Positions 1-64,000 of a stretch of DNA of 64,000 nucleotides are shown one piece after another (the stretch's first letter is position 1; each line of letters starts with the position of its first letter). The notes beneath the pieces are model-generated. The model was not told where the DNA came from and did not search any database. It saw only the letters and a list, made by a program, of their open reading frames with translations. Source of the stretch: Bidens hawaiensis. Lineage: Eukaryota; Streptophyta; Magnoliopsida; Asterales; Asteraceae. A program made the translations under genes and the position numbers. The DNA lies in contig JAIQDT010000001.1 of assembly GCA_021521415.1 (NCBI GenBank), positions 8,990,001 to 9,054,000 of the forward strand, in the 5' to 3' direction.

Positions 1-1959
1 GCCAGCTTGTGGTAACAGATCGATTCTGAATTCGACCTGTCGGGTTGGCGGTAATCCAGGAAGTTCCTCTGGAAAAACTTGTGGAAATTCGCGCACCACG
101 GGAATATCGTCCACCCGTTTTTCCTCAGAATCAGCGGCCGTCAGGCTCGCTAGATACGCCACACATCCCTGACGTATATATTTCAACACCTTGAGGTGGG
201 ATATAAATGGTATCATGGTGCCGGATTTTTCTCCCTGCACTAATACCTCCTCGTCATCCGACACCCGGATCTTGACGGTTTTCTTTTCACAGTTTATTTC
301 TACCCTATTACGAGCCAACCAATCCATTCCCACTATCACGTCAAAACTACCCAATTCTGCCGGTAACAAGTCAATCAGGAAGGATTGTTCGCTCAGAATA
401 AAAGGGCAATTCCGAACAATCCGATTAACTATCATGGTTTTACCGTTAGCGACCTCTACGGTGTAGGGTTCTATGGTTTCACCAATAGGAAGGTTTGCTA
501 TCGAAAGGAACCTAACGGAGACAAAACTTCTATCGGCGCCTGTATCAAATAATACAGAAGCGTAATGATCAGAGACGAGGAAGGTACCTGTCACTACGCT
601 GGGGTCCTGGCGCGCCTCGTTCGCCCCCATCACAAATGCCCGGCCTCGCGCCGGATTGGACGCCGACGGCTGACCCGCGAGTTGTCTCCCGTTTCCTCCC
701 TGATTCAGTTTCGGGCAGTTCCTTTTGAAGTGATCCGTGCTGCCGCATTCGTAGCAAGCACGGCTAGTGGTCACCATCTGGTTTCCTTGCGGGTTCTGCT
801 GTCGGGCTGGTTGAGTTCTAAATGGTTGCGCCCGAATAGGTCGTGGTTGACGGTTCAGGTTGTTCAGATTTGTCTTACAATTTGGTGCGTAGTGTCCAAC
901 CCTGCCACACCGGTGGCACACCACCTCCTTGCACACGCCACTATGGTGGTAACCACATTTCCCGCATTTAGGAAACGTTCCCCTCTGCGGTTCTTGCCTT
1001 CCGCCCGAACTAGTCATGGCATAGCTCTGGGCAGCGGGCCTAGCTCGTTTGTTTTGCTGCTTCTCTCGGATCCTATTGTCATACGTACCTCGCTTTCCCC
1101 CAGCCGACTCTCCCGTCGCCTTTATCGATCCGCTCCTCAAGAAATCATACGTGACAATACCAGCCTGTGTCACTGCACCCTCATACGTCTGGTGCCCTCC
1201 CGCGTTAACTATGCTCCTCACTACTGGAGTAAGTCCCCAAATATAACGTTCCACCCTTTTTGACTCTGGGGTGACCAACCACGGCACTAATCGTGATAGT
1301 TCATTAAACCGGTTGGTATATCCCAAGTGGTCCGCCCCATGCATATCTAGGTTCCACAACTCATGTTCCAGTTTCTGCAATTCATTCTTTGGGCAGAAAT
1401 GTTTCAAAACAAGATCCTTAAGCTCTGCCCAGGTCATGCGGTTTGTCGCCGCCTGACCTCGAGTCTGTACTATGGTGTTCCACCATGTCAAGGCATGGTC
1501 TGTGAACGTACAGGTGGCGTACTTAACGACACAATCCTCGGGACAGTTGCTGATATTTACCACTGATTCTATTTTCTCTAACCATTTCACTAACCCATTC
1601 GGTCCTTCCGACCCGTTAAATTCTAAAGGCTTGCATAACATAAAATCCTTGATTGAACAACCCCTGGATGGTCCAGTGCGGTTGGTCTCTACAGTAGGGA
1701 TAGGGCCATTACTGTCGGTAGCGACCACCGTAGGCGGTGCGTCAGTACTCGGCATAGTGTTGTCATTCCTTGGAGGATTAGCGTTTTGTTCCCCATCATT
1801 ATTTATGGGCGTTTGATTGCTCGGAGGGGTTGGATTGGTCGAGTTATTAATACTGGCGGCGATGCGCGATACTATATCCGGTATCGCCGCCTCCAATTGT
1901 TGAGCAATCAAACGGCTCACATCTACTTCCGATATTTTCGTTGATCGTTTCGGTGCCAT
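1..1959 (-). CDS. Gypsy gag-protease polyprotein, 5' part of gag-pol (partial)
   Basis: Open for all 653 codons from ATG 1959 (MAPKRSTKISEVDVSRL...) to the window edge. A retrotransposon-gag capsid-type domain lies at about residues 100-260 (LEFNGSEGPNGLVKWLEKIE, ALTWWNT). Zinc-knuckle Cys/His motifs lie at about 328-345, at 345-358 (CHRCGRVGHYAPNC) and at 401-414 (CYECGSTDHFKRNC). An aspartic protease follows with active-site DTGADRSF at about 469-476 and GMDWLA near 540. The last visible residues (FPQVFPEELPGLPP) are the start of the reverse-transcriptase region typical of plant Gypsy pol. Gag packages element RNA, protease cuts the polyprotein, and both act in cytoplasmic virus-like particles. 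No stop or frameshift is seen, so the element may be young. Confidence 0.9.
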   Translation of the reverse strand, partial: MAPKRSTKISEVDVSRLIAQQLEAAIPDIVSRIAASINNSTNPTPPSNQTPINNDGEQNANPPRNDNTMPSTDAPPTVVATDSNGPIPTVETNRTGPSRGCSIKDFMLCKPLEFNGSEGPNGLVKWLEKIESVVNISNCPEDCVVKYATCTFTDHALTWWNTIVQTRGQAATNRMTWAELKDLVLKHFCPKNELQKLEHELWNLDMHGADHLGYTNRFNELSRLVPWLVTPESKRVERYIWGLTPVVRSIVNAGGHQTYEGAVTQAGIVTYDFLRSGSIKATGESAGGKRGTYDNRIREKQQNKRARPAAQSYAMTSSGGRQEPQRGTFPKCGKCGYHHSGVCKEVVCHRCGRVGHYAPNCKTNLNNLNRQPRPIRAQPFRTQPARQQNPQGNQMVTTSRACYECGSTDHFKRNCPKLNQGGNGRQLAGQPSASNPARGRAFVMGANEARQDPSVVTGTFLVSDHYASVLFDTGADRSFVSVRFLSIANLPIGETIEPYTVEVANGKTMIVNRIVRNCPFILSEQSFLIDLLPAELGSFDVIVGMDWLARNRVEINCEKKTVKIRVSDDEEVLVQGEKSGTMIPFISHLKVLKYIRQGCVAYLASLTAADSEEKRVDDIPVVREFPQVFPEELPGLPPTRQVEFRIDLLPQAG

Positions 1960-2325
1960 TCTACACAACATCAAGGAAACACATATAATTAATACCATTC
2001 CAAATTATGAAACACAAACACATTCCATACATTAATAAACATTAGTACATATTACACAAACATCCATTTACATACTTCCCAGTCATCATTACACCACTAA
2101 GCTTTAATACAAAGGGCCTATGTTGGTATCATCCTCGACATAACCCGCAATGGGTCAGTGCTTGAATGATACCCAAAAGTATCGATAATGATATGCCCTA
2201 CAAGAGACCCCCTATGGGCCAGTGGTTGTACTATAACTAAACGAGATTCACTCTGTGTTAGTATCACCACTAACTACTTACACGGAGTATCAAAAAGCGG
2301 TTCAAGATTCTACCATCCAACACGC
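1960..2325 (-). other. Spacer between extra ORF and gag
   Basis: 366 bp without a convincing frame. Just before the gag ATG the minus strand reads TTTCCTTGATGTTGTGTAG then A-ATG, which resembles a plant 3' splice site and could let gag be reached by skipping the upstream ORF. Nothing else recognised. Confidence 0.4.
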
Positions 2326-2952
2326 CTACACATGGTGGTAAACCAACCCCACCAACACCGCCACCAGCACCACCAGCACCGCCATCACAACCCGCATTCG
2401 GGTTTCCATCTGGTCGATCAACCAGTGGGAGTATGAGCACTCCCTTTTTAACTGGTTAATAGCATACTGGTGGTCCAGTATGCTGTCCCCGAGGTACGCC
2501 CGCCTCTGTACCCCCACGACCAGGGCGGCAGAGTGCTCGTTCACCTGCTCGGTGAGAACACGCAGCCAAGCCGCCAAGTCCCGCTCCTGCCTTGGCAGAC
2601 CCCACACAGGTAGGGTTGCAGGCTCGGGTTGGGGGCGGGAAGACTCGCCCCGGTGGTATGTGGATCTGGGTGGGGTAACAGTGGGCGGAACATACGGGGC
2701 ACTGATCCGCGCCGTGAGGCGGGGACCGTGTCTGGGGGGAATCGGGGTGGTCTGTGGTGCGGGCGGGGTAGGAGACCTGGTAACCCTAGCAGGGGAGGGT
2801 ACACTAGCACTCCTAGCTGGGGTGGTCTGTCTAGAAGTACTATGACTAGCCTCCGAAGGCTCGGAGCTGGGTGCTACACTTGGGCTTCCAGAGGCCCCGG
2901 AACTAGCCTCTTCCGGGTCCTCTTCCGTCGACACACTAGGTGTTCTTGCCAT
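2326..2952 (-). CDS. Extra ORF upstream of Gypsy gag, Pro/Ser-rich with C-terminal hydrophobic segment
   Basis: Intact frame of 208 codons from the ATG at 2952 (MARTPSVSTEEDPEE...); an in-frame upstream ATG at 2979 is possible, but the inner one follows an acceptor-like CAG. The first half is rich in Ser, Pro, Thr and Ala and looks disordered. The middle has a helix-prone stretch (ERDLAAWLRVLTEQVNEHSA). The last roughly 20 residues (VVMAVLVVLVAVLVGLVYHH) form a strong membrane-anchor-like segment right before the stop. It lies between primer-binding site and gag on the same strand. It is not gag, protease or any enzyme I recognise. Tail-anchored membrane targeting is inference from the hydrophobic tail. 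It could be an accidental frame, but the length, composition and clean tail argue against that. Confidence 0.55.
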   Translation of the reverse strand: MARTPSVSTEEDPEEASSGASGSPSVAPSSEPSEASHSTSRQTTPARSASVPSPARVTRSPTPPAPQTTPIPPRHGPRLTARISAPYVPPTVTPPRSTYHRGESSRPQPEPATLPVWGLPRQERDLAAWLRVLTEQVNEHSAALVVGVQRRAYLGDSILDHQYAINQLKRECSYSHWLIDQMETRMRVVMAVLVVLVAVLVGLVYHHV

Positions 2953-3296
2953 TATACCTGCACACAAGTTAACAAACATATAGTCCTTTTCGTATTGTAA
3001 TTCATAATTAAATTAACACATACTTATTTATACAACTTTACCACATAATAATATTATCATATATTTACACGTATGTTGCCAATTTTACCTATTTAAGTCC
3101 CCCGTGACTTCCCCTGAATTCCCTCGTGCAGACAAGTCTGTTATTATGTTCCGGACCATAATAGCCCACTTGTCCATTCAAGTTCATCCCGATCTCGTCA
3201 CAATATATTATTAGTTGATATTCAGATCCTATAATACTTGAGCTACTGGTTATATTTTAGGTATCTTTTTCAGACATCCTAATTCTTTATAACCAA
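2953..3296 (-). other. Gypsy leader with acceptor-like site before the extra ORF
   Basis: Non-coding leader between primer-binding site and the first ORF. On the minus strand TTAACTTGTGTGCAG ends at 2958, five bases before the ATG at 2952, and resembles a 3' splice site. Possible donors are AATAG/GTAAAA (about 3087) and AA/GTATGTG (about 3025). Splicing is inferred only. Confidence 0.4.
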
Positions 3297-3310
3297 TGGC
3301 TCTGATACCA
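3297..3310 (-). other. Primer-binding site, tRNA-iMet
   Basis: The plus strand reads TGGCTCTGATACCA, so the element strand carries TGGTATCAGAGCCA, the usual complement of the 3' end of plant initiator tRNA-Met. It lies 5 bp inside the LTR edge and primes minus-strand cDNA synthesis. Confidence 0.85.
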
Positions 3311-3688
3311 AGTTCTGTAACACCCCGTAACCGCAGCGGAAACGTACACGGGATGCAACAGACACATCTGATATCAACAGCATTGCTTATAAAGAAAACA
3401 CCACTACATTAATTTATAACATATTACATCGTTGCGAGTTTCATTACTGTCTAGGTGTTACACACATATTTTACCGATAAGACATTAATAAATTCATTAC
3501 AAAACAAAGAGCAGCAAGCTTCCAACAGGTAGCACAGATAGTTAAGCAAACATCAATCAATCCAACTTGAGCATACCTAGAAAACATGTAAAGAAAACGG
3601 GTCAACTACGAATAGTTGGTGAGTTTCACTAATTTAAATAAACACTGACAAATCATTTTAATAATCATTTATTAACAATATAATCATG

Positions 3689-4042
3689 CTGGGAACTTTG
3701 TTACCCCAGAACATTTCCAATATCTTTCTGGGAACTACGTTACCCCAGAACAATAAATACCCCTGGGAACTATGTTACCCCAGAACAATAACCACCCCTG
3801 GGAACTATGTTACCCCAGAACAAAAATAACCTCTGGGAACTATGTTACCCCAGAATAATAATAACCCCTGGGAACTATGTTACCCCAGAATAATAATAAC
3901 CCCTGGGAACTATGTTACCCCAGAACAATAAATACCCCTGGGAACTATGTTACCCCAGAACAATAATAACCCCTGGGAACTATGTTACCCCAGAATAATA
4001 ATAACCCCTGGGAACTATGTTACCCCAGAACAATAATACATT
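3689..4042. repeat. 35-bp tandem array in Gypsy LTR (10 units)
   Basis: Ten units start at 3689, 3728, 3763, 3798, 3833, 3868, 3903, 3938, 3973 and 4008; period 35 bp after the first. Each unit contains CTGGGAACTATGTTACCCC followed by AG, a short inverted repeat (CTGGG/CCCAG). Degenerate relatives occur at about 4315-4375. The units are nearly identical, indicating recent expansion. Confidence 0.9.
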
Positions 4043-4773
4043 ATAAACATTTTATATATTCTATGCATCAGCCCATATATATATAAATGTACAAGTATTT
4101 CCATACGATCGGTATGTACTTAAATACTTTAAATAAGACATGTTTTCCGCCCCGGGAAAATATAATTAAAACAATTCATTAAAAGGGGCTCGTGAAAACT
4201 CACCTTTTGTGAGTCGATGAGTAATATAAGGAACAGCTACGTGCCTGGATCTGTAATATAATATCTAGCCGTTACTATACAATTCCCATAACTTAAATAT
4301 GTATAAATCGGTACATCTGGGAACACTGTTAACCCAGTACTGTACTCGATTCGGGGACAATGTTAACCCCGTGACACTTCTAAGGACTCAGATTGTGACA
4401 TTGCTTAGAGTTTGACAGTCAATTTAGTTAAAGTGATGAAATTATAGCTCGGTTTGACACCCCGTTTGGCCGCGGGGCCCGTTTCCGGTATTTCGGTGTC
4501 GGAAACGGTAACATCGGGTACAATTACCCAAATCATCCGAATTATTTTCGGATGATTTATTTTTACTTAATTTACTTAGATTTATGAAAATGGTCTATTT
4601 TAAAGTTTTTCGTGTACCAGTCAGCTCGCTTATGCGAACTTTGCCGGTTTACACGTTTTAAGCTTTAACTAATTGTTTTTATGTTCATTTTAGCACAAAT
4701 AATTACCCGTTTAGTCTCGGGTCTTGAAATTTTGCTCAAAACTTATTTTGACAGAAAGAACATTTTATAAAAT

Positions 4774-5222
4774 TTTCCAGATTTATTTTCCTATATTTGC
4801 ATTTATTTACCTATTTTTAAATCTCATTAAAACACTAAAAATATCAAAAATACCAAAACACTTCAGAAAAATCCCAAATTTTTCTGGAATGATCCTTGTA
4901 ATTCTCATAACTCTCTGGAATTTTTCCAGATTTATTTTCGTAAATTTACATATATTTATCTATTTTCAAATCTTATTAAAATACTAAATATGTCAAAAAT
5001 ACCAAAACACTTTAGAAAAATACCAAATTTTTCTGGGATGATCCTTGTCATCCTCATAACTTTCTGGAATTTTTCCAGATTTATTTTCGTAAATTTACAT
5101 ATATTTATCTATTTTCAAATCTTATTAAAATACTAAATATGTCAAAAATACCAAAACACTTTAGAAAAATACCAAATTTTTCTGGGATGATCCTTGTCAT
5201 CCTCATAACTTTCTGGAATTTT
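4774..5222. repeat. 149-bp tandem triplication in Gypsy LTR
   Basis: Three head-to-tail copies starting near 4774, 4922 and 5071, each beginning TTTTCCAGATTTATTTTC. Copies two and three are almost identical, the first more diverged. A short reading frame here is an accident of AT-rich sequence. Confidence 0.85.
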
Positions 5223-6728
5223 TTCCAGATTTTAAAACTCATTTTTCAAGCCCTTTTCACCCAAAACCGAGCTAGAAAGCCCTAGAACTCGTTTCACCGA
5301 AAAGCCTACTTAGACTTTTCCAACTGAGCTCAAATTTTGTGGGTGACTTTTATATGTGATAAAAAGCTTATCTTAAATTTTCCAGAATTTTTCATCATGT
5401 TTTGCTATTTTTCACTATTTTTGGCCAAAACCGAGCATTAAATTCACCAAATATTCATATTTTATCCAAAAATTACCAAAAATTCACAGATCTCATATTT
5501 TCATGTGTAGATCATCTCTGTGAAATTTCGTGACCCGACTCTAAGCACACGAAAATCTGTCCAAATTTCTCATACACACGAAAACCGAACTCTTTTGTGT
5601 TTTCTAGCTTTTGATCGCAAGGATCTCGGTTTCTAGCCTTTGCTAGCCGCTAGATACAACACTTACAAGCACAATAACACAATACCAAGCAAACTATACC
5701 AACAATCAAACCATTTCTTTCATAGTGTCGGTTTTTATGTAAAAACAAAGATTCTAACCGTAAAAATCTATTCTAAACACTTTTAACTAATTACTTGGAT
5801 CAAGATCCTTTGTATAACTTGTATACATCCTTTGATCACACAAGAACCGGTTCCATCTCGGGTTTTCACCCATATTTCACTTGGAACTTTCTTTTCTCAA
5901 GGGTTGTGAAATTAACAACAAGATTCAAGCTTCAAAACAAGTATTATACCTTGTGGATTTGGTTAAAACTCAATGATTTGGAAGAACACTTGAATACTTG
6001 AGAGGATTTTGGAGAGTTTGTGAAGTAACAAAAGAAAAAAAGAAAGGAAATGTGTGTGTGTATACATGGCCGGCCATGAGGGGGGTGTGGGGGGGGGGGC
6101 CCACATCTCAAACCATGGCCACATATCTAGATTACGCAATCCGGATAATGTTGTGGATAATCTGGTTCAGTTCGTTTCTCGTTTAAACTCGTAATTCGGC
6201 TTGAAACGAGCCTAAAATGGTTGTTTTTCGGGTTAAAATAAAATTTATATAAAACTGATTTAAAAACTTTAAAAACTTAACCCATCACATTAAAACATCA
6301 TTTTATTAATAGTTACGCATCTTTTACGGCTTGATTGATCGTCTCTTGCTTGGTTTGGTGTTAAAGGTTTCGTTTAGCGTACCGACGTACCATTAAATCG
6401 AAATCCTTTTTCTGTGCTATAATTCACCTATCCCGAAGCATTAATACTTTGTAAACATCACTAACCATTATATACTTCGTCTATAATGTAATTCCCGATT
6501 CGTTCGGGTTTCAATAACCGATCATTGATTAATTGTAATTCCAATACGATTCACTATATAGTTGAGTATGATTCATACTGTGAACCATATATATTCGTAT
6601 AAACGTACTATAACTCATATAATCAGTATTAAATGACACGTAAATAGTATATTCCGGCTAGGGTATACCTGGATTTGCCGGAATCGTTACATGTGTCTTG
6701 TAATTTCTCGTCTTCTCTCTTCATCTCT

Positions 6729-9515
6729 TCAAGCATGCACTCCCTGTCTAACACATACAGAAACCAACTTCTGGTACTTCTTAGCTTCCTCTTTCCAAGC
6801 AGGAATGTAGAAAATCTTCTTAGCATGTAGTACCTGCAAGTCAGCTTGAGACAGATTGACTAAGTGCATAGGATCATACACTCTCATGATCTCTTGCTCA
6901 TCTTCATCCTCCATGACCGCTTCAGCAGTTTCACAATCCACGTACCACCACTTCAAGTCTTTCAAGACGTTCTTGGGCATCACCTTCATCGGCACTTCTT
7001 TTAAATGACGGACTGGTTTATACTTCATAACCATCCATGGTTTGCCGTCTGCCCTCATCCCTCTATCTTTGTCTTCTACTAACTTCCCTTTCTGAGGCTT
7101 CAGAAGTTCATACTTTTTGTCTTTAATGGCCTCCTTCCAAACAATTTTCCCAATTACTCTCGCCATATTATCATCACTTCTGTTTATCAGCCCCAGTCTC
7201 GCTAAGTCTTTCACCTCACACTCCGGTAAGGTATTCAGGGATCTTAACATCTTCTTGAAGTACTGAATGCCGTCGTAACGTTTGATCACAAATAGTTTCA
7301 ACTCTTCATCGTACAACCAGCATATGATTCCCTTCTTTGATTCTGCATATCCCTTTATATTATACGACTTTTTGAACATCGTCGGTACTGCTGGCTTCTT
7401 CGTCTTTACAAACCACTGAGCGCAGCCTTCCTTCCAGTTTGGCTGATCTTCCCACTCAGTGTTGTCAACCACAACATCTTCACATATAGTCGACTGTTCA
7501 ACCACAGGGATCTCATGCTCTACATTTTCTTCAACAATCTCTCCTTCTTCTATCACATTCTCAACCACAATTTCTGCACCAATCTTTTCAATCTCATCGA
7601 TTGGCAGAACATCATCTTCATTTATCAACTCATCATCCTCTAACATATCGTCTATCTCTTTTAGCGCATCAATCATATCATCAACCACATCCACATCATC
7701 ACCAACAGCTACCACATCATCACCAGATGCAGACTCCCCCTCAGCTGTGGAAGCCCCAAGAGCTATAGTAGTTCTTGGCAACTCACCACCTGCACCTTCC
7801 GGTGCATTGGGATCATCGTCTTGATCGTTTCGGCGCTTGGTCCTCAACTCATCTCCTCTACAACTCATCTCCCCCTGAGATGCCAAGAACACCTTCAAGG
7901 CATTTATTACTTTCCCGTGCTCAGCCAGGAGGGATGCCTGCAGTTGATTTGCTTCCACTAGGCTTTGAATAGTCTTGGACTGCTCAGCTACAATCCGCTC
8001 TAGTGAAGCTATCCGTTCCGAGTCAGAAGTGGGCGTGACCGCAGGTGGTACCGTACCCAATAACCCTGCAGTAGTGGTGACCGTAGACTCGACAAATCGT
8101 GCTACTACCACCGATGGAGTAAGCATTTGAGGTGGTAGAGACACAATTGCTGGAGTCGACGTCTGGACGGCTGTGATCGATGGAATGTCAGCCGACGATG
8201 TAGCCACTACGTGAACAACCGTAGCGCTTGTACTCGATACCTGCACAGAGGTAGGAACAAAGGACATACCAGATAGGGCAGGTGGAGCAAAACGTACCAA
8301 CCGTGAAGTCTCTCCAGCTCCTACACCCATACCTGTCGTTTCCCTTCGTGAACGCTTTCTCACCAGCTGCACAGCTTCTTCTTCATCATCTTCCTCGTCA
8401 TCGTCGTCAACAGTTCTCTTTTGTTTCCCAACTGTTCTCTCATGCGTTACCATCATCCGTCTAGCCTCTTCCATCACATCATCAAAGTCAGCCTGTGGAC
8501 CCGAGACTTGAATATTCTCTTGAGGATCAACTCGGTCCACATCAAACATTCCCTGCCCTCCCAACATGGCATCAAGATCAATCTCTGCAGCTGACACAGC
8601 AGCAGATACAGCAGGCGCAGCTGATACAGCCTGGGGTGCTGCCGCCTGTTGTGGTCTTGGGTCTCTGAACTCGTCCCCTGCCGCAGGCACATACTCCGGG
8701 TTTATAAGGTACCCAAAGAGCGGAGTATGCCTGGGACGCAGCTCAGGCTTGCTTCGTGCGCTGGAAGTGCGACACTGTGCAAAGATACGTTTTGTCACAC
8801 TTTCCACGTATCGAATAGGGCGTCGTTGAGGCAGCGTCGGAGCCACATGATTGAAAATCATCTGTAGGAATCGTGGATAAATTGTAAACCGCTCACGCGC
8901 CACAGCCCTTCGTTGCCTGTCGATCTCGTAAAAGATCATCTGGCTGAAAGAATATCGTTTATTATAAGTCAACGCAGTCATAGCAGACTGCATTGTCGCA
9001 CCCATACCATCAGTGCCTGCCTTCCGTCCTGACATACATACGATCATGACGTGCATAAGGAAGCGCCACTGATCTAAAAGAAATCCCTTCCTCCGTTGTG
9101 TGTCCCCTAAGAGACCAGAATACCCCATCCTGAGGAACGCCCCATCACGGAATGGTGCAACAAACTCCGTTGGGTCATCCCTCGTCTCTTCACCAAACTT
9201 CAACGTCACCCGTATATGTTCAGAAGAAAACTGAACAACTTGACCGTTTACGGTGGCTCGCATAACCGGGGGCTCAACCCGGCAATTGTACTCTACCGTC
9301 TGCCAAAAGTCTTCAATATTCGGTAGCGAAATAGGCAGGGTAGTGGTTATTGCATGATATATCCTTGAGCGAAGGAGAAAAGTAATTATCTCCCTATAGT
9401 CCTCCACGCCCTTTGCATCTGGGTCAAGTGTTATGAACTGGTTATGGGCTGGGAAGAATTGTCTGTGATCATCACCGTCATCACCTGCACCTCCTGCACC
9501 TCCAACAGCAGCCAT
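6729..9515 (-). CDS. Sirevirus aORF (env-like position), intact
   Basis: Uninterrupted 928-codon frame. Residues 20-250 form an N-terminal domain (ITFLLRSRIYHAI at about 44-56, a Phe/Met-rich core to about 235). At 290-480 there is an Ala/Ser/Thr-rich linker with basic clusters KQKR (about 364) and RKRSRR (about 386) flanking an acidic run, resembling a bipartite nuclear signal. At 496-548 there is a coiled coil (SERIASLERIVAEQSKTIQS), then a very acidic stretch at 590-690. The C-terminal domain at 690-928 has GIQYF (about 749) and DPMHLVNLS (881-889). There is no signal peptide or membrane span, so a true envelope role is not supported. The start is backed by an acceptor-like CAG two bases upstream, also present in A2. 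Homologues: A2 (58050-60772), C (28982-31271), B (21647-22157). Function unknown. Confidence 0.8.
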   Translation of the reverse strand: MAAVGGAGGAGDDGDDHRQFFPAHNQFITLDPDAKGVEDYREIITFLLRSRIYHAITTTLPISLPNIEDFWQTVEYNCRVEPPVMRATVNGQVVQFSSEHIRVTLKFGEETRDDPTEFVAPFRDGAFLRMGYSGLLGDTQRRKGFLLDQWRFLMHVMIVCMSGRKAGTDGMGATMQSAMTALTYNKRYSFSQMIFYEIDRQRRAVARERFTIYPRFLQMIFNHVAPTLPQRRPIRYVESVTKRIFAQCRTSSARSKPELRPRHTPLFGYLINPEYVPAAGDEFRDPRPQQAAAPQAVSAAPAVSAAVSAAEIDLDAMLGGQGMFDVDRVDPQENIQVSGPQADFDDVMEEARRMMVTHERTVGKQKRTVDDDDEEDDEEEAVQLVRKRSRRETTGMGVGAGETSRLVRFAPPALSGMSFVPTSVQVSSTSATVVHVVATSSADIPSITAVQTSTPAIVSLPPQMLTPSVVVARFVESTVTTTAGLLGTVPPAVTPTSDSERIASLERIVAEQSKTIQSLVEANQLQASLLAEHGKVINALKVFLASQGEMSCRGDELRTKRRNDQDDDPNAPEGAGGELPRTTIALGASTAEGESASGDDVVAVGDDVDVVDDMIDALKEIDDMLEDDELINEDDVLPIDEIEKIGAEIVVENVIEEGEIVEENVEHEIPVVEQSTICEDVVVDNTEWEDQPNWKEGCAQWFVKTKKPAVPTMFKKSYNIKGYAESKKGIICWLYDEELKLFVIKRYDGIQYFKKMLRSLNTLPECEVKDLARLGLINRSDDNMARVIGKIVWKEAIKDKKYELLKPQKGKLVEDKDRGMRADGKPWMVMKYKPVRHLKEVPMKVMPKNVLKDLKWWYVDCETAEAVMEDEDEQEIMRVYDPMHLVNLSQADLQVLHAKKIFYIPAWKEEAKKYQKLVSVCVRQGVHA

Positions 9516-9517
9516 AT

Positions 9518-10084
9518 CTGCAATAAACGAACCAAGTTAGATAAACGTTTAAGTTGTACACAAGTTCGCTTGATTACCAGGAGCGAAGTTGTGATCAAAC
9601 CTGTATAGGCGAAGTTAAAGGTGAGGCGAAGTTGGGAACAACTTCACTTCATCTTTAAGTTCGTCTAATTAATTTTAAGTAAAATGATCTGGGCGAAGTT
9701 AGTGATAACTTCGCCTCTTCACAACATCGCCTCAGGCGAAGATAAGGGTTAGGCGAAATTAAGGATAACTTCGCCTCAGGCGAAATTAATCGTCAGGCGA
9801 AGTTGCGGATAACTTCGCCGAAACCCTAACTTCGCCTGAACTGAATCGGCGACTGTTAGGATTCTAACAGCCGGAATCCGATGATTCGGCAAAGTTTGAC
9901 GATCCAGGAGACTCTAACACATGATATTACGGATGGTTAGATGAAAAGATCGTCCATGAACACGTAATACAAGTTTGTAAATCTCGGTTTTGAAAGGTCA
10001 CCGGACCGAGGTCACGAAACCGTTCAAAACGACCTATGAAAAGCATCACTGTCTTTGGATATACGGTTATTCGATACCACACAC
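9518..10084 (-). other. Putative 5'-UTR intron before aORF (A1)
   Basis: Donor-like CAAG/GTGTGTGG at 10084. Acceptor TTATTGCAG ends at 9518, with the branch-point consensus ATCTAAC at 9542-9536, about 20 nt from the AG. The ATG of the aORF starts 2 nt after the acceptor. Predicted length 567 nt; A2 gives 576 nt. The predicted first exon after the TATA box would be about 110 nt. Donor choice is the weaker part. Confidence 0.5.
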
Positions 10085-10221
10085 CTTGAATCTATGAACG
10101 AAACTGAGAAACAAGGATCGAGATCGGAAACGAATCAAGTTCGCCGGAGACGATATAAGTTCGCCGGATAATTCGAATAAGTTCGCTGAATTTCTGATGA
10201 ACAGTTTTGACCCTTAAAATC

Positions 10222-10315
10222 CTTTATATAGAGGCTTTGTTATACAGGCGAAGTTACGGATAACTTCGCCTAGGCGAAGTTATTCACAACTTCGCCTGTT
10301 CAACAACATCGCCTA
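10222..10315 (-). promoter_or_regulatory. Internal LTR-like promoter module upstream of aORF (A1)
   Basis: The minus strand has GGCGAAGTT/AACTTCGCC motifs, including the perfect 20-bp palindrome AACTTCGCCTAGGCGAAGTT (10262-10281), then 12 bp after the last motif a TATA box CTCTATATAAAG (10233-10222). The 5' LTR has the same order (palindrome, 5-10 bp, TATA). A2 keeps it at 61481-61580. It lies about 710 bp before the aORF ATG. Promoter activity is inferred. Confidence 0.6.
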
Positions 10316-11624
10316 AAATTTCAAAAATTAACCCTTAAGATTTTAACAGTTGTCCTTTAAGAAATAAATAACATGATCAATTCTAAGTAACCAGTTAAGA
10401 AATCATAAAGCTATCTAAGTACAAAAACGTAAAAAACTTAAAGTTTAAGGGATCAAATTTCAGTCTCGATAGGGACTGCTACGTTTTAGAAAAGATCCGA
10501 ACAGGAATCATACTAACTACGTGACTGTCACATAGATCCGTGTTTAGCTGTATTATGACATATAGAGACAGGTTGTAAGCAGGTAATATACTTAAGATGG
10601 TTTTCATCGTTTCTGTGATACGAGTTAGGTTCAATTAATCCTTAAAATTTAAGTGGGCAACAACTCAGAAATATTGATGCCTCCTATCTATCCTCAAAGC
10701 GTATTTGGCTTTCCCCAAGTCACCCCGAATTGACTTCGACCCATAGTGTCTGATTAAACTGTAAATATTCTTGATCTGTTTCCCGTTCTTCTTTCTTACT
10801 CAATGATTGTGAAGTCTTGATATCTTGAACTCTCGAATGTTACAATGACTCATAAAAATATTTTTTTTTTTTTTTAACGACATAGACTTCAAAGTAGAAA
10901 TTAACTGCAAGTCCCGAATCTGGATCACTGCAGTATCTTGAAATGCTATCTTCACGGGAATCAGAACACACATGGGTTCGTGTATGACTGAGTAATCACT
11001 TTTCTGCCTATCATTCGGAAAGATATACATGAAGACACGCAAAACTCTTAAGGAGTTTCCACATAAAATCAAGTAAAATTTAATTTGTATCACATCTACT
11101 TTTACGCACCATAAAAAGTTACCATGACATACAATGATTGTCCTAAAGCCTTTTAAGCCTAATAACTTCACTAGTTAAGCACACAAAGTTAGTATATCTA
11201 TCATTTTCCATGGTTGGATCAATTTTCCGTTTAACATAGCTAACTAACTTCTTACGAAGTAACAGACTTGAAAAGTAATTTCATTTCCCTCAAGAAATTT
11301 TGACTTCAATCGCCCCGATCACGTCAAAGTCTTCAGGTAAACGGCAATCCTGAAGATCCAATGGATCAACTGGACCGACCACATACAAGTATGTGTCCTT
11401 CTAACTAAGTATGACCGACTAATTTTCAGCGACAGAAAGAAAACACATCATAACCGCCCCGGTCACTTTCAGTCATCTGGTTAATGGCGACCCTCATTCT
11501 CTACAAGTAGAAACGAGAACCAAAACATATCCGAGGATATGTCCATCAAACTGAGGTAACCGACTAATTTTAAGCAATAGTGACGTTTTTTTTTTTTTTT
11601 AATAAGCACAAAAAAAAAACATGG

Positions 11625-14600
11625 TTACTCGGGATTGATCATCCCGTTCAGCTCAATTAGGTTTTGAAATCTGGATTTATCAAACGCTTTTGTAAATAAA
11701 TCAGCGAAATTTTCTAGCGTATCGACCTTTTCGACCTTAATCAGTTTCTTCTCAGCACAGTCCCGTATGAAATGATGACGAATGTCAATATGTTTAGTTT
11801 TACTATGTTTCACGGGATTGTTAATTACTGAGATGGCAGCAGTGTTATCAATTAAAATAGGAGTGAGTAAGAAATTCAGACCATAGTCGCGCAATTGTTG
11901 CTGAATCCACAAAACCTGAGAGCAGCAGTTGGATGCTGCCATATATTCAGCTTCGCACGTAGAGATCGCGACTGATGTCTGTTTCTTGCACTGCCAGGAA
12001 ACTAATCTTCCACCGAGAAACTGACATCCTCCTGTTGTCGACTTCCGACTCTGATTGCACCCTCCATAATCAGAATCTGTATAAGCAACCAGTTCCACGT
12101 CTCCTCCCTTTGGGTACCACAACCCTAGCTTCGGCTTGCCTTTGAGATACCGCAAAATCCTCTTCACACCCTTCATGTGAGATTCCTTTGGGTTTGCCTG
12201 AAAACGAGCACAAAGACAAACAGCAAACATTATATCAGGCCTAGAAGCAGTCAAATACATCAAAGAACCTATTATAGCCCGATACTGAGTTGGGTCCACA
12301 TCTGCGTCACCGTCTATATTAGCTCCCAACTTGTGGTTGACGCAAATTGGAGTGTCAAATGGAGAAGAGTCCTCCATCTTGAAGCGCTTGAGGACATCAT
12401 GAACATATTTTGTTTGATGAATGAACATCCCATCCTTCTTTTGATCAACCTGCAATCCTAAAAAGAACGTTAGTTCACCCATAGCACTCATCTCAAATCT
12501 TTTCTTCATGACGGCCTCAAATTCCTGACACATGGAGACTCTTGATGCAGCAAATATGATGTCATCCACGTAGACTTGAACTAGCAGGAAGTCACTTCCA
12601 TCTCTCTTCACAAACAGTGTGCTGTCAATCAAACCCCTTTCAAAACCATTCTCTAGCAAGTAGTCCGATAACGTTGAATACCAGGCACGAGGTGCCTGAT
12701 GTAATCCATACAGCGCCTTGCTCAACTTGTACACATGATCAGGAAAGTCTGGGTCAGGAAAACCCGGAGGTTGCTCAACATACACAACCTCATCAACTTT
12801 CCCATTGAGGAACGCACTCTTCACGTCCAACTGAAACACTTTCATCTTCTTAAAAGCAGCAAACGCCAAAAACAATCTTATCGCTTCCAACCTGGCCACC
12901 GGAGCGAACACTTCATTATAATCTATCCCCTCTTGCTGATTAAATCCTTTAACGACCAACCTCGCCTTGTTTCTTATAATAATCCCCTTTTCATCTCTCT
13001 TGCACTAAAACACCCATTTTGTGCCTATCGCATGCACATTCCTTGGTTTTTCAACCAAAGTCCAAACTTCCATCTTCTTAAATTGAGCCAACTCTTCTTG
13101 CATGGCCTCGACCCACGAGCTGTCCTTAAGAGCCATTTGATAATTTTTTGGTTCAATCTGGCTAATAAAGCAGGAGTACAAACATTCGTTCATTATACCC
13201 GTTTCCTTAATGCTTGTATAAACACAGGTGTGCTCATTCAAGCTACTTCTGGTTTGTACACCGGAGGACACATCACCTATAACATTCTCCAAAGGGTGAT
13301 CTATGTGAATTCTCGTGGTCGGAACAGCACCGACATGCAAATTATCTTCTAAATTAGTAGAGAGCTCATCAATGGTTGTTTTTGGCTGAGAGTGAAATGG
13401 ATTGATAAACTCTTCTTCAGGAGAGACAGCAGGGGAACCGATAGAATTTGATGAGGAAGGTTGACAATCATCAAATAGCTGTCTATGAGCCAAATTTTCC
13501 TCCTCATCTAGAATCATCTTCGTAGCAACACGTTCTTCTTCTTCTGTACGAAACAAATCAGGTATGTTAAAAGACTTGAAGAGCCTATCATAGTCGAAAA
13601 TCCCAGGAGGTCCGATGCTCGGTCTTGGCGATCTGTAACTCGTAATGTCGGTGTTACATACCACCTCAACCTTGCCGTTCGTTGTATTAAAGACACGCCT
13701 GTTGGGAGTCCCAACTTCATAGCCGACTAAGATTCCTTCAGCGGCTGTTTCACCAAACTTTGAAGGTGCCTTTAAAATTGAACACGGGGACCCGAAAGCT
13801 TCAAGTCCACACAAATTGGGCTTTCTCCCATGCATAAGCTCATAGCATGTTTTATTAAGTCTTTTTACCGTTAAAACTCTATTCAGTACATAGCAAGCTG
13901 TAGAAACAGCTTCAGCCCAGAACACCACCGGAAGCTTCGAATCAGCCAGCATAGTTCTGGCTCCTTCAATTAAAGTTCTATTCTTCCTTTCAGCCACTCC
14001 ATTCTGTTGCGGAGTATACGGAGCGCTGAATTAGTGTTCAATCCCTCTTGACAGACAGAAGATCTCCATTTCAAAATTTTTAAACTCGGAACCATTGTCA
14101 CTTCTGATGAACTTCACTCGTTTATCCATAATGTTCTCAACTTTGGTAATCAGATTCTTCACCATTTGAGCCGTTTCGTCCTTTGATTTCAGGAAGTATA
14201 CCCACGAGTATCGTGAGTAGTCATCAGTGATCACCAAGCAATAAGTTGTACCACCTAGACTTCTTACATTCACAGGACCGAAGAGATCCATGTGAAGCAG
14301 CTCTAGTGTACTAGCAATTGAATTCACTTTCTTGGTGAGATGGGACTTCTTGTGCTGCTTTCCCTTTTTGCACGCAAGACATTTGTCTTCAAAATTGAAA
14401 CTTTTTAAGGGAACACCCAACACAAGCCCATGTCTGACAATATGGTTCATCTTCCGAAGATGAATGTGCCCCATTCTCCTGTGCCACAGTTCAGATTCCG
14501 ATTCGCTTGCTTTCGTCAAAAGACACGATTCTTCCGTTGACATTTCAGTTGAACTTAAATCCATCATATACGTATTTCGATCACGTGGAGCCTTCATTAC

Positions 14601-14939
14601 TATCCACTCCTCTGGTATTTGAAAACCAGGCTTCAACACAATCGCATCAGTCTTCGTGAAGTGTACGGTATAATCTTTATCACAAATCTGCGACACACTC
14701 AGCAGATTGTGCTTCAGTTCTTCAACAAAGTTCACATTTTCTAACGTCATCTTCCCGTTAGTTAACGTACCCCTTCCTGTTATTTTGCCTCCACTCTCAC
14801 CGGCAAAACTGACTCTTGCCCCTTGAACAGGTTTTAAATCTTGTAACAAATTCTTGTTACCAGTCATGTGCCGGGAACAGCCGCTGTCCACAACCCAAAG
14901 ATTATTGGAAGCCCTGTTCAACTGTTCCTGCACAAACAA
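11625..14939 (-). pseudogene. Copia pol of A1 (protease, integrase, RT, RNase H) with two in-frame stops
   Basis: One frame throughout, interrupted by stops at 14033-14031 and 13007-13005, each replacing a single residue of a conserved block. Domains in order: protease DSGCSRHMTG (near 14880); integrase zinc finger WHRRMGHIH (near 14475) with CLAC (near 14380); integrase core Asp in HMDLFGP (near 14290), Asp in SDNGSEF (near 14090) and Glu in NGVAERKN (near 13995); reverse transcriptase from about 12960 with YVDD (near 12568); RNase H TDSDYGG (near 12070), CEAEYMAA, DNTAAI. It ends ELNGMINPE. The RT-RNase H part is an intact 444-codon frame. The enzyme set copies RNA to DNA and integrates it. 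A1 cannot supply a full Pol unless the stops are bypassed. Confidence 0.88.
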
Positions 14940-14948
14940 AAGAGATTA

Positions 14949-17580
14949 TTAAAATTTGGGGACCCAAGACCTCTTGGTCTTGGGTCGATTAACCTTCTTA
15001 ACAGAACTCACACACCTTGGCTGACCAAAATTAGCATTAGATAAATTTCCACGAGTCCTAACAAGATACCTCCTTGGAGACTGATGGTGAGGCCAACCAA
15101 ACCGACGTACATTAAGAGAATCAAAAGAATTATAGCATTTGGTTTGGTTATTAGTAGTGTAAAAACGAGATGTGTTTCTTTGAAAACCTACATTATCTCT
15201 CAAATTTGAATGGTTTTCATTTTTAACATTTAAACGATTACCAAAAACCTTAGTCTCAGTTTTTGAGGGCCTCACCTCTCTAAAACGCTGCTTCAGAGGG
15301 CAATCAGCAACAAGGTGCCCAGTTTGATTACATCTAAAACAACACCTATGTTCAGCTTTCTTTTCAGCAGATGTTTTAGATGTGGAGGCAGTATTACCAA
15401 CCGTACATCTCACATAAGGTGGGACATATGGGTTGAGTGGAGTACTACTTTTAGTTGATTTAACTTTTTCTCCACTAGTGGGTAATACTTCCTTCTCTTT
15501 TGTCTTACCCGACTCGGATGACTTATCCGAATCAGATGAGACTGGACTTGAAATAGAAATTTTAACTTTTGAGACAGGCGAACTTGTTTCGCCTTTACTA
15601 ATTTCCGGTACTTTACCAGTTTCCTTAGCAGGACCTGTCTGATCAGCTACAAAATTAACAGATTCATGAACACTAGGATTGAAAGTATAATTATGGTTAT
15701 AAGGTGGTGGAACCTCATGGTAACCAATTCCTCCCCTCTTAGGTGAGGAACCTTGATCACTAACAAGGTGATCAAGAATAGCAGAGGAATTCCGGAATTG
15801 CTCCAGTTTCTTATTTAGTTCCACCACTTTTACCTGGTGATCAGCAATCTGTTTTTCTTTCTCAGCGATTAACTTTGTTTTCTCTTCTAAAACCTCGTAG
15901 CTTAGATCGATCACATCAATTTTCTCAGCTAATTTTGTTTTTAAACTTTTAACGTCTTTTTCACAAGCTTTAATTTTTATTTTATAATTATTTTCTCTTG
16001 TCTTTGTGAAGTGATGATCTTCTTTCAAGGTTTTAAATTCGGCATCCAACTTAACATACTGATCAGTAATTGTAGCAAGCTGTTCAGACAAGTTCTCACA
16101 TTTAGTACAGATAGGTTTAGTACATACCTCGGAGTTCTGGTCATTAGCCATGAAAGCTTTTTCATTTTCAGCAGCTTTCATACATTCTTCAGCTGCAACC
16201 TTCGCCATGTGTGCCTGCTCAAAGAGTTCTCCAGAGAACATGTTCCAGTTGTATTCACCAGCATCAGACATCATGGCATTATTCCCATTGTTATTTCCAC
16301 TTTGCTGTGTAGTCCTCCCCTGACTACGTTCTACACGTGCATTAGTGCACTCCTTTGCAAAGTGTCCGTTTTGTTGACAATTGTAACACCTCACCCTTGA
16401 CTTATCAAATCCTGGCTTTCCACCTACGAAATTTCTGCCAGTCTTCTTCATGAAACGCTTCACTCTTCTGACTATCATCGCCATCTGCCACTGCAGATCC
16501 ATCTCCTCCAGATCATCAGGATCGATCTGGTCATAGTCTTCTTCCAAAGCAGCAGGGTCCACAATCTTCCCTTGTATGTAGTTCTCGTAAGAAGCAATAA
16601 AAGATGCATAGAGTGCAAACTGCTCTTCAGCAGATTTGACACTCATTGGCATCTTAGTGTAGTTATTGCTTGATGCACTGGGAGAGAAACTACTCTTTGG
16701 ATGCTTGAGGTTTCGAAGCACTTGATCCTCCAGCAACAAAGCAAACATCACCGTTCATGTTTACTGACACATTTCCTTCATGAGAAGAGTTAGAACCTGA
16801 CTCTCCTTTGGAGTAGTAAGCAGCAGATTCAGACTTCGAACTTGAGCCTGAGATAACTTTGGCACCATACATACCAGGGTCTTGAACCTGATCCGTTGGT
16901 GTCTCTTTATGAACCATATTAAGCTCAAAGGTTCTGAGCTTGTTTACTACTGTCTCCAAGTCATAATTAGGAAAGTCTTTGTCTTCCCTCATTAGAACAG
17001 TGTACATTTCCCACTTTGGTGGGAGAGCATCGAGAAGCTTTTCAACTATTTCCTCCTCTCTGTAAGCAATAGAATAGTTGTTCAGCTCTGTCATTAGATG
17101 ATAATATCGGGTGATAATATCATCGAGCGATTCGTTCTTCAAATACTTGAAGACAGAGAACTGGGTCTTTAACAGCTTAATCTTCGAGGCACGAATACCC
17201 ACGTTCCCTTCGAATCTATTCTCAAGAGCATCCCAAAGCTCTCGTGCAGAAGTGTACTTCCGGAATGTATGGAGAATCTCTTGAGGAAGAGCCATAGTAA
17301 TTGCAGCATGGGCCTTGCTCTCGGCCTCATACATCTTCTTCTCTTCTTCCTCCATCTTGCTGTACTTCTTTATCACATCCCGACCTTCGTATTCCATTGT
17401 CGGTGGAATATATCCATCCTGGATGCACACCCACATCTTTGCATCCTGGTATTTAATATACTGAATGAACCTATCCTTCCACTCTACAAAGTCGGTTCCT
17501 TTTATCAACCTTGGGGCCTTAGTAGCCGACCCCGCTTCAACTTCCATTTTGACTAACTCTGAGATGTTAATTGACGACAT
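14949..17580 (-). pseudogene. Copia gag of A1, one frameshift
   Basis: Start chosen at ATG 17580 (MSSINISELVKMEVEAG...); 16 codons of open frame lie upstream but family B starts at the equivalent place. The N-terminal half is a UBN2-type gag domain (DFVEWKDRFIQYI, ALPQEILHTF, ARELWDALENRFEG). A one-base shift within 16690-16751 breaks the frame. The second frame carries CCHC knuckle CYNCQQNGHFAKEC (near 16370), a coiled coil (about 16100-15780), a Ser/Lys-rich linker, a second CCHC knuckle CFRCNQTGHLVADC (near 15320) and a basic end. It closes with tandem TAA TAA stops, still in frame with pol. Gag coats element RNA in virus-like particles. The shift could be mutation or, less likely, recoding. 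Confidence 0.85.
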
Positions 17581-18077
17581 CTTCTCGAAAACACGAAAAA
17601 CCTGAAAAAAAAACAAAAATTCTTCCAAACAGTACTATAGGCGAAGTTAAGGATAACTTCTCTTAAGTGTTAACTTTGCTGGAAAATCCTTAAATTCGCG
17701 TGACTTGGAGAAGTTGAGAATAACTTCGCTTAAGGTAAGCGAACTTAGGAGGTAAGCGAAGTTGAGGATAACTTCGCTTAGGCGAACTTATGAGGTAGGC
17801 GAAGTTGTGGTTAACTTCGCTCAACCTTATATCTTCGCCGAAACACTACTTCCAGTGACGGCAACTTCGCCTGAAGAACAACAACTTCGCCCGAAGAACA
17901 CTGAAAATATTCAGATCTGTTTTCGACGATTTAGCAGTTTCCGGTCGGTGTGACGGCTTGAATATGACTGTATAAGGTGAGTATAACACAATATCAACGA
18001 ACACGCGTCCCGCGAATAGGTCAAACGAGACGTTTTCTACACCCGCGTGAAATCCCGAACCACACAATCGAGCCAAA
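17581..18077 (-). other. Leader of A1 with GGCGAAGTT repeats and acceptor-like site
   Basis: Untranslated leader between primer site and gag. Repeated GGCGAAGTT/AACTTCGC motifs in both orientations fill 17640-17900. On the minus strand GTTTTTTTTTCAG ends at 17602, 22 nt before the gag ATG, and resembles a splice acceptor, so the repeats could lie in a leader intron. No clear donor was found. Confidence 0.55.
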
Positions 18078-18089
18078 GCTCTGATACCA
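18078..18089 (-). other. Primer-binding site of A1, tRNA-iMet
   Basis: Plus strand GCTCTGATACCA; element strand TGGTATCAGAGC, 2 bp inside the LTR. Matches the initiator tRNA-Met 3' end. Confidence 0.88.
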
Positions 18090-18091
18090 AT

Positions 18092-18553
18092 TGTAGGTTC
18101 CCGTACGGATCTTACACGGGATATCGCTATCTACGTAGGTGCGGAATCCCTGCGTAGGTAGTTACGAGCGTAGAATACGTAGAACAATCACACGCGATAC
18201 AAACGAACACGTTATGTATTATAACTTGAAACACGTCTACTACAGACTCGATCTCTCGTCTATAGACTTACTGAATTACACGTGATTAACCAAAAACTCT
18301 CAACTCCTAAACGTAACCCGTAGGCTATATAAATACACGACAACTTCGCCTCAGGCGAAGTTGTCAGTAACTTCGCTCGTTGAACAAGTTCGCCTAGGCG
18401 AACTTGTCAACAACTTCGCTTGTTCAACAAGTTCGCCTAAGCGAACTTGTTGACAACTTCGCTTACATGCATAAACATAAACTTAAACATAATTACATTA
18501 CAGACTCGATTACAAACGCTAGACTATGAACTACTGACATTTATGTACCAACA
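18092..18553 (-). repeat. 5' LTR of Copia A1 (462 bp)
   Basis: Plus strand TGTAGGTTCCCGTACGG at 18092 to GTACCAACA at 18553. It aligns end to end with the A2 3' LTR (57536-57984), which has matching TGTTGGT/ACCAACA termini, so the ends are well supported. It holds palindromes and a TATA box. Confidence 0.88.
18324..18452 (-). promoter_or_regulatory. LTR promoter of A1: three palindromes and TATA box
   Basis: Palindromes at 18424-18452, 18384-18407 (perfect, 24 bp) and 18340-18364 (12-bp arms), all with core TTCGCC...GGCGAA or TTCGC...GCGAA. They are followed 6 bp downstream on the minus strand by the TATA-like ATTTATATAG (18333-18324). A2 keeps two palindromes and the TATA at 57794-57878. 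Position just upstream of TATA suggests a regulatory role. Confidence 0.65.
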
Positions 18554-20324
18554 TTTCTTAAAGATGAAGGAAGAAGGCGAACAGTGGAAGACTGTTCGTT
18601 TTCTTGTCTTATATAACATTGCACGCAACCCGAGGTACAGCTTGTACGAATAAGACGATTCGTTTAAATTAAAGTTGACGAATTAGCCCATTCGCTAACT
18701 CAATTCGTTACCTTATGCTGACGAATCGCTACTTGATTCGTTAAATTAAAGGTAGCGAATCAAGACATGATTTGTGTCATGATTCGTTAAATATGCATAA
18801 CGAAGGGATGATTCGTTACAGAGTGAGGAAGCAAATTAGGTTAGCAAACCAGAAGCTAGTTCGCTAAAGAATCACCTAGTTCGTTATCCATAAATAATGA
18901 ATTAGATTCTAATTAAAAAATCTTTTATTTAATTTTAAATTAAATAATTAAATGAATTAAATAATTAAATAAAATAAATAAAATTAGGTTATCGAGAAAC
19001 CTTTTATCCCGACAACCAAATACCTTAAAAACGTTTCAGTTTTCCGAAACATAACTTAAAATTATTTAAGTATTTTGTACAAAGAAGACGAAAATATTTT
19101 TGGTATTTTGTAAATTTAAGAATGTATTTACAAAAAAAATATTCGGTCCTTTAAAAAATAGACAATCTTTTTATGTTTTTCAATGATTTTATCAAAAGCA
19201 GTACATATTTTTGTATTTTTGTTGAGTTTAAGCAGAGAATCATATTGACCAAATTGCCCTTCCATCACAGTTTTATATTTCAGCGATATTATGACTGGCG
19301 ATAAGTCGGTCATTGGTATTGTTGTCCACATAAATCTAATAACACACATTCAAGTATTTTTGTGATATGATTAAATTGTTCAATTAAAGCACAGAATATC
19401 AGAAACTATCAGCCTCTAATCTCGGTTCAAGCTTAATTTGATTTTTGCCAAATCACCCCAACTTGACTTAAACCATTATATTGTTGATCAAAATTTTGAT
19501 ACCAATTTCGAAATTTTGAGCATTGCATCAAGTTTCCTTTACTGTGAGTGAGTATGCAAGAGTCCATCTGTCGGCTTACATACATTGTATCCCCTGGGGT
19601 CCGTTTCTTATTGGTATTAAGACGAACGCAAGGGAAAAACAATTGTATGACTAACAGCGGATTTTGATCAAGTCAGTAATTTAAATTGTACGAAGTACAG
19701 CGGTGATCAAGTTTAATAACTTTGGGTTTGCTCTAGAAAGCGAGTGAAATATATATATGCTTATGAATACCCAGATGGTTAAGCCGCATAAAGACTCACA
19801 ATGTTCAGAATCCTAACGCTTGTTATTTGCATTATTTTATTTTGGGTGATCAACAAATATAAGGCTTGAGTATGACTGGTTATTACATTTCTGTCATCCT
19901 CACCAAGACTTTTGCTAGAGACTAACACCTCTTTCAATTTGGCCTTTCTTTATGTTTATATCACATACTTTACTCTACTGGGTTGTTTTAAGACCTACCA
20001 ATGCACCAATGCAATTAAGCACACAGTCTTTTAAGCTTACTTTTTGCTGAATTTGGGGTCAAGATAATCAATGTACTATCATGTTCTCTTTTTGCTTCAA
20101 AAAACTCAAAATTTTGAGGAGCATAAAATAAAGAAAAGATAAATTTAATCGCCCCAGTTAACTTAAATTTATAAATAAATGGCTAACCATCAATTCACAA
20201 GTGAATAATAGGACTAAGACATGCAAGCATGCTTCACAAACTTAGATAACCGACATAATTTTCAGCGAGAAAATAATCTAAAAATTTTTTTTGGATTTTC
20301 TCTATACAAACTTTAAAAACACAA
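18554..20324 (-). other. Spacer remnant of an older Sirevirus, target of A1
   Basis: Not coding. From about 19250 to 20030 it aligns with the pol-aORF spacer of element C (about 32800-33690), sharing blocks such as ATCACCCCAACTTGACTT (near 19453) and a stretch near 19590-19620. It ends with ACCGACATAATTTTCAGCGA (near 20250), the block that follows pol in family A. 18640-18900 is dense in TTCGTTA/TTCGCTA motifs, with a TATA-like TTATATAAG at 18616-18608. This is therefore a third kind of spacer with the same promoter-like layout. A1 inserted at its left edge; pol is missing to the right. Confidence 0.65.
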
Positions 20325-20344
20325 TATTATGTAGACCATCGACG

Positions 20345-20797
20345 CAAAACATTAGAATTTCAAGTTAGAGATAAAGTGCTACTGAAGGTATCTCCTTGGA
20401 AATGAGTAATTTGATTTGGAAAAAAAGGAAAGTTGTGTCCAAGGTTTGTTGGACCATTCCAAATTAATAAACGAATTGGACCTGTAAGCTATGACATGTA
20501 TACATGATGTATTTCATGTAAGTAATTTAAGGAAATGCTTAGCTGATGAATCATTAAAAGTAACCCTTCAAGATATAAAGAAAAACGAAAAAGTTAAAAT
20601 TTGTTAGAAACCTTTACAAATTGAAGATAGAAAGATCAAAAATCTCAAGCATAAAAAAATATTTCTGGTTAAAGTGAAGTGGGATTCAAAACGTGGACCA
20701 GAATATACTAGGAAATTAGAATCGGAAATGAAACGAAAGTACCCACACTTATTCCAATTGATCTCGAGAACGAGATTCAAAATAAGGTGGGGAGACT
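20345..20797 (+). pseudogene. Decayed Gypsy integrase C-terminus with chromodomain-like end
   Basis: Plus-strand coding remnant with several stops and frame changes. Recognisable stretches are RDKVLLKVSPWK (near 20370-20400), RFVGPFQI (near 20435), a Tyr-rich VAYD region, and IFLVKVKWDSKRGPEYTRK (near 20660-20720) followed by MKRKYPHLFQL. This is the GPF/Y-type integrase end and chromodomain-like tail of Tekay-type plant Gypsy elements. It ends at AAGGTGGGGAGA (about 20784-20796), a polypurine tract. Opposite strand to its Copia neighbours, so an independent, old insertion. Non-functional. Confidence 0.75.
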
Positions 20798-21357
20798 AAA
20801 TGGAATGTTTCCACCTTGGTATAAAACACGAAAGTGAGTTCTTGTACCACATCGTTAGATAACAAAACTTATAAGCTCTTTAGAATAAAGAAAGCTTATA
20901 TGATAATATTCTTAAACGACTAGTCAGTCTCAGTGGTCCTAGCGAAGGGTGTGAAGCACCCGACGAACACGGGCTCGGGCACGAGCTCTTGCAAAGGGTG
21001 GAATATGGCGCTTTGATGGCACACTTGGCACTTCGAACTCTCGCCTCGCCGCTTGAGAGTTGCCTTAGTATATTTGAGGAATATTAAAATTTATAAGGCT
21101 TATAATTATCCAGAAAAAATTGTTGGTAATCGCGCTATGCAATGGGCTCCCACTAGACCCGTCACGATACGCGATGTGGAGGCTACACAGCCATGACATG
21201 TTGCCTGCCACATGACGTGCCTTGTGTCCTAGCTTAGTCTGACCCGACAGAGCTAAAGGCTCGTCGCGCTACGCGACAGCCTTTGTTTGTGTCCGTCGCG
21301 ATACGCTATCTGGCCGAAAATCAACTATAAAAGGGGGAAAATCAGCCTTCACTCCTC
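20798..21357 (+). repeat. Truncated 3' LTR of the plus-strand Gypsy fragment
   Basis: Begins after the polypurine tract and continues until Copia B LTR sequence starts at 21358. It has a clear plus-strand TATA box CTATAAAAGGGGG (TATA at 21326). It also has three related GC-rich inverted motifs (near 21165, 21268, 21295; for example TCGCGCTACGCGA). The 5' end of the LTR is eroded and not exactly placed; the 3' part is lost at the junction with B. Confidence 0.55.
21326..21338 (+). promoter_or_regulatory. TATA box in truncated Gypsy LTR
   Basis: TATAAAAGGGGG in a GC-rich context about 530 bp after the polypurine tract, matching the expected U3/R position. Downstream is now the Copia B LTR junction, so any transcript would read into Copia B antisense. 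Confidence 0.5.
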
Positions 21358-21612
21358 TTCGCTAACATCCCCTAGCGAACCAGCTTCCCCTTCGTTACAT
21401 ACATCAACTTAGCAAAGCACCTCCTGATTCGTTAACATCCCCTAACGAATCAGGAGGGAATACATTAATTGGTTAGTTCGCTAACATCCCCTAGCGAACT
21501 AGCCTTTAATCTAGCGAACTAGCTTAATAAATAAAACTATTTATTACATTAATCATAAACAAAACGTTAACGTTAAATACAAAGACTCTAGACGCAAAAC
21601 CGTGCACTAACA
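21358..21612 (-). repeat. 3' LTR of B, truncated
   Basis: Matches 28320-28574 with two differences. The distal part (including TATA) is missing at the junction with the Gypsy LTR. Next to it (21613-21631) the minus strand reads GACGAGGGGGTGTC, the polypurine tract. Confidence 0.85.
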
Positions 21613-21646
21613 GACACCCCCTCGTCTTGAGCTCTTTGTCTTTAAC

Positions 21647-22157
21647 TTATTTGAAATGCTTTGACTGCCAGTCTCTGCAACTATGAATTCCATGTTCATG
21701 ACACACACGAACAACTCGCTGGAATTGCATAGCCAGGTCATAATCTTCTTGGCGCTCGAACAAGATCTGCTTCCTGAAGAGCACGTCATTGTCGGTCTCT
21801 GATAAGTTAACCAACCACATCGGGTCGATTATCTTGATAAGCTTAGTCTTCAGACCTCTCCCTAGAACAATGACGGCCTCGCTGGTACGGTTGTCATAGT
21901 ACCAGCGGTTGAAAGAGAGATACATGTCTTGTGGCATTGTCTTCACAAGAACTTGCTTCATAGTCTTGGGCGGCTTCACCTTCAAAATAAGTTTCCTCCA
22001 GCCAGTCCTTGGATCAATCTCATCTATACTCTTTCATCTCGGGACCTGAGGCTTAAAGAACTTGAAGCCGTGGTTGACCTCAAAGAGAAGATGCCGATGA
22101 AACATATCAGCATGTTGGTGACCCCCACGATTAATAAATGGACCCCCACGATTAATG
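21647..22157 (-). pseudogene. C-terminal remnant of B aORF
   Basis: Encodes, with a frame break near 22030, the last roughly 165 residues of the aORF. Stretches include LLFEVNHGFKFFKPQVP (near 22065-22110), KVKPPKTMKQVLVKTMPQ (near 21920-21980) and DPMWLVNLSETDNDVLF (near 21780-21830), ending at 21647. It corresponds to the DPMHLVNLS domain of A1 and to the C homologue. The upstream part is deleted and joined directly to integrase. Confidence 0.75.
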
Positions 22158-23656
22158 AACAGGAGCTTCGTTTTCAGGTTCTTCAGTTGGAGCAGCAGTT
22201 GAAGCTTCAACATCATTTGAACTTGCAAACCGTGGAATTTCCAAATGTTCTTCAAAATACGCTCCGAACTACATCTTCATCTGGATGATCAGTTGATAAA
22301 GTGAAAGAATTAAATAAGCCATTGTAATCAAACATCCAGTCGGGACCTTTCCCTTGTGAAGGAGTAGTGTACTTTTGACAATCAACGTGGTACCACTCTT
22401 CGACACAACCAGACGTAAAATTGAAAACCCGTTTCTTAGGTGACGCATACCCTAAGAAATAACCCTCAATGGCTTTCTCTTCAAATTTACCCGCATCCCT
22501 CTTCAGCATAGTACAAGGACACCCAAAAGGTTCCAAATACTTTAAGTTAGGCTTATGATTGTTTAATAGTTCATAACTGGTCTTCTTTAGTCGTTTAACC
22601 GTCAGAACTCAACTAAAAGTATAACAAGCCGTATTCACAGCCTCATTCCAGAATTGGACAGGAAGCTTAGAATCAGCGAGCATGGTTCTTGCAACTTAAA
22701 TCAAGGTTCTGTTCTTTCTTTCAGCAACGCCATTTTATTGAGGTACATAGGGTGCACTATATTCCCGATGAATTCCCTTTTGGATACAAAAGAAATCCAA
22801 CATAGTGTTCTTGAATTCTGTTCCATTATCACTCTGAATTCTCCTCACCTTTTGTTTGTAAAGTGATTTGATTTTCGTGATAAGGTTTTTTTACCAAAAC
22901 AGACGTTTGATCTTTCGAGCTCATGAATAAAATCCACGAATATCTCGAATAATCATCAGTCACGACAAGACAATACCAGTCTCTAGAAATACTCGCACGA
23001 TTCACTGGACAAAACAAATCCATATGAAGTTGTTCCAGCGGAGTATCAATGGAATTGAATACTTTAGATGGGTGTGATTTCTTCTTTTGTTTGCCCTTCT
23101 TACAAGCAACACAATGATCTGATAACTTAAAATTTTTCAAAGACACCCCCTCAACCAAATCGTTCACCATTAAATAATTCATCTTTCAAATGTGTATGTG
23201 ACCCATTCTTCGATGCCAAAGTATGGAGTCTTTCTCGGTTGCTTTCGAGACAAAACACGTTTCGATCGATGCAGATGCTCTAGAGTTCATATTCAAGACA
23301 TAAATATCATTTGATCGTGGTGATCGCATGACAACCTGTCCTCGGGAATCATGTATCCCGGTTTCAGAATAAGACACCCTCTATCAGTAAAACGGTAGTG
23401 TATTTCTTATCACAAATCTGTGACACACTCAATAAGTTATGATCAACTTTATAACAATAATTAACTTTCTCAAATGTAATTTTCCCATTCGAAACTTCAC
23501 CTTCTTGTGTGATCATACCCCCAGAATTCCCAGCAAACGCCACATAACCCCTTGAATATTTCTTACATTTGATAAGAGGTTGAGATTTCTAGTAATATCG
23601 CGAGAACATCCGCTATCCATGATTCAGTTTTCACCAGAAATGGTCTAGGATGAACC
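22158..23656 (-). pseudogene. Copia B protease-integrase, broken
   Basis: Protease MDSGCS (near 23615), integrase zinc finger WHRRMGHIHI (near 23190-23220) with CVACKKGKQKKK (near 23090), core LHMDLFCPVN (near 23000), DDYSRYSW and the C-terminal MEPFGCPCTMLKR...GYFLGYA region (near 22450-22536). Several stops and shifts break it, including an Arg-to-stop change beside 23183. Pol stops after the integrase C-terminus; no RT or RNase H follows. Cannot make active integrase, so B needs a helper. Confidence 0.82.
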
Positions 23657-23764
23657 CTACACACAAACAAAAGTGATTAGTTCAAAAAGGTAGCCCCGGC
23701 CTCGGTCTTGGGCACCTTTTGGTTTTCTTGGGAAAAATTAACCTTACTCGCATTCATTTGTTGT

Positions 23765-26700
23765 TCAGCAACTTGTGAATAAGTTGCAGGTTTTCTTTGA
23801 CTTTCGTCTTAGATACGCTGCTTGAACCACATTTGAATTTTCATTCTTACACAGAGGAGCAATTGGAACAAACTTGGATTTAACTTGACCATGAGTCTCA
23901 TTAACATGAACCACCTTACGAGGATTCACATTAGAGAACATAATATGAGTATCATCAGCATACGACACAGGTCGTTTCAGAATCTCCTTTACCACAGGAA
24001 TCGGTTTGGAATGTTCCTTGATAAAAGGATGAAGATTCTGCTGGTACTTCTGACTACAATCCCTCACAACATGACCAAGTTGACCGCACAAGAAACAAGT
24101 TCGCATGTCTACACGATGATGTTGCGAGGTATTTGGAATGAATGACTCAGAAGTTTGTTGATGACTCACATTTTTAGTCATGCTCTTAGCAAACTCATCA
24201 GATAATTCAGATTTCTTCATTAAGTTAAAATCTAAATTAGAACAGTTTGAAAAACTTTTCAAGGTGTCAGTTCCTGTTGACTTAACAAATTTAACTTGCT
24301 TAGCTTGTTTTAAAACTTGTTTTGCTCTTGTCATTGGATCTGATGAAACTGATGTTTTTGCTTGAGCATATTGACGTTCAAGTTCACGAACCTTGGAAGT
24401 TTCATTGCAAAATACACTCTCAATAAGTTCAGGTTTGATGATACTTATTGGAATATCTTTTTCAGTGAACATCGTATCCATTCCTTTTAACTTAAAAACT
24501 CTAGCAACAGATGGCCTAGAACTAGAAGGATTAATGAAACACATTAAATCCTCATCAGAAACTTTCGGTTTTTCTGACTTCTTTGCCTTCACAGAGTTCA
24601 CTTTCATCGAATTTTCCTTTTTCACTTGAGGTTTGTGTGAACCATACACTGCTTCCTCAAATTTGTGAGGCTCGCACAGAATATGATTAGAACTAGGAAT
24701 GTTGTTATTCTTGTGTATAATCTCGGGTTCAAACACATCCTCGATAATGACCTTGTCATCGTGTTCAACAAACACCTTTTTGCTTTGAACATGAGATTTT
24801 TGATGAGCAACTTGGGTTTTAACATTTTCAGATTTAACAGATTTAACATTTTCTTTAATCACAGGTTCTTTCAAAATTACCTCTTCTTCCGTTTTGGCAA
24901 AAAGATTCATTTTATAGTCATTGTGAAATGGTGGAGGAATTTCTACAAAACCTATACCCTTTTTAGAGTCCTTTTGTTTTCCAGAAACTTCGATAATTTC
25001 ATTCAACAAAAACGAAGAATACCGAAATTTACCCAACTTGTTCTTCAACTCAAGAACCTCATTCTCAAGCTCAATTATCTTTGAACGATGTTTCAAGATT
25101 TCTTGAAACTTTTGGTCATTAATTGTCATTTTCACAGATAACTCGGCTTTTAAATCAAGATTACTTACAGTCAAAGCCTCAATCTTTTCTCTTGAGTTGA
25201 TTTGAGAATTCAAGGATTGTCTATAAGTATCTTTCAATGATACAATCTCTTTCAGTAAATTGTCATTTTGAAGTTTTAATGAATCAATTTTAGACTTGTT
25301 ATAACCACAATCAACACATGATACCTTAGAAGAAGTAGATTTACTAACCTCATTCTGGTTGGCTATGCAAGCAGAAGTGGAAGATTCGCTGATCTTCGCC
25401 ATACAAGCAAAATTGATTGGAAGTTTTTCGCTTGAATCATCCGACTCAGATCCAGAATCATTATCAGATGACAAATCACTTCCACTAGCATCTTGAGAAT
25501 CTTCACCAATTCCAAACATTGCTAGGTTTGCTTGACTGTTGTTGCATAGCAATTTTTGAGACCAGTCATTTCCATCCAGATTAGACAGCATTGCCTGATT
25601 TCCAGAAGATGATGGTTTTGAACTTGAAGACTTTCCAGCATCATTTTGATCTTGATTTCTCGAACCAGTGTATTCTTTCTTAGGTTTATCACATTCCTTT
25701 GCGAAATGCCCAAATTCTTGACAATTGTAGCATTTAACCTTTAGTTTATCAAACCCAAGCTTCTTGCTCAATGAAGGAAGATCTTTGCCTGTTCTTTGTA
25801 TAAACTTCTTCACTTTTCTGACAATCATCGCCATGTTCCACTTTAGATCCATGAGTTCTAAATCATCGGGATCAATTTGATCATAATCTTGATCGGTTAA
25901 ATCACTTGTGGCAATCTTACTACTCACCAAATTCTCATAGGAAGACATAAAGGCAGACAAAAATGCAAAATTCTGTTCAGCCTCCTTTATGTTTACATTC
26001 GGTTGAAATGAGATTTGTTTAGTAGAAGATGAATTTCCCGATGCCCCAGATGAATCAGAATTACCAGACGTATTTCCAGCTGTATAGAAACAAGCTTGTG
26101 GATCATTAAATGAAGCATTTGCATTTTCACTTACAACAACTTGAGTAAGAAAAGCGGTTAGTGGAGATATGGTTGAACTAAGAGGCATACTTCCACCATA
26201 GAACGAAGAATCATGACTTTCCTTTGAAGATTTCTGACATTTCAGATCATATTCTCTGGCTTCAATCTTTTGCATAAATTCAATAGCAGTCAGATCTTCA
26301 TTTGCAAAATAATTGTTTTCCTTCAGAACCATTAAGAACGTGGAATAAGAACCTGGAAGTATACTCTTGATTGTATCAATTTTATCACTTTCAGGAACTT
26401 CAATTTGCATCTTGTCCATCTCAGCTATCAAGTGATTGAATCTTGTTGTCATTTCTTCAACTGTCTCACCTTTCAATAGATTAAAGTTTCGAAATTGAAA
26501 CTTAAGCATCACCTTTTTACTCTCTGCTGTGTTACCCATACTTCTCATGCGAAGATGTTGAAATAAAGCAGCACATCTTTTTATGCTACCCACTTGGTGA
26601 AAGATAGTCTCAGGCAAGGCCATGGTTAGAGTAGAATAAGCTTTTATTTCTATCTCTAATGCTTTCTTTTCTTCAACAGAGTATTGTGAGATAGCCTTTG

Positions 26701-26935
26701 GTGTAAAACCTGTAGTCTCATCTCCAATCATAGGAACAGTGTAGACTTCATCTAAGCAGTAAGAACAATCAGAATGAATTGAACCTAAGTGAGCACGAAA
26801 CCTAGGTTCCCACTTGGTAAAATCACTAAACTTCATCAATCTTGGACATTTAGAATGCGAACCTATCTCGGTATCAAGTTGCAACATTTGTTGCATCAAC
26901 ATGTTTTGAGACGCTAATGCATACATGCCGGCCAT
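23765..26935 (-). CDS. Copia B gag, intact 1056 codons
   Basis: Open from MAGMYALASQNML... to the stop at 23765. UBN2-type gag N-terminus (FSDFTKWEPRFRAHLGSI, YSTLTMALPETIFHQV) to about residue 240. A Ser/Asn-rich linker follows, then the block QDYDQIDPDDLELMDLKW (near 360), CCHC knuckle CYNCQEFGHFAKEC (about 401-414), an acidic Ser-rich stretch and a long coiled coil (about 550-650). A Lys-rich region and a second CCHC knuckle CFLCGQLGHVVRDC (about 946-959) complete it. Twice the length of compact Copia gags but normal for Sireviruses. It is the only complete structural gene in B. A non-autonomous element that keeps a working gag could still package its own RNA. Confidence 0.88.
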   Translation of the reverse strand: MAGMYALASQNMLMQQMLQLDTEIGSHSKCPRLMKFSDFTKWEPRFRAHLGSIHSDCSYCLDEVYTVPMIGDETTGFTPKAISQYSVEEKKALEIEIKAYSTLTMALPETIFHQVGSIKRCAALFQHLRMRSMGNTAESKKVMLKFQFRNFNLLKGETVEEMTTRFNHLIAEMDKMQIEVPESDKIDTIKSILPGSYSTFLMVLKENNYFANEDLTAIEFMQKIEAREYDLKCQKSSKESHDSSFYGGSMPLSSTISPLTAFLTQVVVSENANASFNDPQACFYTAGNTSGNSDSSGASGNSSSTKQISFQPNVNIKEAEQNFAFLSAFMSSYENLVSSKIATSDLTDQDYDQIDPDDLELMDLKWNMAMIVRKVKKFIQRTGKDLPSLSKKLGFDKLKVKCYNCQEFGHFAKECDKPKKEYTGSRNQDQNDAGKSSSSKPSSSGNQAMLSNLDGNDWSQKLLCNNSQANLAMFGIGEDSQDASGSDLSSDNDSGSESDDSSEKLPINFACMAKISESSTSACIANQNEVSKSTSSKVSCVDCGYNKSKIDSLKLQNDNLLKEIVSLKDTYRQSLNSQINSREKIEALTVSNLDLKAELSVKMTINDQKFQEILKHRSKIIELENEVLELKNKLGKFRYSSFLLNEIIEVSGKQKDSKKGIGFVEIPPPFHNDYKMNLFAKTEEEVILKEPVIKENVKSVKSENVKTQVAHQKSHVQSKKVFVEHDDKVIIEDVFEPEIIHKNNNIPSSNHILCEPHKFEEAVYGSHKPQVKKENSMKVNSVKAKKSEKPKVSDEDLMCFINPSSSRPSVARVFKLKGMDTMFTEKDIPISIIKPELIESVFCNETSKVRELERQYAQAKTSVSSDPMTRAKQVLKQAKQVKFVKSTGTDTLKSFSNCSNLDFNLMKKSELSDEFAKSMTKNVSHQQTSESFIPNTSQHHRVDMRTCFLCGQLGHVVRDCSQKYQQNLHPFIKEHSKPIPVVKEILKRPVSYADDTHIMFSNVNPRKVVHVNETHGQVKSKFVPIAPLCKNENSNVVQAAYLRRKSKKTCNLFTSC

Positions 26936-28030
26936 TTTTTAAAAGTTTCAAAATATTAAAGGTTTAACGAATAAGGATTAATGTTTAACGAACTGTAACT
27001 GTAGCGAACTGCAAACAGTTGTAGTGAACTGTGAACAGTTATAGTGAACTGTGAACAGTTATAGCGAACTATAAACAGTTATAGCGAACTGTAAACAGTG
27101 TCTTAACGAATCTATCCTTAACGAAGTTAAGATTGATCAATAGCGAAGTAACTTAACGAATAAGATAAATGTTTAGCGAATCACAAGTCAACTTAACGAG
27201 TCAACTTAACGAATCACAAAGGATTAATCTAGCGAATTAGAAAATAATCAATGGCGAATCACTAAGGAATGCTTAGCGAATTAAGATAACGAATCAGCTA
27301 CAGTGGATTAGCGAATCAACACTATAGCGAATCAGGTTGTTACAACCGTTTGTAACAAACTCTGACACCTTATGCCACGTGGCAAAGGTTGTGAGGACAC
27401 AAATCCCAAGTTGGACGCGTGTCACACGAATCGATTAATCTAGATAGCGAACTAGATAACATGAACAACTAAATCATACGAACAGGCTAACGAACTGGGT
27501 AACGAAGTAACAAAGTTGATAACGAATCACAATGAAACATATAGCGAATCACCAGGAAGATGATAACGAATCATGTTCATCATGTTCATCTTCAAATCTT
27601 CAAATCTTCAAACCATTTTTCCAGAAATTTTGAAGAGCAAACCCAGAAACCCAGAAATACCAAATTTGTAATACTCTTTCAAATCTTAACCAAATCGTAC
27701 AAGTGACCTATCAAAATTCTCGTAATCACCTCGCGATTTCAACCAAACAATTCTCGTAACCGATTAACACTAATTACCTTACCAATTTGACCAAAACAAA
27801 CACCCCTATTTTCGGACTCAAACCGAATTCAATACCAAACATCACAAATCCAAACCACACCTCAATTCCTCTAATCCGAACCTCTTCAATACCTTAACCA
27901 ACACGAATTCAATCCAATTCGTCCATAATTCAACCAATTCAATCCAAATTCGTTTCAAAAACTCTAAAACAGAAAAAATTAATAAAACGATAACAATTAA
28001 AACACCGAATCAAGTATAAAGAGCACCGAA
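26936..28030 (-). other. Leader of B, dense in CGAA repeats
   Basis: Roughly 1.1 kb untranslated leader. 26990-27120 has tandem motifs of the type TAGCGAACTGTGAACAGTTA; 27120-27560 has many TAACGAATC/TAGCGAATC motifs. 27570-28030 is A/C-rich and shows nothing recognisable. No splice-acceptor-like sequence directly precedes gag, unlike family A. Confidence 0.65.
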
Positions 28031-28043
28031 GGCTCTGATACCA
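28031..28043 (-). other. Primer-binding site of B, tRNA-iMet
   Basis: Plus strand GGCTCTGATACCA, 2 bp from the LTR edge at 28046. Confidence 0.88.
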
Positions 28044-28045
28044 CT

Positions 28046-28574
28046 TGTTTGACCCCTCGATTCGTATCAATAACAATAACAACTAACAGATCTCTGATCT
28101 GCGTATATATATATAACTAATACGATTACGGATCTAACTCTTAATTACCATTGATTCAGTGTTATGTATGTATGTATATTATCACTATGTTATCAGTAAT
28201 TGTTTGTATAATATTAAGGTGAAGCTTGAGAGAGAGATTGCACAGCACTTCGTTAATTAATCTCCAAAACATAAATTAAAACGTGAACAGTAGTTCACTA
28301 TATATAGAGGGTAATCTGGTTCGCTAACATCCCCTAGCGAACCAGCTTCCCCTTCGTTACATACATCAACTTAGCGAAGCACCTCCTGATTCGTTAACAT
28401 CCCCTAACGAATCAGGAGGGAATACATTAATTGGTTAGTTCGCTAACATCCCCTAGCGAACTAGCCTTTAATCTAGCGAACTAGCTTAATAAATAAAACT
28501 ATTTATTACATTAATCATAAACAAAACGTTAACGTTAAATACAAAGACTCTAGACGCAAAACCGTGCGCTAACA
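28046..28574 (-). repeat. 5' LTR of B (529 bp)
   Basis: Plus strand TGTTTGACCCCTCG at 28046 to GCGCTAACA at 28574. The inner edge is fixed by the primer site, the outer edge by the start of C LTR sequence (AGCTTAACACTTAATC). The expected target duplication is AGCTT; its partner was lost with the left end of B. Confidence 0.87.
28299..28463 (-). promoter_or_regulatory. LTR promoter of B: three palindromes and TATA
   Basis: Inverted repeats at 28436-28463, 28382-28419 (15-bp arms) and 28316-28345 share the loop ACATCCCC. Outer arms are TTCGCTA/TAGCGAA, the middle one TTCGTTA/TAACGAA. The TATA box CTATATATAG (28307-28299) follows 9 bp after the last palindrome on the element strand. Confidence 0.65.
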
Positions 28575-28947
28575 AGCTTAACACTTAATCAATTCATATC
28601 GATATTGATCTAGGATCTAGTTACTAATATGTGTAAGTGATCAATAGGATAGACTGAACAAAGTGTTTAGTGTGAGAAAATAATTTGGCAAAGTAACGGC
28701 TCACAAAGACTTAATAAGAGCACTTGTTAAATTATGAAGGCATAACAGCCTATGTATAGAATATGAAGCCCATTCGTTACACATCCCATCAAGAATGGAT
28801 TCATTCGTCTTCAGTACATAAATAACCTAAGGAGTATAGTGAATGACTCATTCGATATACCTCATTCGTCAACATTTCATGACGAATGGATACAAAATAA
28901 AACATAGTTATTACAAAGACCGAGAGGACCAAAACGGTGTACTAACA
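28575..28947 (-). repeat. 3' LTR of C, interrupted by B
   Basis: Matches the 5' LTR from about 41554 but lacks the first roughly 17 bp (beyond the B insertion) and an internal block of about 150 bp holding two hairpins. It keeps one inverted repeat at 28863-28888 (CATTCGTCA/TGACGAATG) and a mutated TATA (TATGTATA, 28750-28757). Confidence 0.8.
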
Positions 28948-28981
28948 AACTCCCTCTCGTCTCATGCTCTTTTTCTTTAAT

Positions 28982-31271
28982 TTACTCAAACCGCTTTGTC
29001 TTACAATTAGCACAACTATGTACTCCAAACGCATAACACACACGAACAACGCGCTGGAATTGCATAGCATGGTCATAATCTTTAATGTCGGAAGAAGAAT
29101 CTCGTTCTTGTATAGCAAGTCATTTTCCGTCTCTGATAAGTTAACGAGCCACATCGGATCGATGACTAATACAAACTCAGTCTTCAAACATGCTTCCAGA
29201 ACAATGACCGCTTCGCCAGTACTATCGTCATACTACCACCGATTAAATGTCTTGTAAAGACTTTGTGGAAACGTCTTCATAGGCACTCGCTTCATCGTGC
29301 GTGGCGGCTTGACCTTCAATACAAGCTTTCTCCAACCGGTCTTCGGATCAATCTCGTCAATATACTTTCTAGTTGGCACTTGCGGCTTGGAATGCTTAAA
29401 CCCGTGATTGACCTCAAATAGCAGATGTTGATGAAACCATCTTCCCAGTTGATTTCCACCACGGTTTATAAACGACCGATTAGCGAGAGTCCGCACATCC
29501 CACCTTGGCAATATGAGAACGTCAGTAATGCATTCATAATATTGAATGCCGTTCTCCCATTTAATTATGCATACCTTCAGGTCCGAGTCATTTTTCCATG
29601 ATACAATGTCACCTTTGGTTGTCTTCTATGAAAGCAGGATCCTTTGAACCCGATTTGCTTTCCGATACCTTCTCTTTCTTCTTCATGGTATTCTTCAGAT
29701 GCTCTTCAGCAGCTTTAACATGTTCATCAGTGAAGAATGGAACACCCTGATCAACATTAGAACGTGTATATAAATCAGGATATTCCTCTGCTTTTGCATC
29801 CTCAACCTTGATGTCCTCATAGATAAAAGGTGTTTCCCCTGACGGAATACTCGTGTCAAATCATGCCTCATCATCATCACCTACCTTAACATCCTCATCG
29901 GCTTCCAATGCATCCAATCCTTCGTCGTTCAAACCCAGCAACAATGAAAATTGATCTCGAGACAGAGCAAAGTCTACAAACTCTCCATCCTCGATCTTGT
30001 CAGCATTCACCGAACTCATAAAAATCCCCTTTTCATAATTCATAAATAAAATTGTGTTGGCTTTGATTGACTCGATTGAAGTAACATTGGTAGTATCTTG
30101 ATAAACTACCAATTGTCGATCATTGCCCTCACTATCAGTAGAAGCAGCAGATGACGTACCTGCAGATTGTTTCTGCTCACTACCACCAAGGATCTTGATC
30201 ATCATCATTGTTCTTCAACTTTTTCAGCATGTCATCCTTACAAGATAGTTGAAGAATGATTTCCTCCTGAGCCTTGATCTTCTCCCTCTGAGCAGTAACA
30301 AGCTCACGAAGTTCTCGATTCTCCTTTTGGCAATACGAGATATGGCTAACCAATCATCGTTGATTCATCAGCATTTGATCTTTTTGATGAGGATCGGCAG
30401 CCATTTGATTCTCCTGGAGATGAATCAAACTAAACAACATGTCCATTTGTTGTGAGATATGCAAGGAATGGAATTTAGGAGGTACAGGCTGCACTGGACC
30501 ATGAGGACGGTTAAACCTCATAAATGATATAGCCAGAGGCTGCATTTTTATCGTTGATGGAGCAAGAGATGTAACCATCGTTGTCATAGGAGAGTTCGGA
30601 ATGGGAGACAGCATCGATTGTGGAATCGAAGCGAATCTTGGATTTATGGAAGTCAGCTTCGTAAGAGTAATAACTGGGGTGCTAATAGTAGGCGACACCA
30701 CCTGTACTTGTTGAGCAGACGATCTTGGTACTTGAGGACCAATCTCCACACCGCTTCTCCTAGTAACTCTTCGTTGCAGTGGTTGGTCTTGCATAAAAGC
30801 TTTTCCTTTCCTCTTTCATTGAGCAGCCTGAGAAGCAGCTTCCTCAACCACAATCTCTCTCCTGTCTCTCCGATTTCCACCTTCACCATCAATCTTGATT
30901 GTCTTCTTCTTCACCTCGGCTATAATAGTCTTTTCAGCATCATTGCAACGAGCAGAATCCCAGAAAGGACGAATCACGCTAAAATGTATAGGGTCATTAG
31001 CTCAAATAGCAAAATGATTGCGTGAACGAAGCAAGAATGCAATTACCTCTCCAAACATGTGATGGTTCGCAAAGTATTCTTATAAGAAAGCACAAATATT
31101 GTGTTTCTTATCATATGCAAGTTCAGCGACGTTCGTTGCTGCTTGTTGTGCTGCTTGATCCTGTTTTGCTTGTGGTGCCTCATGAATAACAGGATCCTCT
31201 TGTACAATAGGGTTCTCTAGAACATCAGGAAACAGTGGTGCTAGAGCATCAACCATGATCTCATCACCCAT
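28982..31271 (-). pseudogene. aORF of element C, decayed
   Basis: Starts MGDEIMVDALAPLF at 31271, two bases after an acceptor-like T10-ACAG with branch-type TACTAAT upstream. The N-terminal domain matches A1: EVIAFLLRSRNHFAI and FSVIRPFWDSAR (near 31000-31060) parallel EIITFLLRSRIYHAI and LPNIEDFW. A basic Gln/Ser-rich middle and coiled coil follow (30250-30800). The C-terminal domain (29640-28982) has GIQYYE, FINRGGNQ, KVKPPRTMKRVPMK, DPMWLVNLSETENDLL and ends KTKRFE. Several stops and shifts. Shows that the aORF was in the common ancestor of families A and C. Confidence 0.75.
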
Positions 31272-31273
31272 TT

Positions 31274-31946
31274 CTGTAAAAAAAAAATTCGAACATTAGT
31301 AAACCTGAACACCATTTAAATAATACAAATTTCAGAAAAAACACTTAGTGAAAATTGATTCTGTTTGAAATTCTAAAAATGATTAGCTTATTTGTTATAT
31401 CATTCTCTATGACGAATGGCCTCATTAGTTATAACGGATCAGACGATTCGTTATCAATGCACTTACGAATAGCACAATAACTAATTTCTTGGTAACGAAT
31501 GAGTTCATTCGTTGAACATATGAAACAAATGAGGTTTCATTCGTCATAAAATCAAGTGAATATACCTATTCGTTATCAAGTCACAACGAATGGATTCATT
31601 CGGCCAGTGTTGATGCGAATGACCCTCCATTCGTTGTTCATAACGAATAGGATCAATAAAGATTATTATTTGACTCCAATCATCAAAGTCAAAATCAATA
31701 AATTTTAAGAGTCAAACATGCAACTGAAATCTAAAACTGAATCAAATACTCAATGAATCGATACATGACTGATAATTTGTTACTCATAATGGTATCGATA
31801 ATCAACCCCAATAAACATATAGGACAATCAAGAATGTTTAATTGGTTCATTAGATTAAGACATAAGTCGGTTATATAAAGCTTGTGATTAGCCCATCAAA
31901 TGTCCATCAATGTTAAGGAAAACCATCGCGTTAGAATCACCATTAC
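31274..31946 (-). other. Putative 5'-UTR intron before C aORF
   Basis: Donor CAAG/GTAATGG at 31946. Branch-type TACTAAT at 31301-31295. Acceptor of ten T then ACAG ends at 31274, two bases before the ATG at 31271. Predicted length 673 nt, first exon about 100 nt from the expected start. Strong acceptor, moderate donor. Confidence 0.5.
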
Positions 31947-32079
31947 CTTGTGAATAAAGAATGGTTGATGAAACAAAGTTTAATGATGGTTGGAATTTTT
32001 TGGAAAAATTTTGCAAGAGTTTGGTTAGGAAGATGATAATTGATATGAACGAATGAGACAGTTCTTTTAACACTTTGAG

Positions 32080-32165
32080 AATATATAATTTCAGATCTGC
32101 ACACCTCCCAATGAAAACGAATAAGCTATTTCGTTAATTTCAAATTAACGAATGGCCTTCATCCG
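32080..32165 (-). promoter_or_regulatory. Internal promoter-like module upstream of C aORF
   Basis: Element strand: inverted repeat CATTCGTTAATTTG...AATTAACGAA (about 32153-32128), further CGAAT motifs up to 32400, then TATA-like AATTATATAT (32089-32080). A donor-like CAAG/GTAATG is at 31946. The layout parallels A1 and A2; the spacing between palindrome and TATA is longer (about 45 bp) and the element is decayed. Confidence 0.45.
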
Positions 32166-33921
32166 TTGTCTCATTCGTTAATGACGGTTAATGAATCAAT
32201 CAATAAGTTAGAATCATAACGAATAGCAGGTTATTCGTTCTTCATTCGTTATCATACTCAATGACGAATGAGGTCATACGTTATCAGGCCAGCGGATGCG
32301 AATAGGTGTACCGAATGGTTGCATTTGTTATTCTTTTTAATTTCGAATGACCTTCATTCTTTAACAATAATAATAGCGAATGGGTTCCATTCGTTACAAT
32401 CAAAGTCAAGAATGGAGAATTAAATAACAAAGTAAAAACGAAAAATATTCATTTTCAACTTTCCAATGATTACATATGCATCAAAACCCGTGTCTCGATG
32501 AATGTTACTTTAAAAATGTTTACCACAAACCAATACCTTAACGTGTTTTACGTGCAAAACACATAAGTTAAAGAGAATTAACTTAAAATGATTAACTTTA
32601 AAACGTCGGAAAATCTTTTTAGTGTTATCTTTTTCAAATTTTACCATTTAGCTCGGAAATCGAAAATAAAGTAGAAAACAAAATAAAAACAATATATTTT
32701 TGGATTTTGTATATTTTTGAATTAAAACAAAAAAAACTAAGACAAATATGAATTCTATTCTACGAACGCAGTACATATTTTTGTGAGTTGAGCAGCGAAT
32801 CATATTGACCAAAATCGCCCTTTCATCTCAGGTTTATATTTCAGCGTTATTATGACTGGTGTTAAGGTGGTCATTGATAGTGTTGTCCACTTAAATCTTA
32901 TAACAAAATTTCAAGTATTTTTGTGATATGATTTAGTTTCAATTAAGGCACAGAATATCAGAAACTATCAGCCTCTAATCTTGATTCATGCCTAATTTGA
33001 ATTTTACCGTGTCACCCCAACTTGACTTAAACCATTATGCCTGAAGATCAAAATGTATGATTTATAGTGATTAAGCAATCTGAGTTCATAGTCCTCACTA
33101 CAAGGCATACTCTCGTTATCAAGCAATACACCAAACTTCTTTTACTGTGAATGAGTTTGCACGAGCTCATCTGTATGGCTTACAAACATTGTATCCCTTG
33201 GGGTCCGTTTCTTATTGGTATTAAGACGCACACAAAGGAGGAACAATGTATGACACACAATGGATATTAATCAAGTCGGTAATGAGTTTGTACGAAGTAC
33301 AGAAGTGATCAAGTTTATTGACTTAGGGTTCGCTCTTAAAGCATTTGAAATATTTAGATTATTAATACCCAGATAATAAGCCGCATAAAGACTCACAATG
33401 TCCAGAAACCGAATGCATCCCATCAATACAGCGTTTGAGGCCATAAGACCATACACCATTGAAGTGTTAACCATAAACTAGATGCATTTTATTTCAAACT
33501 TTTGTTTTTGGTGATCAAACAAACATAAGGCTTAAGTATGACAGGCTATTACATTTCTGCCTTCATTACCAAGACTTTTGGAAGAGACTAACACATCTTT
33601 CAATTTAGCAATTCTTATGTTTATATCACATACTTTACCCTAATATTTTGTTTAGGACCTACCAATGCAGTTAAGAACTCAGCCTTTCAAGCTTATTTCT
33701 AACTGGATTTGGGACTAGATGACAAATCTTCTCTTTTTTCTTCAATACTCATTTTTAAGGAATAATTTTTAATGTTTTTGTATTTTTGTAAAATTTGAAT
33801 GTTTTTGGTTTTTATCTGTTCAAACCAAAAGCACAATATTTTTGTATTTTCCCTTTTTCTCGCACAAAACCAAAAATTAAAGAAAAAAAACAAAATTAAA
33901 AACTATCCAAATATAAATTGA

Positions 33922-36900
33922 TTATCTGAGCTTAAGGATATCAGCAAGAGTTTTCAAACCATTTAATCCAAGACAAAAATTAAAGTGTCTTTTATCAAAT
34001 GCATTGGTAAACATATCAGTTTTCTGAAATCCGTGTGCACCTTCTCTGTGTCGATTAATTACTTTTCAAAGCAATCACGAATGGAATGATATCTAATATA
34101 AATATGCTTTGTTTTAGAGTGGTACACGGGGTTCTTCGTGATATAAATAGCAGCTGAGTTATCAATATATATGGTGGTAGTAAGAAACATCAAACCATAA
34201 TCACGCAAGTGTTGTTGGATCCAAAGAACATGTGAACAGCAACTCGAGGTTGCCACGTATTCGGCTTTTGCAGTTGAAGTGGAGACCTTTTCCTGCTTCC
34301 TACACTGCCAAGAAACGAGCCGGCTTCCTAGAAATTGACAAATCGCGGTAGTTTACTTGAAGTTAATCTTGCATCCTCCATAGTCCGAATCAGAAAACGC
34401 AGTGAGATCAAAGCTATCATCCTTGAGATACCATAACCCGGTGTCAAGATTACCCCTCGGATAGTGAAATATACGTTTAACCACCGCTAGATAAGTCACC
34501 CGGGGACTCGAGTGGTACTTGGCACATAAACAAACAGCAAACATGATATCAGGACGAGAAGCAGTAAGATACATTAAAGAATTTATCAAAGCTTGCAAGG
34601 TCGAATCAATGGTATTCTCCAATTCGTCCGGTGACAAATTGTGACCCACAAGAATAGGAGTAGAAGGGAATTTTCCGATAATTATCTTGAATCGGTTCAA
34701 GTTTTCGTTCACATATTTCGTCTGATGTATGGAAATTCCAACGTCAGACTGATGAACCTGCAACCCTAAGAAGAAATTCATCTCCCCCATCGAGCTCATC
34801 TCGAATTTTGACTGCATTGACTTCTCAAAATTCTTACACAACTTGTCGTTGTAAACCCAAATATGATGTCGTCGACATATATCTGGACGATGAGCAAATC
34901 TTCTCCGACAGTCTTGTAGAAAAGGGTACAATCCACAGTCCCTCGTTTGAAGCCACTATCCGTAAGATGGTCAGCAAGTGTGCCATACCAAGCTCTTGGA
35001 GCTTGGTGTAAACCATAATGAGCCTTGTTTAAATAGTAAATACGGTCAGGATAGTCCAGATCTTCAAAACCAGGAGGCTGTTTCACGAACACCCCTTCAT
35101 GAAGTTCCCCCGTTAAGAAATGCACTCTTAACATCCATTTGATAAACTTTAATGTTTTTGAAAGCTGCATAGGCTAAGAATATTTGTATAGCTTCAAGTG
35201 TTGCAACAAGAGCATATACTTCTGTGTAAATCTACGCCTTCTTGCTGATGAAATCCTTGCAATACCAAACGCGCTTTATTCCTTACAATGACCCCACGAT
35301 CATCCTTCTTACATTTAAAGACCCATATGGCCGGAATAGGCTTCTTACCACGATCAGGTTTATTAATGAGATCCCATACACCCAGTCAACTGAACTGTTG
35401 CAACTCATCTTGCATTGCTTCTACCCATGATGAATCTTCAAGCACCATACGAACACTCGTCGGTTCCATTTGAAAAAGAAAGAAAGTGTATTTTGCAACA
35501 TTCATGATTCCTAAGGAATGCATATCTGCATATGCACATAATACATTAGAATCATTTGCATTAGCAATCTGATAACGTGTCTGAACACCAACATCGAGAT
35601 CACCAATGACGTTGTCCTAAAGATGATACGTGTGAATCCGAAGTGTAGGATTCTCAGCCATAACCACATTATCACTTAAGTTAGTGAGATTTTCTTCAGC
35701 ATCATGAGATGGTTCCCCAACCTCATGATTATCAGTAAATGCAACTGAAGAAGAATCAACAAAATGACCATCATCTGATGATATAGAAATGGCATCAAAC
35801 GTATCAGGATAATCATCTTGTGGTAAATCACTATAGTTAGAAGCTCTCGTTGTGGAAAACATTTGATCTTCCAAGTAAGCACGCACCAAGTCTTCATCCG
35901 GGAGATGAACTATGGGAGTAAATGAATTAAATAAACTCTCTTAATCGAAAATCCAATCAGTACCCTTGCCGGCAGGAGGTATTGTGTAACTCTGGCAGTC
36001 AACATGGTATCATTTTTCAACACAACCCGAAGATAAGTTTAAAACACGTTCCTTTGGAGATGCATAACCTAAGAAGTAACCCACAATAGCCTTATCCTCA
36101 AATTTTCTGGCATCTTGATTTAACATTGTGCAAGACACCTGAAAGGTTCAAGAAACTTTAAGTTAGGTTTGTGGTTATTCAAAAGCTTGTAACTCAGCTT
36201 TTGCAGCTTCTTAACAGTCTGAACATGATTGAGTGTGTAGCAAGCAGTGTTCACAGCCTCATTCCAATTGGACAAGAAACTTTGAATCTGCAAGCATTGT
36301 TCTTGCTGCTTCAATCAATGTTTGGTTCTCCCGTTTAGCAACACCGTTCTGTTCAAGTACATATGGAGCACTATATTCTCTATGAATTCCTTTTTTAAAA
36401 CAAAAGATCCAATCTAGTATTTTTTGAATTCCGTGCCATTTTCACTCTAAATACGTCTCGCCTTATGTTTGTAAAGTGATTCGATCTTCGTGATTAAGTT
36501 TTGAACAAGAACTGGTGTTTGATCTTTAGAAATCATAAATAACGCCCAAGAGTACCTCGAATAGTCATTAGTGCCAGCTAAACAGTACCAATATCCAGCA
36601 ATACTCGCACGATTCACATGACCAAACAAATTTGTATGAAGTCGTTCCAGTGGAGTATCAACGGAGTTAAATAACTTTGTCGGGTGCGATTTCTTCTTCT
36701 ATTTGCCCTTCAGCAATATAGTGGTCGGTCAACTTGAAGTGTTTTAAAGAAACCCCTTCCACCAAATAATTTGCCATTTGATAATTCATCTTTCTGACAT
36801 GAATGTGACTCATACGCCTATGCCACATAATCGATTCTTTCTCAGTTACTTTAGAGACAAAACATGTTTCAAAAGATGTAGAAGTTGATACTTTAGTACT

Positions 36901-37272
36901 CCTATTCAATACATAAATATCGTTCGACCGAGGGGATTGCATAACAACCATGTCTTCTGGAACGACATATCCTAGTTTGAGTATTATGCACTCCTTGTCG
37001 GTAAACATTGTGGTATACTTTTTATCACAAATCTGAGATTCACTCAGCAAGTTGTGGTCCACCTTGTCACAATAATTAACTTTCTCGAACGTAATACTAC
37101 CGTTCGAAACATCTCCTTCCTTTGTAATCATTCCCCCAGAATTACACGCGAACGCTACATAGACACCTTGAATATTCTTGACATTTGTTAGTAGATCGAT
37201 ATTGCCAGTAATATGAGGAGAGCATCCACTATCCATGATCCAACTTTCTCCTGATATAGTCTTGGATAAACT
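33922..37272 (-). pseudogene. Copia C pol, decayed
   Basis: Protease MDSGCSPHITGN (near 37230), integrase zinc finger WHRRMSHIHVRKMN (near 36800), core region MFGHVNRASIAGYWYCL (near 36600) and LNNHKPNLKFLEPF (near 36150). RT fragments are ALYGLHQAPRAWY-like HYGLHQAPRAWYG (near 35000) and YVDDIIFG (near 34870). RNase H has FSDSDYGGCK (near 34370) and IYIDNSAAIYIT (near 34160), ending about 33922. Numerous stops and shifts throughout. The same order as A1 confirms Copia. Confidence 0.82.
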
Positions 37273-37399
37273 CTGTACATAGAGGAAACATGATTAGACT
37301 AAAAAGGCAGCCCAGGCCTCAGTCTTGGGCAGCTCTTTCACTTCAACATAAGGTTTAACTTTAAAGGAATCCAAATTTGGTTTAGACGCTTGTGAATAT

Positions 37400-40300
37400 G
37401 TCACTAGTATCTTAGACTTTCATCTCATATGTGCATCTTGAACAACGTTTGTATTCACATTATTGCAAATTGGTTGTGTGGGAGCAAACAATTTGGGTTT
37501 TAAAGTAACTGAAGTTTCATTAACATGAACCACCTTGCGTGGATTAACATTTTGAAACATGATGGTCTCGTCAGCATGATACATGGGTCTCTTGAGGATT
37601 TCCTTAATCATAGGAACCTTTTTGGGTAGTTCCTTGGTGGTAAATGGATGAATATTCTGCACTTTTCTTGTTCCATAATTTCTTACAACATGCCCTCGTT
37701 CGCCACATAAGAAGCATATTCTCATATCTACGAATGCACGCTGCGATTTGAAAGAAGGTTGTGCAACAGAAGGTTAACGAACAACACTTGGAACTTTTAC
37801 AATATCTTCATCATTAAACGTTACAGCCTTTTTCTTTTTGTAAAAAATCAAGTTGAACAGTTTGAAAAACTTTGTAAAGTGACGGCTCCAGTAAAACTAA
37901 CAAACATTACTGGTTTAATAGTATTGAAAGGTTGTTTCAAACTTGATTTAAGGATAGGCTTGTTTAACGACTTGGATCTTGCAAAAGCTGGTTCAAGATC
38001 ATTCAATTTTGATGTTTCATTTTGAAAAACACTTTCAATCAACTCAGGTTTGATCAAGTTAAGCGGAATTTCTTTCTTAGTGAAAAATTTTCTAAGACCT
38101 TTTAACTTAAATACACGACCTGTGTTTACATTAATAGGAGTTAGATTGATGAAACGCATCAGATCCTCATCAGAAATTTTTTGTTTTTCTGATATCTTGG
38201 GTTTTAGGTTTTGACGATTGTAATTTGTTCATTTTAGGTACAGTTGAACCATACACAGCTTCCTCACACTCTTGAGGATCACATAGAATGTGATTAGAAC
38301 GTGGAATGTTCTGTTCCTAGTGTATAATTTCAGGTTCAACTATATCCTTAATGATGACTTCCTCGATAAAAACCTGATTGCTTTGAATCTGAGGTCCTTG
38401 ATTTGATGACGAAGCAATAACTTTTTCTTTTGCACTTTGTTTAGGTTTCTCCATTTGAATGACTGATTCATTGTTCTTAGATGAAGAAACATTTAAAGAC
38501 TTTTCAAAAGGGGCAACTTCTTCTTTTCCAGAAAATGGAGTTTGTGAATAGTCATTATGAAATGGTGGAGGAACTTCAACAAAGCCTAACCCATTTTTAG
38601 AACCCTTTTGTTTACAGATACTTCAATTATTTCATTCGACAAAAAGGAAGAATTTCTAAATTTGTCTAGCTTACTCTTCAACTCAAGTACTTCATATTCA
38701 AGCGAAGTAATTTTTATTCATTGCTTGAGAATATCTTGGAGCTATTTCTCATTGACAATCATTTTTCCTGAAAGTTCAGCTTTCAAATCATGATTACAGT
38801 ATACAATTCATCAAATTTAGTTTTAGATTTCTTTTGTAAATCCGATGATTGTAGATAATTATTTTTGATTGAAGAAAGTTCTTTCATTAGTGATTCATTT
38901 TGAGTATGAATCAAGTCATATTTTGACTTAACAGTCTCACAATCAGAGCATGACACGGTTTCAGATAATTTAATAGAGGCGGAAGAAGGACTAACCTCAT
39001 CGATCTTCGCCTACATGAATAAGTATTTGGTTGCATGTTGCATGAGATATCCGAGTTTGATTAAGTTTCTGATTCGCTCTCGGTAGTCAACCCATCACCT
39101 TGAGCGTCTTGAATGTTCTCAGCTTGTTCAAACATGGCAAGATTAGCTTGAGTGCCATTATCCAACAGTCGTTGATTCCAATCAATTTCTTCAACTCTGA
39201 GTAGAGCTTGTGAACCAGAAGCTTTAGAAGTATCACCCTAGAAGCCTTTTCCTTAGTCTCATGATACTTTTTACCCGAGCTTCTATCTTGATTGCGGGGT
39301 CCATTGTGTTCCTTCTTCGGCTTGTCACACTCTTTGGCAAAATGACCAAAGTCTTGGCAATTGTAACATTTCACTTTAAGCTTATCAAAGCCAACCCACT
39401 TGTTAAATGTCGGTAAATCTTTACCAGTTCTTTGCATGAACTTGTTCACTTTACGCACTATCATAGCCATGTTCCATTTCAGATCCATCAACTCTAAATC
39501 ATCGAGATTAATTTGATCATAGTCTTCATCTGTTAGTTCAATCGTGGCAATTTTACCACTCCCCAAATTTTCATATGAACTCATCATAGCATAAAGAAAA
39601 GAAAAGTGTTGTTCAGCTTCTCTCATGTTCATATTTGGTGGTCGAGTAACGACATTATTAGTACCAGTTGATCCATCAGAATTTGTATTTGAACCAGACG
39701 TCATGAAGCAAACATTTGGCATTGGTTCAGCAAATGAAGATGGCACATCTTGAGAAGATTGAGTAAGAAAAGCATTGATTGGAGTTGTAGTGCTACTCAA
39801 TGGTAAAGATCCTCCATATAATATTGGATCTTGATTTTATTTCGAAGACTTCTAACATCTCAAATCATACTCTCTTTCTTCAATTTTCAATGAGACCTTC
39901 ATTCTTGAAGAAGCTGCTTTCTTTCAGTACTAGCAGAAAAGTTGAATAAGAACCATGTAGAGCATTCTTGACAATATTAATATTATCTGATTTAGATGGT
40001 TCCATTTTCATTTTATTCATCTCAGCAATCAGATGGTTAAACCTAGTCAGTATTTCCTCGACAGTCTCACCCTTCAGTAATTAAAATTTCTGAATTGGAA
40101 CTTCAGCATAACGTTCTAGCTCTCTTCTTTATTTCTCATACTTCTCATCTTAATGAGTTGAAATAATTATGCACATCTCTTAATACTTCCCACTTGATGG
40201 AAAATATTATCGGGTAATGCCATAGTCAAAGAGATAAAAGCATTTGGTTCAAAACCAGTAGTTGCATCACCAATCATAGGACTTGTATTAACATCATCAA

Positions 40301-40469
40301 GACATCTCGAACAATTAGGGTGTACGGACCCTAGATGTGCTTCCAACTTCGTAAAGTCGCTAAAGTTCATCAATCGGGGACATTTAGAATGTGACCCAAT
40401 TTCAGCGTCTAAGTGAAGCGTCAGTTACATTAACATATATTGAGATGCTAAAGCGTAAAAGCCAGCCAT
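37400..40469 (-). pseudogene. Copia C gag, decayed
   Basis: Starts MAGFYALASQYM at 40469, homologous to B gag. Recognisable are the UBN2 region (40373-40167), the block DEDYDQINLDDLELMDLKWN with first CCHC knuckle CYNCQDFGHFAKEC (near 39340), and a coiled-coil remnant (38600-38900). The second knuckle CFLCGERGHVVRN (near 37690) has lost its final Cys. Closest to B gag (same start and block order), so B and C are sister families. Confidence 0.8.
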
Positions 40470-41521
40470 TTCAAAAATATGGACTAAATGGTCATAATTT
40501 TAGGTTTTTAGTGAAAATTGTCCAATATTAATACTTATGGGTGTAAATTGTAACTTATGGTAAAGAATGGGTAAACTATGTAACGAATGAATGAGAAATG
40601 GTAACGAAAGGTAAACAATATCACGAATAGATTATGGTAACGAGTGGTATCACAAATCAAATAACGAATGATACTACAGTCTTCACGAATGACTCCAACG
40701 AATGAGTATCACGAATGAAGATTCAATGGTGACGAATCAACAACGAATGATCACGAGTATGGCATGATGGATAGCATAACGATTAAAGTAAAGAATAGGC
40801 TAATGTTTCTGTAGCGAATGAGATTATTACGAATGTGTTTTCCTAACGAATGAGTGATCACGAATCACGAACTTGATGATGAATGGATGAGCACGAATCT
40901 GTTTCTATAACGAATGGCTGATCACGAATATGCTACAGTGACGAATGAGCGATTATTCTGTTGTAACAAACTTTCCACGTGTCCAAATTCAGTTACAAAT
41001 TGATAACGAATGGCTATCTACAGTATAACGAATGGTTCGTTATACCATAAAGAATAAGTCCTTTGAATCTTCATATCTTCAAAGACCAATTACCAAATCT
41101 GAATTTCCAGATCCAAACATCAATCCAGACAAACACACAACAATGGATTACCCGTCCGAATGTTAACCAATTAACACAATCTATAGCTTAAAACAATCGT
41201 TTAATCCCCACGAACAATCCCACACTCATCCTAATCAAGCAAAGTCCGAAATCCAAAATCATACAAAACAGAAACCTCTGTTTCCAATAAACTCAAATCC
41301 AAGCCATAACCAAACAATAACACAATTAACTCAAATCGAACTTCATAAATCTGATTACAAACTGATTATTATCCACTTAAGCTTCAATTATCAATCTCAA
41401 CATGATAACTGATACAAAAACATAAAATACAACTTCAAATTCAAACTTAAACAATTAACATATGAATTCTCAATCAATTCACCATTATAATACCTTAATT
41501 CACGTACACAATCGAACGCTC
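40470..41521 (-). other. Leader of C, dense in AACGAATG motifs
   Basis: 40550-41060 contains very many AACGAATG/CACGAATG-type motifs, the C counterpart of the B and A leader repeats. 41060-41520 is A/C-rich with nothing recognised. Confidence 0.6.
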
Positions 41522-41534
41522 AGCTCTAATGCCA
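41522..41534 (-). other. Primer-binding site of C, two substitutions
   Basis: Plus strand AGCTCTAATGCCA against the expected GGCTCTGATACCA; decayed tRNA-iMet site next to the LTR. Confidence 0.7.
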
Positions 41535-41536
41535 CT

Positions 41537-42079
41537 TGAGAGAGCTTGATTGAGCTTAATACTTAATCAATTCATATCGATATTGATCTAGGATCTAGTT
41601 ACTGATATGTGAAAGTGATCAATAGGTTAGATTGAACGAAGTGTTTAGTGTGAGAGGATAATTTGGCAGAGTACCGGCTCACAAAGACTTAATTAGAACA
41701 CTTGTTAAAGTATGAAGGCATAAAAGCCTATATATAGAAGATGAAGTCCATTCTTCACACATCCCATAATGAATGGATTCATTCGTCTTCAGTACATACA
41801 TAGCTTAAGGAGTATAGCGAGTGACTCATTCGCTATACCTCATTCGTCAACATTCCATGAAGAATGGATAGAAAATAATAACTATCAGGTGCATTCGTTA
41901 AACATCCTTAACGAATGGACAATATCAATAATGTATAGTATCATTCGTTAAACATCCTTAACGAATGAGCTAATAATCATAACAAATGGGACTTGGTAAT
42001 TACCAAAATGCCCTTTACTTTAATATAAATAAAACATAATTATTACAAAGACTGAGACAACCAAAACGGTGTACTAACA
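41537..42079 (-). repeat. 5' LTR of C (543 bp)
   Basis: Plus strand TGAGAGAGCTTGATTG at 41537 to GTACTAACA at 42079. Inverted repeats at 41892-41917 and 41942-41967 (CATTCGTTA...TAACGAATG, loop AACATCCT) are absent from the 3' LTR. TATA CTATATATAG at 41728-41737 lies promoter-proximal. Confidence 0.85.
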
Positions 42080-43841
42080 ATATTTTTCATTTTGATATAT
42101 GTAATATTATTCATGCTTTTGGCATGTTGGAAGAAAGCATGGTCCTATATCAAGTTTTGGTCCGACTAAACCGACATTCGCTTAAACTCGAGTTTTGGGG
42201 TTTTAATTGATAAAACCCTCAAACTTGTTTAAGCTATCATCAAAGAAAGTCAGGTTCAGATTTGGTTTTTTATCAAGCCCCAAACCGATTAAACCAAACA
42301 CCCGGTTAACCCCGTTTTTGACATTTACACTAACTTGTATTTAGTTAAGACATGGGTTTTTTCCACTTAGAAACTGATGTAGTTAAATTCTATGTTTATC
42401 TTCACATTTTGGGTAAGTTGGAACCGAACTTGATCTAATATCGGGTGTCAGACAGATAAAACCGAAAAATCGTTAAAAGGCTCATCTGGATGTTTTCATT
42501 TAAGGGATCGTGCACAGTTGCATTAAACCAATTACTCTATGTTAAACTCAATAACGGTTGAGTAACAATAACAACAAACATCAGGAATTGATTTCTTTTA
42601 ATCTTATTTCGTTCAAATCAATTGTTTAAAATATGTTAATTTTAAGATTTAAAACTTAATAGCCCGAGACCCCAAGACTCAAGCCTTGTTATTAATTACT
42701 ATTTTTTTGTGCATTATATTATGACTCCAAAATTAATTTATAAATCGAAGCTCTTACAACCCAAAACTTGCTTAAGGACCAACTCGTCTTTTTCATCACT
42801 CGCTTTATTTCCAAGTGAGTAATCACACTCCCACTTTTACATTTTATAATTTTGGGGTTAGCATGCCTACCATATGCAAACTTACATGTTTTAAGACCTT
42901 AATACTAAATCCACAATCCAAAATTTATGTGTTCATATGAATTATTGCTCGATCACTTGTTTATGCCTCATTTATGATTACATGAGCGAGTGTTTTAATA
43001 TTTGTTTATGGTTTGGCCTAGTTAAGTATGATTATATGCCCCCTAATTATTATGGCTTTGCTCTAAATAGAATAGGGCCTCATTTACATCATCCTTGTAA
43101 TATGGTTGTTACCTATTAGAAATGAGCCTCGGTAATTTACATTACATTTACAACAAAACATTCATACCGGTATTGTTATATTAAATATGGTTATTACCTA
43201 TTAGAAATGCACTATAGTTTTAAATTGAAACCAACATTGATGTTAGATTTATTCAAAAAATAAAACATTCATACTGATATTGTTATATTTAATATTGTGT
43301 ATATAAAAATGATATTTATAACAAAATGTTGTCACAAATTTAAAACTAAATTTATAAAGACTAAGGTTTGGTTGCAAAATAAAATAAATAAAAATATATT
43401 ATGTTTTAAAATAAAAAAAGAAATTATGAACAAATCTTAAATGATTGTGTTAAAGATATATGAGAAGACAATGTGATATTGTGAATTATGGAAATGTTAA
43501 CAATTATATATAATATTGGTTTTATACTTGAAGAGAATTCCATTTATATATGATAAGTAAAAATAAAATATAACACAATTACCACTTTAGTGGAGTTGAT
43601 AAGCACATTTGGTTTGGAACATGAGGTCTTGGGTTCAAAATCCATATCACACAATAATTCATTTTTCAAAATTTTATAAAGCCTTACAGGTAATGGATTT
43701 TACTAGGAAAACGGGTCATGGGCCACGTTATATAGGAAATAGTGACATCACATCTATTTGTCATTTTATGTGGAATGCTTAGTTAAATGTCATTTGGACA
43801 ACTTATCTTGTTTTAATAGTATAGTTAGATTATTGTGTTTA
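42080..43841. other. AT-rich intergenic stretch
   Basis: No convincing gene. Around 43585-43665 the phrase GAGGTCTTGGGTTCAAAATC resembles the B-box region of tRNA-derived SINEs, but no full A box or tail was recognised. Confidence 0.4.
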
Positions 43842-45019
43842 TCTAAAAGAATTTAATAGTGGATGTGTGTTGTTTTGTGGTTAAACCTCACAACTTTTTT
43901 CCCTCCTAAACTAATTACCATATCATAGATCGGTAACTATTCACTTTCTTTTTATACTTCATTTATATTATATATATAACATGATCAAATCATTCAATTT
44001 CCATTATACTCTATTTATATTATATTAGTACAATTTTATAAAAATAAATATTCACATATTACACTACTATACGTTGTTATAATATTTCAAAACATACTTG
44101 GTGAAATTCAAAAATCAACAACAAACTGTGTTTATTAAAGATTGAAAAGAATATAATTTCACATGTTACCATTAACATATTATACTATGTATATTCTTGA
44201 AGATTGTAAATATAAAAAAGCTCAAATATGCTTTCATTTTAAGAAACAGTTTTTATAATCATTAAATTATAATTATATGTTTAATAGTTGATCCATTATT
44301 TTTTAAATCAATCCATTTATATAATTTTCTTTTATTTTTGTTTTTTTTGTAAATTTCATAGAAACTTAAAAATTACAAATATATGCTTTAAATCTATTCA
44401 TTTTATTTTCAGTTAATTTAGTAAACTATATATATATATGTATGTGTGTGTGTGTGTGTGTTAAAATGTAAGGATAGTATATAGCGATTACTTTCCTACA
44501 TAATAAAGTTTTCCATATTTAGTTTCTTGGTTTTTTTTATCAATTATTGCTTCGAGCTTTTTGTAGAACTTAAATTTAATTTTTACGGGTCAAAAGTTAG
44601 TAAATGGATTATTTGTTACAAGTTAAGTATATTTGGCTCAAATTTGTTACAGAACATAAAGAGGTAATCTGAGTATTTTTAAAAGCTTGAGAACGCAAAT
44701 AGATTTATCATCAAAAATTTTACGTATTCAAAGTTTTAACTTAAAAAGTCAAACATATAAATCATGACGATTTTCCTAATTTATTTTCAATGGAATTTTT
44801 GGAAACATATAAACATATTTTTAAAGTTAGATTTTTAAATGAGATTTGGGTTTCAAATTTATTTTCAATGGAATTTTGGGAAATATTAAAAAGATTCAGG
44901 ATTTGACAAATTGACGATTTTTCCCACGACAATTAAAATTTTTCCCACCACAATTCTCTCATACAATTGAGAATGAAATTTCCAATAGATGGGGCGTTCC
45001 TGGGTATGTTTTTACACTT

Positions 45020-45062
<43 letters not shown>

Positions 45063-45212
45063 ATTTTAAAAAAATTATTTTGTGATATAAATAAATCAAT
45101 TTGTGTACATGTTATAGATACAAGCTTATATGTAATATATATTTTCATATAAATTAAGTACTTATTTGATTTATTTGTATCATATCGTGTGTTACACGGG
45201 TTCTAAAGCTAG
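43842..45212 (+). mobile_element. Helitron-like non-autonomous element
   Basis: Starts TCTAAAAG preceded by A. Ends with a small hairpin CGTGTGTTACACG (45186-45198) about 10 nt before CTAG (45209-45212), followed by T. TC at the 5' end, hairpin plus CTAG at the 3' end and an A/T target with no duplication fit Helitrons. A second copy lies at 56126-57535. No Rep/helicase frame. It contains a (TG)n run near 44445 and (ATT)n at 45021-45060. Confidence 0.55.
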
Positions 45213-45395
45213 TTTAATTATGTAGTTGTAACATCACGAATTTATAAGAATAATATTAAAATATTATTTATGATTAGAAGAATTAATTTAAGTTATTATA
45301 AAAATAATAATAATAAAGGATGATGGGTTAAAATAGATGGAATATAAATCATGGACTTAGATGAAGATTGGCCAAAGGTCCATGGGCTTAGGGAG

Positions 45396-45403
45396 TATAA
45401 ATA
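45396..45403 (+). promoter_or_regulatory. TATA box of the plus-strand LTR
   Basis: TATAAATA inside GGGAGTATAAATACCCC, identical in the related solo LTR (52866-52859, minus). Expected start site about 30 bp downstream. Confidence 0.65.
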
Positions 45404-45799
45404 CCCCTTAAATCCTTAATTCTTTCCATCTCCATCATTCTACACATTAGTCTACACCATAAAAAACACCCACTTAAGTCAAACACTCTCTACACTACTC
45501 TATACAATGATCTAGGACCAACCGAAGGTAATAAATCATTTATCTCAGCTGACCCAACATTTTATAACCCGACACCATAGCCCCGGGATGTCGAACGAGT
45601 CGTTTGGATCTAGATCTAGCTTTATTCGGTTGTTTAATCAACCAAAAACGAGTTTAAAGGCCACCTTAGCTTGGATCTGGACACCCCGAGGTTACCTAGG
45701 TTATAAACAATCAAAATCTGGCCAAACCATGGTTGTTAACGACGGCTGACGACGCCGGAATCAAATAAAAACCCCAAAAACTCGAATATGGAAGCTGAA

Positions 45800-46110
45800 C
45801 TGAACACATACGGCGTATAAGTATATACGTCGTATACGTATGTGTAGCGTATAAGTACATACACAGTATAAGTGTGTATAGGCGTGTAAGTATGTATGCA
45901 TATATATACATAACGTATAAGTATGTATGCATGTCGTATAAGTGTGTATAGGCGTGTAAGTATGTATGCGTATATGTACATAACGTATAAGCATGTATGC
46001 ATTCCGTATAAGTGTGTATAGGCATGTAAGTACATATCGTATAAGCGTGTATGTAGCCGTGTATGTATGGACGTATATGTATGTATATGCCGTATGTGTA
46101 TATGTATGAC

Positions 46111-46156
<46 letters not shown>

Positions 46157-46520
46157 GGGCGTATATGTATGAGTACGTCGTATAGGTATGAAGTATATGT
46201 ACGGGCGTATACGTCTGTGTATGCCATATATGTATATGTATGACGTATATGGGTATATATGTATGAATAGGCATGCCGTTTATATGTACCCGGTACATGT
46301 ATATGCAAATATGTATGTCATGTATGTGCATATGTATATATTATGCATATGTATGTATATAATGTATATATATGTATGTATAATGTGTATGTATGCATGC
46401 CACATATGTATGTACAACGTGTATGTACGTATGCCGCATATATATAGAACGTATATGCAGGTGTAACATATGTGTATGTATGACATATACGTATGTGAGC
46501 AAAGAATATGGACTTATGCG
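45800..46520. repeat. TATGTA/ACGTATA low-complexity array with (TA)n core
   Basis: About 700 bp of imperfect units built on TATGTATG, CGTATAAG and CGTATATG, with a pure (TA) run at about 46112-46154. Long frames on both strands rich in Tyr, His, Ile and Thr are products of the repeat, not genes. It lies inside the LTR downstream of its TATA box and is absent from the related solo LTR. Confidence 0.85.
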
Positions 46521-46935
46521 GTATATACGCTAAAAACAATGAACCAATAATGAAAGGTAACATTTAAAATGAAAAAGACCTAGAAAGAAGGACCAAGTAC
46601 GCACTATAGTAGTAGTTAACTTATGTGTCTTATTACAGTCAGTCGTGCACCGCTATGGAGGGGGATTACGATTAACTTCGAACGTAACAGGACACTGTTG
46701 AGTTTCTAACCCCATTTCCTTGTAATGTTTTCAGGGTTGTGTAAATAATCGATGTGATTAGTTAATACACTTACCTTAAGTGGTAAGTGTATGATATGAA
46801 TGTGTTTTGAATGATATATGAATGTGTTATGAATGATGTATGAATGTTATATGAATGTGATATGAATGATTTAAGATATACGTAAATATGAAAGTAATGA
46901 AATGAATGTAAGACGGTATGGTTTCATGGAAAAAA

Positions 46936-47003
46936 GGGCACCGGACCCTAGAAATATCCGAGGATGAAGGGCACCGGACCCTAATAATATCCGAGGTATG
47001 TAG
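46936..47003. repeat. Two-unit repeat at the LTR variable slot
   Basis: Two copies of AAGGGCACCGGACCCTA followed by ATATCCGAGG. It lies about 450-550 bp from the LTR end, the offset at which the two other Gypsy LTRs carry unrelated tandem arrays. Confidence 0.6.
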
Positions 47004-47454
47004 GGCGAAATGCTCTTTATAATGTAAGAATAGTTATGAATGTATTGTGTAGGTTAAAGAAAGAAAGTGTGAAAGAATGAAAGTATGTATATATGGAAGA
47101 ATGATAAACAAGTTAAGTATGTAATACGTACCTTCGGGCACGTATATGTGTATGTAAAGTATGTTAATTGAGCATAGCTGACTTTTAGCATGCACACAGG
47201 TAAATAGATTAAAGGAGTTGGCTTGAGGAAGACACATAACATGAATTGAAAATGCTGGCATCTGAAGAAGAATTGTCATGATGTTTTCATACTATGTTTT
47301 ATGTTATGTTTAAAAACAAGATTTGAATGTTTTGTATTGAATGGTTGACTTTTATTATAATTCCGCGAAAAGTTTTTAATTAACTCTGATATTTCAAACT
47401 GTGTTTATGAGTAAATCCAACAATAATGTAGAGACCCAGGATCAGGGCCTTACA

Positions 47455-49048
47455 ATATGATAATTAGGTTCCGTTAGTTAAGTTATCTTTTGTTTTGTGG
47501 TAAAATGCAAAATTTCTTTGGTAAAAACTAATTTTTCAATATGGGCGATGTGATTTAATAAATGTGATTTAATAAAGAAGAAAAATAGTTATTCATTGTT
47601 TTATATTATATTTAATAAATAGCCATGTACTATTTTCTAATTTTTAAAGGATTGCTCATACCATAAATTAAATATAAAACACCAAACTGCTATAATTCTC
47701 ATCATCAAAATAAATACTTTGCCTAAAAACAATTAGGTGGTGTTTGTTTTTTTAAAAGAGGATTGTGCGGACTCTTTGTTTGCGTCGGGCAGACATTACC
47801 ATTCGCAAACTGTTTTTTTTTCGAATACGTTTCATTAAAAAAACGTCCGCGCGAACTCTTATTCGCAGATTTGGCCCATCGACTTTTAAGATCTTTTAAG
47901 GTCTACAAAAGGTTAAACATCACCACCTACTAACACCCATTGTCCACCACAACCACCAGCCATCGTCCGCCACCACCCATTGTTCACCACCACCACCACC
48001 ACAGTCTACCGCCACCGTCCAACACCAACCACCACCGCCGTCTACCACCTCCACCTACCATCCGTCACCACCACCGTCTGCTACCACCGTCCGCCACCAC
48101 CACCGTCTACCACCAGCGTCCACCATCACCGTCCAGCACCACCACTACCCACTACTACCATTCGTACACCACCATCAGTTTATTTTAGCACTCTATAACC
48201 GTTAAAAAACAAGTACTTTTCTTAAAGACTACATAGGTTTGATCTAACTCTTCTTCTACAAATATGTACAGATATGGTTCACAGACTGTAGACATTTTAC
48301 TTATGAAAAAACAAACAGCACATCAAATTTGCTATAAATCACTTACACGTCCATACACTTGGCTTCACACATTATTTTCTCAACTGAGATACTTGAAAAT
48401 CCGGCTAACGTTTTAAAAACGATGAAGAACATGAAAGCGTTAAGATGTCTTTGAATAAAAATCACTTTAATTTTAAAATTTTGTCATAAGAAAATTAACT
48501 TTCTTATTTTTGTTTTCTAGCTTTTTGATAGTTACTTTAATAAAATTTGCCGTTCAAAACAAACAAAACTTTGAAAAGTGAAAACGATTTAGAAGTTGGT
48601 CAACCAAAATAACTGTCTGGTCAACTACCATAAGAAAAGTAAATATCAACTTCACAATTATCACGTATGCGAACCTTCATCCTCGTTTTCTTTTCAAAAA
48701 ACGTTTTGACGAATTGACGCCCATAAAACACGTGTTACACTCTTTACATTAAAATATTGTGTGACTATGATATATTTTGAAAAGGTGATCATATTCATAG
48801 CTATGAACATGTGAATTTGATACGTATGTACGTGTGAAACGTCGAGCTGACTTGAAGTAATTTTTTTTATAATATTAAGTTAATATTATTGCATAAGTTT
48901 TTGTTCAAAGAGGAAAGTGAGTGTCTTTCACTCTAATAAGTTAAGTGGTAGAAAATTTAAGTTTCTTGATAAAGATTTAGGTATGGCCGGCTCTAATGTA
49001 GAGTTGGGTGGTTGACTGACCCCGACCAGACACCCCCACGTGGCCAAG

Positions 49049-49050
<2 letters not shown>
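47455..49050. other. Intergenic stretch
   Basis: No gene recognised apart from the CCACCA minisatellite at 47930-48170. The rest is AT-rich and without repeat structure I could identify. Confidence 0.4.
47930..48170. repeat. CCACCA/CCGTC minisatellite
   Basis: About 240 bp of irregular CCACCACCGTC, CCACCATCC and CTACCACC units. His/Pro/Thr-rich frames in it are by-products of the repeat. Confidence 0.8.

Positions 49051-49109
<59 letters not shown>
49051..49109. repeat. (TA)n microsatellite, left flank of foldback element
   Basis: Uninterrupted TA for about 59 bp. A matching (TA) run at about 50452-50496 flanks the other end of the foldback element. Confidence 0.95.
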
Positions 49110-49111
<2 letters not shown>

Positions 49112-50448
49112 GATTGTTCAAGAGAGAAATGATATTACTGCAAGAAAATGAATATGAACCACTAGTTTTGTTTTATGTTTTTAAATGCTTAAAGCTAAAT
49201 AAAGAAAGTATTAATCAATCTTTTTCTTCAATTAATATAACTAATAAACCATAATAATTATCTACTTAATTAATATAACTAACTAAATTATTATAATTGA
49301 AAAATATTAAGAACTCATTTATTTTTATAACTTATTTTTTGTGTGTCTTGAATTTTTATCTTACACAAGTATAATTTATTCATACATCAAAATTCATTTC
49401 TATCCAAAACTAATTTCTTCCAACTCAATATATTAATATCCATCAAAACATACTTACATTATAATGAATAATACCAAAATACTATTTTACATGTGTTTGC
49501 ATTAAAAATCAACAAAAACGTTCAACCTACACAAAAACGTATAATCTACACTTGTTCTAAGAATAAAACAACATATAACCTACACACGAAAAGCATATAA
49601 CCTACACACAAAAATTTTATCTTAGACAAATACAATTTATTCATACATTAATTCTTTTTATTCAAAAACCAATTTCTTCAAACTCAACATATCAATATCC
49701 ATTAACACGTAGTTACATTGTGATGAATAATAATATAAAAAACTATCTTACACATGTTTGTATTAAATGTCAATAAAAATATACAAGCTACACAAAAACA
49801 TATAACTTACACTTGTTCTAAGAATAAAAAAATATATAACCTACATACGAAAAACATATAACCTACGCATGTATAGGATATAAATATAATTGTTGATGTT
49901 GAATTACATATGTAAGCTGTATGTTTTTTGTATGTTGTACGTTTTTATCGCTCACAAAAAGTGTAGGTTATATAACTTTGTGTAGTTTGTATATTTATTG
50001 TTTACATTCAATGGACGCACTTGTATGATATTTTTTTATTATTATTTATGAATAATTTTTATAGGCATACAAATTTATGTTTTGATATTTAATGTTAAAA
50101 AACATGCTAATAAACTGAGTAGAAATTATTTTTTAATATAAAGAATAGTATTATATGAATAAATTATATTTATGTTGAATAAAATGAAGAATGTGTAAAT
50201 AAAAAATAAAACTAAAGTAGTGTTTTTATCTTTTTAATTATTATAGTTGAATTAGTTAGATATATTAATTAGAAATAAATTTATTATGGTTATATTAGTT
50301 GTATTAATTGGAGAGAGAGTGCATTTATTGTTGCATTTACATCTTTTTAATTTATTTTTAAATATTTAAAATCTAAAATAAAACTATTGGCTCATATTCA
50401 TTTCTCTCATTTCTTGCAATAATTTGATTTCTTTCTTGAACTTAAACA

Positions 50449-50450
<2 letters not shown>
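49110..50450. mobile_element. Foldback-type element with long inverted arms, between two (TA)n runs
   Basis: The left arm starts TTCAAGAGAGAAATGATATT (49116). The reverse complement of the right end reads TTCAAGAAAGAAATCAAATT, and similarity continues inward for several hundred bases (for example TTCAATTAATATAACTAATA near 49225 against its mirror near 50280). The left arm also contains a partial direct duplication (about 49350-49600 and 49612-49870). AT-rich, no coding capacity. Non-autonomous DNA transposon or foldback element inserted in or generating TA repeats. Confidence 0.65.
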
Positions 50451-50497
<47 letters not shown>

Positions 50498-50500
50498 GGG

Positions 50501-50620
50501 TAATGTGCTAAACGTGAGAATCAAATTAATTTAATTATTTATACATGTGGAGTAAGTATGTAATCACCTCATAAAGTAATTATGTAATTACTCTATTTGA
50601 TTCTCATGTTTAGAACATTA
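50501..50620. mobile_element. Small MITE (120 bp) with 25-bp terminal inverted repeats
   Basis: Ends TAATGTGCTAAACGTGAGAA... and ...TTCTCATGTTTAGAACATTA agree at 23 of 25 positions when one is inverted. It abuts the (TA)n run that flanks the foldback element. Confidence 0.7.
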
Positions 50621-51129
50621 ATTTCATTTTTATTTAATCTAAACCCTATATATATATAATATAAATGAAAACATAAAAATCCTACGTGTAAGGCCCCGTT
50701 CCCGGTAGCCCTACTTTAACTTCGGATTTACTCATAAACATAGTTCTACAATCAGAGTTAATTAAAAACTTTCGCGGAACATAAAACATCAATCATTTGT
50801 TACAAAACATTAAATCTTTTCTTTGATACCATAACACAAAACATTATATTTAAAACATCATTTCTTCCATCTTCAAATGCCAGCCGTTCGATCAATGCCA
50901 TGTGCCAACCTCATGCTAGCTCTTTAATCATATTCACCTGTGTGCATACTAAAAGTCAGCTACGCTGAGTGAGTTCTAGTTAATTAGGCAACATACAATT
51001 AGTTCTCATACATCCTACACGTATCCGAAGACACGTGTTAATGCTGTAACCCTGTATAAATACCCATAAGAGGTTCGTCGCATAATATCAAATAAGGGAA
51101 TCATTATTATTACCCGTACTGTATATGTT

Positions 51130-51420
51130 TTCAATAGAAGGAACAATCTATATATATATTGTCCATAGAAGGAACACTCTATATACTATCCATAGGAGGA
51201 ACGCTCTATATATTATCCATAGAAGGAACGCTCTATATATTATCCATAGAAGGAACGCTCTATATATTATCCATAGGAGGAACACGATGCTATCCATAGA
51301 AGGAAGAATTTACTATCCATAGAAGGAACACGATGCTATCCACAGAAGGAACAATATACTATCCATAGAATGAACATTCTATATACTTTCCATAGAAGGA
51401 ACATTATATCTACGCTACTA
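51130..51420. repeat. About 27-bp tandem array in solo LTR
   Basis: Roughly ten imperfect units of TATCCATAGAAGGAACGCTC type, period 27-29 bp. Each holds a short TCC...GGA inverted repeat. It sits at the same offset from the LTR end as the array at 3689-4042 but is unrelated in sequence. Confidence 0.85.
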
Positions 51421-52114
51421 TTTAATATCCATGTAAGGAGCGTAAACTTTATTATTAAATTTCCATATAAGGATCACTAATAGGATCCACATACATTTTC
51501 TACACTATCACTTCCCGGGTCTATATCCAATAGAAGTTAGAAGGATTTGCCATCCTAACTTACTATATCAGACATAGGATCCGAGTACTGTTCATACACT
51601 TGCTTCTCCATACCATACGTACAACTATAATTATCTTTATTAACGATACGTGCAATATCCGAAGATCGTTCACGTACCAACAAGCAATCATTCATATCTA
51701 TCACATATCATATATAGCATACACTTACCACTTAAGGTAAGTGTATTAACTAATCACATCGAGTATGCACACAGCCCCGAAAAACATAACAAGGAATGGG
51801 GCTAGAAACTCACCTGAACTCGGTTACTTCTTCTGTCACTGGTTACTCCCTTCTCGAGCTGTGCGCGTCTAACTGTTAATAATGGAACATCAAATGCTAC
51901 TCTAGCCATTCTCATTGCTACTTAATTAGTCTTACATGTCTAAGCCGGTTTTACTTCATTGATTCATTACCCGGTTAGTTAGTCTTTACTCGTTAACCTT
52001 TATAGGCACCTTTCGATAATTTATCAAAGTCCAAGGGCTATTATGTAATTATCTCATTCTTCTCTATGTCCAGGGGCTGTTCTGTCATTCTTCCAAACTT
52101 CCAGTTCGCTATTC

Positions 52115-52300
52115 AGTTCTTAGCGAATGGGGATCCTTAACGAATGAGCTCTTAACGAATCACCCATAACGAATCAACAGATTGGTTATCTTATTTAACG
52201 AATGAGCCCCTAACAATCACCCATAACGAATCACCAGATTCGTTATCTTATTTAACGAATGAGCCCCTAACGAATCACCCATAACGAATCACCAATAGTT
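52115..52300. repeat. TAACGAATG/TAACGAATC cluster in Gypsy solo LTR
   Basis: About 58-bp tandem unit repeated two to three times, each with several AACGAATG or AACGAATC motifs plus inverted GATTCGTTA. The same words dominate the Copia C and B leaders and spacers. It lies about 560-750 bp downstream of the LTR TATA on the element strand, thus in R/U5. Confidence 0.8.
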
Positions 52301-52858
52301 CTTATCCAGACTTTGACTCAAGGGTCAAAGTCAAAATCGTCAAGAACACAGATTAGTCAACATATCATAAATCTGCAATTAAACCCTCGTTTCTTAACCA
52401 AATATCACGATTTAGGTATCATTGGATTCGGAATCCAAGCGCCTACAAACCCTAACCATTCAATCGTTCAAAACATTGGGTTTACAGGGTGCGATTTATG
52501 TATATATGTTACGGGTATTTCAAACTAACAATTGGTCTTTCAAACTGTAACGGATTTTACTACAGATTAGTTCGTTGTACTCATTTTCATCACATTCATA
52601 CAGATCTAGGACTTCCTACTTGAATCCAAACCTAAATGAATGATTTCTAGATATAAACGTACCTTAAACGAGCCGAACTACGAACACGGTTAAGCCTTGA
52701 TATTGGTTTGGCTGGTCACGACGTTCCAGCACCAACAAGCTCGGGTTTTCGCCTTTGGATCTTGGTTCGGATTGTAAGACGGTGTTGTGTGTGTTTTCTA
52801 AGGTGTAGGCTATGTTGTAGAGATTGATAATAATGGAAAGGATTAGGGTTTAAGGGGT

Positions 52859-52866
52859 ATTTATAC
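52859..52866 (-). promoter_or_regulatory. TATA box of the solo LTR
   Basis: Minus strand TATAAATA within GGGAGTATAAATACCCC, about 180 bp from the LTR start; same context as 45396. Confidence 0.65.
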
Positions 52867-53631
52867 TCCCTTAAGCCCATGGACCTAAGGCCCATCTTTC
52901 CTTCTTGGCCCATAATTAATTCAATCTAATTAGCCTACTTGAACCGTCTTTATTATTTTATTACTTCTCTACTAATTCTCGTGAAATTTCTCTTTATAAT
53001 TAAATAATATATAAAATATCATTCTTGGAAATTTCGGGATGTTACACTACGTGTCGCGATGTGGTCGCTTCCCCTTTTTTTTGGAGTAACCAGATTTGCT
53101 TGAATTTTAAATGGATGCTTCTCATGCATTTGACCCGAATTCATGGCTACGGGTCTTACCAAACCCAGATATTACTTAAACGGGTTATAACATCTCATTA
53201 AATTAAAAATTATTCTCAACAAATTATTGATGTAAAAATCCTATAAAATAGGATATACTAAAAATTAATATCTTATTTATTTTAAAAAAGATATATATAT
53301 TATTTAAATTATAAAACCAATTTTATAGTAAAAAAAATAAACGGGTCTTGGGTCTCATCAAACCATAAGTATATTATTAACTTTCATAAATATTATATAT
53401 AACTAAAAAAACAATTTTATAGTAAAAGAAATAAGCGGGTCTTGGATCTTATCAAAACCATGTAACTTTTAAATCGGGTTATAACATCTCATTTATTTGT
53501 GAAACAATTTATCACCTAACCATAAGTATATTATTAACTTTCATACAATAAAAAATATAAATTCAAAAAATAAATAAATATTAAAATAAATAATATACAA
53601 CTACCCCCGTAATACGGGGGATAAAAACTAG

Positions 53632-54237
53632 TATATATATATATAAACGAAGACATAAAAATTCTACATGTCGCGATGTGGTTGCTCCCCCTTTTTTTGG
53701 AGTCACTAGGCTTGCTTGATTTTTAAATGAAGGTTTCTCATGCATTTGACCCGAATTCATGGGTATTGGTCTTACCAAACCCAGATATTTCTTAAATGGG
53801 TTATTATATCTTATTAAATTAAAAATTATTCTCACCAAATTATTGATGTAAAAATCCTATAAAATAGAATATAATAAAAATTAATATTTTATTTATTTTA
53901 AAAAAGATATATATTATTTAAATTAAAAAACCAATTTTATAGTAAAAAAAAATAAACGAGTCTTGGGTCTCATCAAACCATAAGTATATTATTAACTTTC
54001 ATAAATATTATTTATAATTAAAAAGCCAATTTTATAGTAAAAAAAATAAACAGGTCTTGGGTCTTATCAAAACCATATATCTTTTAAACCGGGTTATAAC
54101 ATCTCATTTATTTGTGAAAAAATTTATCATCAAATCATAAGTATACAATAAAAAAAATATAAATTCAATAAATAAATAAATATTAGAACAAACAATATAA
54201 AACAACCCCAATAATACCGGGGGGGGGGGGGAACTAG
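53632..54237 (+). mobile_element. Helitron-like copy 2
   Basis: Begins directly after CTAG of copy 1, with ATATAAACGAAGACATAAAA. It ends with a degraded hairpin (CCCCAATAATACCGGGG, then a G run) and CTAG (54234-54237). About 600 bp, no coding capacity. Confidence 0.6.
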
Positions 54238-54262
54238 TGTGTGTATATATATATATACATAT

Positions 54263-54928
54263 ATATGGAGAGGATTATGAAAGAACTCCATTTTATGGAG
54301 AGAACTAATATTGAAGTATTTTTAATTTAATTAAAAAAATATTTTAAATTTTTTTTTCTTTCATCATTCTTATATGTTGTTATTCTTTACCACAAAAAAT
54401 ATAAAAATGAAAAAAAATAAAAAAAAATTAACGTTGTAATGCATATATGAAATACATCGACTTTTTTTATAATGCATATGTGCAATAGTGTACATTTTGA
54501 TATTTGAAATAGTGTTGAATAGCATATATATAGTTATTTGTATTGTATATTTGCAATAGTGTTATATTATATACAAAAATTAAAAAAATCGATATAGTGC
54601 ATATGTGCATTAGTTTTGTATTACATATATGCAATATTTGTTTTGCATACAATTATTAGTGTCGTATTTGCATGTATTCAATAGTGTGTATTAGACAATG
54701 TATTTGTGTTGTATTATATGCAATAAAACACTATTTTATATACACAATACACATTAATGCACATATGCATTATATAGACGAGTTTTTATTAGGAACAATA
54801 TCATCTTATTAGAAGGAGGAAAGAAAAAAAATCACAAAATAATTTTTTAAAATTAGTTAAAAATAATTATTTACTAGTTCTCTAGTTCTCTCTTTAAGAT
54901 AAGTTCTCTCTAGATCCCATCCCTATAT
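54263..54928. mobile_element. MITE/foldback element between Helitron copies 2 and 3
   Basis: Inverted ends: left ATATGGAGAGGATTATGAAA with GGAGAGAACT; right, inverted, ATAGGGATGGGATCTAGAGA with GAGAGAACT. The AT-rich interior has many ATGCATATGTGCAATA words. Flanked by TA-rich sequence. Confidence 0.55.
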
Positions 54929-54929
54929 A

Positions 54930-55415
54930 TCTATAAACGAAAACATAAAAATCTTATGTGTCGCGATGTGGTCGTTCCCCCTTTTTTTGGAGTCACCATA
55001 TTTGCTTGATTTTTAATTGGAGGCTTTTCATGCATTTGACCCGAATTCACGGGTATGAGTCTTATCAAACCCAGATATTTCTTAAACGGGTTATAACATC
55101 TCATTAATTAAAAACTAATCTCACCAAATATTTGATTTAAAAATCCTATAAAGTAGGAATATACTAAAAATTAATATCTGATTTATTTAAAAATAAAAAA
55201 ACTAATTTTATAATAAAAAAATAAACGGGTCTTGGGTCTCATCAAACTCATATAGCTTTTAAACAGGGTTATAACATCTCGTTTATTTGTGAAATAATTT
55301 ATAATCAAACCATAAGTATATATTATTAACTTTCATACAATATAAAAATAAATATTCAAAAAATAAATAAATATTAGAAACAAATAATATAACACAACCC
55401 CCGTAATACGGGGGG
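54930..55415 (+). mobile_element. Helitron-like copy 3, 3' end damaged
   Basis: Starts TCTATAAACGAAAACATAAAA after A. It contains GTGTCGCGATGTGGTCG and the shared body, with hairpin CCCCCGTAATACGGGGG at 55398-55414, but CTAG is replaced by TAAGCAAAG. Confidence 0.55.
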
Positions 55416-55514
55416 TAAGCAAAGTTTGATATTATCATGAAGATTGAAGTATGGTTGAAGAATATTTTCTTAGGTAAATATTCCAAGTAAAGCATGCTCG
55501 GAGAACTGTTTCAA

Positions 55515-55860
55515 GCAAACAGCCCAGCTACCACCGCACCATAATATTGTCCGCTTTGGCCGGGACGTACCACCATCGCCTCACGGATTTGCTTTTGGTT
55601 GCCCAGGTGGTCACCCATCCTCATACTTCTCCCACCTGAGCACGCTTAACTGTGGAATTCTCCTCTCATCCACTACCATTAAGCGCCCAAAACGCGTTAT
55701 GATGGGGAAGGTATCCACCTCCTTATAAAGAAGGCTTAGTTCTCCTTCCCAACCGATGTGGGATGTCACAATCCACCCCTCTTAGTGGTCCAGCGTCCTC
55801 GCGGGACCTGGCACCACCGGTCCGGCCTTGGCTCTGATACCATCTGTAACAGCCCAGCTA
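55515..55860 (-). mobile_element. Cassandra-type TRIM (partial), minus orientation
   Basis: One LTR at about 55515-55770 (ends GGATGTCACA on the plus strand). The adjacent polypurine tract reads CTAAGAGGGGTGGAT on the element strand. A 74-bp internal region and tRNA-Met primer site GGCTCTGATACCA (55830-55842) follow, then the first 16 bp of a second LTR (TGTAACAGCCCAGCTA, 55845-55860), which is truncated. No coding capacity. The LTR contains 5S rRNA-like sequence, the hallmark of Cassandra elements. Confidence 0.85.
55598..55660 (-). ncRNA. 5S rRNA-like segment inside Cassandra LTR
   Basis: The element strand contains ACAGTTAAGCGTGCTCAGGT, GGGAGAAGTATGAGGATGGG and TGACCACCTGGGCAA, closely following the 5S rRNA internal promoter region (A box, intermediate element, C box). 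It is not a complete 5S gene: the 5' and 3' arms do not match. Independent Pol III transcription has been reported for this family; whether this copy is active is unknown. Confidence 0.8.
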
Positions 55861-56125
55861 TGTATACTATAATTTGATTCAAATACAGATAAAGAGTTTC
55901 TTACGAATGGTAAGAATTAATAGTTTTTTGATATGTGATATTACAACTTATTGTAAAAGAACAATTATAGGAAACTATGTCGGTTATAATGGTGAAAAGG
56001 TAATTCTATGAAACTTTGTCGATTTTTGGTAATTTTATATCTCAACCATTGATTAACATGATCCAATGATTATGATTTATTCATAGTCTTCTAAGAAACT
56101 ACTTATTTTTATGATAATCTTTATA
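55861..56125. other. Short unassigned AT-rich stretch
   Basis: Between the truncated Cassandra and the next Helitron-like copy; nothing recognised. Confidence 0.4.
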
Positions 56126-57535
56126 TCTACATATTCTAATAAAGTAAAATAATTGTAGACACGTGTCGGTTTGTGTTACTCCTTATAATTTTTTCCCTAC
56201 AGAACTTATATATGTCATAGATCAGTAATTATTCACTTTCTTTTTACACTTCATTTATATTATATTTATAACATGATTAAATTATTCAATTTTCTTTAAA
56301 CTATATTTATATTATATATATATACACTTTTATAAAAATAAATATTTACATATTAAACTACTATACATTGTTAGAATATATTTTACAACATACTTGGTGA
56401 AATTCAAAAATCATCAACAAACTGTGTTTATTAAATATTGAAAATAATATAATTTTAAATGTTATATAATTAACATATTATACTTTATGTTGTTGAAGAT
56501 TGTAAATACAAAAAAACTCTAATATTCTTTCAATTTACGAAGTAATTTTTTTAATAATTAAATTATAAATATATGATTAAAAGTTGATCTATTTTTTGAA
56601 ATATATTCACTTATCTTTTGGTTTTTGTACATTGTCATATGAATTTATAATTTAAATATATTTATTTATTTTTTCGGTTAATTTAGTAAACTATATATAT
56701 ATGTGTTAAATTGTAAGGATGGTATGCAACAATCACTTTCAAATATAATTAAGTTTATCATATTTAATTTCTTGGGTTTTTTTATCAAGTATGACTTCGA
56801 ATTTTTTGTGAAACTTAAATTCGATTGTTACGGGTTAAAAGTTGGAAAATAGATCGTTTTGTACAAATTAACTACATGTGGCATAAATTTGTTATGGGTA
56901 AAAAATGAGTAATCTGAATATTTTTAAAAGTTGGAGAATGCAAATAGATTTATCGTCAAACTTGTTACGGGTTTAAGTTTTGACTTTAAAATGTAAAACA
57001 AATGAAAGTTAGAATTTTAAATATGATTGGGTTTTGAAATTTATTTTTAAGGATATTTTTGAAGGTAGTCAAAAGATGGGATTTTACACATTGAGTATTT
57101 TTCTCATGACTATTAAAATTTACGAAAAAAATGACAAACACTTCACATGCCACTTCCAGACTTATCAATGCTTCCAACTTTTATCAAATTATAAACATTT
57201 GTGCCAACATTGATTTTTCTTTGAATAGTGATCAGAATGTTGCATGTGAAGCATGTCATACAAAATTATGCTCAAGTGAAGCAAAACATTTACAAAATTG
57301 AAAGGGTTAACATGTTATTTTTTATTTGTCAATTGGTAAACTCGAGAAGCCTCTCAAACTTATCAAAACTTTTTCATGGTTTAGCTCAAAATTATATGAG
57401 AAGTATTATCCAAAATTGGTTCATAACTAATTTTTTCAATTATACATATATGATACTAACAATAAATTTTCAATAGATGGAGTGCTCTTGGGTATTTTTT
57501 GAACGTGCATTATTTTTTTATATTAAGTTCATTTT
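56126..57535 (+). mobile_element. Second copy of the 43842-45212 Helitron-like element, 3' end interrupted
   Basis: Starts TCTACATATTCTAATAAAG after A and aligns with 43857-45080 over most of its length (for example AACATACTTGGTGAAATTCA in both, near 44090 and 56390). It stops at 57535, where the Copia A2 LTR begins; the hairpin/CTAG end lies beyond A2, outside the window. Confidence 0.6.
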
Positions 57536-57984
57536 TGTTGGTTCCTGGACGGATCGTACACGGGATGTCGCTATCTGCGCAGGTGCGGAATCCCTGCGTA
57601 GGTAGATACGAGCGTAGAATACGAATAAAACAAACACACGAGCAATAACCGAAACACGTTATATTGATAACCCGAACACGTGACACGAGGTCACTATTAC
57701 AGACTCTGACTTGTAAACACGCAACTCTCGAACTAATCAACTGAAACGAACCCTAACCAACCTCACGAACACTCTCAAATGTTACGGTGAACAGTATATA
57801 TAAACACGACAACTTCGCCTCAGGCGAAGTTGTCCATAACTTCGCTTGTTCAACAAGTTCGCCTAAGCGAACTTGTTGACAACTTCGCTCGTTACATAAA
57901 CATAAACATAATCAAAAACATAATTACATTACAGACTCGATTACAAACGTTAGACTATGAACTACTGACATACATGTACCAACA
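57536..57984 (-). repeat. 3' LTR of A2 (449 bp)
   Basis: Plus strand TGTTGGTTCCTGGACGG to TGTACCAACA, with 7-bp inverted ends TGTTGGT/ACCAACA. Palindromes at about 57809-57833 and 57850-57878 are followed by TATA (minus strand TTTATATATACTG, 57804-57793). Homologous to 18092-18553. Confidence 0.9.
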
Positions 57985-58000
57985 GACTCCCCCTTGGCAG
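57985..58000 (-). other. Polypurine tract of A2
   Basis: Element strand CTGCCAAGGGGGAGTC directly abuts the 3' LTR; primes plus-strand cDNA. Confidence 0.8.
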
Positions 58001-58049
58001 TAGCTTCATATCTTGATCTTCAAAGCTTGAGTCTTGTAATCTTGTATCT

Positions 58050-60772
58050 TTACGCGTGCGCTCCTTCTCTAACACATACCGACACCACCCTTTGATATTT
58101 CCTTGCTTGATCCTTCCAAGCAGGAATGTTGAAGATCTTCTTTTCGTTGAGCATCTTCAGATCAGTTTGCGATAGATTAACAAGATGCATCGGGTCGTAA
58201 ACCCTAAGCACTTCTTGTTCATCCTCATCTTCCATTACCGCCTCCGCTGTTTCACAATCCACAAACCACCATTTTAGGTCTTTGAGCACGTCCTTGGGCA
58301 TAAGCTTCATCGGTACTTCTTTAAGGCACCGGATCGGTTTATACTTCATAACCATCCAAGGCTTTCCATCAGCTCTCAAACCTCTATCCTTGTCTTCGAC
58401 AAGTTTCCCCTTTTGTGGTTTCAGCAGCTCAAACTTCTTCTCCTTAATGCTCTCTTTCCATACGATCTTTCCGATGACTCTAGCCATGTTATTGTCACTT
58501 CGATTTATCAACCCCAATCTAGCTAAGTCTTTAACCTCACATTCAGGCAGTGTGTTTAATGATCTCAAAGTTCTCCTGAAGTACTGAATCCCGTCATATC
58601 TTTTGATCACGAAGAGCCGCAGCTGCTCATCATATATCCAGCAGATAATACCTTTCTTTGCTTCAGCGTATCCCTTAATACTGTAACTCTTTTTGAACAT
58701 TTTAGGGACCGCTGGTTTCTTCGTCTTTACGAACCACTGAGCACAACCTTCCTTCCAATTCGGCTGCTCTTCCCATTCAGTATCTTCCACAACTGTCTCA
58801 TCACCCATATCGGGCATCTCAACCTCTGGAATCTCGTGTTCAATATCTTCATCTACTATCTCCCCTTCTTCTATCACATTTTCAACAATAATTTGCTCAC
58901 CGATCTTCTCAATCTCATCACTCGGCAGCACATCTTCTTCAAGCATAAAATCATCATCATCATCTAGCTCTTTCAACGCGTCGATTACATCATCAACATC
59001 ATCATCATCATCACCAGCTGCGCTTGTAGACTCCCCCTCAGCTGTGGAAGTACCAAGAGCTATAGAAGTTCTTGGCAGCTCACCACCTGCACCTTCCGGT
59101 GCATTGGGATCATCGTCATGATCTTCTCTCCGTTTGTCCTCAACTCATCTCCCCTACAGCTCATCTCCCCCTGAGATGCCAAGAACGCTTTCATAGCGTC
59201 TATGATCTTCCCATGCTCGACCAGGAGGGAGGCCTGTAGTTGGTTTGCTTCCACTAGGCTTTGAATAGTCTTGGACTGCTCAGCTACGATCCGCTCTAGT
59301 GAAGCTATCCTTTCGGACTCTGAAGTAGGCGTTGGAGTTGGCGGGACATCAGCAGCAGAGGTGACCGCAGGTGGTACACTTGGTAACCCTGCAGTAGTAG
59401 TGACTGTAGACTCAACAAATCGTGCTACTACCACCGATGGAGTAAGCGATTGAGGTGGTAGAGACACAATTGTTGGAGTCGACGTCTGGACTGCAGTAAC
59501 CTGTGCTGTAGAAGGAATAAGAGACATACCAGACAAGGCAGGTGGAGCAAAACGTACCAGCCTTGAAGTTTCTCCAGCTCCCGAACCCATACCTGTCCGT
59601 TCTCTTCTTGAACGTCTGAGCACTAGCTGAACTGCTTCTTCTTCATCATCTTCCTCGTCATCGTCGTCAACCGTTCTCATCCTCTTCCCAATCGTTCTCT
59701 CCCTAGACACCAGCAAACGTCTAGCTTCAGCAAATGTCTCATCAAGATCGGAGTCAGCTACCGAAGTAACTGCTCTAGTAACATCCATGGCCTGAGAACC
59801 CGAGACATCCATATCAAACAATCCTTGGCCGCTAAAAGCAGCATCAAGGTCGACGTCTTCAGCAGTAGGCACAGCAGGCGCAGCTGATACAGCATGAGGT
59901 GCTGCCGCCTGTTGTGGTCTTGGGTCTCTGAACTCGTCCCCACCAGCAGAAACATACTCCGGGTTGACAAGATACCCGAACAGTGGAGTATGCCTGGGAC
60001 GCAGCTCAGGCTTGCTTCGTGCGCTAGAAGTGCGACATTGAGCAAAGATACGCTTCGTCACACATTCAACGTATCTAATAGAGCGTCTCTGAGGTAGCAA
60101 CGGAGCCACATGATTGAGAATCATTTGTAAGAATCGAGGATACATAATAAATCGCTCACGCGCCACAGCCCTCCTCTGACGATCAATCTCGTAAAATATC
60201 AGCTGACTAAATGAATATCTTCTGTTGTAAGTCAGGGCAGTCATGGCAGACTGCATCGTCGCGCCCATTCCATCAGTTCCTGCCTTCCTCCCAGACATGC
60301 ACACGATCAAGACGTGCATTAGGAAGCGCCACTGATCTAACAAAAATCATTTTCTCCTCTGCGTGTCCCCCAACGGACCTGAATAACCCATCCTGAGATA
60401 TGCCCCATCATGAAAAGGAGCGACGAACTCCGTTGGGTCATCCCTCGTTTCTTCTCCAAACTGCAAAGCCAACCGTATATCTTCTGAAGAGAACTGCACA
60501 ACATGACCATTTACGGTTGCTCGCATCACCGGGGGATCAACCCGGCAATCATACTCTACCGACTGCCAAAAGTCTTCAATGTTAGGTAGTGAAATAGGCA
60601 GGATATTCGTGATCGCATGGAAGATCCTTGAGCGCAGGAGAAATGTGATTATTTCCCTGTAGTCCTCCACGCCACTTGCGTCTGGGTCTAACATGATGTA
60701 CTGGTTATGCGCTGGAAAGAACTGTCTTTGATCATTACCGTCATCACCACCAGCACCGCCAACAGCAGCCAT
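58050..60772 (-). pseudogene. aORF of A2, one nonsense and one frameshift
   Basis: Aligns along its length with the A1 aORF. A Gly codon is TGA at 60349-60347 (after GDTQRRK). A one-base deletion near 59137 shifts frame after DELRT. The rest is well kept: GMGATMQSAMTALTYN domain, Ala/Pro linker, acid run, coiled coil ERIASLERIVAEQSKTIQSL, acidic stretch and the C-terminal domain with DPMHLVNLSQTDLKML, ending REGAHA at 58050. Start MAAVGGAGG follows an acceptor-like GTGCAG by two bases. Most differences from A1 are conservative, suggesting past selection. Confidence 0.85.
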
Positions 60773-60774
60773 AT

Positions 60775-61350
60775 CTGCACTAAACGAACCAAGTTAGATA
60801 ACTGTTAAGCAACTCACAAGTTCGCGTTATACCATGAGCGAAGTTGTGATTAAAACTGTATAGGCGAACTTAAAGGTGAGGCGAAGTTGGAAACAACTTC
60901 GCTTCATCTGTAAGTTCGTCTAAATAACTGTTAAACAAATTGGTTTAGGCGAAGTTGAAGATAACTTCGCCTTATCACAACATCGCCTCAGGCGAAGATA
61001 AGGGTTAGGCGAAATTAAGCTTCAGGCGAAGTTGTGGATAACTTTGCCTTAGGCGAAATTAAGCCCCAGGCGAAGTTGTGGATAACTTCGCCTAAACCCT
61101 AACTTCGCCTGAACTTAATCGGCGACTGTTAGGATTCCAACACCGGAAATCCGGTGTTTTCGGCTAAGTTCGACGATCAAGGACATCAATACACATGATA
61201 TTAAGGATGTGAAGTTGAAAAGGATGTCCATGCACACGTTAACACAAGTTTTTAAGATTTCGGTTTTGAAGGTCCGACGACCCGAGGTCTCGAACCGGGT
61301 AAAAACGATCAAGAACGAACAAGTTTGTGAGAGATATCGACAACACATAC
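60775..61350 (-). other. Putative 5'-UTR intron before A2 aORF
   Basis: Donor-like GAGG/GTATGTG at 61350, aligned with the A1 donor. Branch ATCTAAC and acceptor TTTAGTGCAG ends at 60775, two bases before ATG. Length 576 nt, first exon about 105 nt. Confidence 0.5.
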
Positions 61351-61480
61351 CCTCAATGATAATAGAAACTAGAAGCAAAGATCGAAAACGGAGATAAACA
61401 CAAGTTCGCCGGAAATCTCTCAAGTTCGCCGGAAAATCAAGTTCGCTGATATTATAATGAAGTTTACTGTTAAAAAATCA

Positions 61481-61580
61481 CCTTATATAGGGTCAGAGTT
61501 GGTCAGGCGAAGTTAAGGATAACTTCGCCTAGGCGAAGTTAAGCACAAGTTCGCCTGATTCAACAACTTCGCCTATATTT
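61481..61580 (-). promoter_or_regulatory. Internal LTR-like promoter module upstream of aORF (A2)
   Basis: Palindrome AACTTCGCCTAGGCGAAGTT at 61521-61540 and flanking motifs, then 12 bp after the last motif the TATA CCTATATAAGG (61491-61481, minus). About 710 bp before the aORF ATG, as in A1. Confidence 0.6.
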
Positions 61581-62872
61581 TCAGAATCAACCCTTTAAGT
61601 TTGAACATTTTGCAATTAACATTTGAAAGTTTCATAAAGAGTTAAACAAAAATGATCAAGTCTAAGTAACCAGATTTAAAATAATACAACTACCAAAATA
61701 GAAAAAAACTTATAAAAATTTAACGAAATAAGGGATCAAATTTCAGTCTAGTCAGGGACCACTATGTTTTTAGAAAAGATCCTAACAGGAATCACACTCA
61801 CTACGTGACTGTCATATAGATCCGTGTTTAGCCGTATTATGACATAGAGAAACAGGTTGTAAGCATGTAAATAACTTAAATGGTTTTCATCGTTTCTGTG
61901 ATACGTATTAAGGTTCAATTTAGCTCAAAATTTAAGTGGGCAACAACTCAGAGATAATGAAGCCTTCTATCTATTCTCAAAGCGTATTTGGCTATACCCA
62001 AGTCACCCCGAATTGACTTCGACCCATAGTTTCTGATTAACTTGTAGATAATCGTTGTCTGCTTCCCGTTCTCTTCTTACTCCAGAATTGAGAAGTCTTG
62101 ATTGTTACAATAACTCATAAGTACTTAAATTTTTTTTTTTTTTTTTTTTTTTATCCACACATACTTATAGACTTCGGAGTACTAAACCACTGCAAGTCCC
62201 GAATCTGGATCACTGCAGTGTCTTGAAATGCTTTCTTTACGGGAATCAGAACACCTACGGGCTCGTGTATGACTGGGTAGTCGCTTTTCTGCCTATCATT
62301 CGGAAAGAAATGCATGAAGACATTCAAAACTCTTAAGGAGTTTCCACGTAAAATCGAGTAATTTAAGTTAATATCACAAACACTTTTACGCACCATAAAA
62401 AATTACCATGACATACAATGACTGTCATAAAGTCTTTTAAGCCTAATAACTTCACTAGTTAAGCGCACACAATCAGTATATATATCATTTTCCAAGGTTG
62501 GATCAACTTTCTGTTAAACATAGCACATTTACTTCATACGAAGTAATAGACTTGAAAAGTAATTTCATTTCCCAAAAAAAATTTTGACTTCAATCGCCCC
62601 GTTCACGTCAAAGTTTTCAGGTAAACGGCAATCCTGAAGATCCAATGGATCAACTGGACCGACCACATACAGGTATGTGTTCTTCTAACTAAGTATGAAC
62701 GACTAATTTTCAGCGATAGAAAGAAAACACATCATAAATCGCCCCGGTCACTTTCAGTCATCTGGTTAATGGCTATCCTCAAAATCTACAAGTAGAAGAT
62801 GAGGACCAAAACATATCCTAAGACATGTCCTTCCAACTGAGATAACCGACATAATTTTAAGCGATTAGTGAC

Positions 62873-62873
<1 letters not shown>

Positions 62874-62913
<40 letters not shown>
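62874..62913. repeat. T40 homopolymer after A2 pol
   Basis: Uninterrupted run of about 40 T; A1 has about 15 T at the same place (11586-11600). On the element strand this is a poly-A tract just downstream of the pol stop. Confidence 0.9.
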
Positions 62914-62917
<4 letters not shown>

Positions 62918-62935
62918 CACAAAAGAAAAGCATGG

Positions 62936-64000
62936 TTACTCGGGATCGATCATTCCATTTAGCTCAATTAGGTTTTGAAATCTGGATTTATCAAACGGTT
63001 TTGTAAATAAATCAGCGAAATTCTCGAGCGTATCGACTTTTTCGATCTTAATCAGGTTCGTCTCAGCACAATCCCGTATGAAATGATGACGAATGTCAAT
63101 ATGTTTGGTTTTACTATGTTTCACGGGATTGTTAATTACTGAGATGGCTGAAGTGTTATCAATTAAAATAGGAGTGAGAAAAAAATTCAGACCATAGTCG
63201 CGCAATTGTTGCTGAATCCACAAAACCTGTGAACAGCAGTTGGATGCTGCCATATATTCAGCTTCACATGTTGAGATTGCAACTGACGTCTATTTCTTGC
63301 ACTGCCAGGAAACTAATCTTCCACCGAGAAACTGACATCCTCCTGTTGTCGACTTCCGACTCTGATTGCACCCTCCATAATCAGAATCAGTATAAGCAAC
63401 CAGTTCCACGTCTCCTCCCTTCGGGTACCACAACCCTAGCTTCGGCTTGCCCTTGAGATACCGTAGTATCCTCTTTGCACATTTCAAATGAGATTCTTTC
63501 GGATTTTCCTGAAAACGTGCACAAAGACAAACAGCAAACATTATATATCAGGCCTAGAAGCAGTTAAATACATTAATGAACCTATTATCGCCCGATACAG
63601 AGTTGGGTCCACATCTGCGTCACCATCTGATTCAGCGCCCAATTTGTGATTGACGCAGATTGGAGTGTCATATGGAGAACTGTCCTCCATCTTGAATCGC
63701 TTGAGCACATCATGAACGTACTTCGTCTGATGAATGAACATCCCGTCCTTCTTCTGATCAACCTGCAATCCTAGAAAGAAAGTTAGTTCACCCATAGCAC
63801 TCATTTCGAACCTTTTCTTCATGACATCCTCAAAATCTTGACACATGGAGACTCTTGATGCAGCAAATATGATGTCATCCACGTAGACTTGAACTAGTAG
63901 GAAGTCGCTTCCTTCTCTCTTCACGAACAGTGTGCTGTCAATTAAACCCCTTTCAAAACCATTTTCGAGCAAGTAGTCCGATAACGTTGAATACCAGGCA
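62936..64000 (-). pseudogene. Copia A2 RT/RNase H, C-terminal part, broken
   Basis: From the window edge: VYVDDIIFAASRV (near 63880), FFLGLQVDQKKDGMFIHQTK, SLMYLTASRPDI. A two-base insertion near 63545 then shifts frame before MFAVCLCARFQ. RNase H continues with YTDSDYGGCNQSRKST to a CAG-to-TAG stop at about 63292, resuming to the end ELNGMIDPE at 62936. Strong match to the A1 444-codon frame, which identifies each lesion. Confidence 0.87.

What the first reader, a model, noticed from the sequence alone, without database searches (positions are those of the whole stretch)
9515..10315. Internal promoter plus 5'-UTR intron cassette driving the Sirevirus aORF
In A1, A2 (60772-61580) and C (31271-32165) the spacer before the aORF has the same order: palindrome cluster, TATA box, about 100-110 nt of predicted first exon, donor-like GT, 567/576/673 nt, branch consensus and acceptor AG exactly 2 nt before the aORF ATG. 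The palindrome-TATA arrangement copies that of each family's LTR. A standalone transcription unit inside a retrotransposon, with an LTR-like promoter duplicated in front of a third gene, is not something I know to be described for Sireviruses. Geometry is seen; function is inferred.
Basis: partly seen in the sequence, partly recalled or inferred. Interest (0 to 1): 0.9.

Follow-up and report, generated by a model that had tools for sequence, protein, structure and literature searches.

The report
Intron-bearing third gene in retrotransposon
A plant retrotransposon seems to run its extra third gene as a small independent gene with its own start signal and a leader intron; naturally spliced copies left in the same genome show that the intron is real, while the start signal is so far supported only by its conservation.

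Summary
The geometry is as reported, and the intron (10084-9518 in A1) is real. The genome that holds the window contains copies lacking exactly this intron: 8 loci join the predicted exon to the acceptor 2 nt before the aORF ATG. One runs LTR to LTR, with 99.5% LTR identity over 427 nt and a 5-bp target duplication, so spliced genomic RNA was reverse-transcribed and inserted. Another 14 loci splice other donors (pol, gag, spacer) into the same acceptor, 9 of them fusing pol in frame to the aORF; one more uses a pol donor and the internal donor around a 19-nt exon. In 61 aligned copies, TATAWA (61/61), donor GGTNNG (61/61) and an initiator-like CAT (54/61) stand out from a stretch with median column conservation 0.62; the acceptor (59/61) lies in a generally conserved stretch. 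The diverged C family keeps the layout. An internal promoter is thus well supported but not shown: there are no transcript data, and the 8 intronless loci derive from longer RNAs. Palindromes before Sirevirus ENV genes and an internal-promoter hypothesis are published (Bousios 2010). New here are the TATA-exon-intron unit, its conservation and the genomic splice record.

The parts
10241..10320 (-). A1 palindrome block upstream of the internal TATA
   Evidence: sequence; 20-nt bins with conservation 0.85-0.99 in 61 copies
10225..10230 (-). A1 internal TATA box
   Evidence: TATAWA in 61 of 61 aligned copies; most conserved 4-column window of 10239-9861
10197..10199 (-). A1 initiator-like CAT, inferred transcription start at A 10198
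   Evidence: column conservation 0.96-0.98; CAT in 54 of 61 copies; column 10228 to 10197 is 28-31 nt in 61 copies. Start inferred, not observed
10085..10198 (-). A1 predicted first exon (5'-UTR); in relative L097 its last 19 nt are an internal exon
   Evidence: exon joined to acceptor in 8 loci; micro-exon in L097
9518..10084 (-). A1 5'-UTR intron, GT-AG, 567 nt
   Evidence: exactly absent in natural copies; donor GGTNNG 61/61, acceptor CAGATATG 59/61
6729..9515 (-). A1 aORF (928 aa, env-like position), no Pfam match at E 0.01
   Evidence: A1/A2 mismatches at codon positions 1,2,3 = 126/894, 67/893, 332/894
11882..11882 (-). last exon base of an alternative donor near the end of pol; joins in frame to the aORF acceptor
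   Evidence: 7 loci, two of them letter-identical; also the first donor of L097
11916..11916 (-). second donor near the end of pol (last exon base), out of frame by phase count
   Evidence: L058 and L119
12269..12269 (-). alternative donor in pol (last exon base), in frame
   Evidence: L092, L093
12789..12789 (-). alternative donor in pol (last exon base), out of frame
   Evidence: L094
16128..16128 (-). alternative donor in gag (last exon base), out of frame by phase count
   Evidence: L099
61998..61998 (-). alternative donor in the A2 spacer (last exon base, then GTATAG; A1 has GGAAAG at the matching place)
   Evidence: L095
60775..61350 (-). A2 intron, 576 nt, with TATA at 61489
   Evidence: exact junction in C7927, 1 mismatch in C3183
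31274..31946 (-). C intron, 673 nt, with TATA at 32087
   Evidence: AGGTA donor, AG acceptor and 2-nt spacing kept in relatives; no spliced copy found
18094..18553 (-). A1 5' LTR with palindromes and TATA at 18331

Best explanation
The aORF is run as a separate sense-strand transcription unit inside the element. Palindromes bind an activator, the internal TATA and initiator start a short mRNA about 110 nt before the donor, and a 5'-UTR intron of about 425-620 nt is removed so that the aORF ATG lies 2 nt after the splice. Shown: the intron is spliced; TATA, initiator-like CAT, donor and acceptor are conserved. Inferred: that the conserved TATA is an active start, that the palindromes bind a factor, and that the intron is kept because it helps expression. 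When the LTR-started genomic RNA runs through the unit, the same splice sites are sometimes used, and those RNAs occasionally re-insert as intronless copies.
For: Eight intronless loci join the predicted exon to the predicted acceptor: C4, C7512, C7927, C3183, C108 and L096, L098, L102 (L102 placed by position only). C7512 has both LTRs, 99.5% LTR identity over 427 nt and a GATAG target duplication. In 61 aligned of 66 fetched copies, TATAWA is 61/61, GGTNNG 61/61 and CAT at the initiator place 54/61, in a span with median column conservation 0.62. CAGATATG is 59/61, but its 20-nt bins are conserved overall (0.89-0.90). C family: AGGTA in 9 of 10 aligned rows, the string TATA in 8 of 10, AG 2 nt before the start position in 8 of the 9 rows with letters there. 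The aORF is under protein-level constraint, so it needs an expression route.
Against: No transcript data; no 5' end was seen. All 8 intronless loci of this class match the element upstream of the TATA position, so they record longer, presumably LTR-started RNA, not the internal start. In one of them (C108, L084) the palindrome-TATA part is changed and shows no TATAWA. The end of the predicted exon can be an internal exon (L097). The C family gave no spliced copy. The same acceptor is used from pol, gag and spacer donors.
Confidence: 0.75

Rival explanations
1. The aORF is made from the LTR-started RNA by alternative splicing: a donor in pol joins the aORF acceptor in frame, giving a Gag-Pol-aORF fusion protein, comparable in outcome to SIRE1, where the stop codon between pol and env is read through. 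The internal TATA is not needed.
For: Donor 11882 (7 loci, 6 distinct) and donor 12269 (2 loci) join the acceptor in frame. Eight of these 9 have a 172-codon stop-free stretch upstream in the fetched DNA; L093 has 61.
Against: The splice cuts off the end of pol (RNase H by its place; that name is from recall, names only RVT_2 there). Donor 12789 is out of frame, and 11916 and 16128 are by my phase count, so 2 of 5 coding donors in frame is about what chance gives. It does not explain the conserved TATA, CAT and donor 10084.
Confidence: 0.15
2. A retrovirus-like subgenomic env mRNA: a donor in the 5' leader joins the aORF acceptor, removing gag-pol.
For: The acceptor is used by many donors; spliced env RNA is reported for BAGY-2 (as cited in PMC2829016 and PMC3735527).
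Against: None of the 23 spliced loci found uses a leader donor, although such an RNA should keep what reverse transcription needs (inference). The open searches cover only copies with the 16-mer after the acceptor and filtered bases before it. TATA and donor 10084 stay unexplained.
Confidence: 0.05
3. Chance geometry or decaying relic with no function.
For: TATA-like and GT/AG strings are common in AT-rich spacer; about a fifth of the columns of the variable span are highly conserved anyway (78 of 380 at 0.95 or more).
Against: Spliced natural copies at the exact sites in several subfamilies; GT follows the junction at every donor matched to a window parent; 61/61 TATA and donor in fast-changing surroundings.
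Confidence: 0.03

Closest known systems
Sirevirus ENV-upstream palindromic repeats and the internal-promoter hypothesis (Bousios 2010, PMC2829016: passages and sections 9 and 20 read; Peterson-Burch and Voytas 2002, known only through it)
   Same: Palindromes before a TATA in the LTR and again upstream of the ENV gene; an internal ENV promoter proposed
   Different: That paper says no promoter could be conclusively identified, and 'intron' does not occur in its main text. Here TATA, initiator-like site, exon, intron and splice record are given.
Grande gene23 of maize (described in PMC7264820, passages read)
   Same: Extra gene between pol and 3' LTR transcribed from its own promoter
   Different: Antisense gene; Grande is Gypsy-type (recalled). 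Here the gene is sense-strand in a Copia-type element
BAGY-2 spliced env RNA (as cited in PMC2829016 and PMC3735527)
   Same: env-like gene behind a used splice acceptor
   Different: Gypsy-type; here no leader donor among 23 spliced loci and a local donor with its own TATA
BARE1, copia and EVD splicing in Copia elements (PMC3735527 and PMC8892269, passages read)
   Same: Copia elements that use alternative splicing to balance products
   Different: Those splices serve Gag. [quoted passage not shown] here about 1% of copies are such DNA copies (21 of 2003).
SIRE1 stop-codon suppression (described in PMC2829016 section 20)
   Same: Possible outcome of a Pol-Env fusion
   Different: Readthrough there; here in-frame splicing in some copies, plus a separate gene-like unit

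Membership tests
Copia superfamily (Pseudoviridae) | gag, then integrase before reverse transcriptase, Copia-type gag and RT models | tested here: met
   PF14223, PF00665, PF07727 in this order on the minus strand
Sirevirus | palindromic repeats in the LTR before a TATA, and again before the ENV gene | tested here: met
   A1; definition from PMC2829016
Sirevirus | ENV-like gene between pol and the 3' LTR | tested here: met
   928-aa sense ORF after pol, no Pfam match; but no clear transmembrane helix in A1 (best 19-residue hydropathy 1.29)
Sirevirus | conserved 5' LTR/PBS junction and multiple identical PPTs | not tested
   a TTGGTATCAGAGCT string follows the 5' LTR, read by eye; PPTs not examined
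Retrovirus-like spliced env mRNA | leader donor joined to env acceptor | tested here: not met
   0 of the 23 spliced loci found
Spliceosomal intron | GT-AG ends, precise removal in RNA-derived copies, conserved sites | tested here: met
Pol II core promoter | conserved TATA and initiator at near-fixed spacing | tested here: met
   TATAWA 61/61, CAT 54/61, column distance 28-31 nt
Pol II core promoter | transcripts that start there | not testable with these tools
   no RNA data at hand

The most novel reading that the evidence does not exclude
A Copia-type element keeps, by selection, a complete host-style gene inside itself: an LTR-like palindrome-TATA promoter plus a 5'-UTR intron for its third gene. 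It re-uses that one acceptor to make in-frame Gag-Pol-aORF fusions from the LTR RNA. Spliced RNA re-inserts and keeps producing intronless copies, yet these do not take over, which would mean that the intron itself is needed for the third gene.
Probability: 0.3. Interest if true: 0.85.

Novelty: new variant of a known kind. Interest (0 to 1): 0.7.

Why it matters
How Sireviruses express their env-like gene has been open: the papers read name stop-codon suppression in SIRE1 and an internal promoter that was not identified. This gives exact coordinates for a candidate start, a donor and an acceptor in a family of thousands of copies, and a method that needs no RNA: reading an element's splicing from copies that re-inserted after splicing. 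It also shows that spliced LTR-retrotransposon RNA can re-enter the genome, at about 1% of copies here (21 of 2003).

Tried and rejected
Protein neighbours of the aORF: none at E 0.001 among the 7991 candidates scored; Pfam: none at 0.01. Spliced copies of the C family: none with up to 3 mismatches. A second pattern gave 4 places; 2 were fetched and matched no C sequence, 2 were judged from the listing only. Leader-to-acceptor splicing: none seen. Copies starting at the predicted internal start: none among the 8. L015 first looked like a splice, but I saw neither a GT nor an AG at its join and judged it a deletion. L100 and L101 were judged rearrangements or chance, L040 an unrelated hit without a match to A1 or A2. 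Dropped before the 61-copy alignment: 5 of 66 (L018 and L058 spliced; L015, L020, L055 rearranged). Left out of the C alignment: 5 of 14 fetched (L105, L112, L114, L115, L116: little or no spacer match). The branch-point count (YTRAY in 61 of 61) has no control and is not used as evidence.
Full report
What is there. Element A1 lies on the minus strand. Copia-type gag, integrase and reverse transcriptase are followed by about 2.1 kb of spacer and a 928-aa sense ORF without Pfam match. The 3' 800 nt of the spacer carry palindromes, a TATA box, a predicted exon, a GT donor and an AG acceptor 2 nt before the ATG. A2 (77-83% like A1 in the two long matches) and the more distant C have the same order. 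In A1 the palindrome half-sites are dense in the LTR, the gag leader and this unit, and nearly absent from coding DNA.

The intron is real. The genome that holds the window is a 3.47-Gb assembly in 15902 contigs, a plant by its elements (inference). A 21-mer of the aORF occurs at 5647 places with up to 2 mismatches. For A1 there were 3 places within 3 mismatches: one exact (C4) and one with 3 mismatches (C7512) are aORF copies lacking the intron; the third is unrelated. For A2 all 3 places are intronless aORF copies, with 0, 1 and 3 mismatches. The backward control pattern gave 0 in both. The C7512 copy runs from LTR to LTR, its LTRs match at 99.5% over 427 nt, and it is flanked by GATAG on both sides. 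This is what reverse transcription and insertion of a spliced genomic RNA would leave. The C4 copy has its 3' LTR, but its match to A1 begins inside the spacer.

Other joins to the same acceptor. Searches for the 16-mer ATATGGCTGCTGTTGG preceded by G, with -3 not C, gave 36 + 2 places. Of these 38, 16 look in the listing like point-changed acceptors and were not fetched. The other 22 were examined: 20 are spliced and 2 (L100, L101) are not. The 20 are 7 at the internal donor, 7 at pol donor 11882 (L087 and L089 are identical over 831 letters and count once as events), 2 at donor 12269, 1 at 12789, 1 at spacer donor 61998 of A2, 1 at gag donor 16128, and one (L097) with two introns around a 19-nt exon that ends at the internal donor and, in the sister L096, follows an AG. 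One of the 7, L102, is placed by position and not by a matched donor. A search for joins ending in CAG gave 61 places; 60 look like native acceptors in the listing and were not fetched for this, and 1 (C9345, L119) is spliced from donor 11916. With C7512 and L058, whose bases after the acceptor differ from the 16-mer, the total is 23 spliced loci: 8 at the internal donor alone, 14 at other donors, and L097 with both.

How common. Unspliced copies with the exact 20-mer number 1906. With the 60 and 16 above that makes 1982 unspliced against 21 spliced, about 1%. This is approximate, since the first-base filters drop some places. Among 66 copies fetched without regard to the spacer (66 of the 100 listed, all exact 21-mer hits, of 5647 places; the window's own A1 and A2 are among them), 2 are spliced. 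At every donor matched to a window parent the next bases are GT, which deletion by chance would not give. For 61998 this holds in A2 but not in A1.

Conservation. I aligned 61 of these 66 copies; pairwise identity has median 0.83 and minimum 0.71. Between clusters, 20-nt bins from 10220 to 9841 range from 0.51 to 0.78, against a mean of 0.83 for 9515-9300 in the aORF. In that variable stretch and just before it, TATAWA is present in 61 of 61; donor positions -1, +1, +2 and +5 are invariant (GGTNNG 61 of 61); the columns of CAT at 10199-10197 have conservation 0.96-0.98, with CAT itself in 54 of 61, and lie 28-31 nt from column 10228. CAG before ATATG is present in 59 of 61, but its surroundings are conserved too (bins 0.89-0.90). 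Of 28 GT dinucleotides in 10239-9861 only the donor is kept in all copies; the next best are kept in 59, 59, 58 and 57. 78 of 380 columns there reach 0.95, so other conserved islands exist.

The C family is an independent test; the BLAST pieces reaching into its spacer are mostly 65-76% identical. Of 14 copies fetched (of 170 places), 9 plus the window copy were aligned. The donor AGGTA is present in 9 of 10 rows (L110 has no match there). The string TATA is present in 8 of 10 (5 of them TATATA; L113 and L110 lack it). AG 2 nt before the start position is present in 8 of the 9 rows with letters there; L109 has lost the ATG, L107 the AG, and L106 has no letters there. No spliced copy of C was found; there are far fewer copies.

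Reading. A local intron of this size ending 2 nt before the ATG makes best sense for an RNA that starts just upstream of the donor. In the LTR-started RNA, gag and pol still lie in front of the aORF. Together with the conserved TATA and CAT this makes an internal promoter the best explanation, but its use is inferred. The spliced copies do not prove it: all 8 of the internal-donor class match the element upstream of the TATA position, and one of them (C108) shows no TATAWA.

The in-frame joins from pol donors 11882 and 12269 (9 loci) raise the rival that a Gag-Pol-aORF fusion is made. Two of five coding donors in frame is about chance (12789 checked; 11916 and 16128 by my phase count), and the splice removes the end of pol. 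I hold this to be a possible second product.

Known work. Bousios 2010 (PMC2829016; passages, sections 20 and 9) describes palindromic repeats before ENV in nine Sireviruses and in the LTR before a TATA, and supports an internal ENV promoter without identifying one. PMC3414828 (passages) names stop-codon suppression and internal promoter as the mechanisms of ENV-like expression, citing earlier work. PMC7264820 (passages) states that env-like genes are transcribed from the 5' LTR and describes Grande gene23 with its own antisense promoter. PMC3735527 and PMC8892269 (passages) describe Copia splicing for Gag; the former reports that DNA copies of spliced BARE RNA cannot be amplified. PMC3599292 and PMC11963269 were also looked at in passages. 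Searches listed no paper that, from title and start of abstract, describes a TATA-exon-intron unit before a Sirevirus ENV gene; the library lacks most subscription journals.

Noticed in passing
L015:1-1521: A copy in which the 5' LTR, leader and the first codons of gag run straight into the aORF about 110 bases inside it, gag-pol missing, without visible splice signals: a deletion derivative.
   Followed up: partly
window 17580-18093: The gag leader carries the same palindrome half-sites as the aORF intron (10 in 514 nt) and a T-rich stretch ending in CAG before the gag ATG; gag may have a similar leader cassette.
   Followed up: no
window 9860-10220: The first exon and first half of the intron change faster between copies than the spacer upstream, the palindromes or the aORF.
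   Followed up: partly
L087 and L089: Two spliced loci on different contigs are identical over 831 letters: assembly haplotypes, segmental copy or onward transposition of a spliced copy.
   Followed up: no
window 21358-28574: A third Copia-type element with LTR pieces 99% identical and, by the matches, no counterpart to the start of the aORF of C.
   Followed up: no
window 4770-5223: Three head-to-tail copies of a 149-bp unit beyond the 3' end of A1; one search shows no A1 3' LTR there.
   Followed up: no
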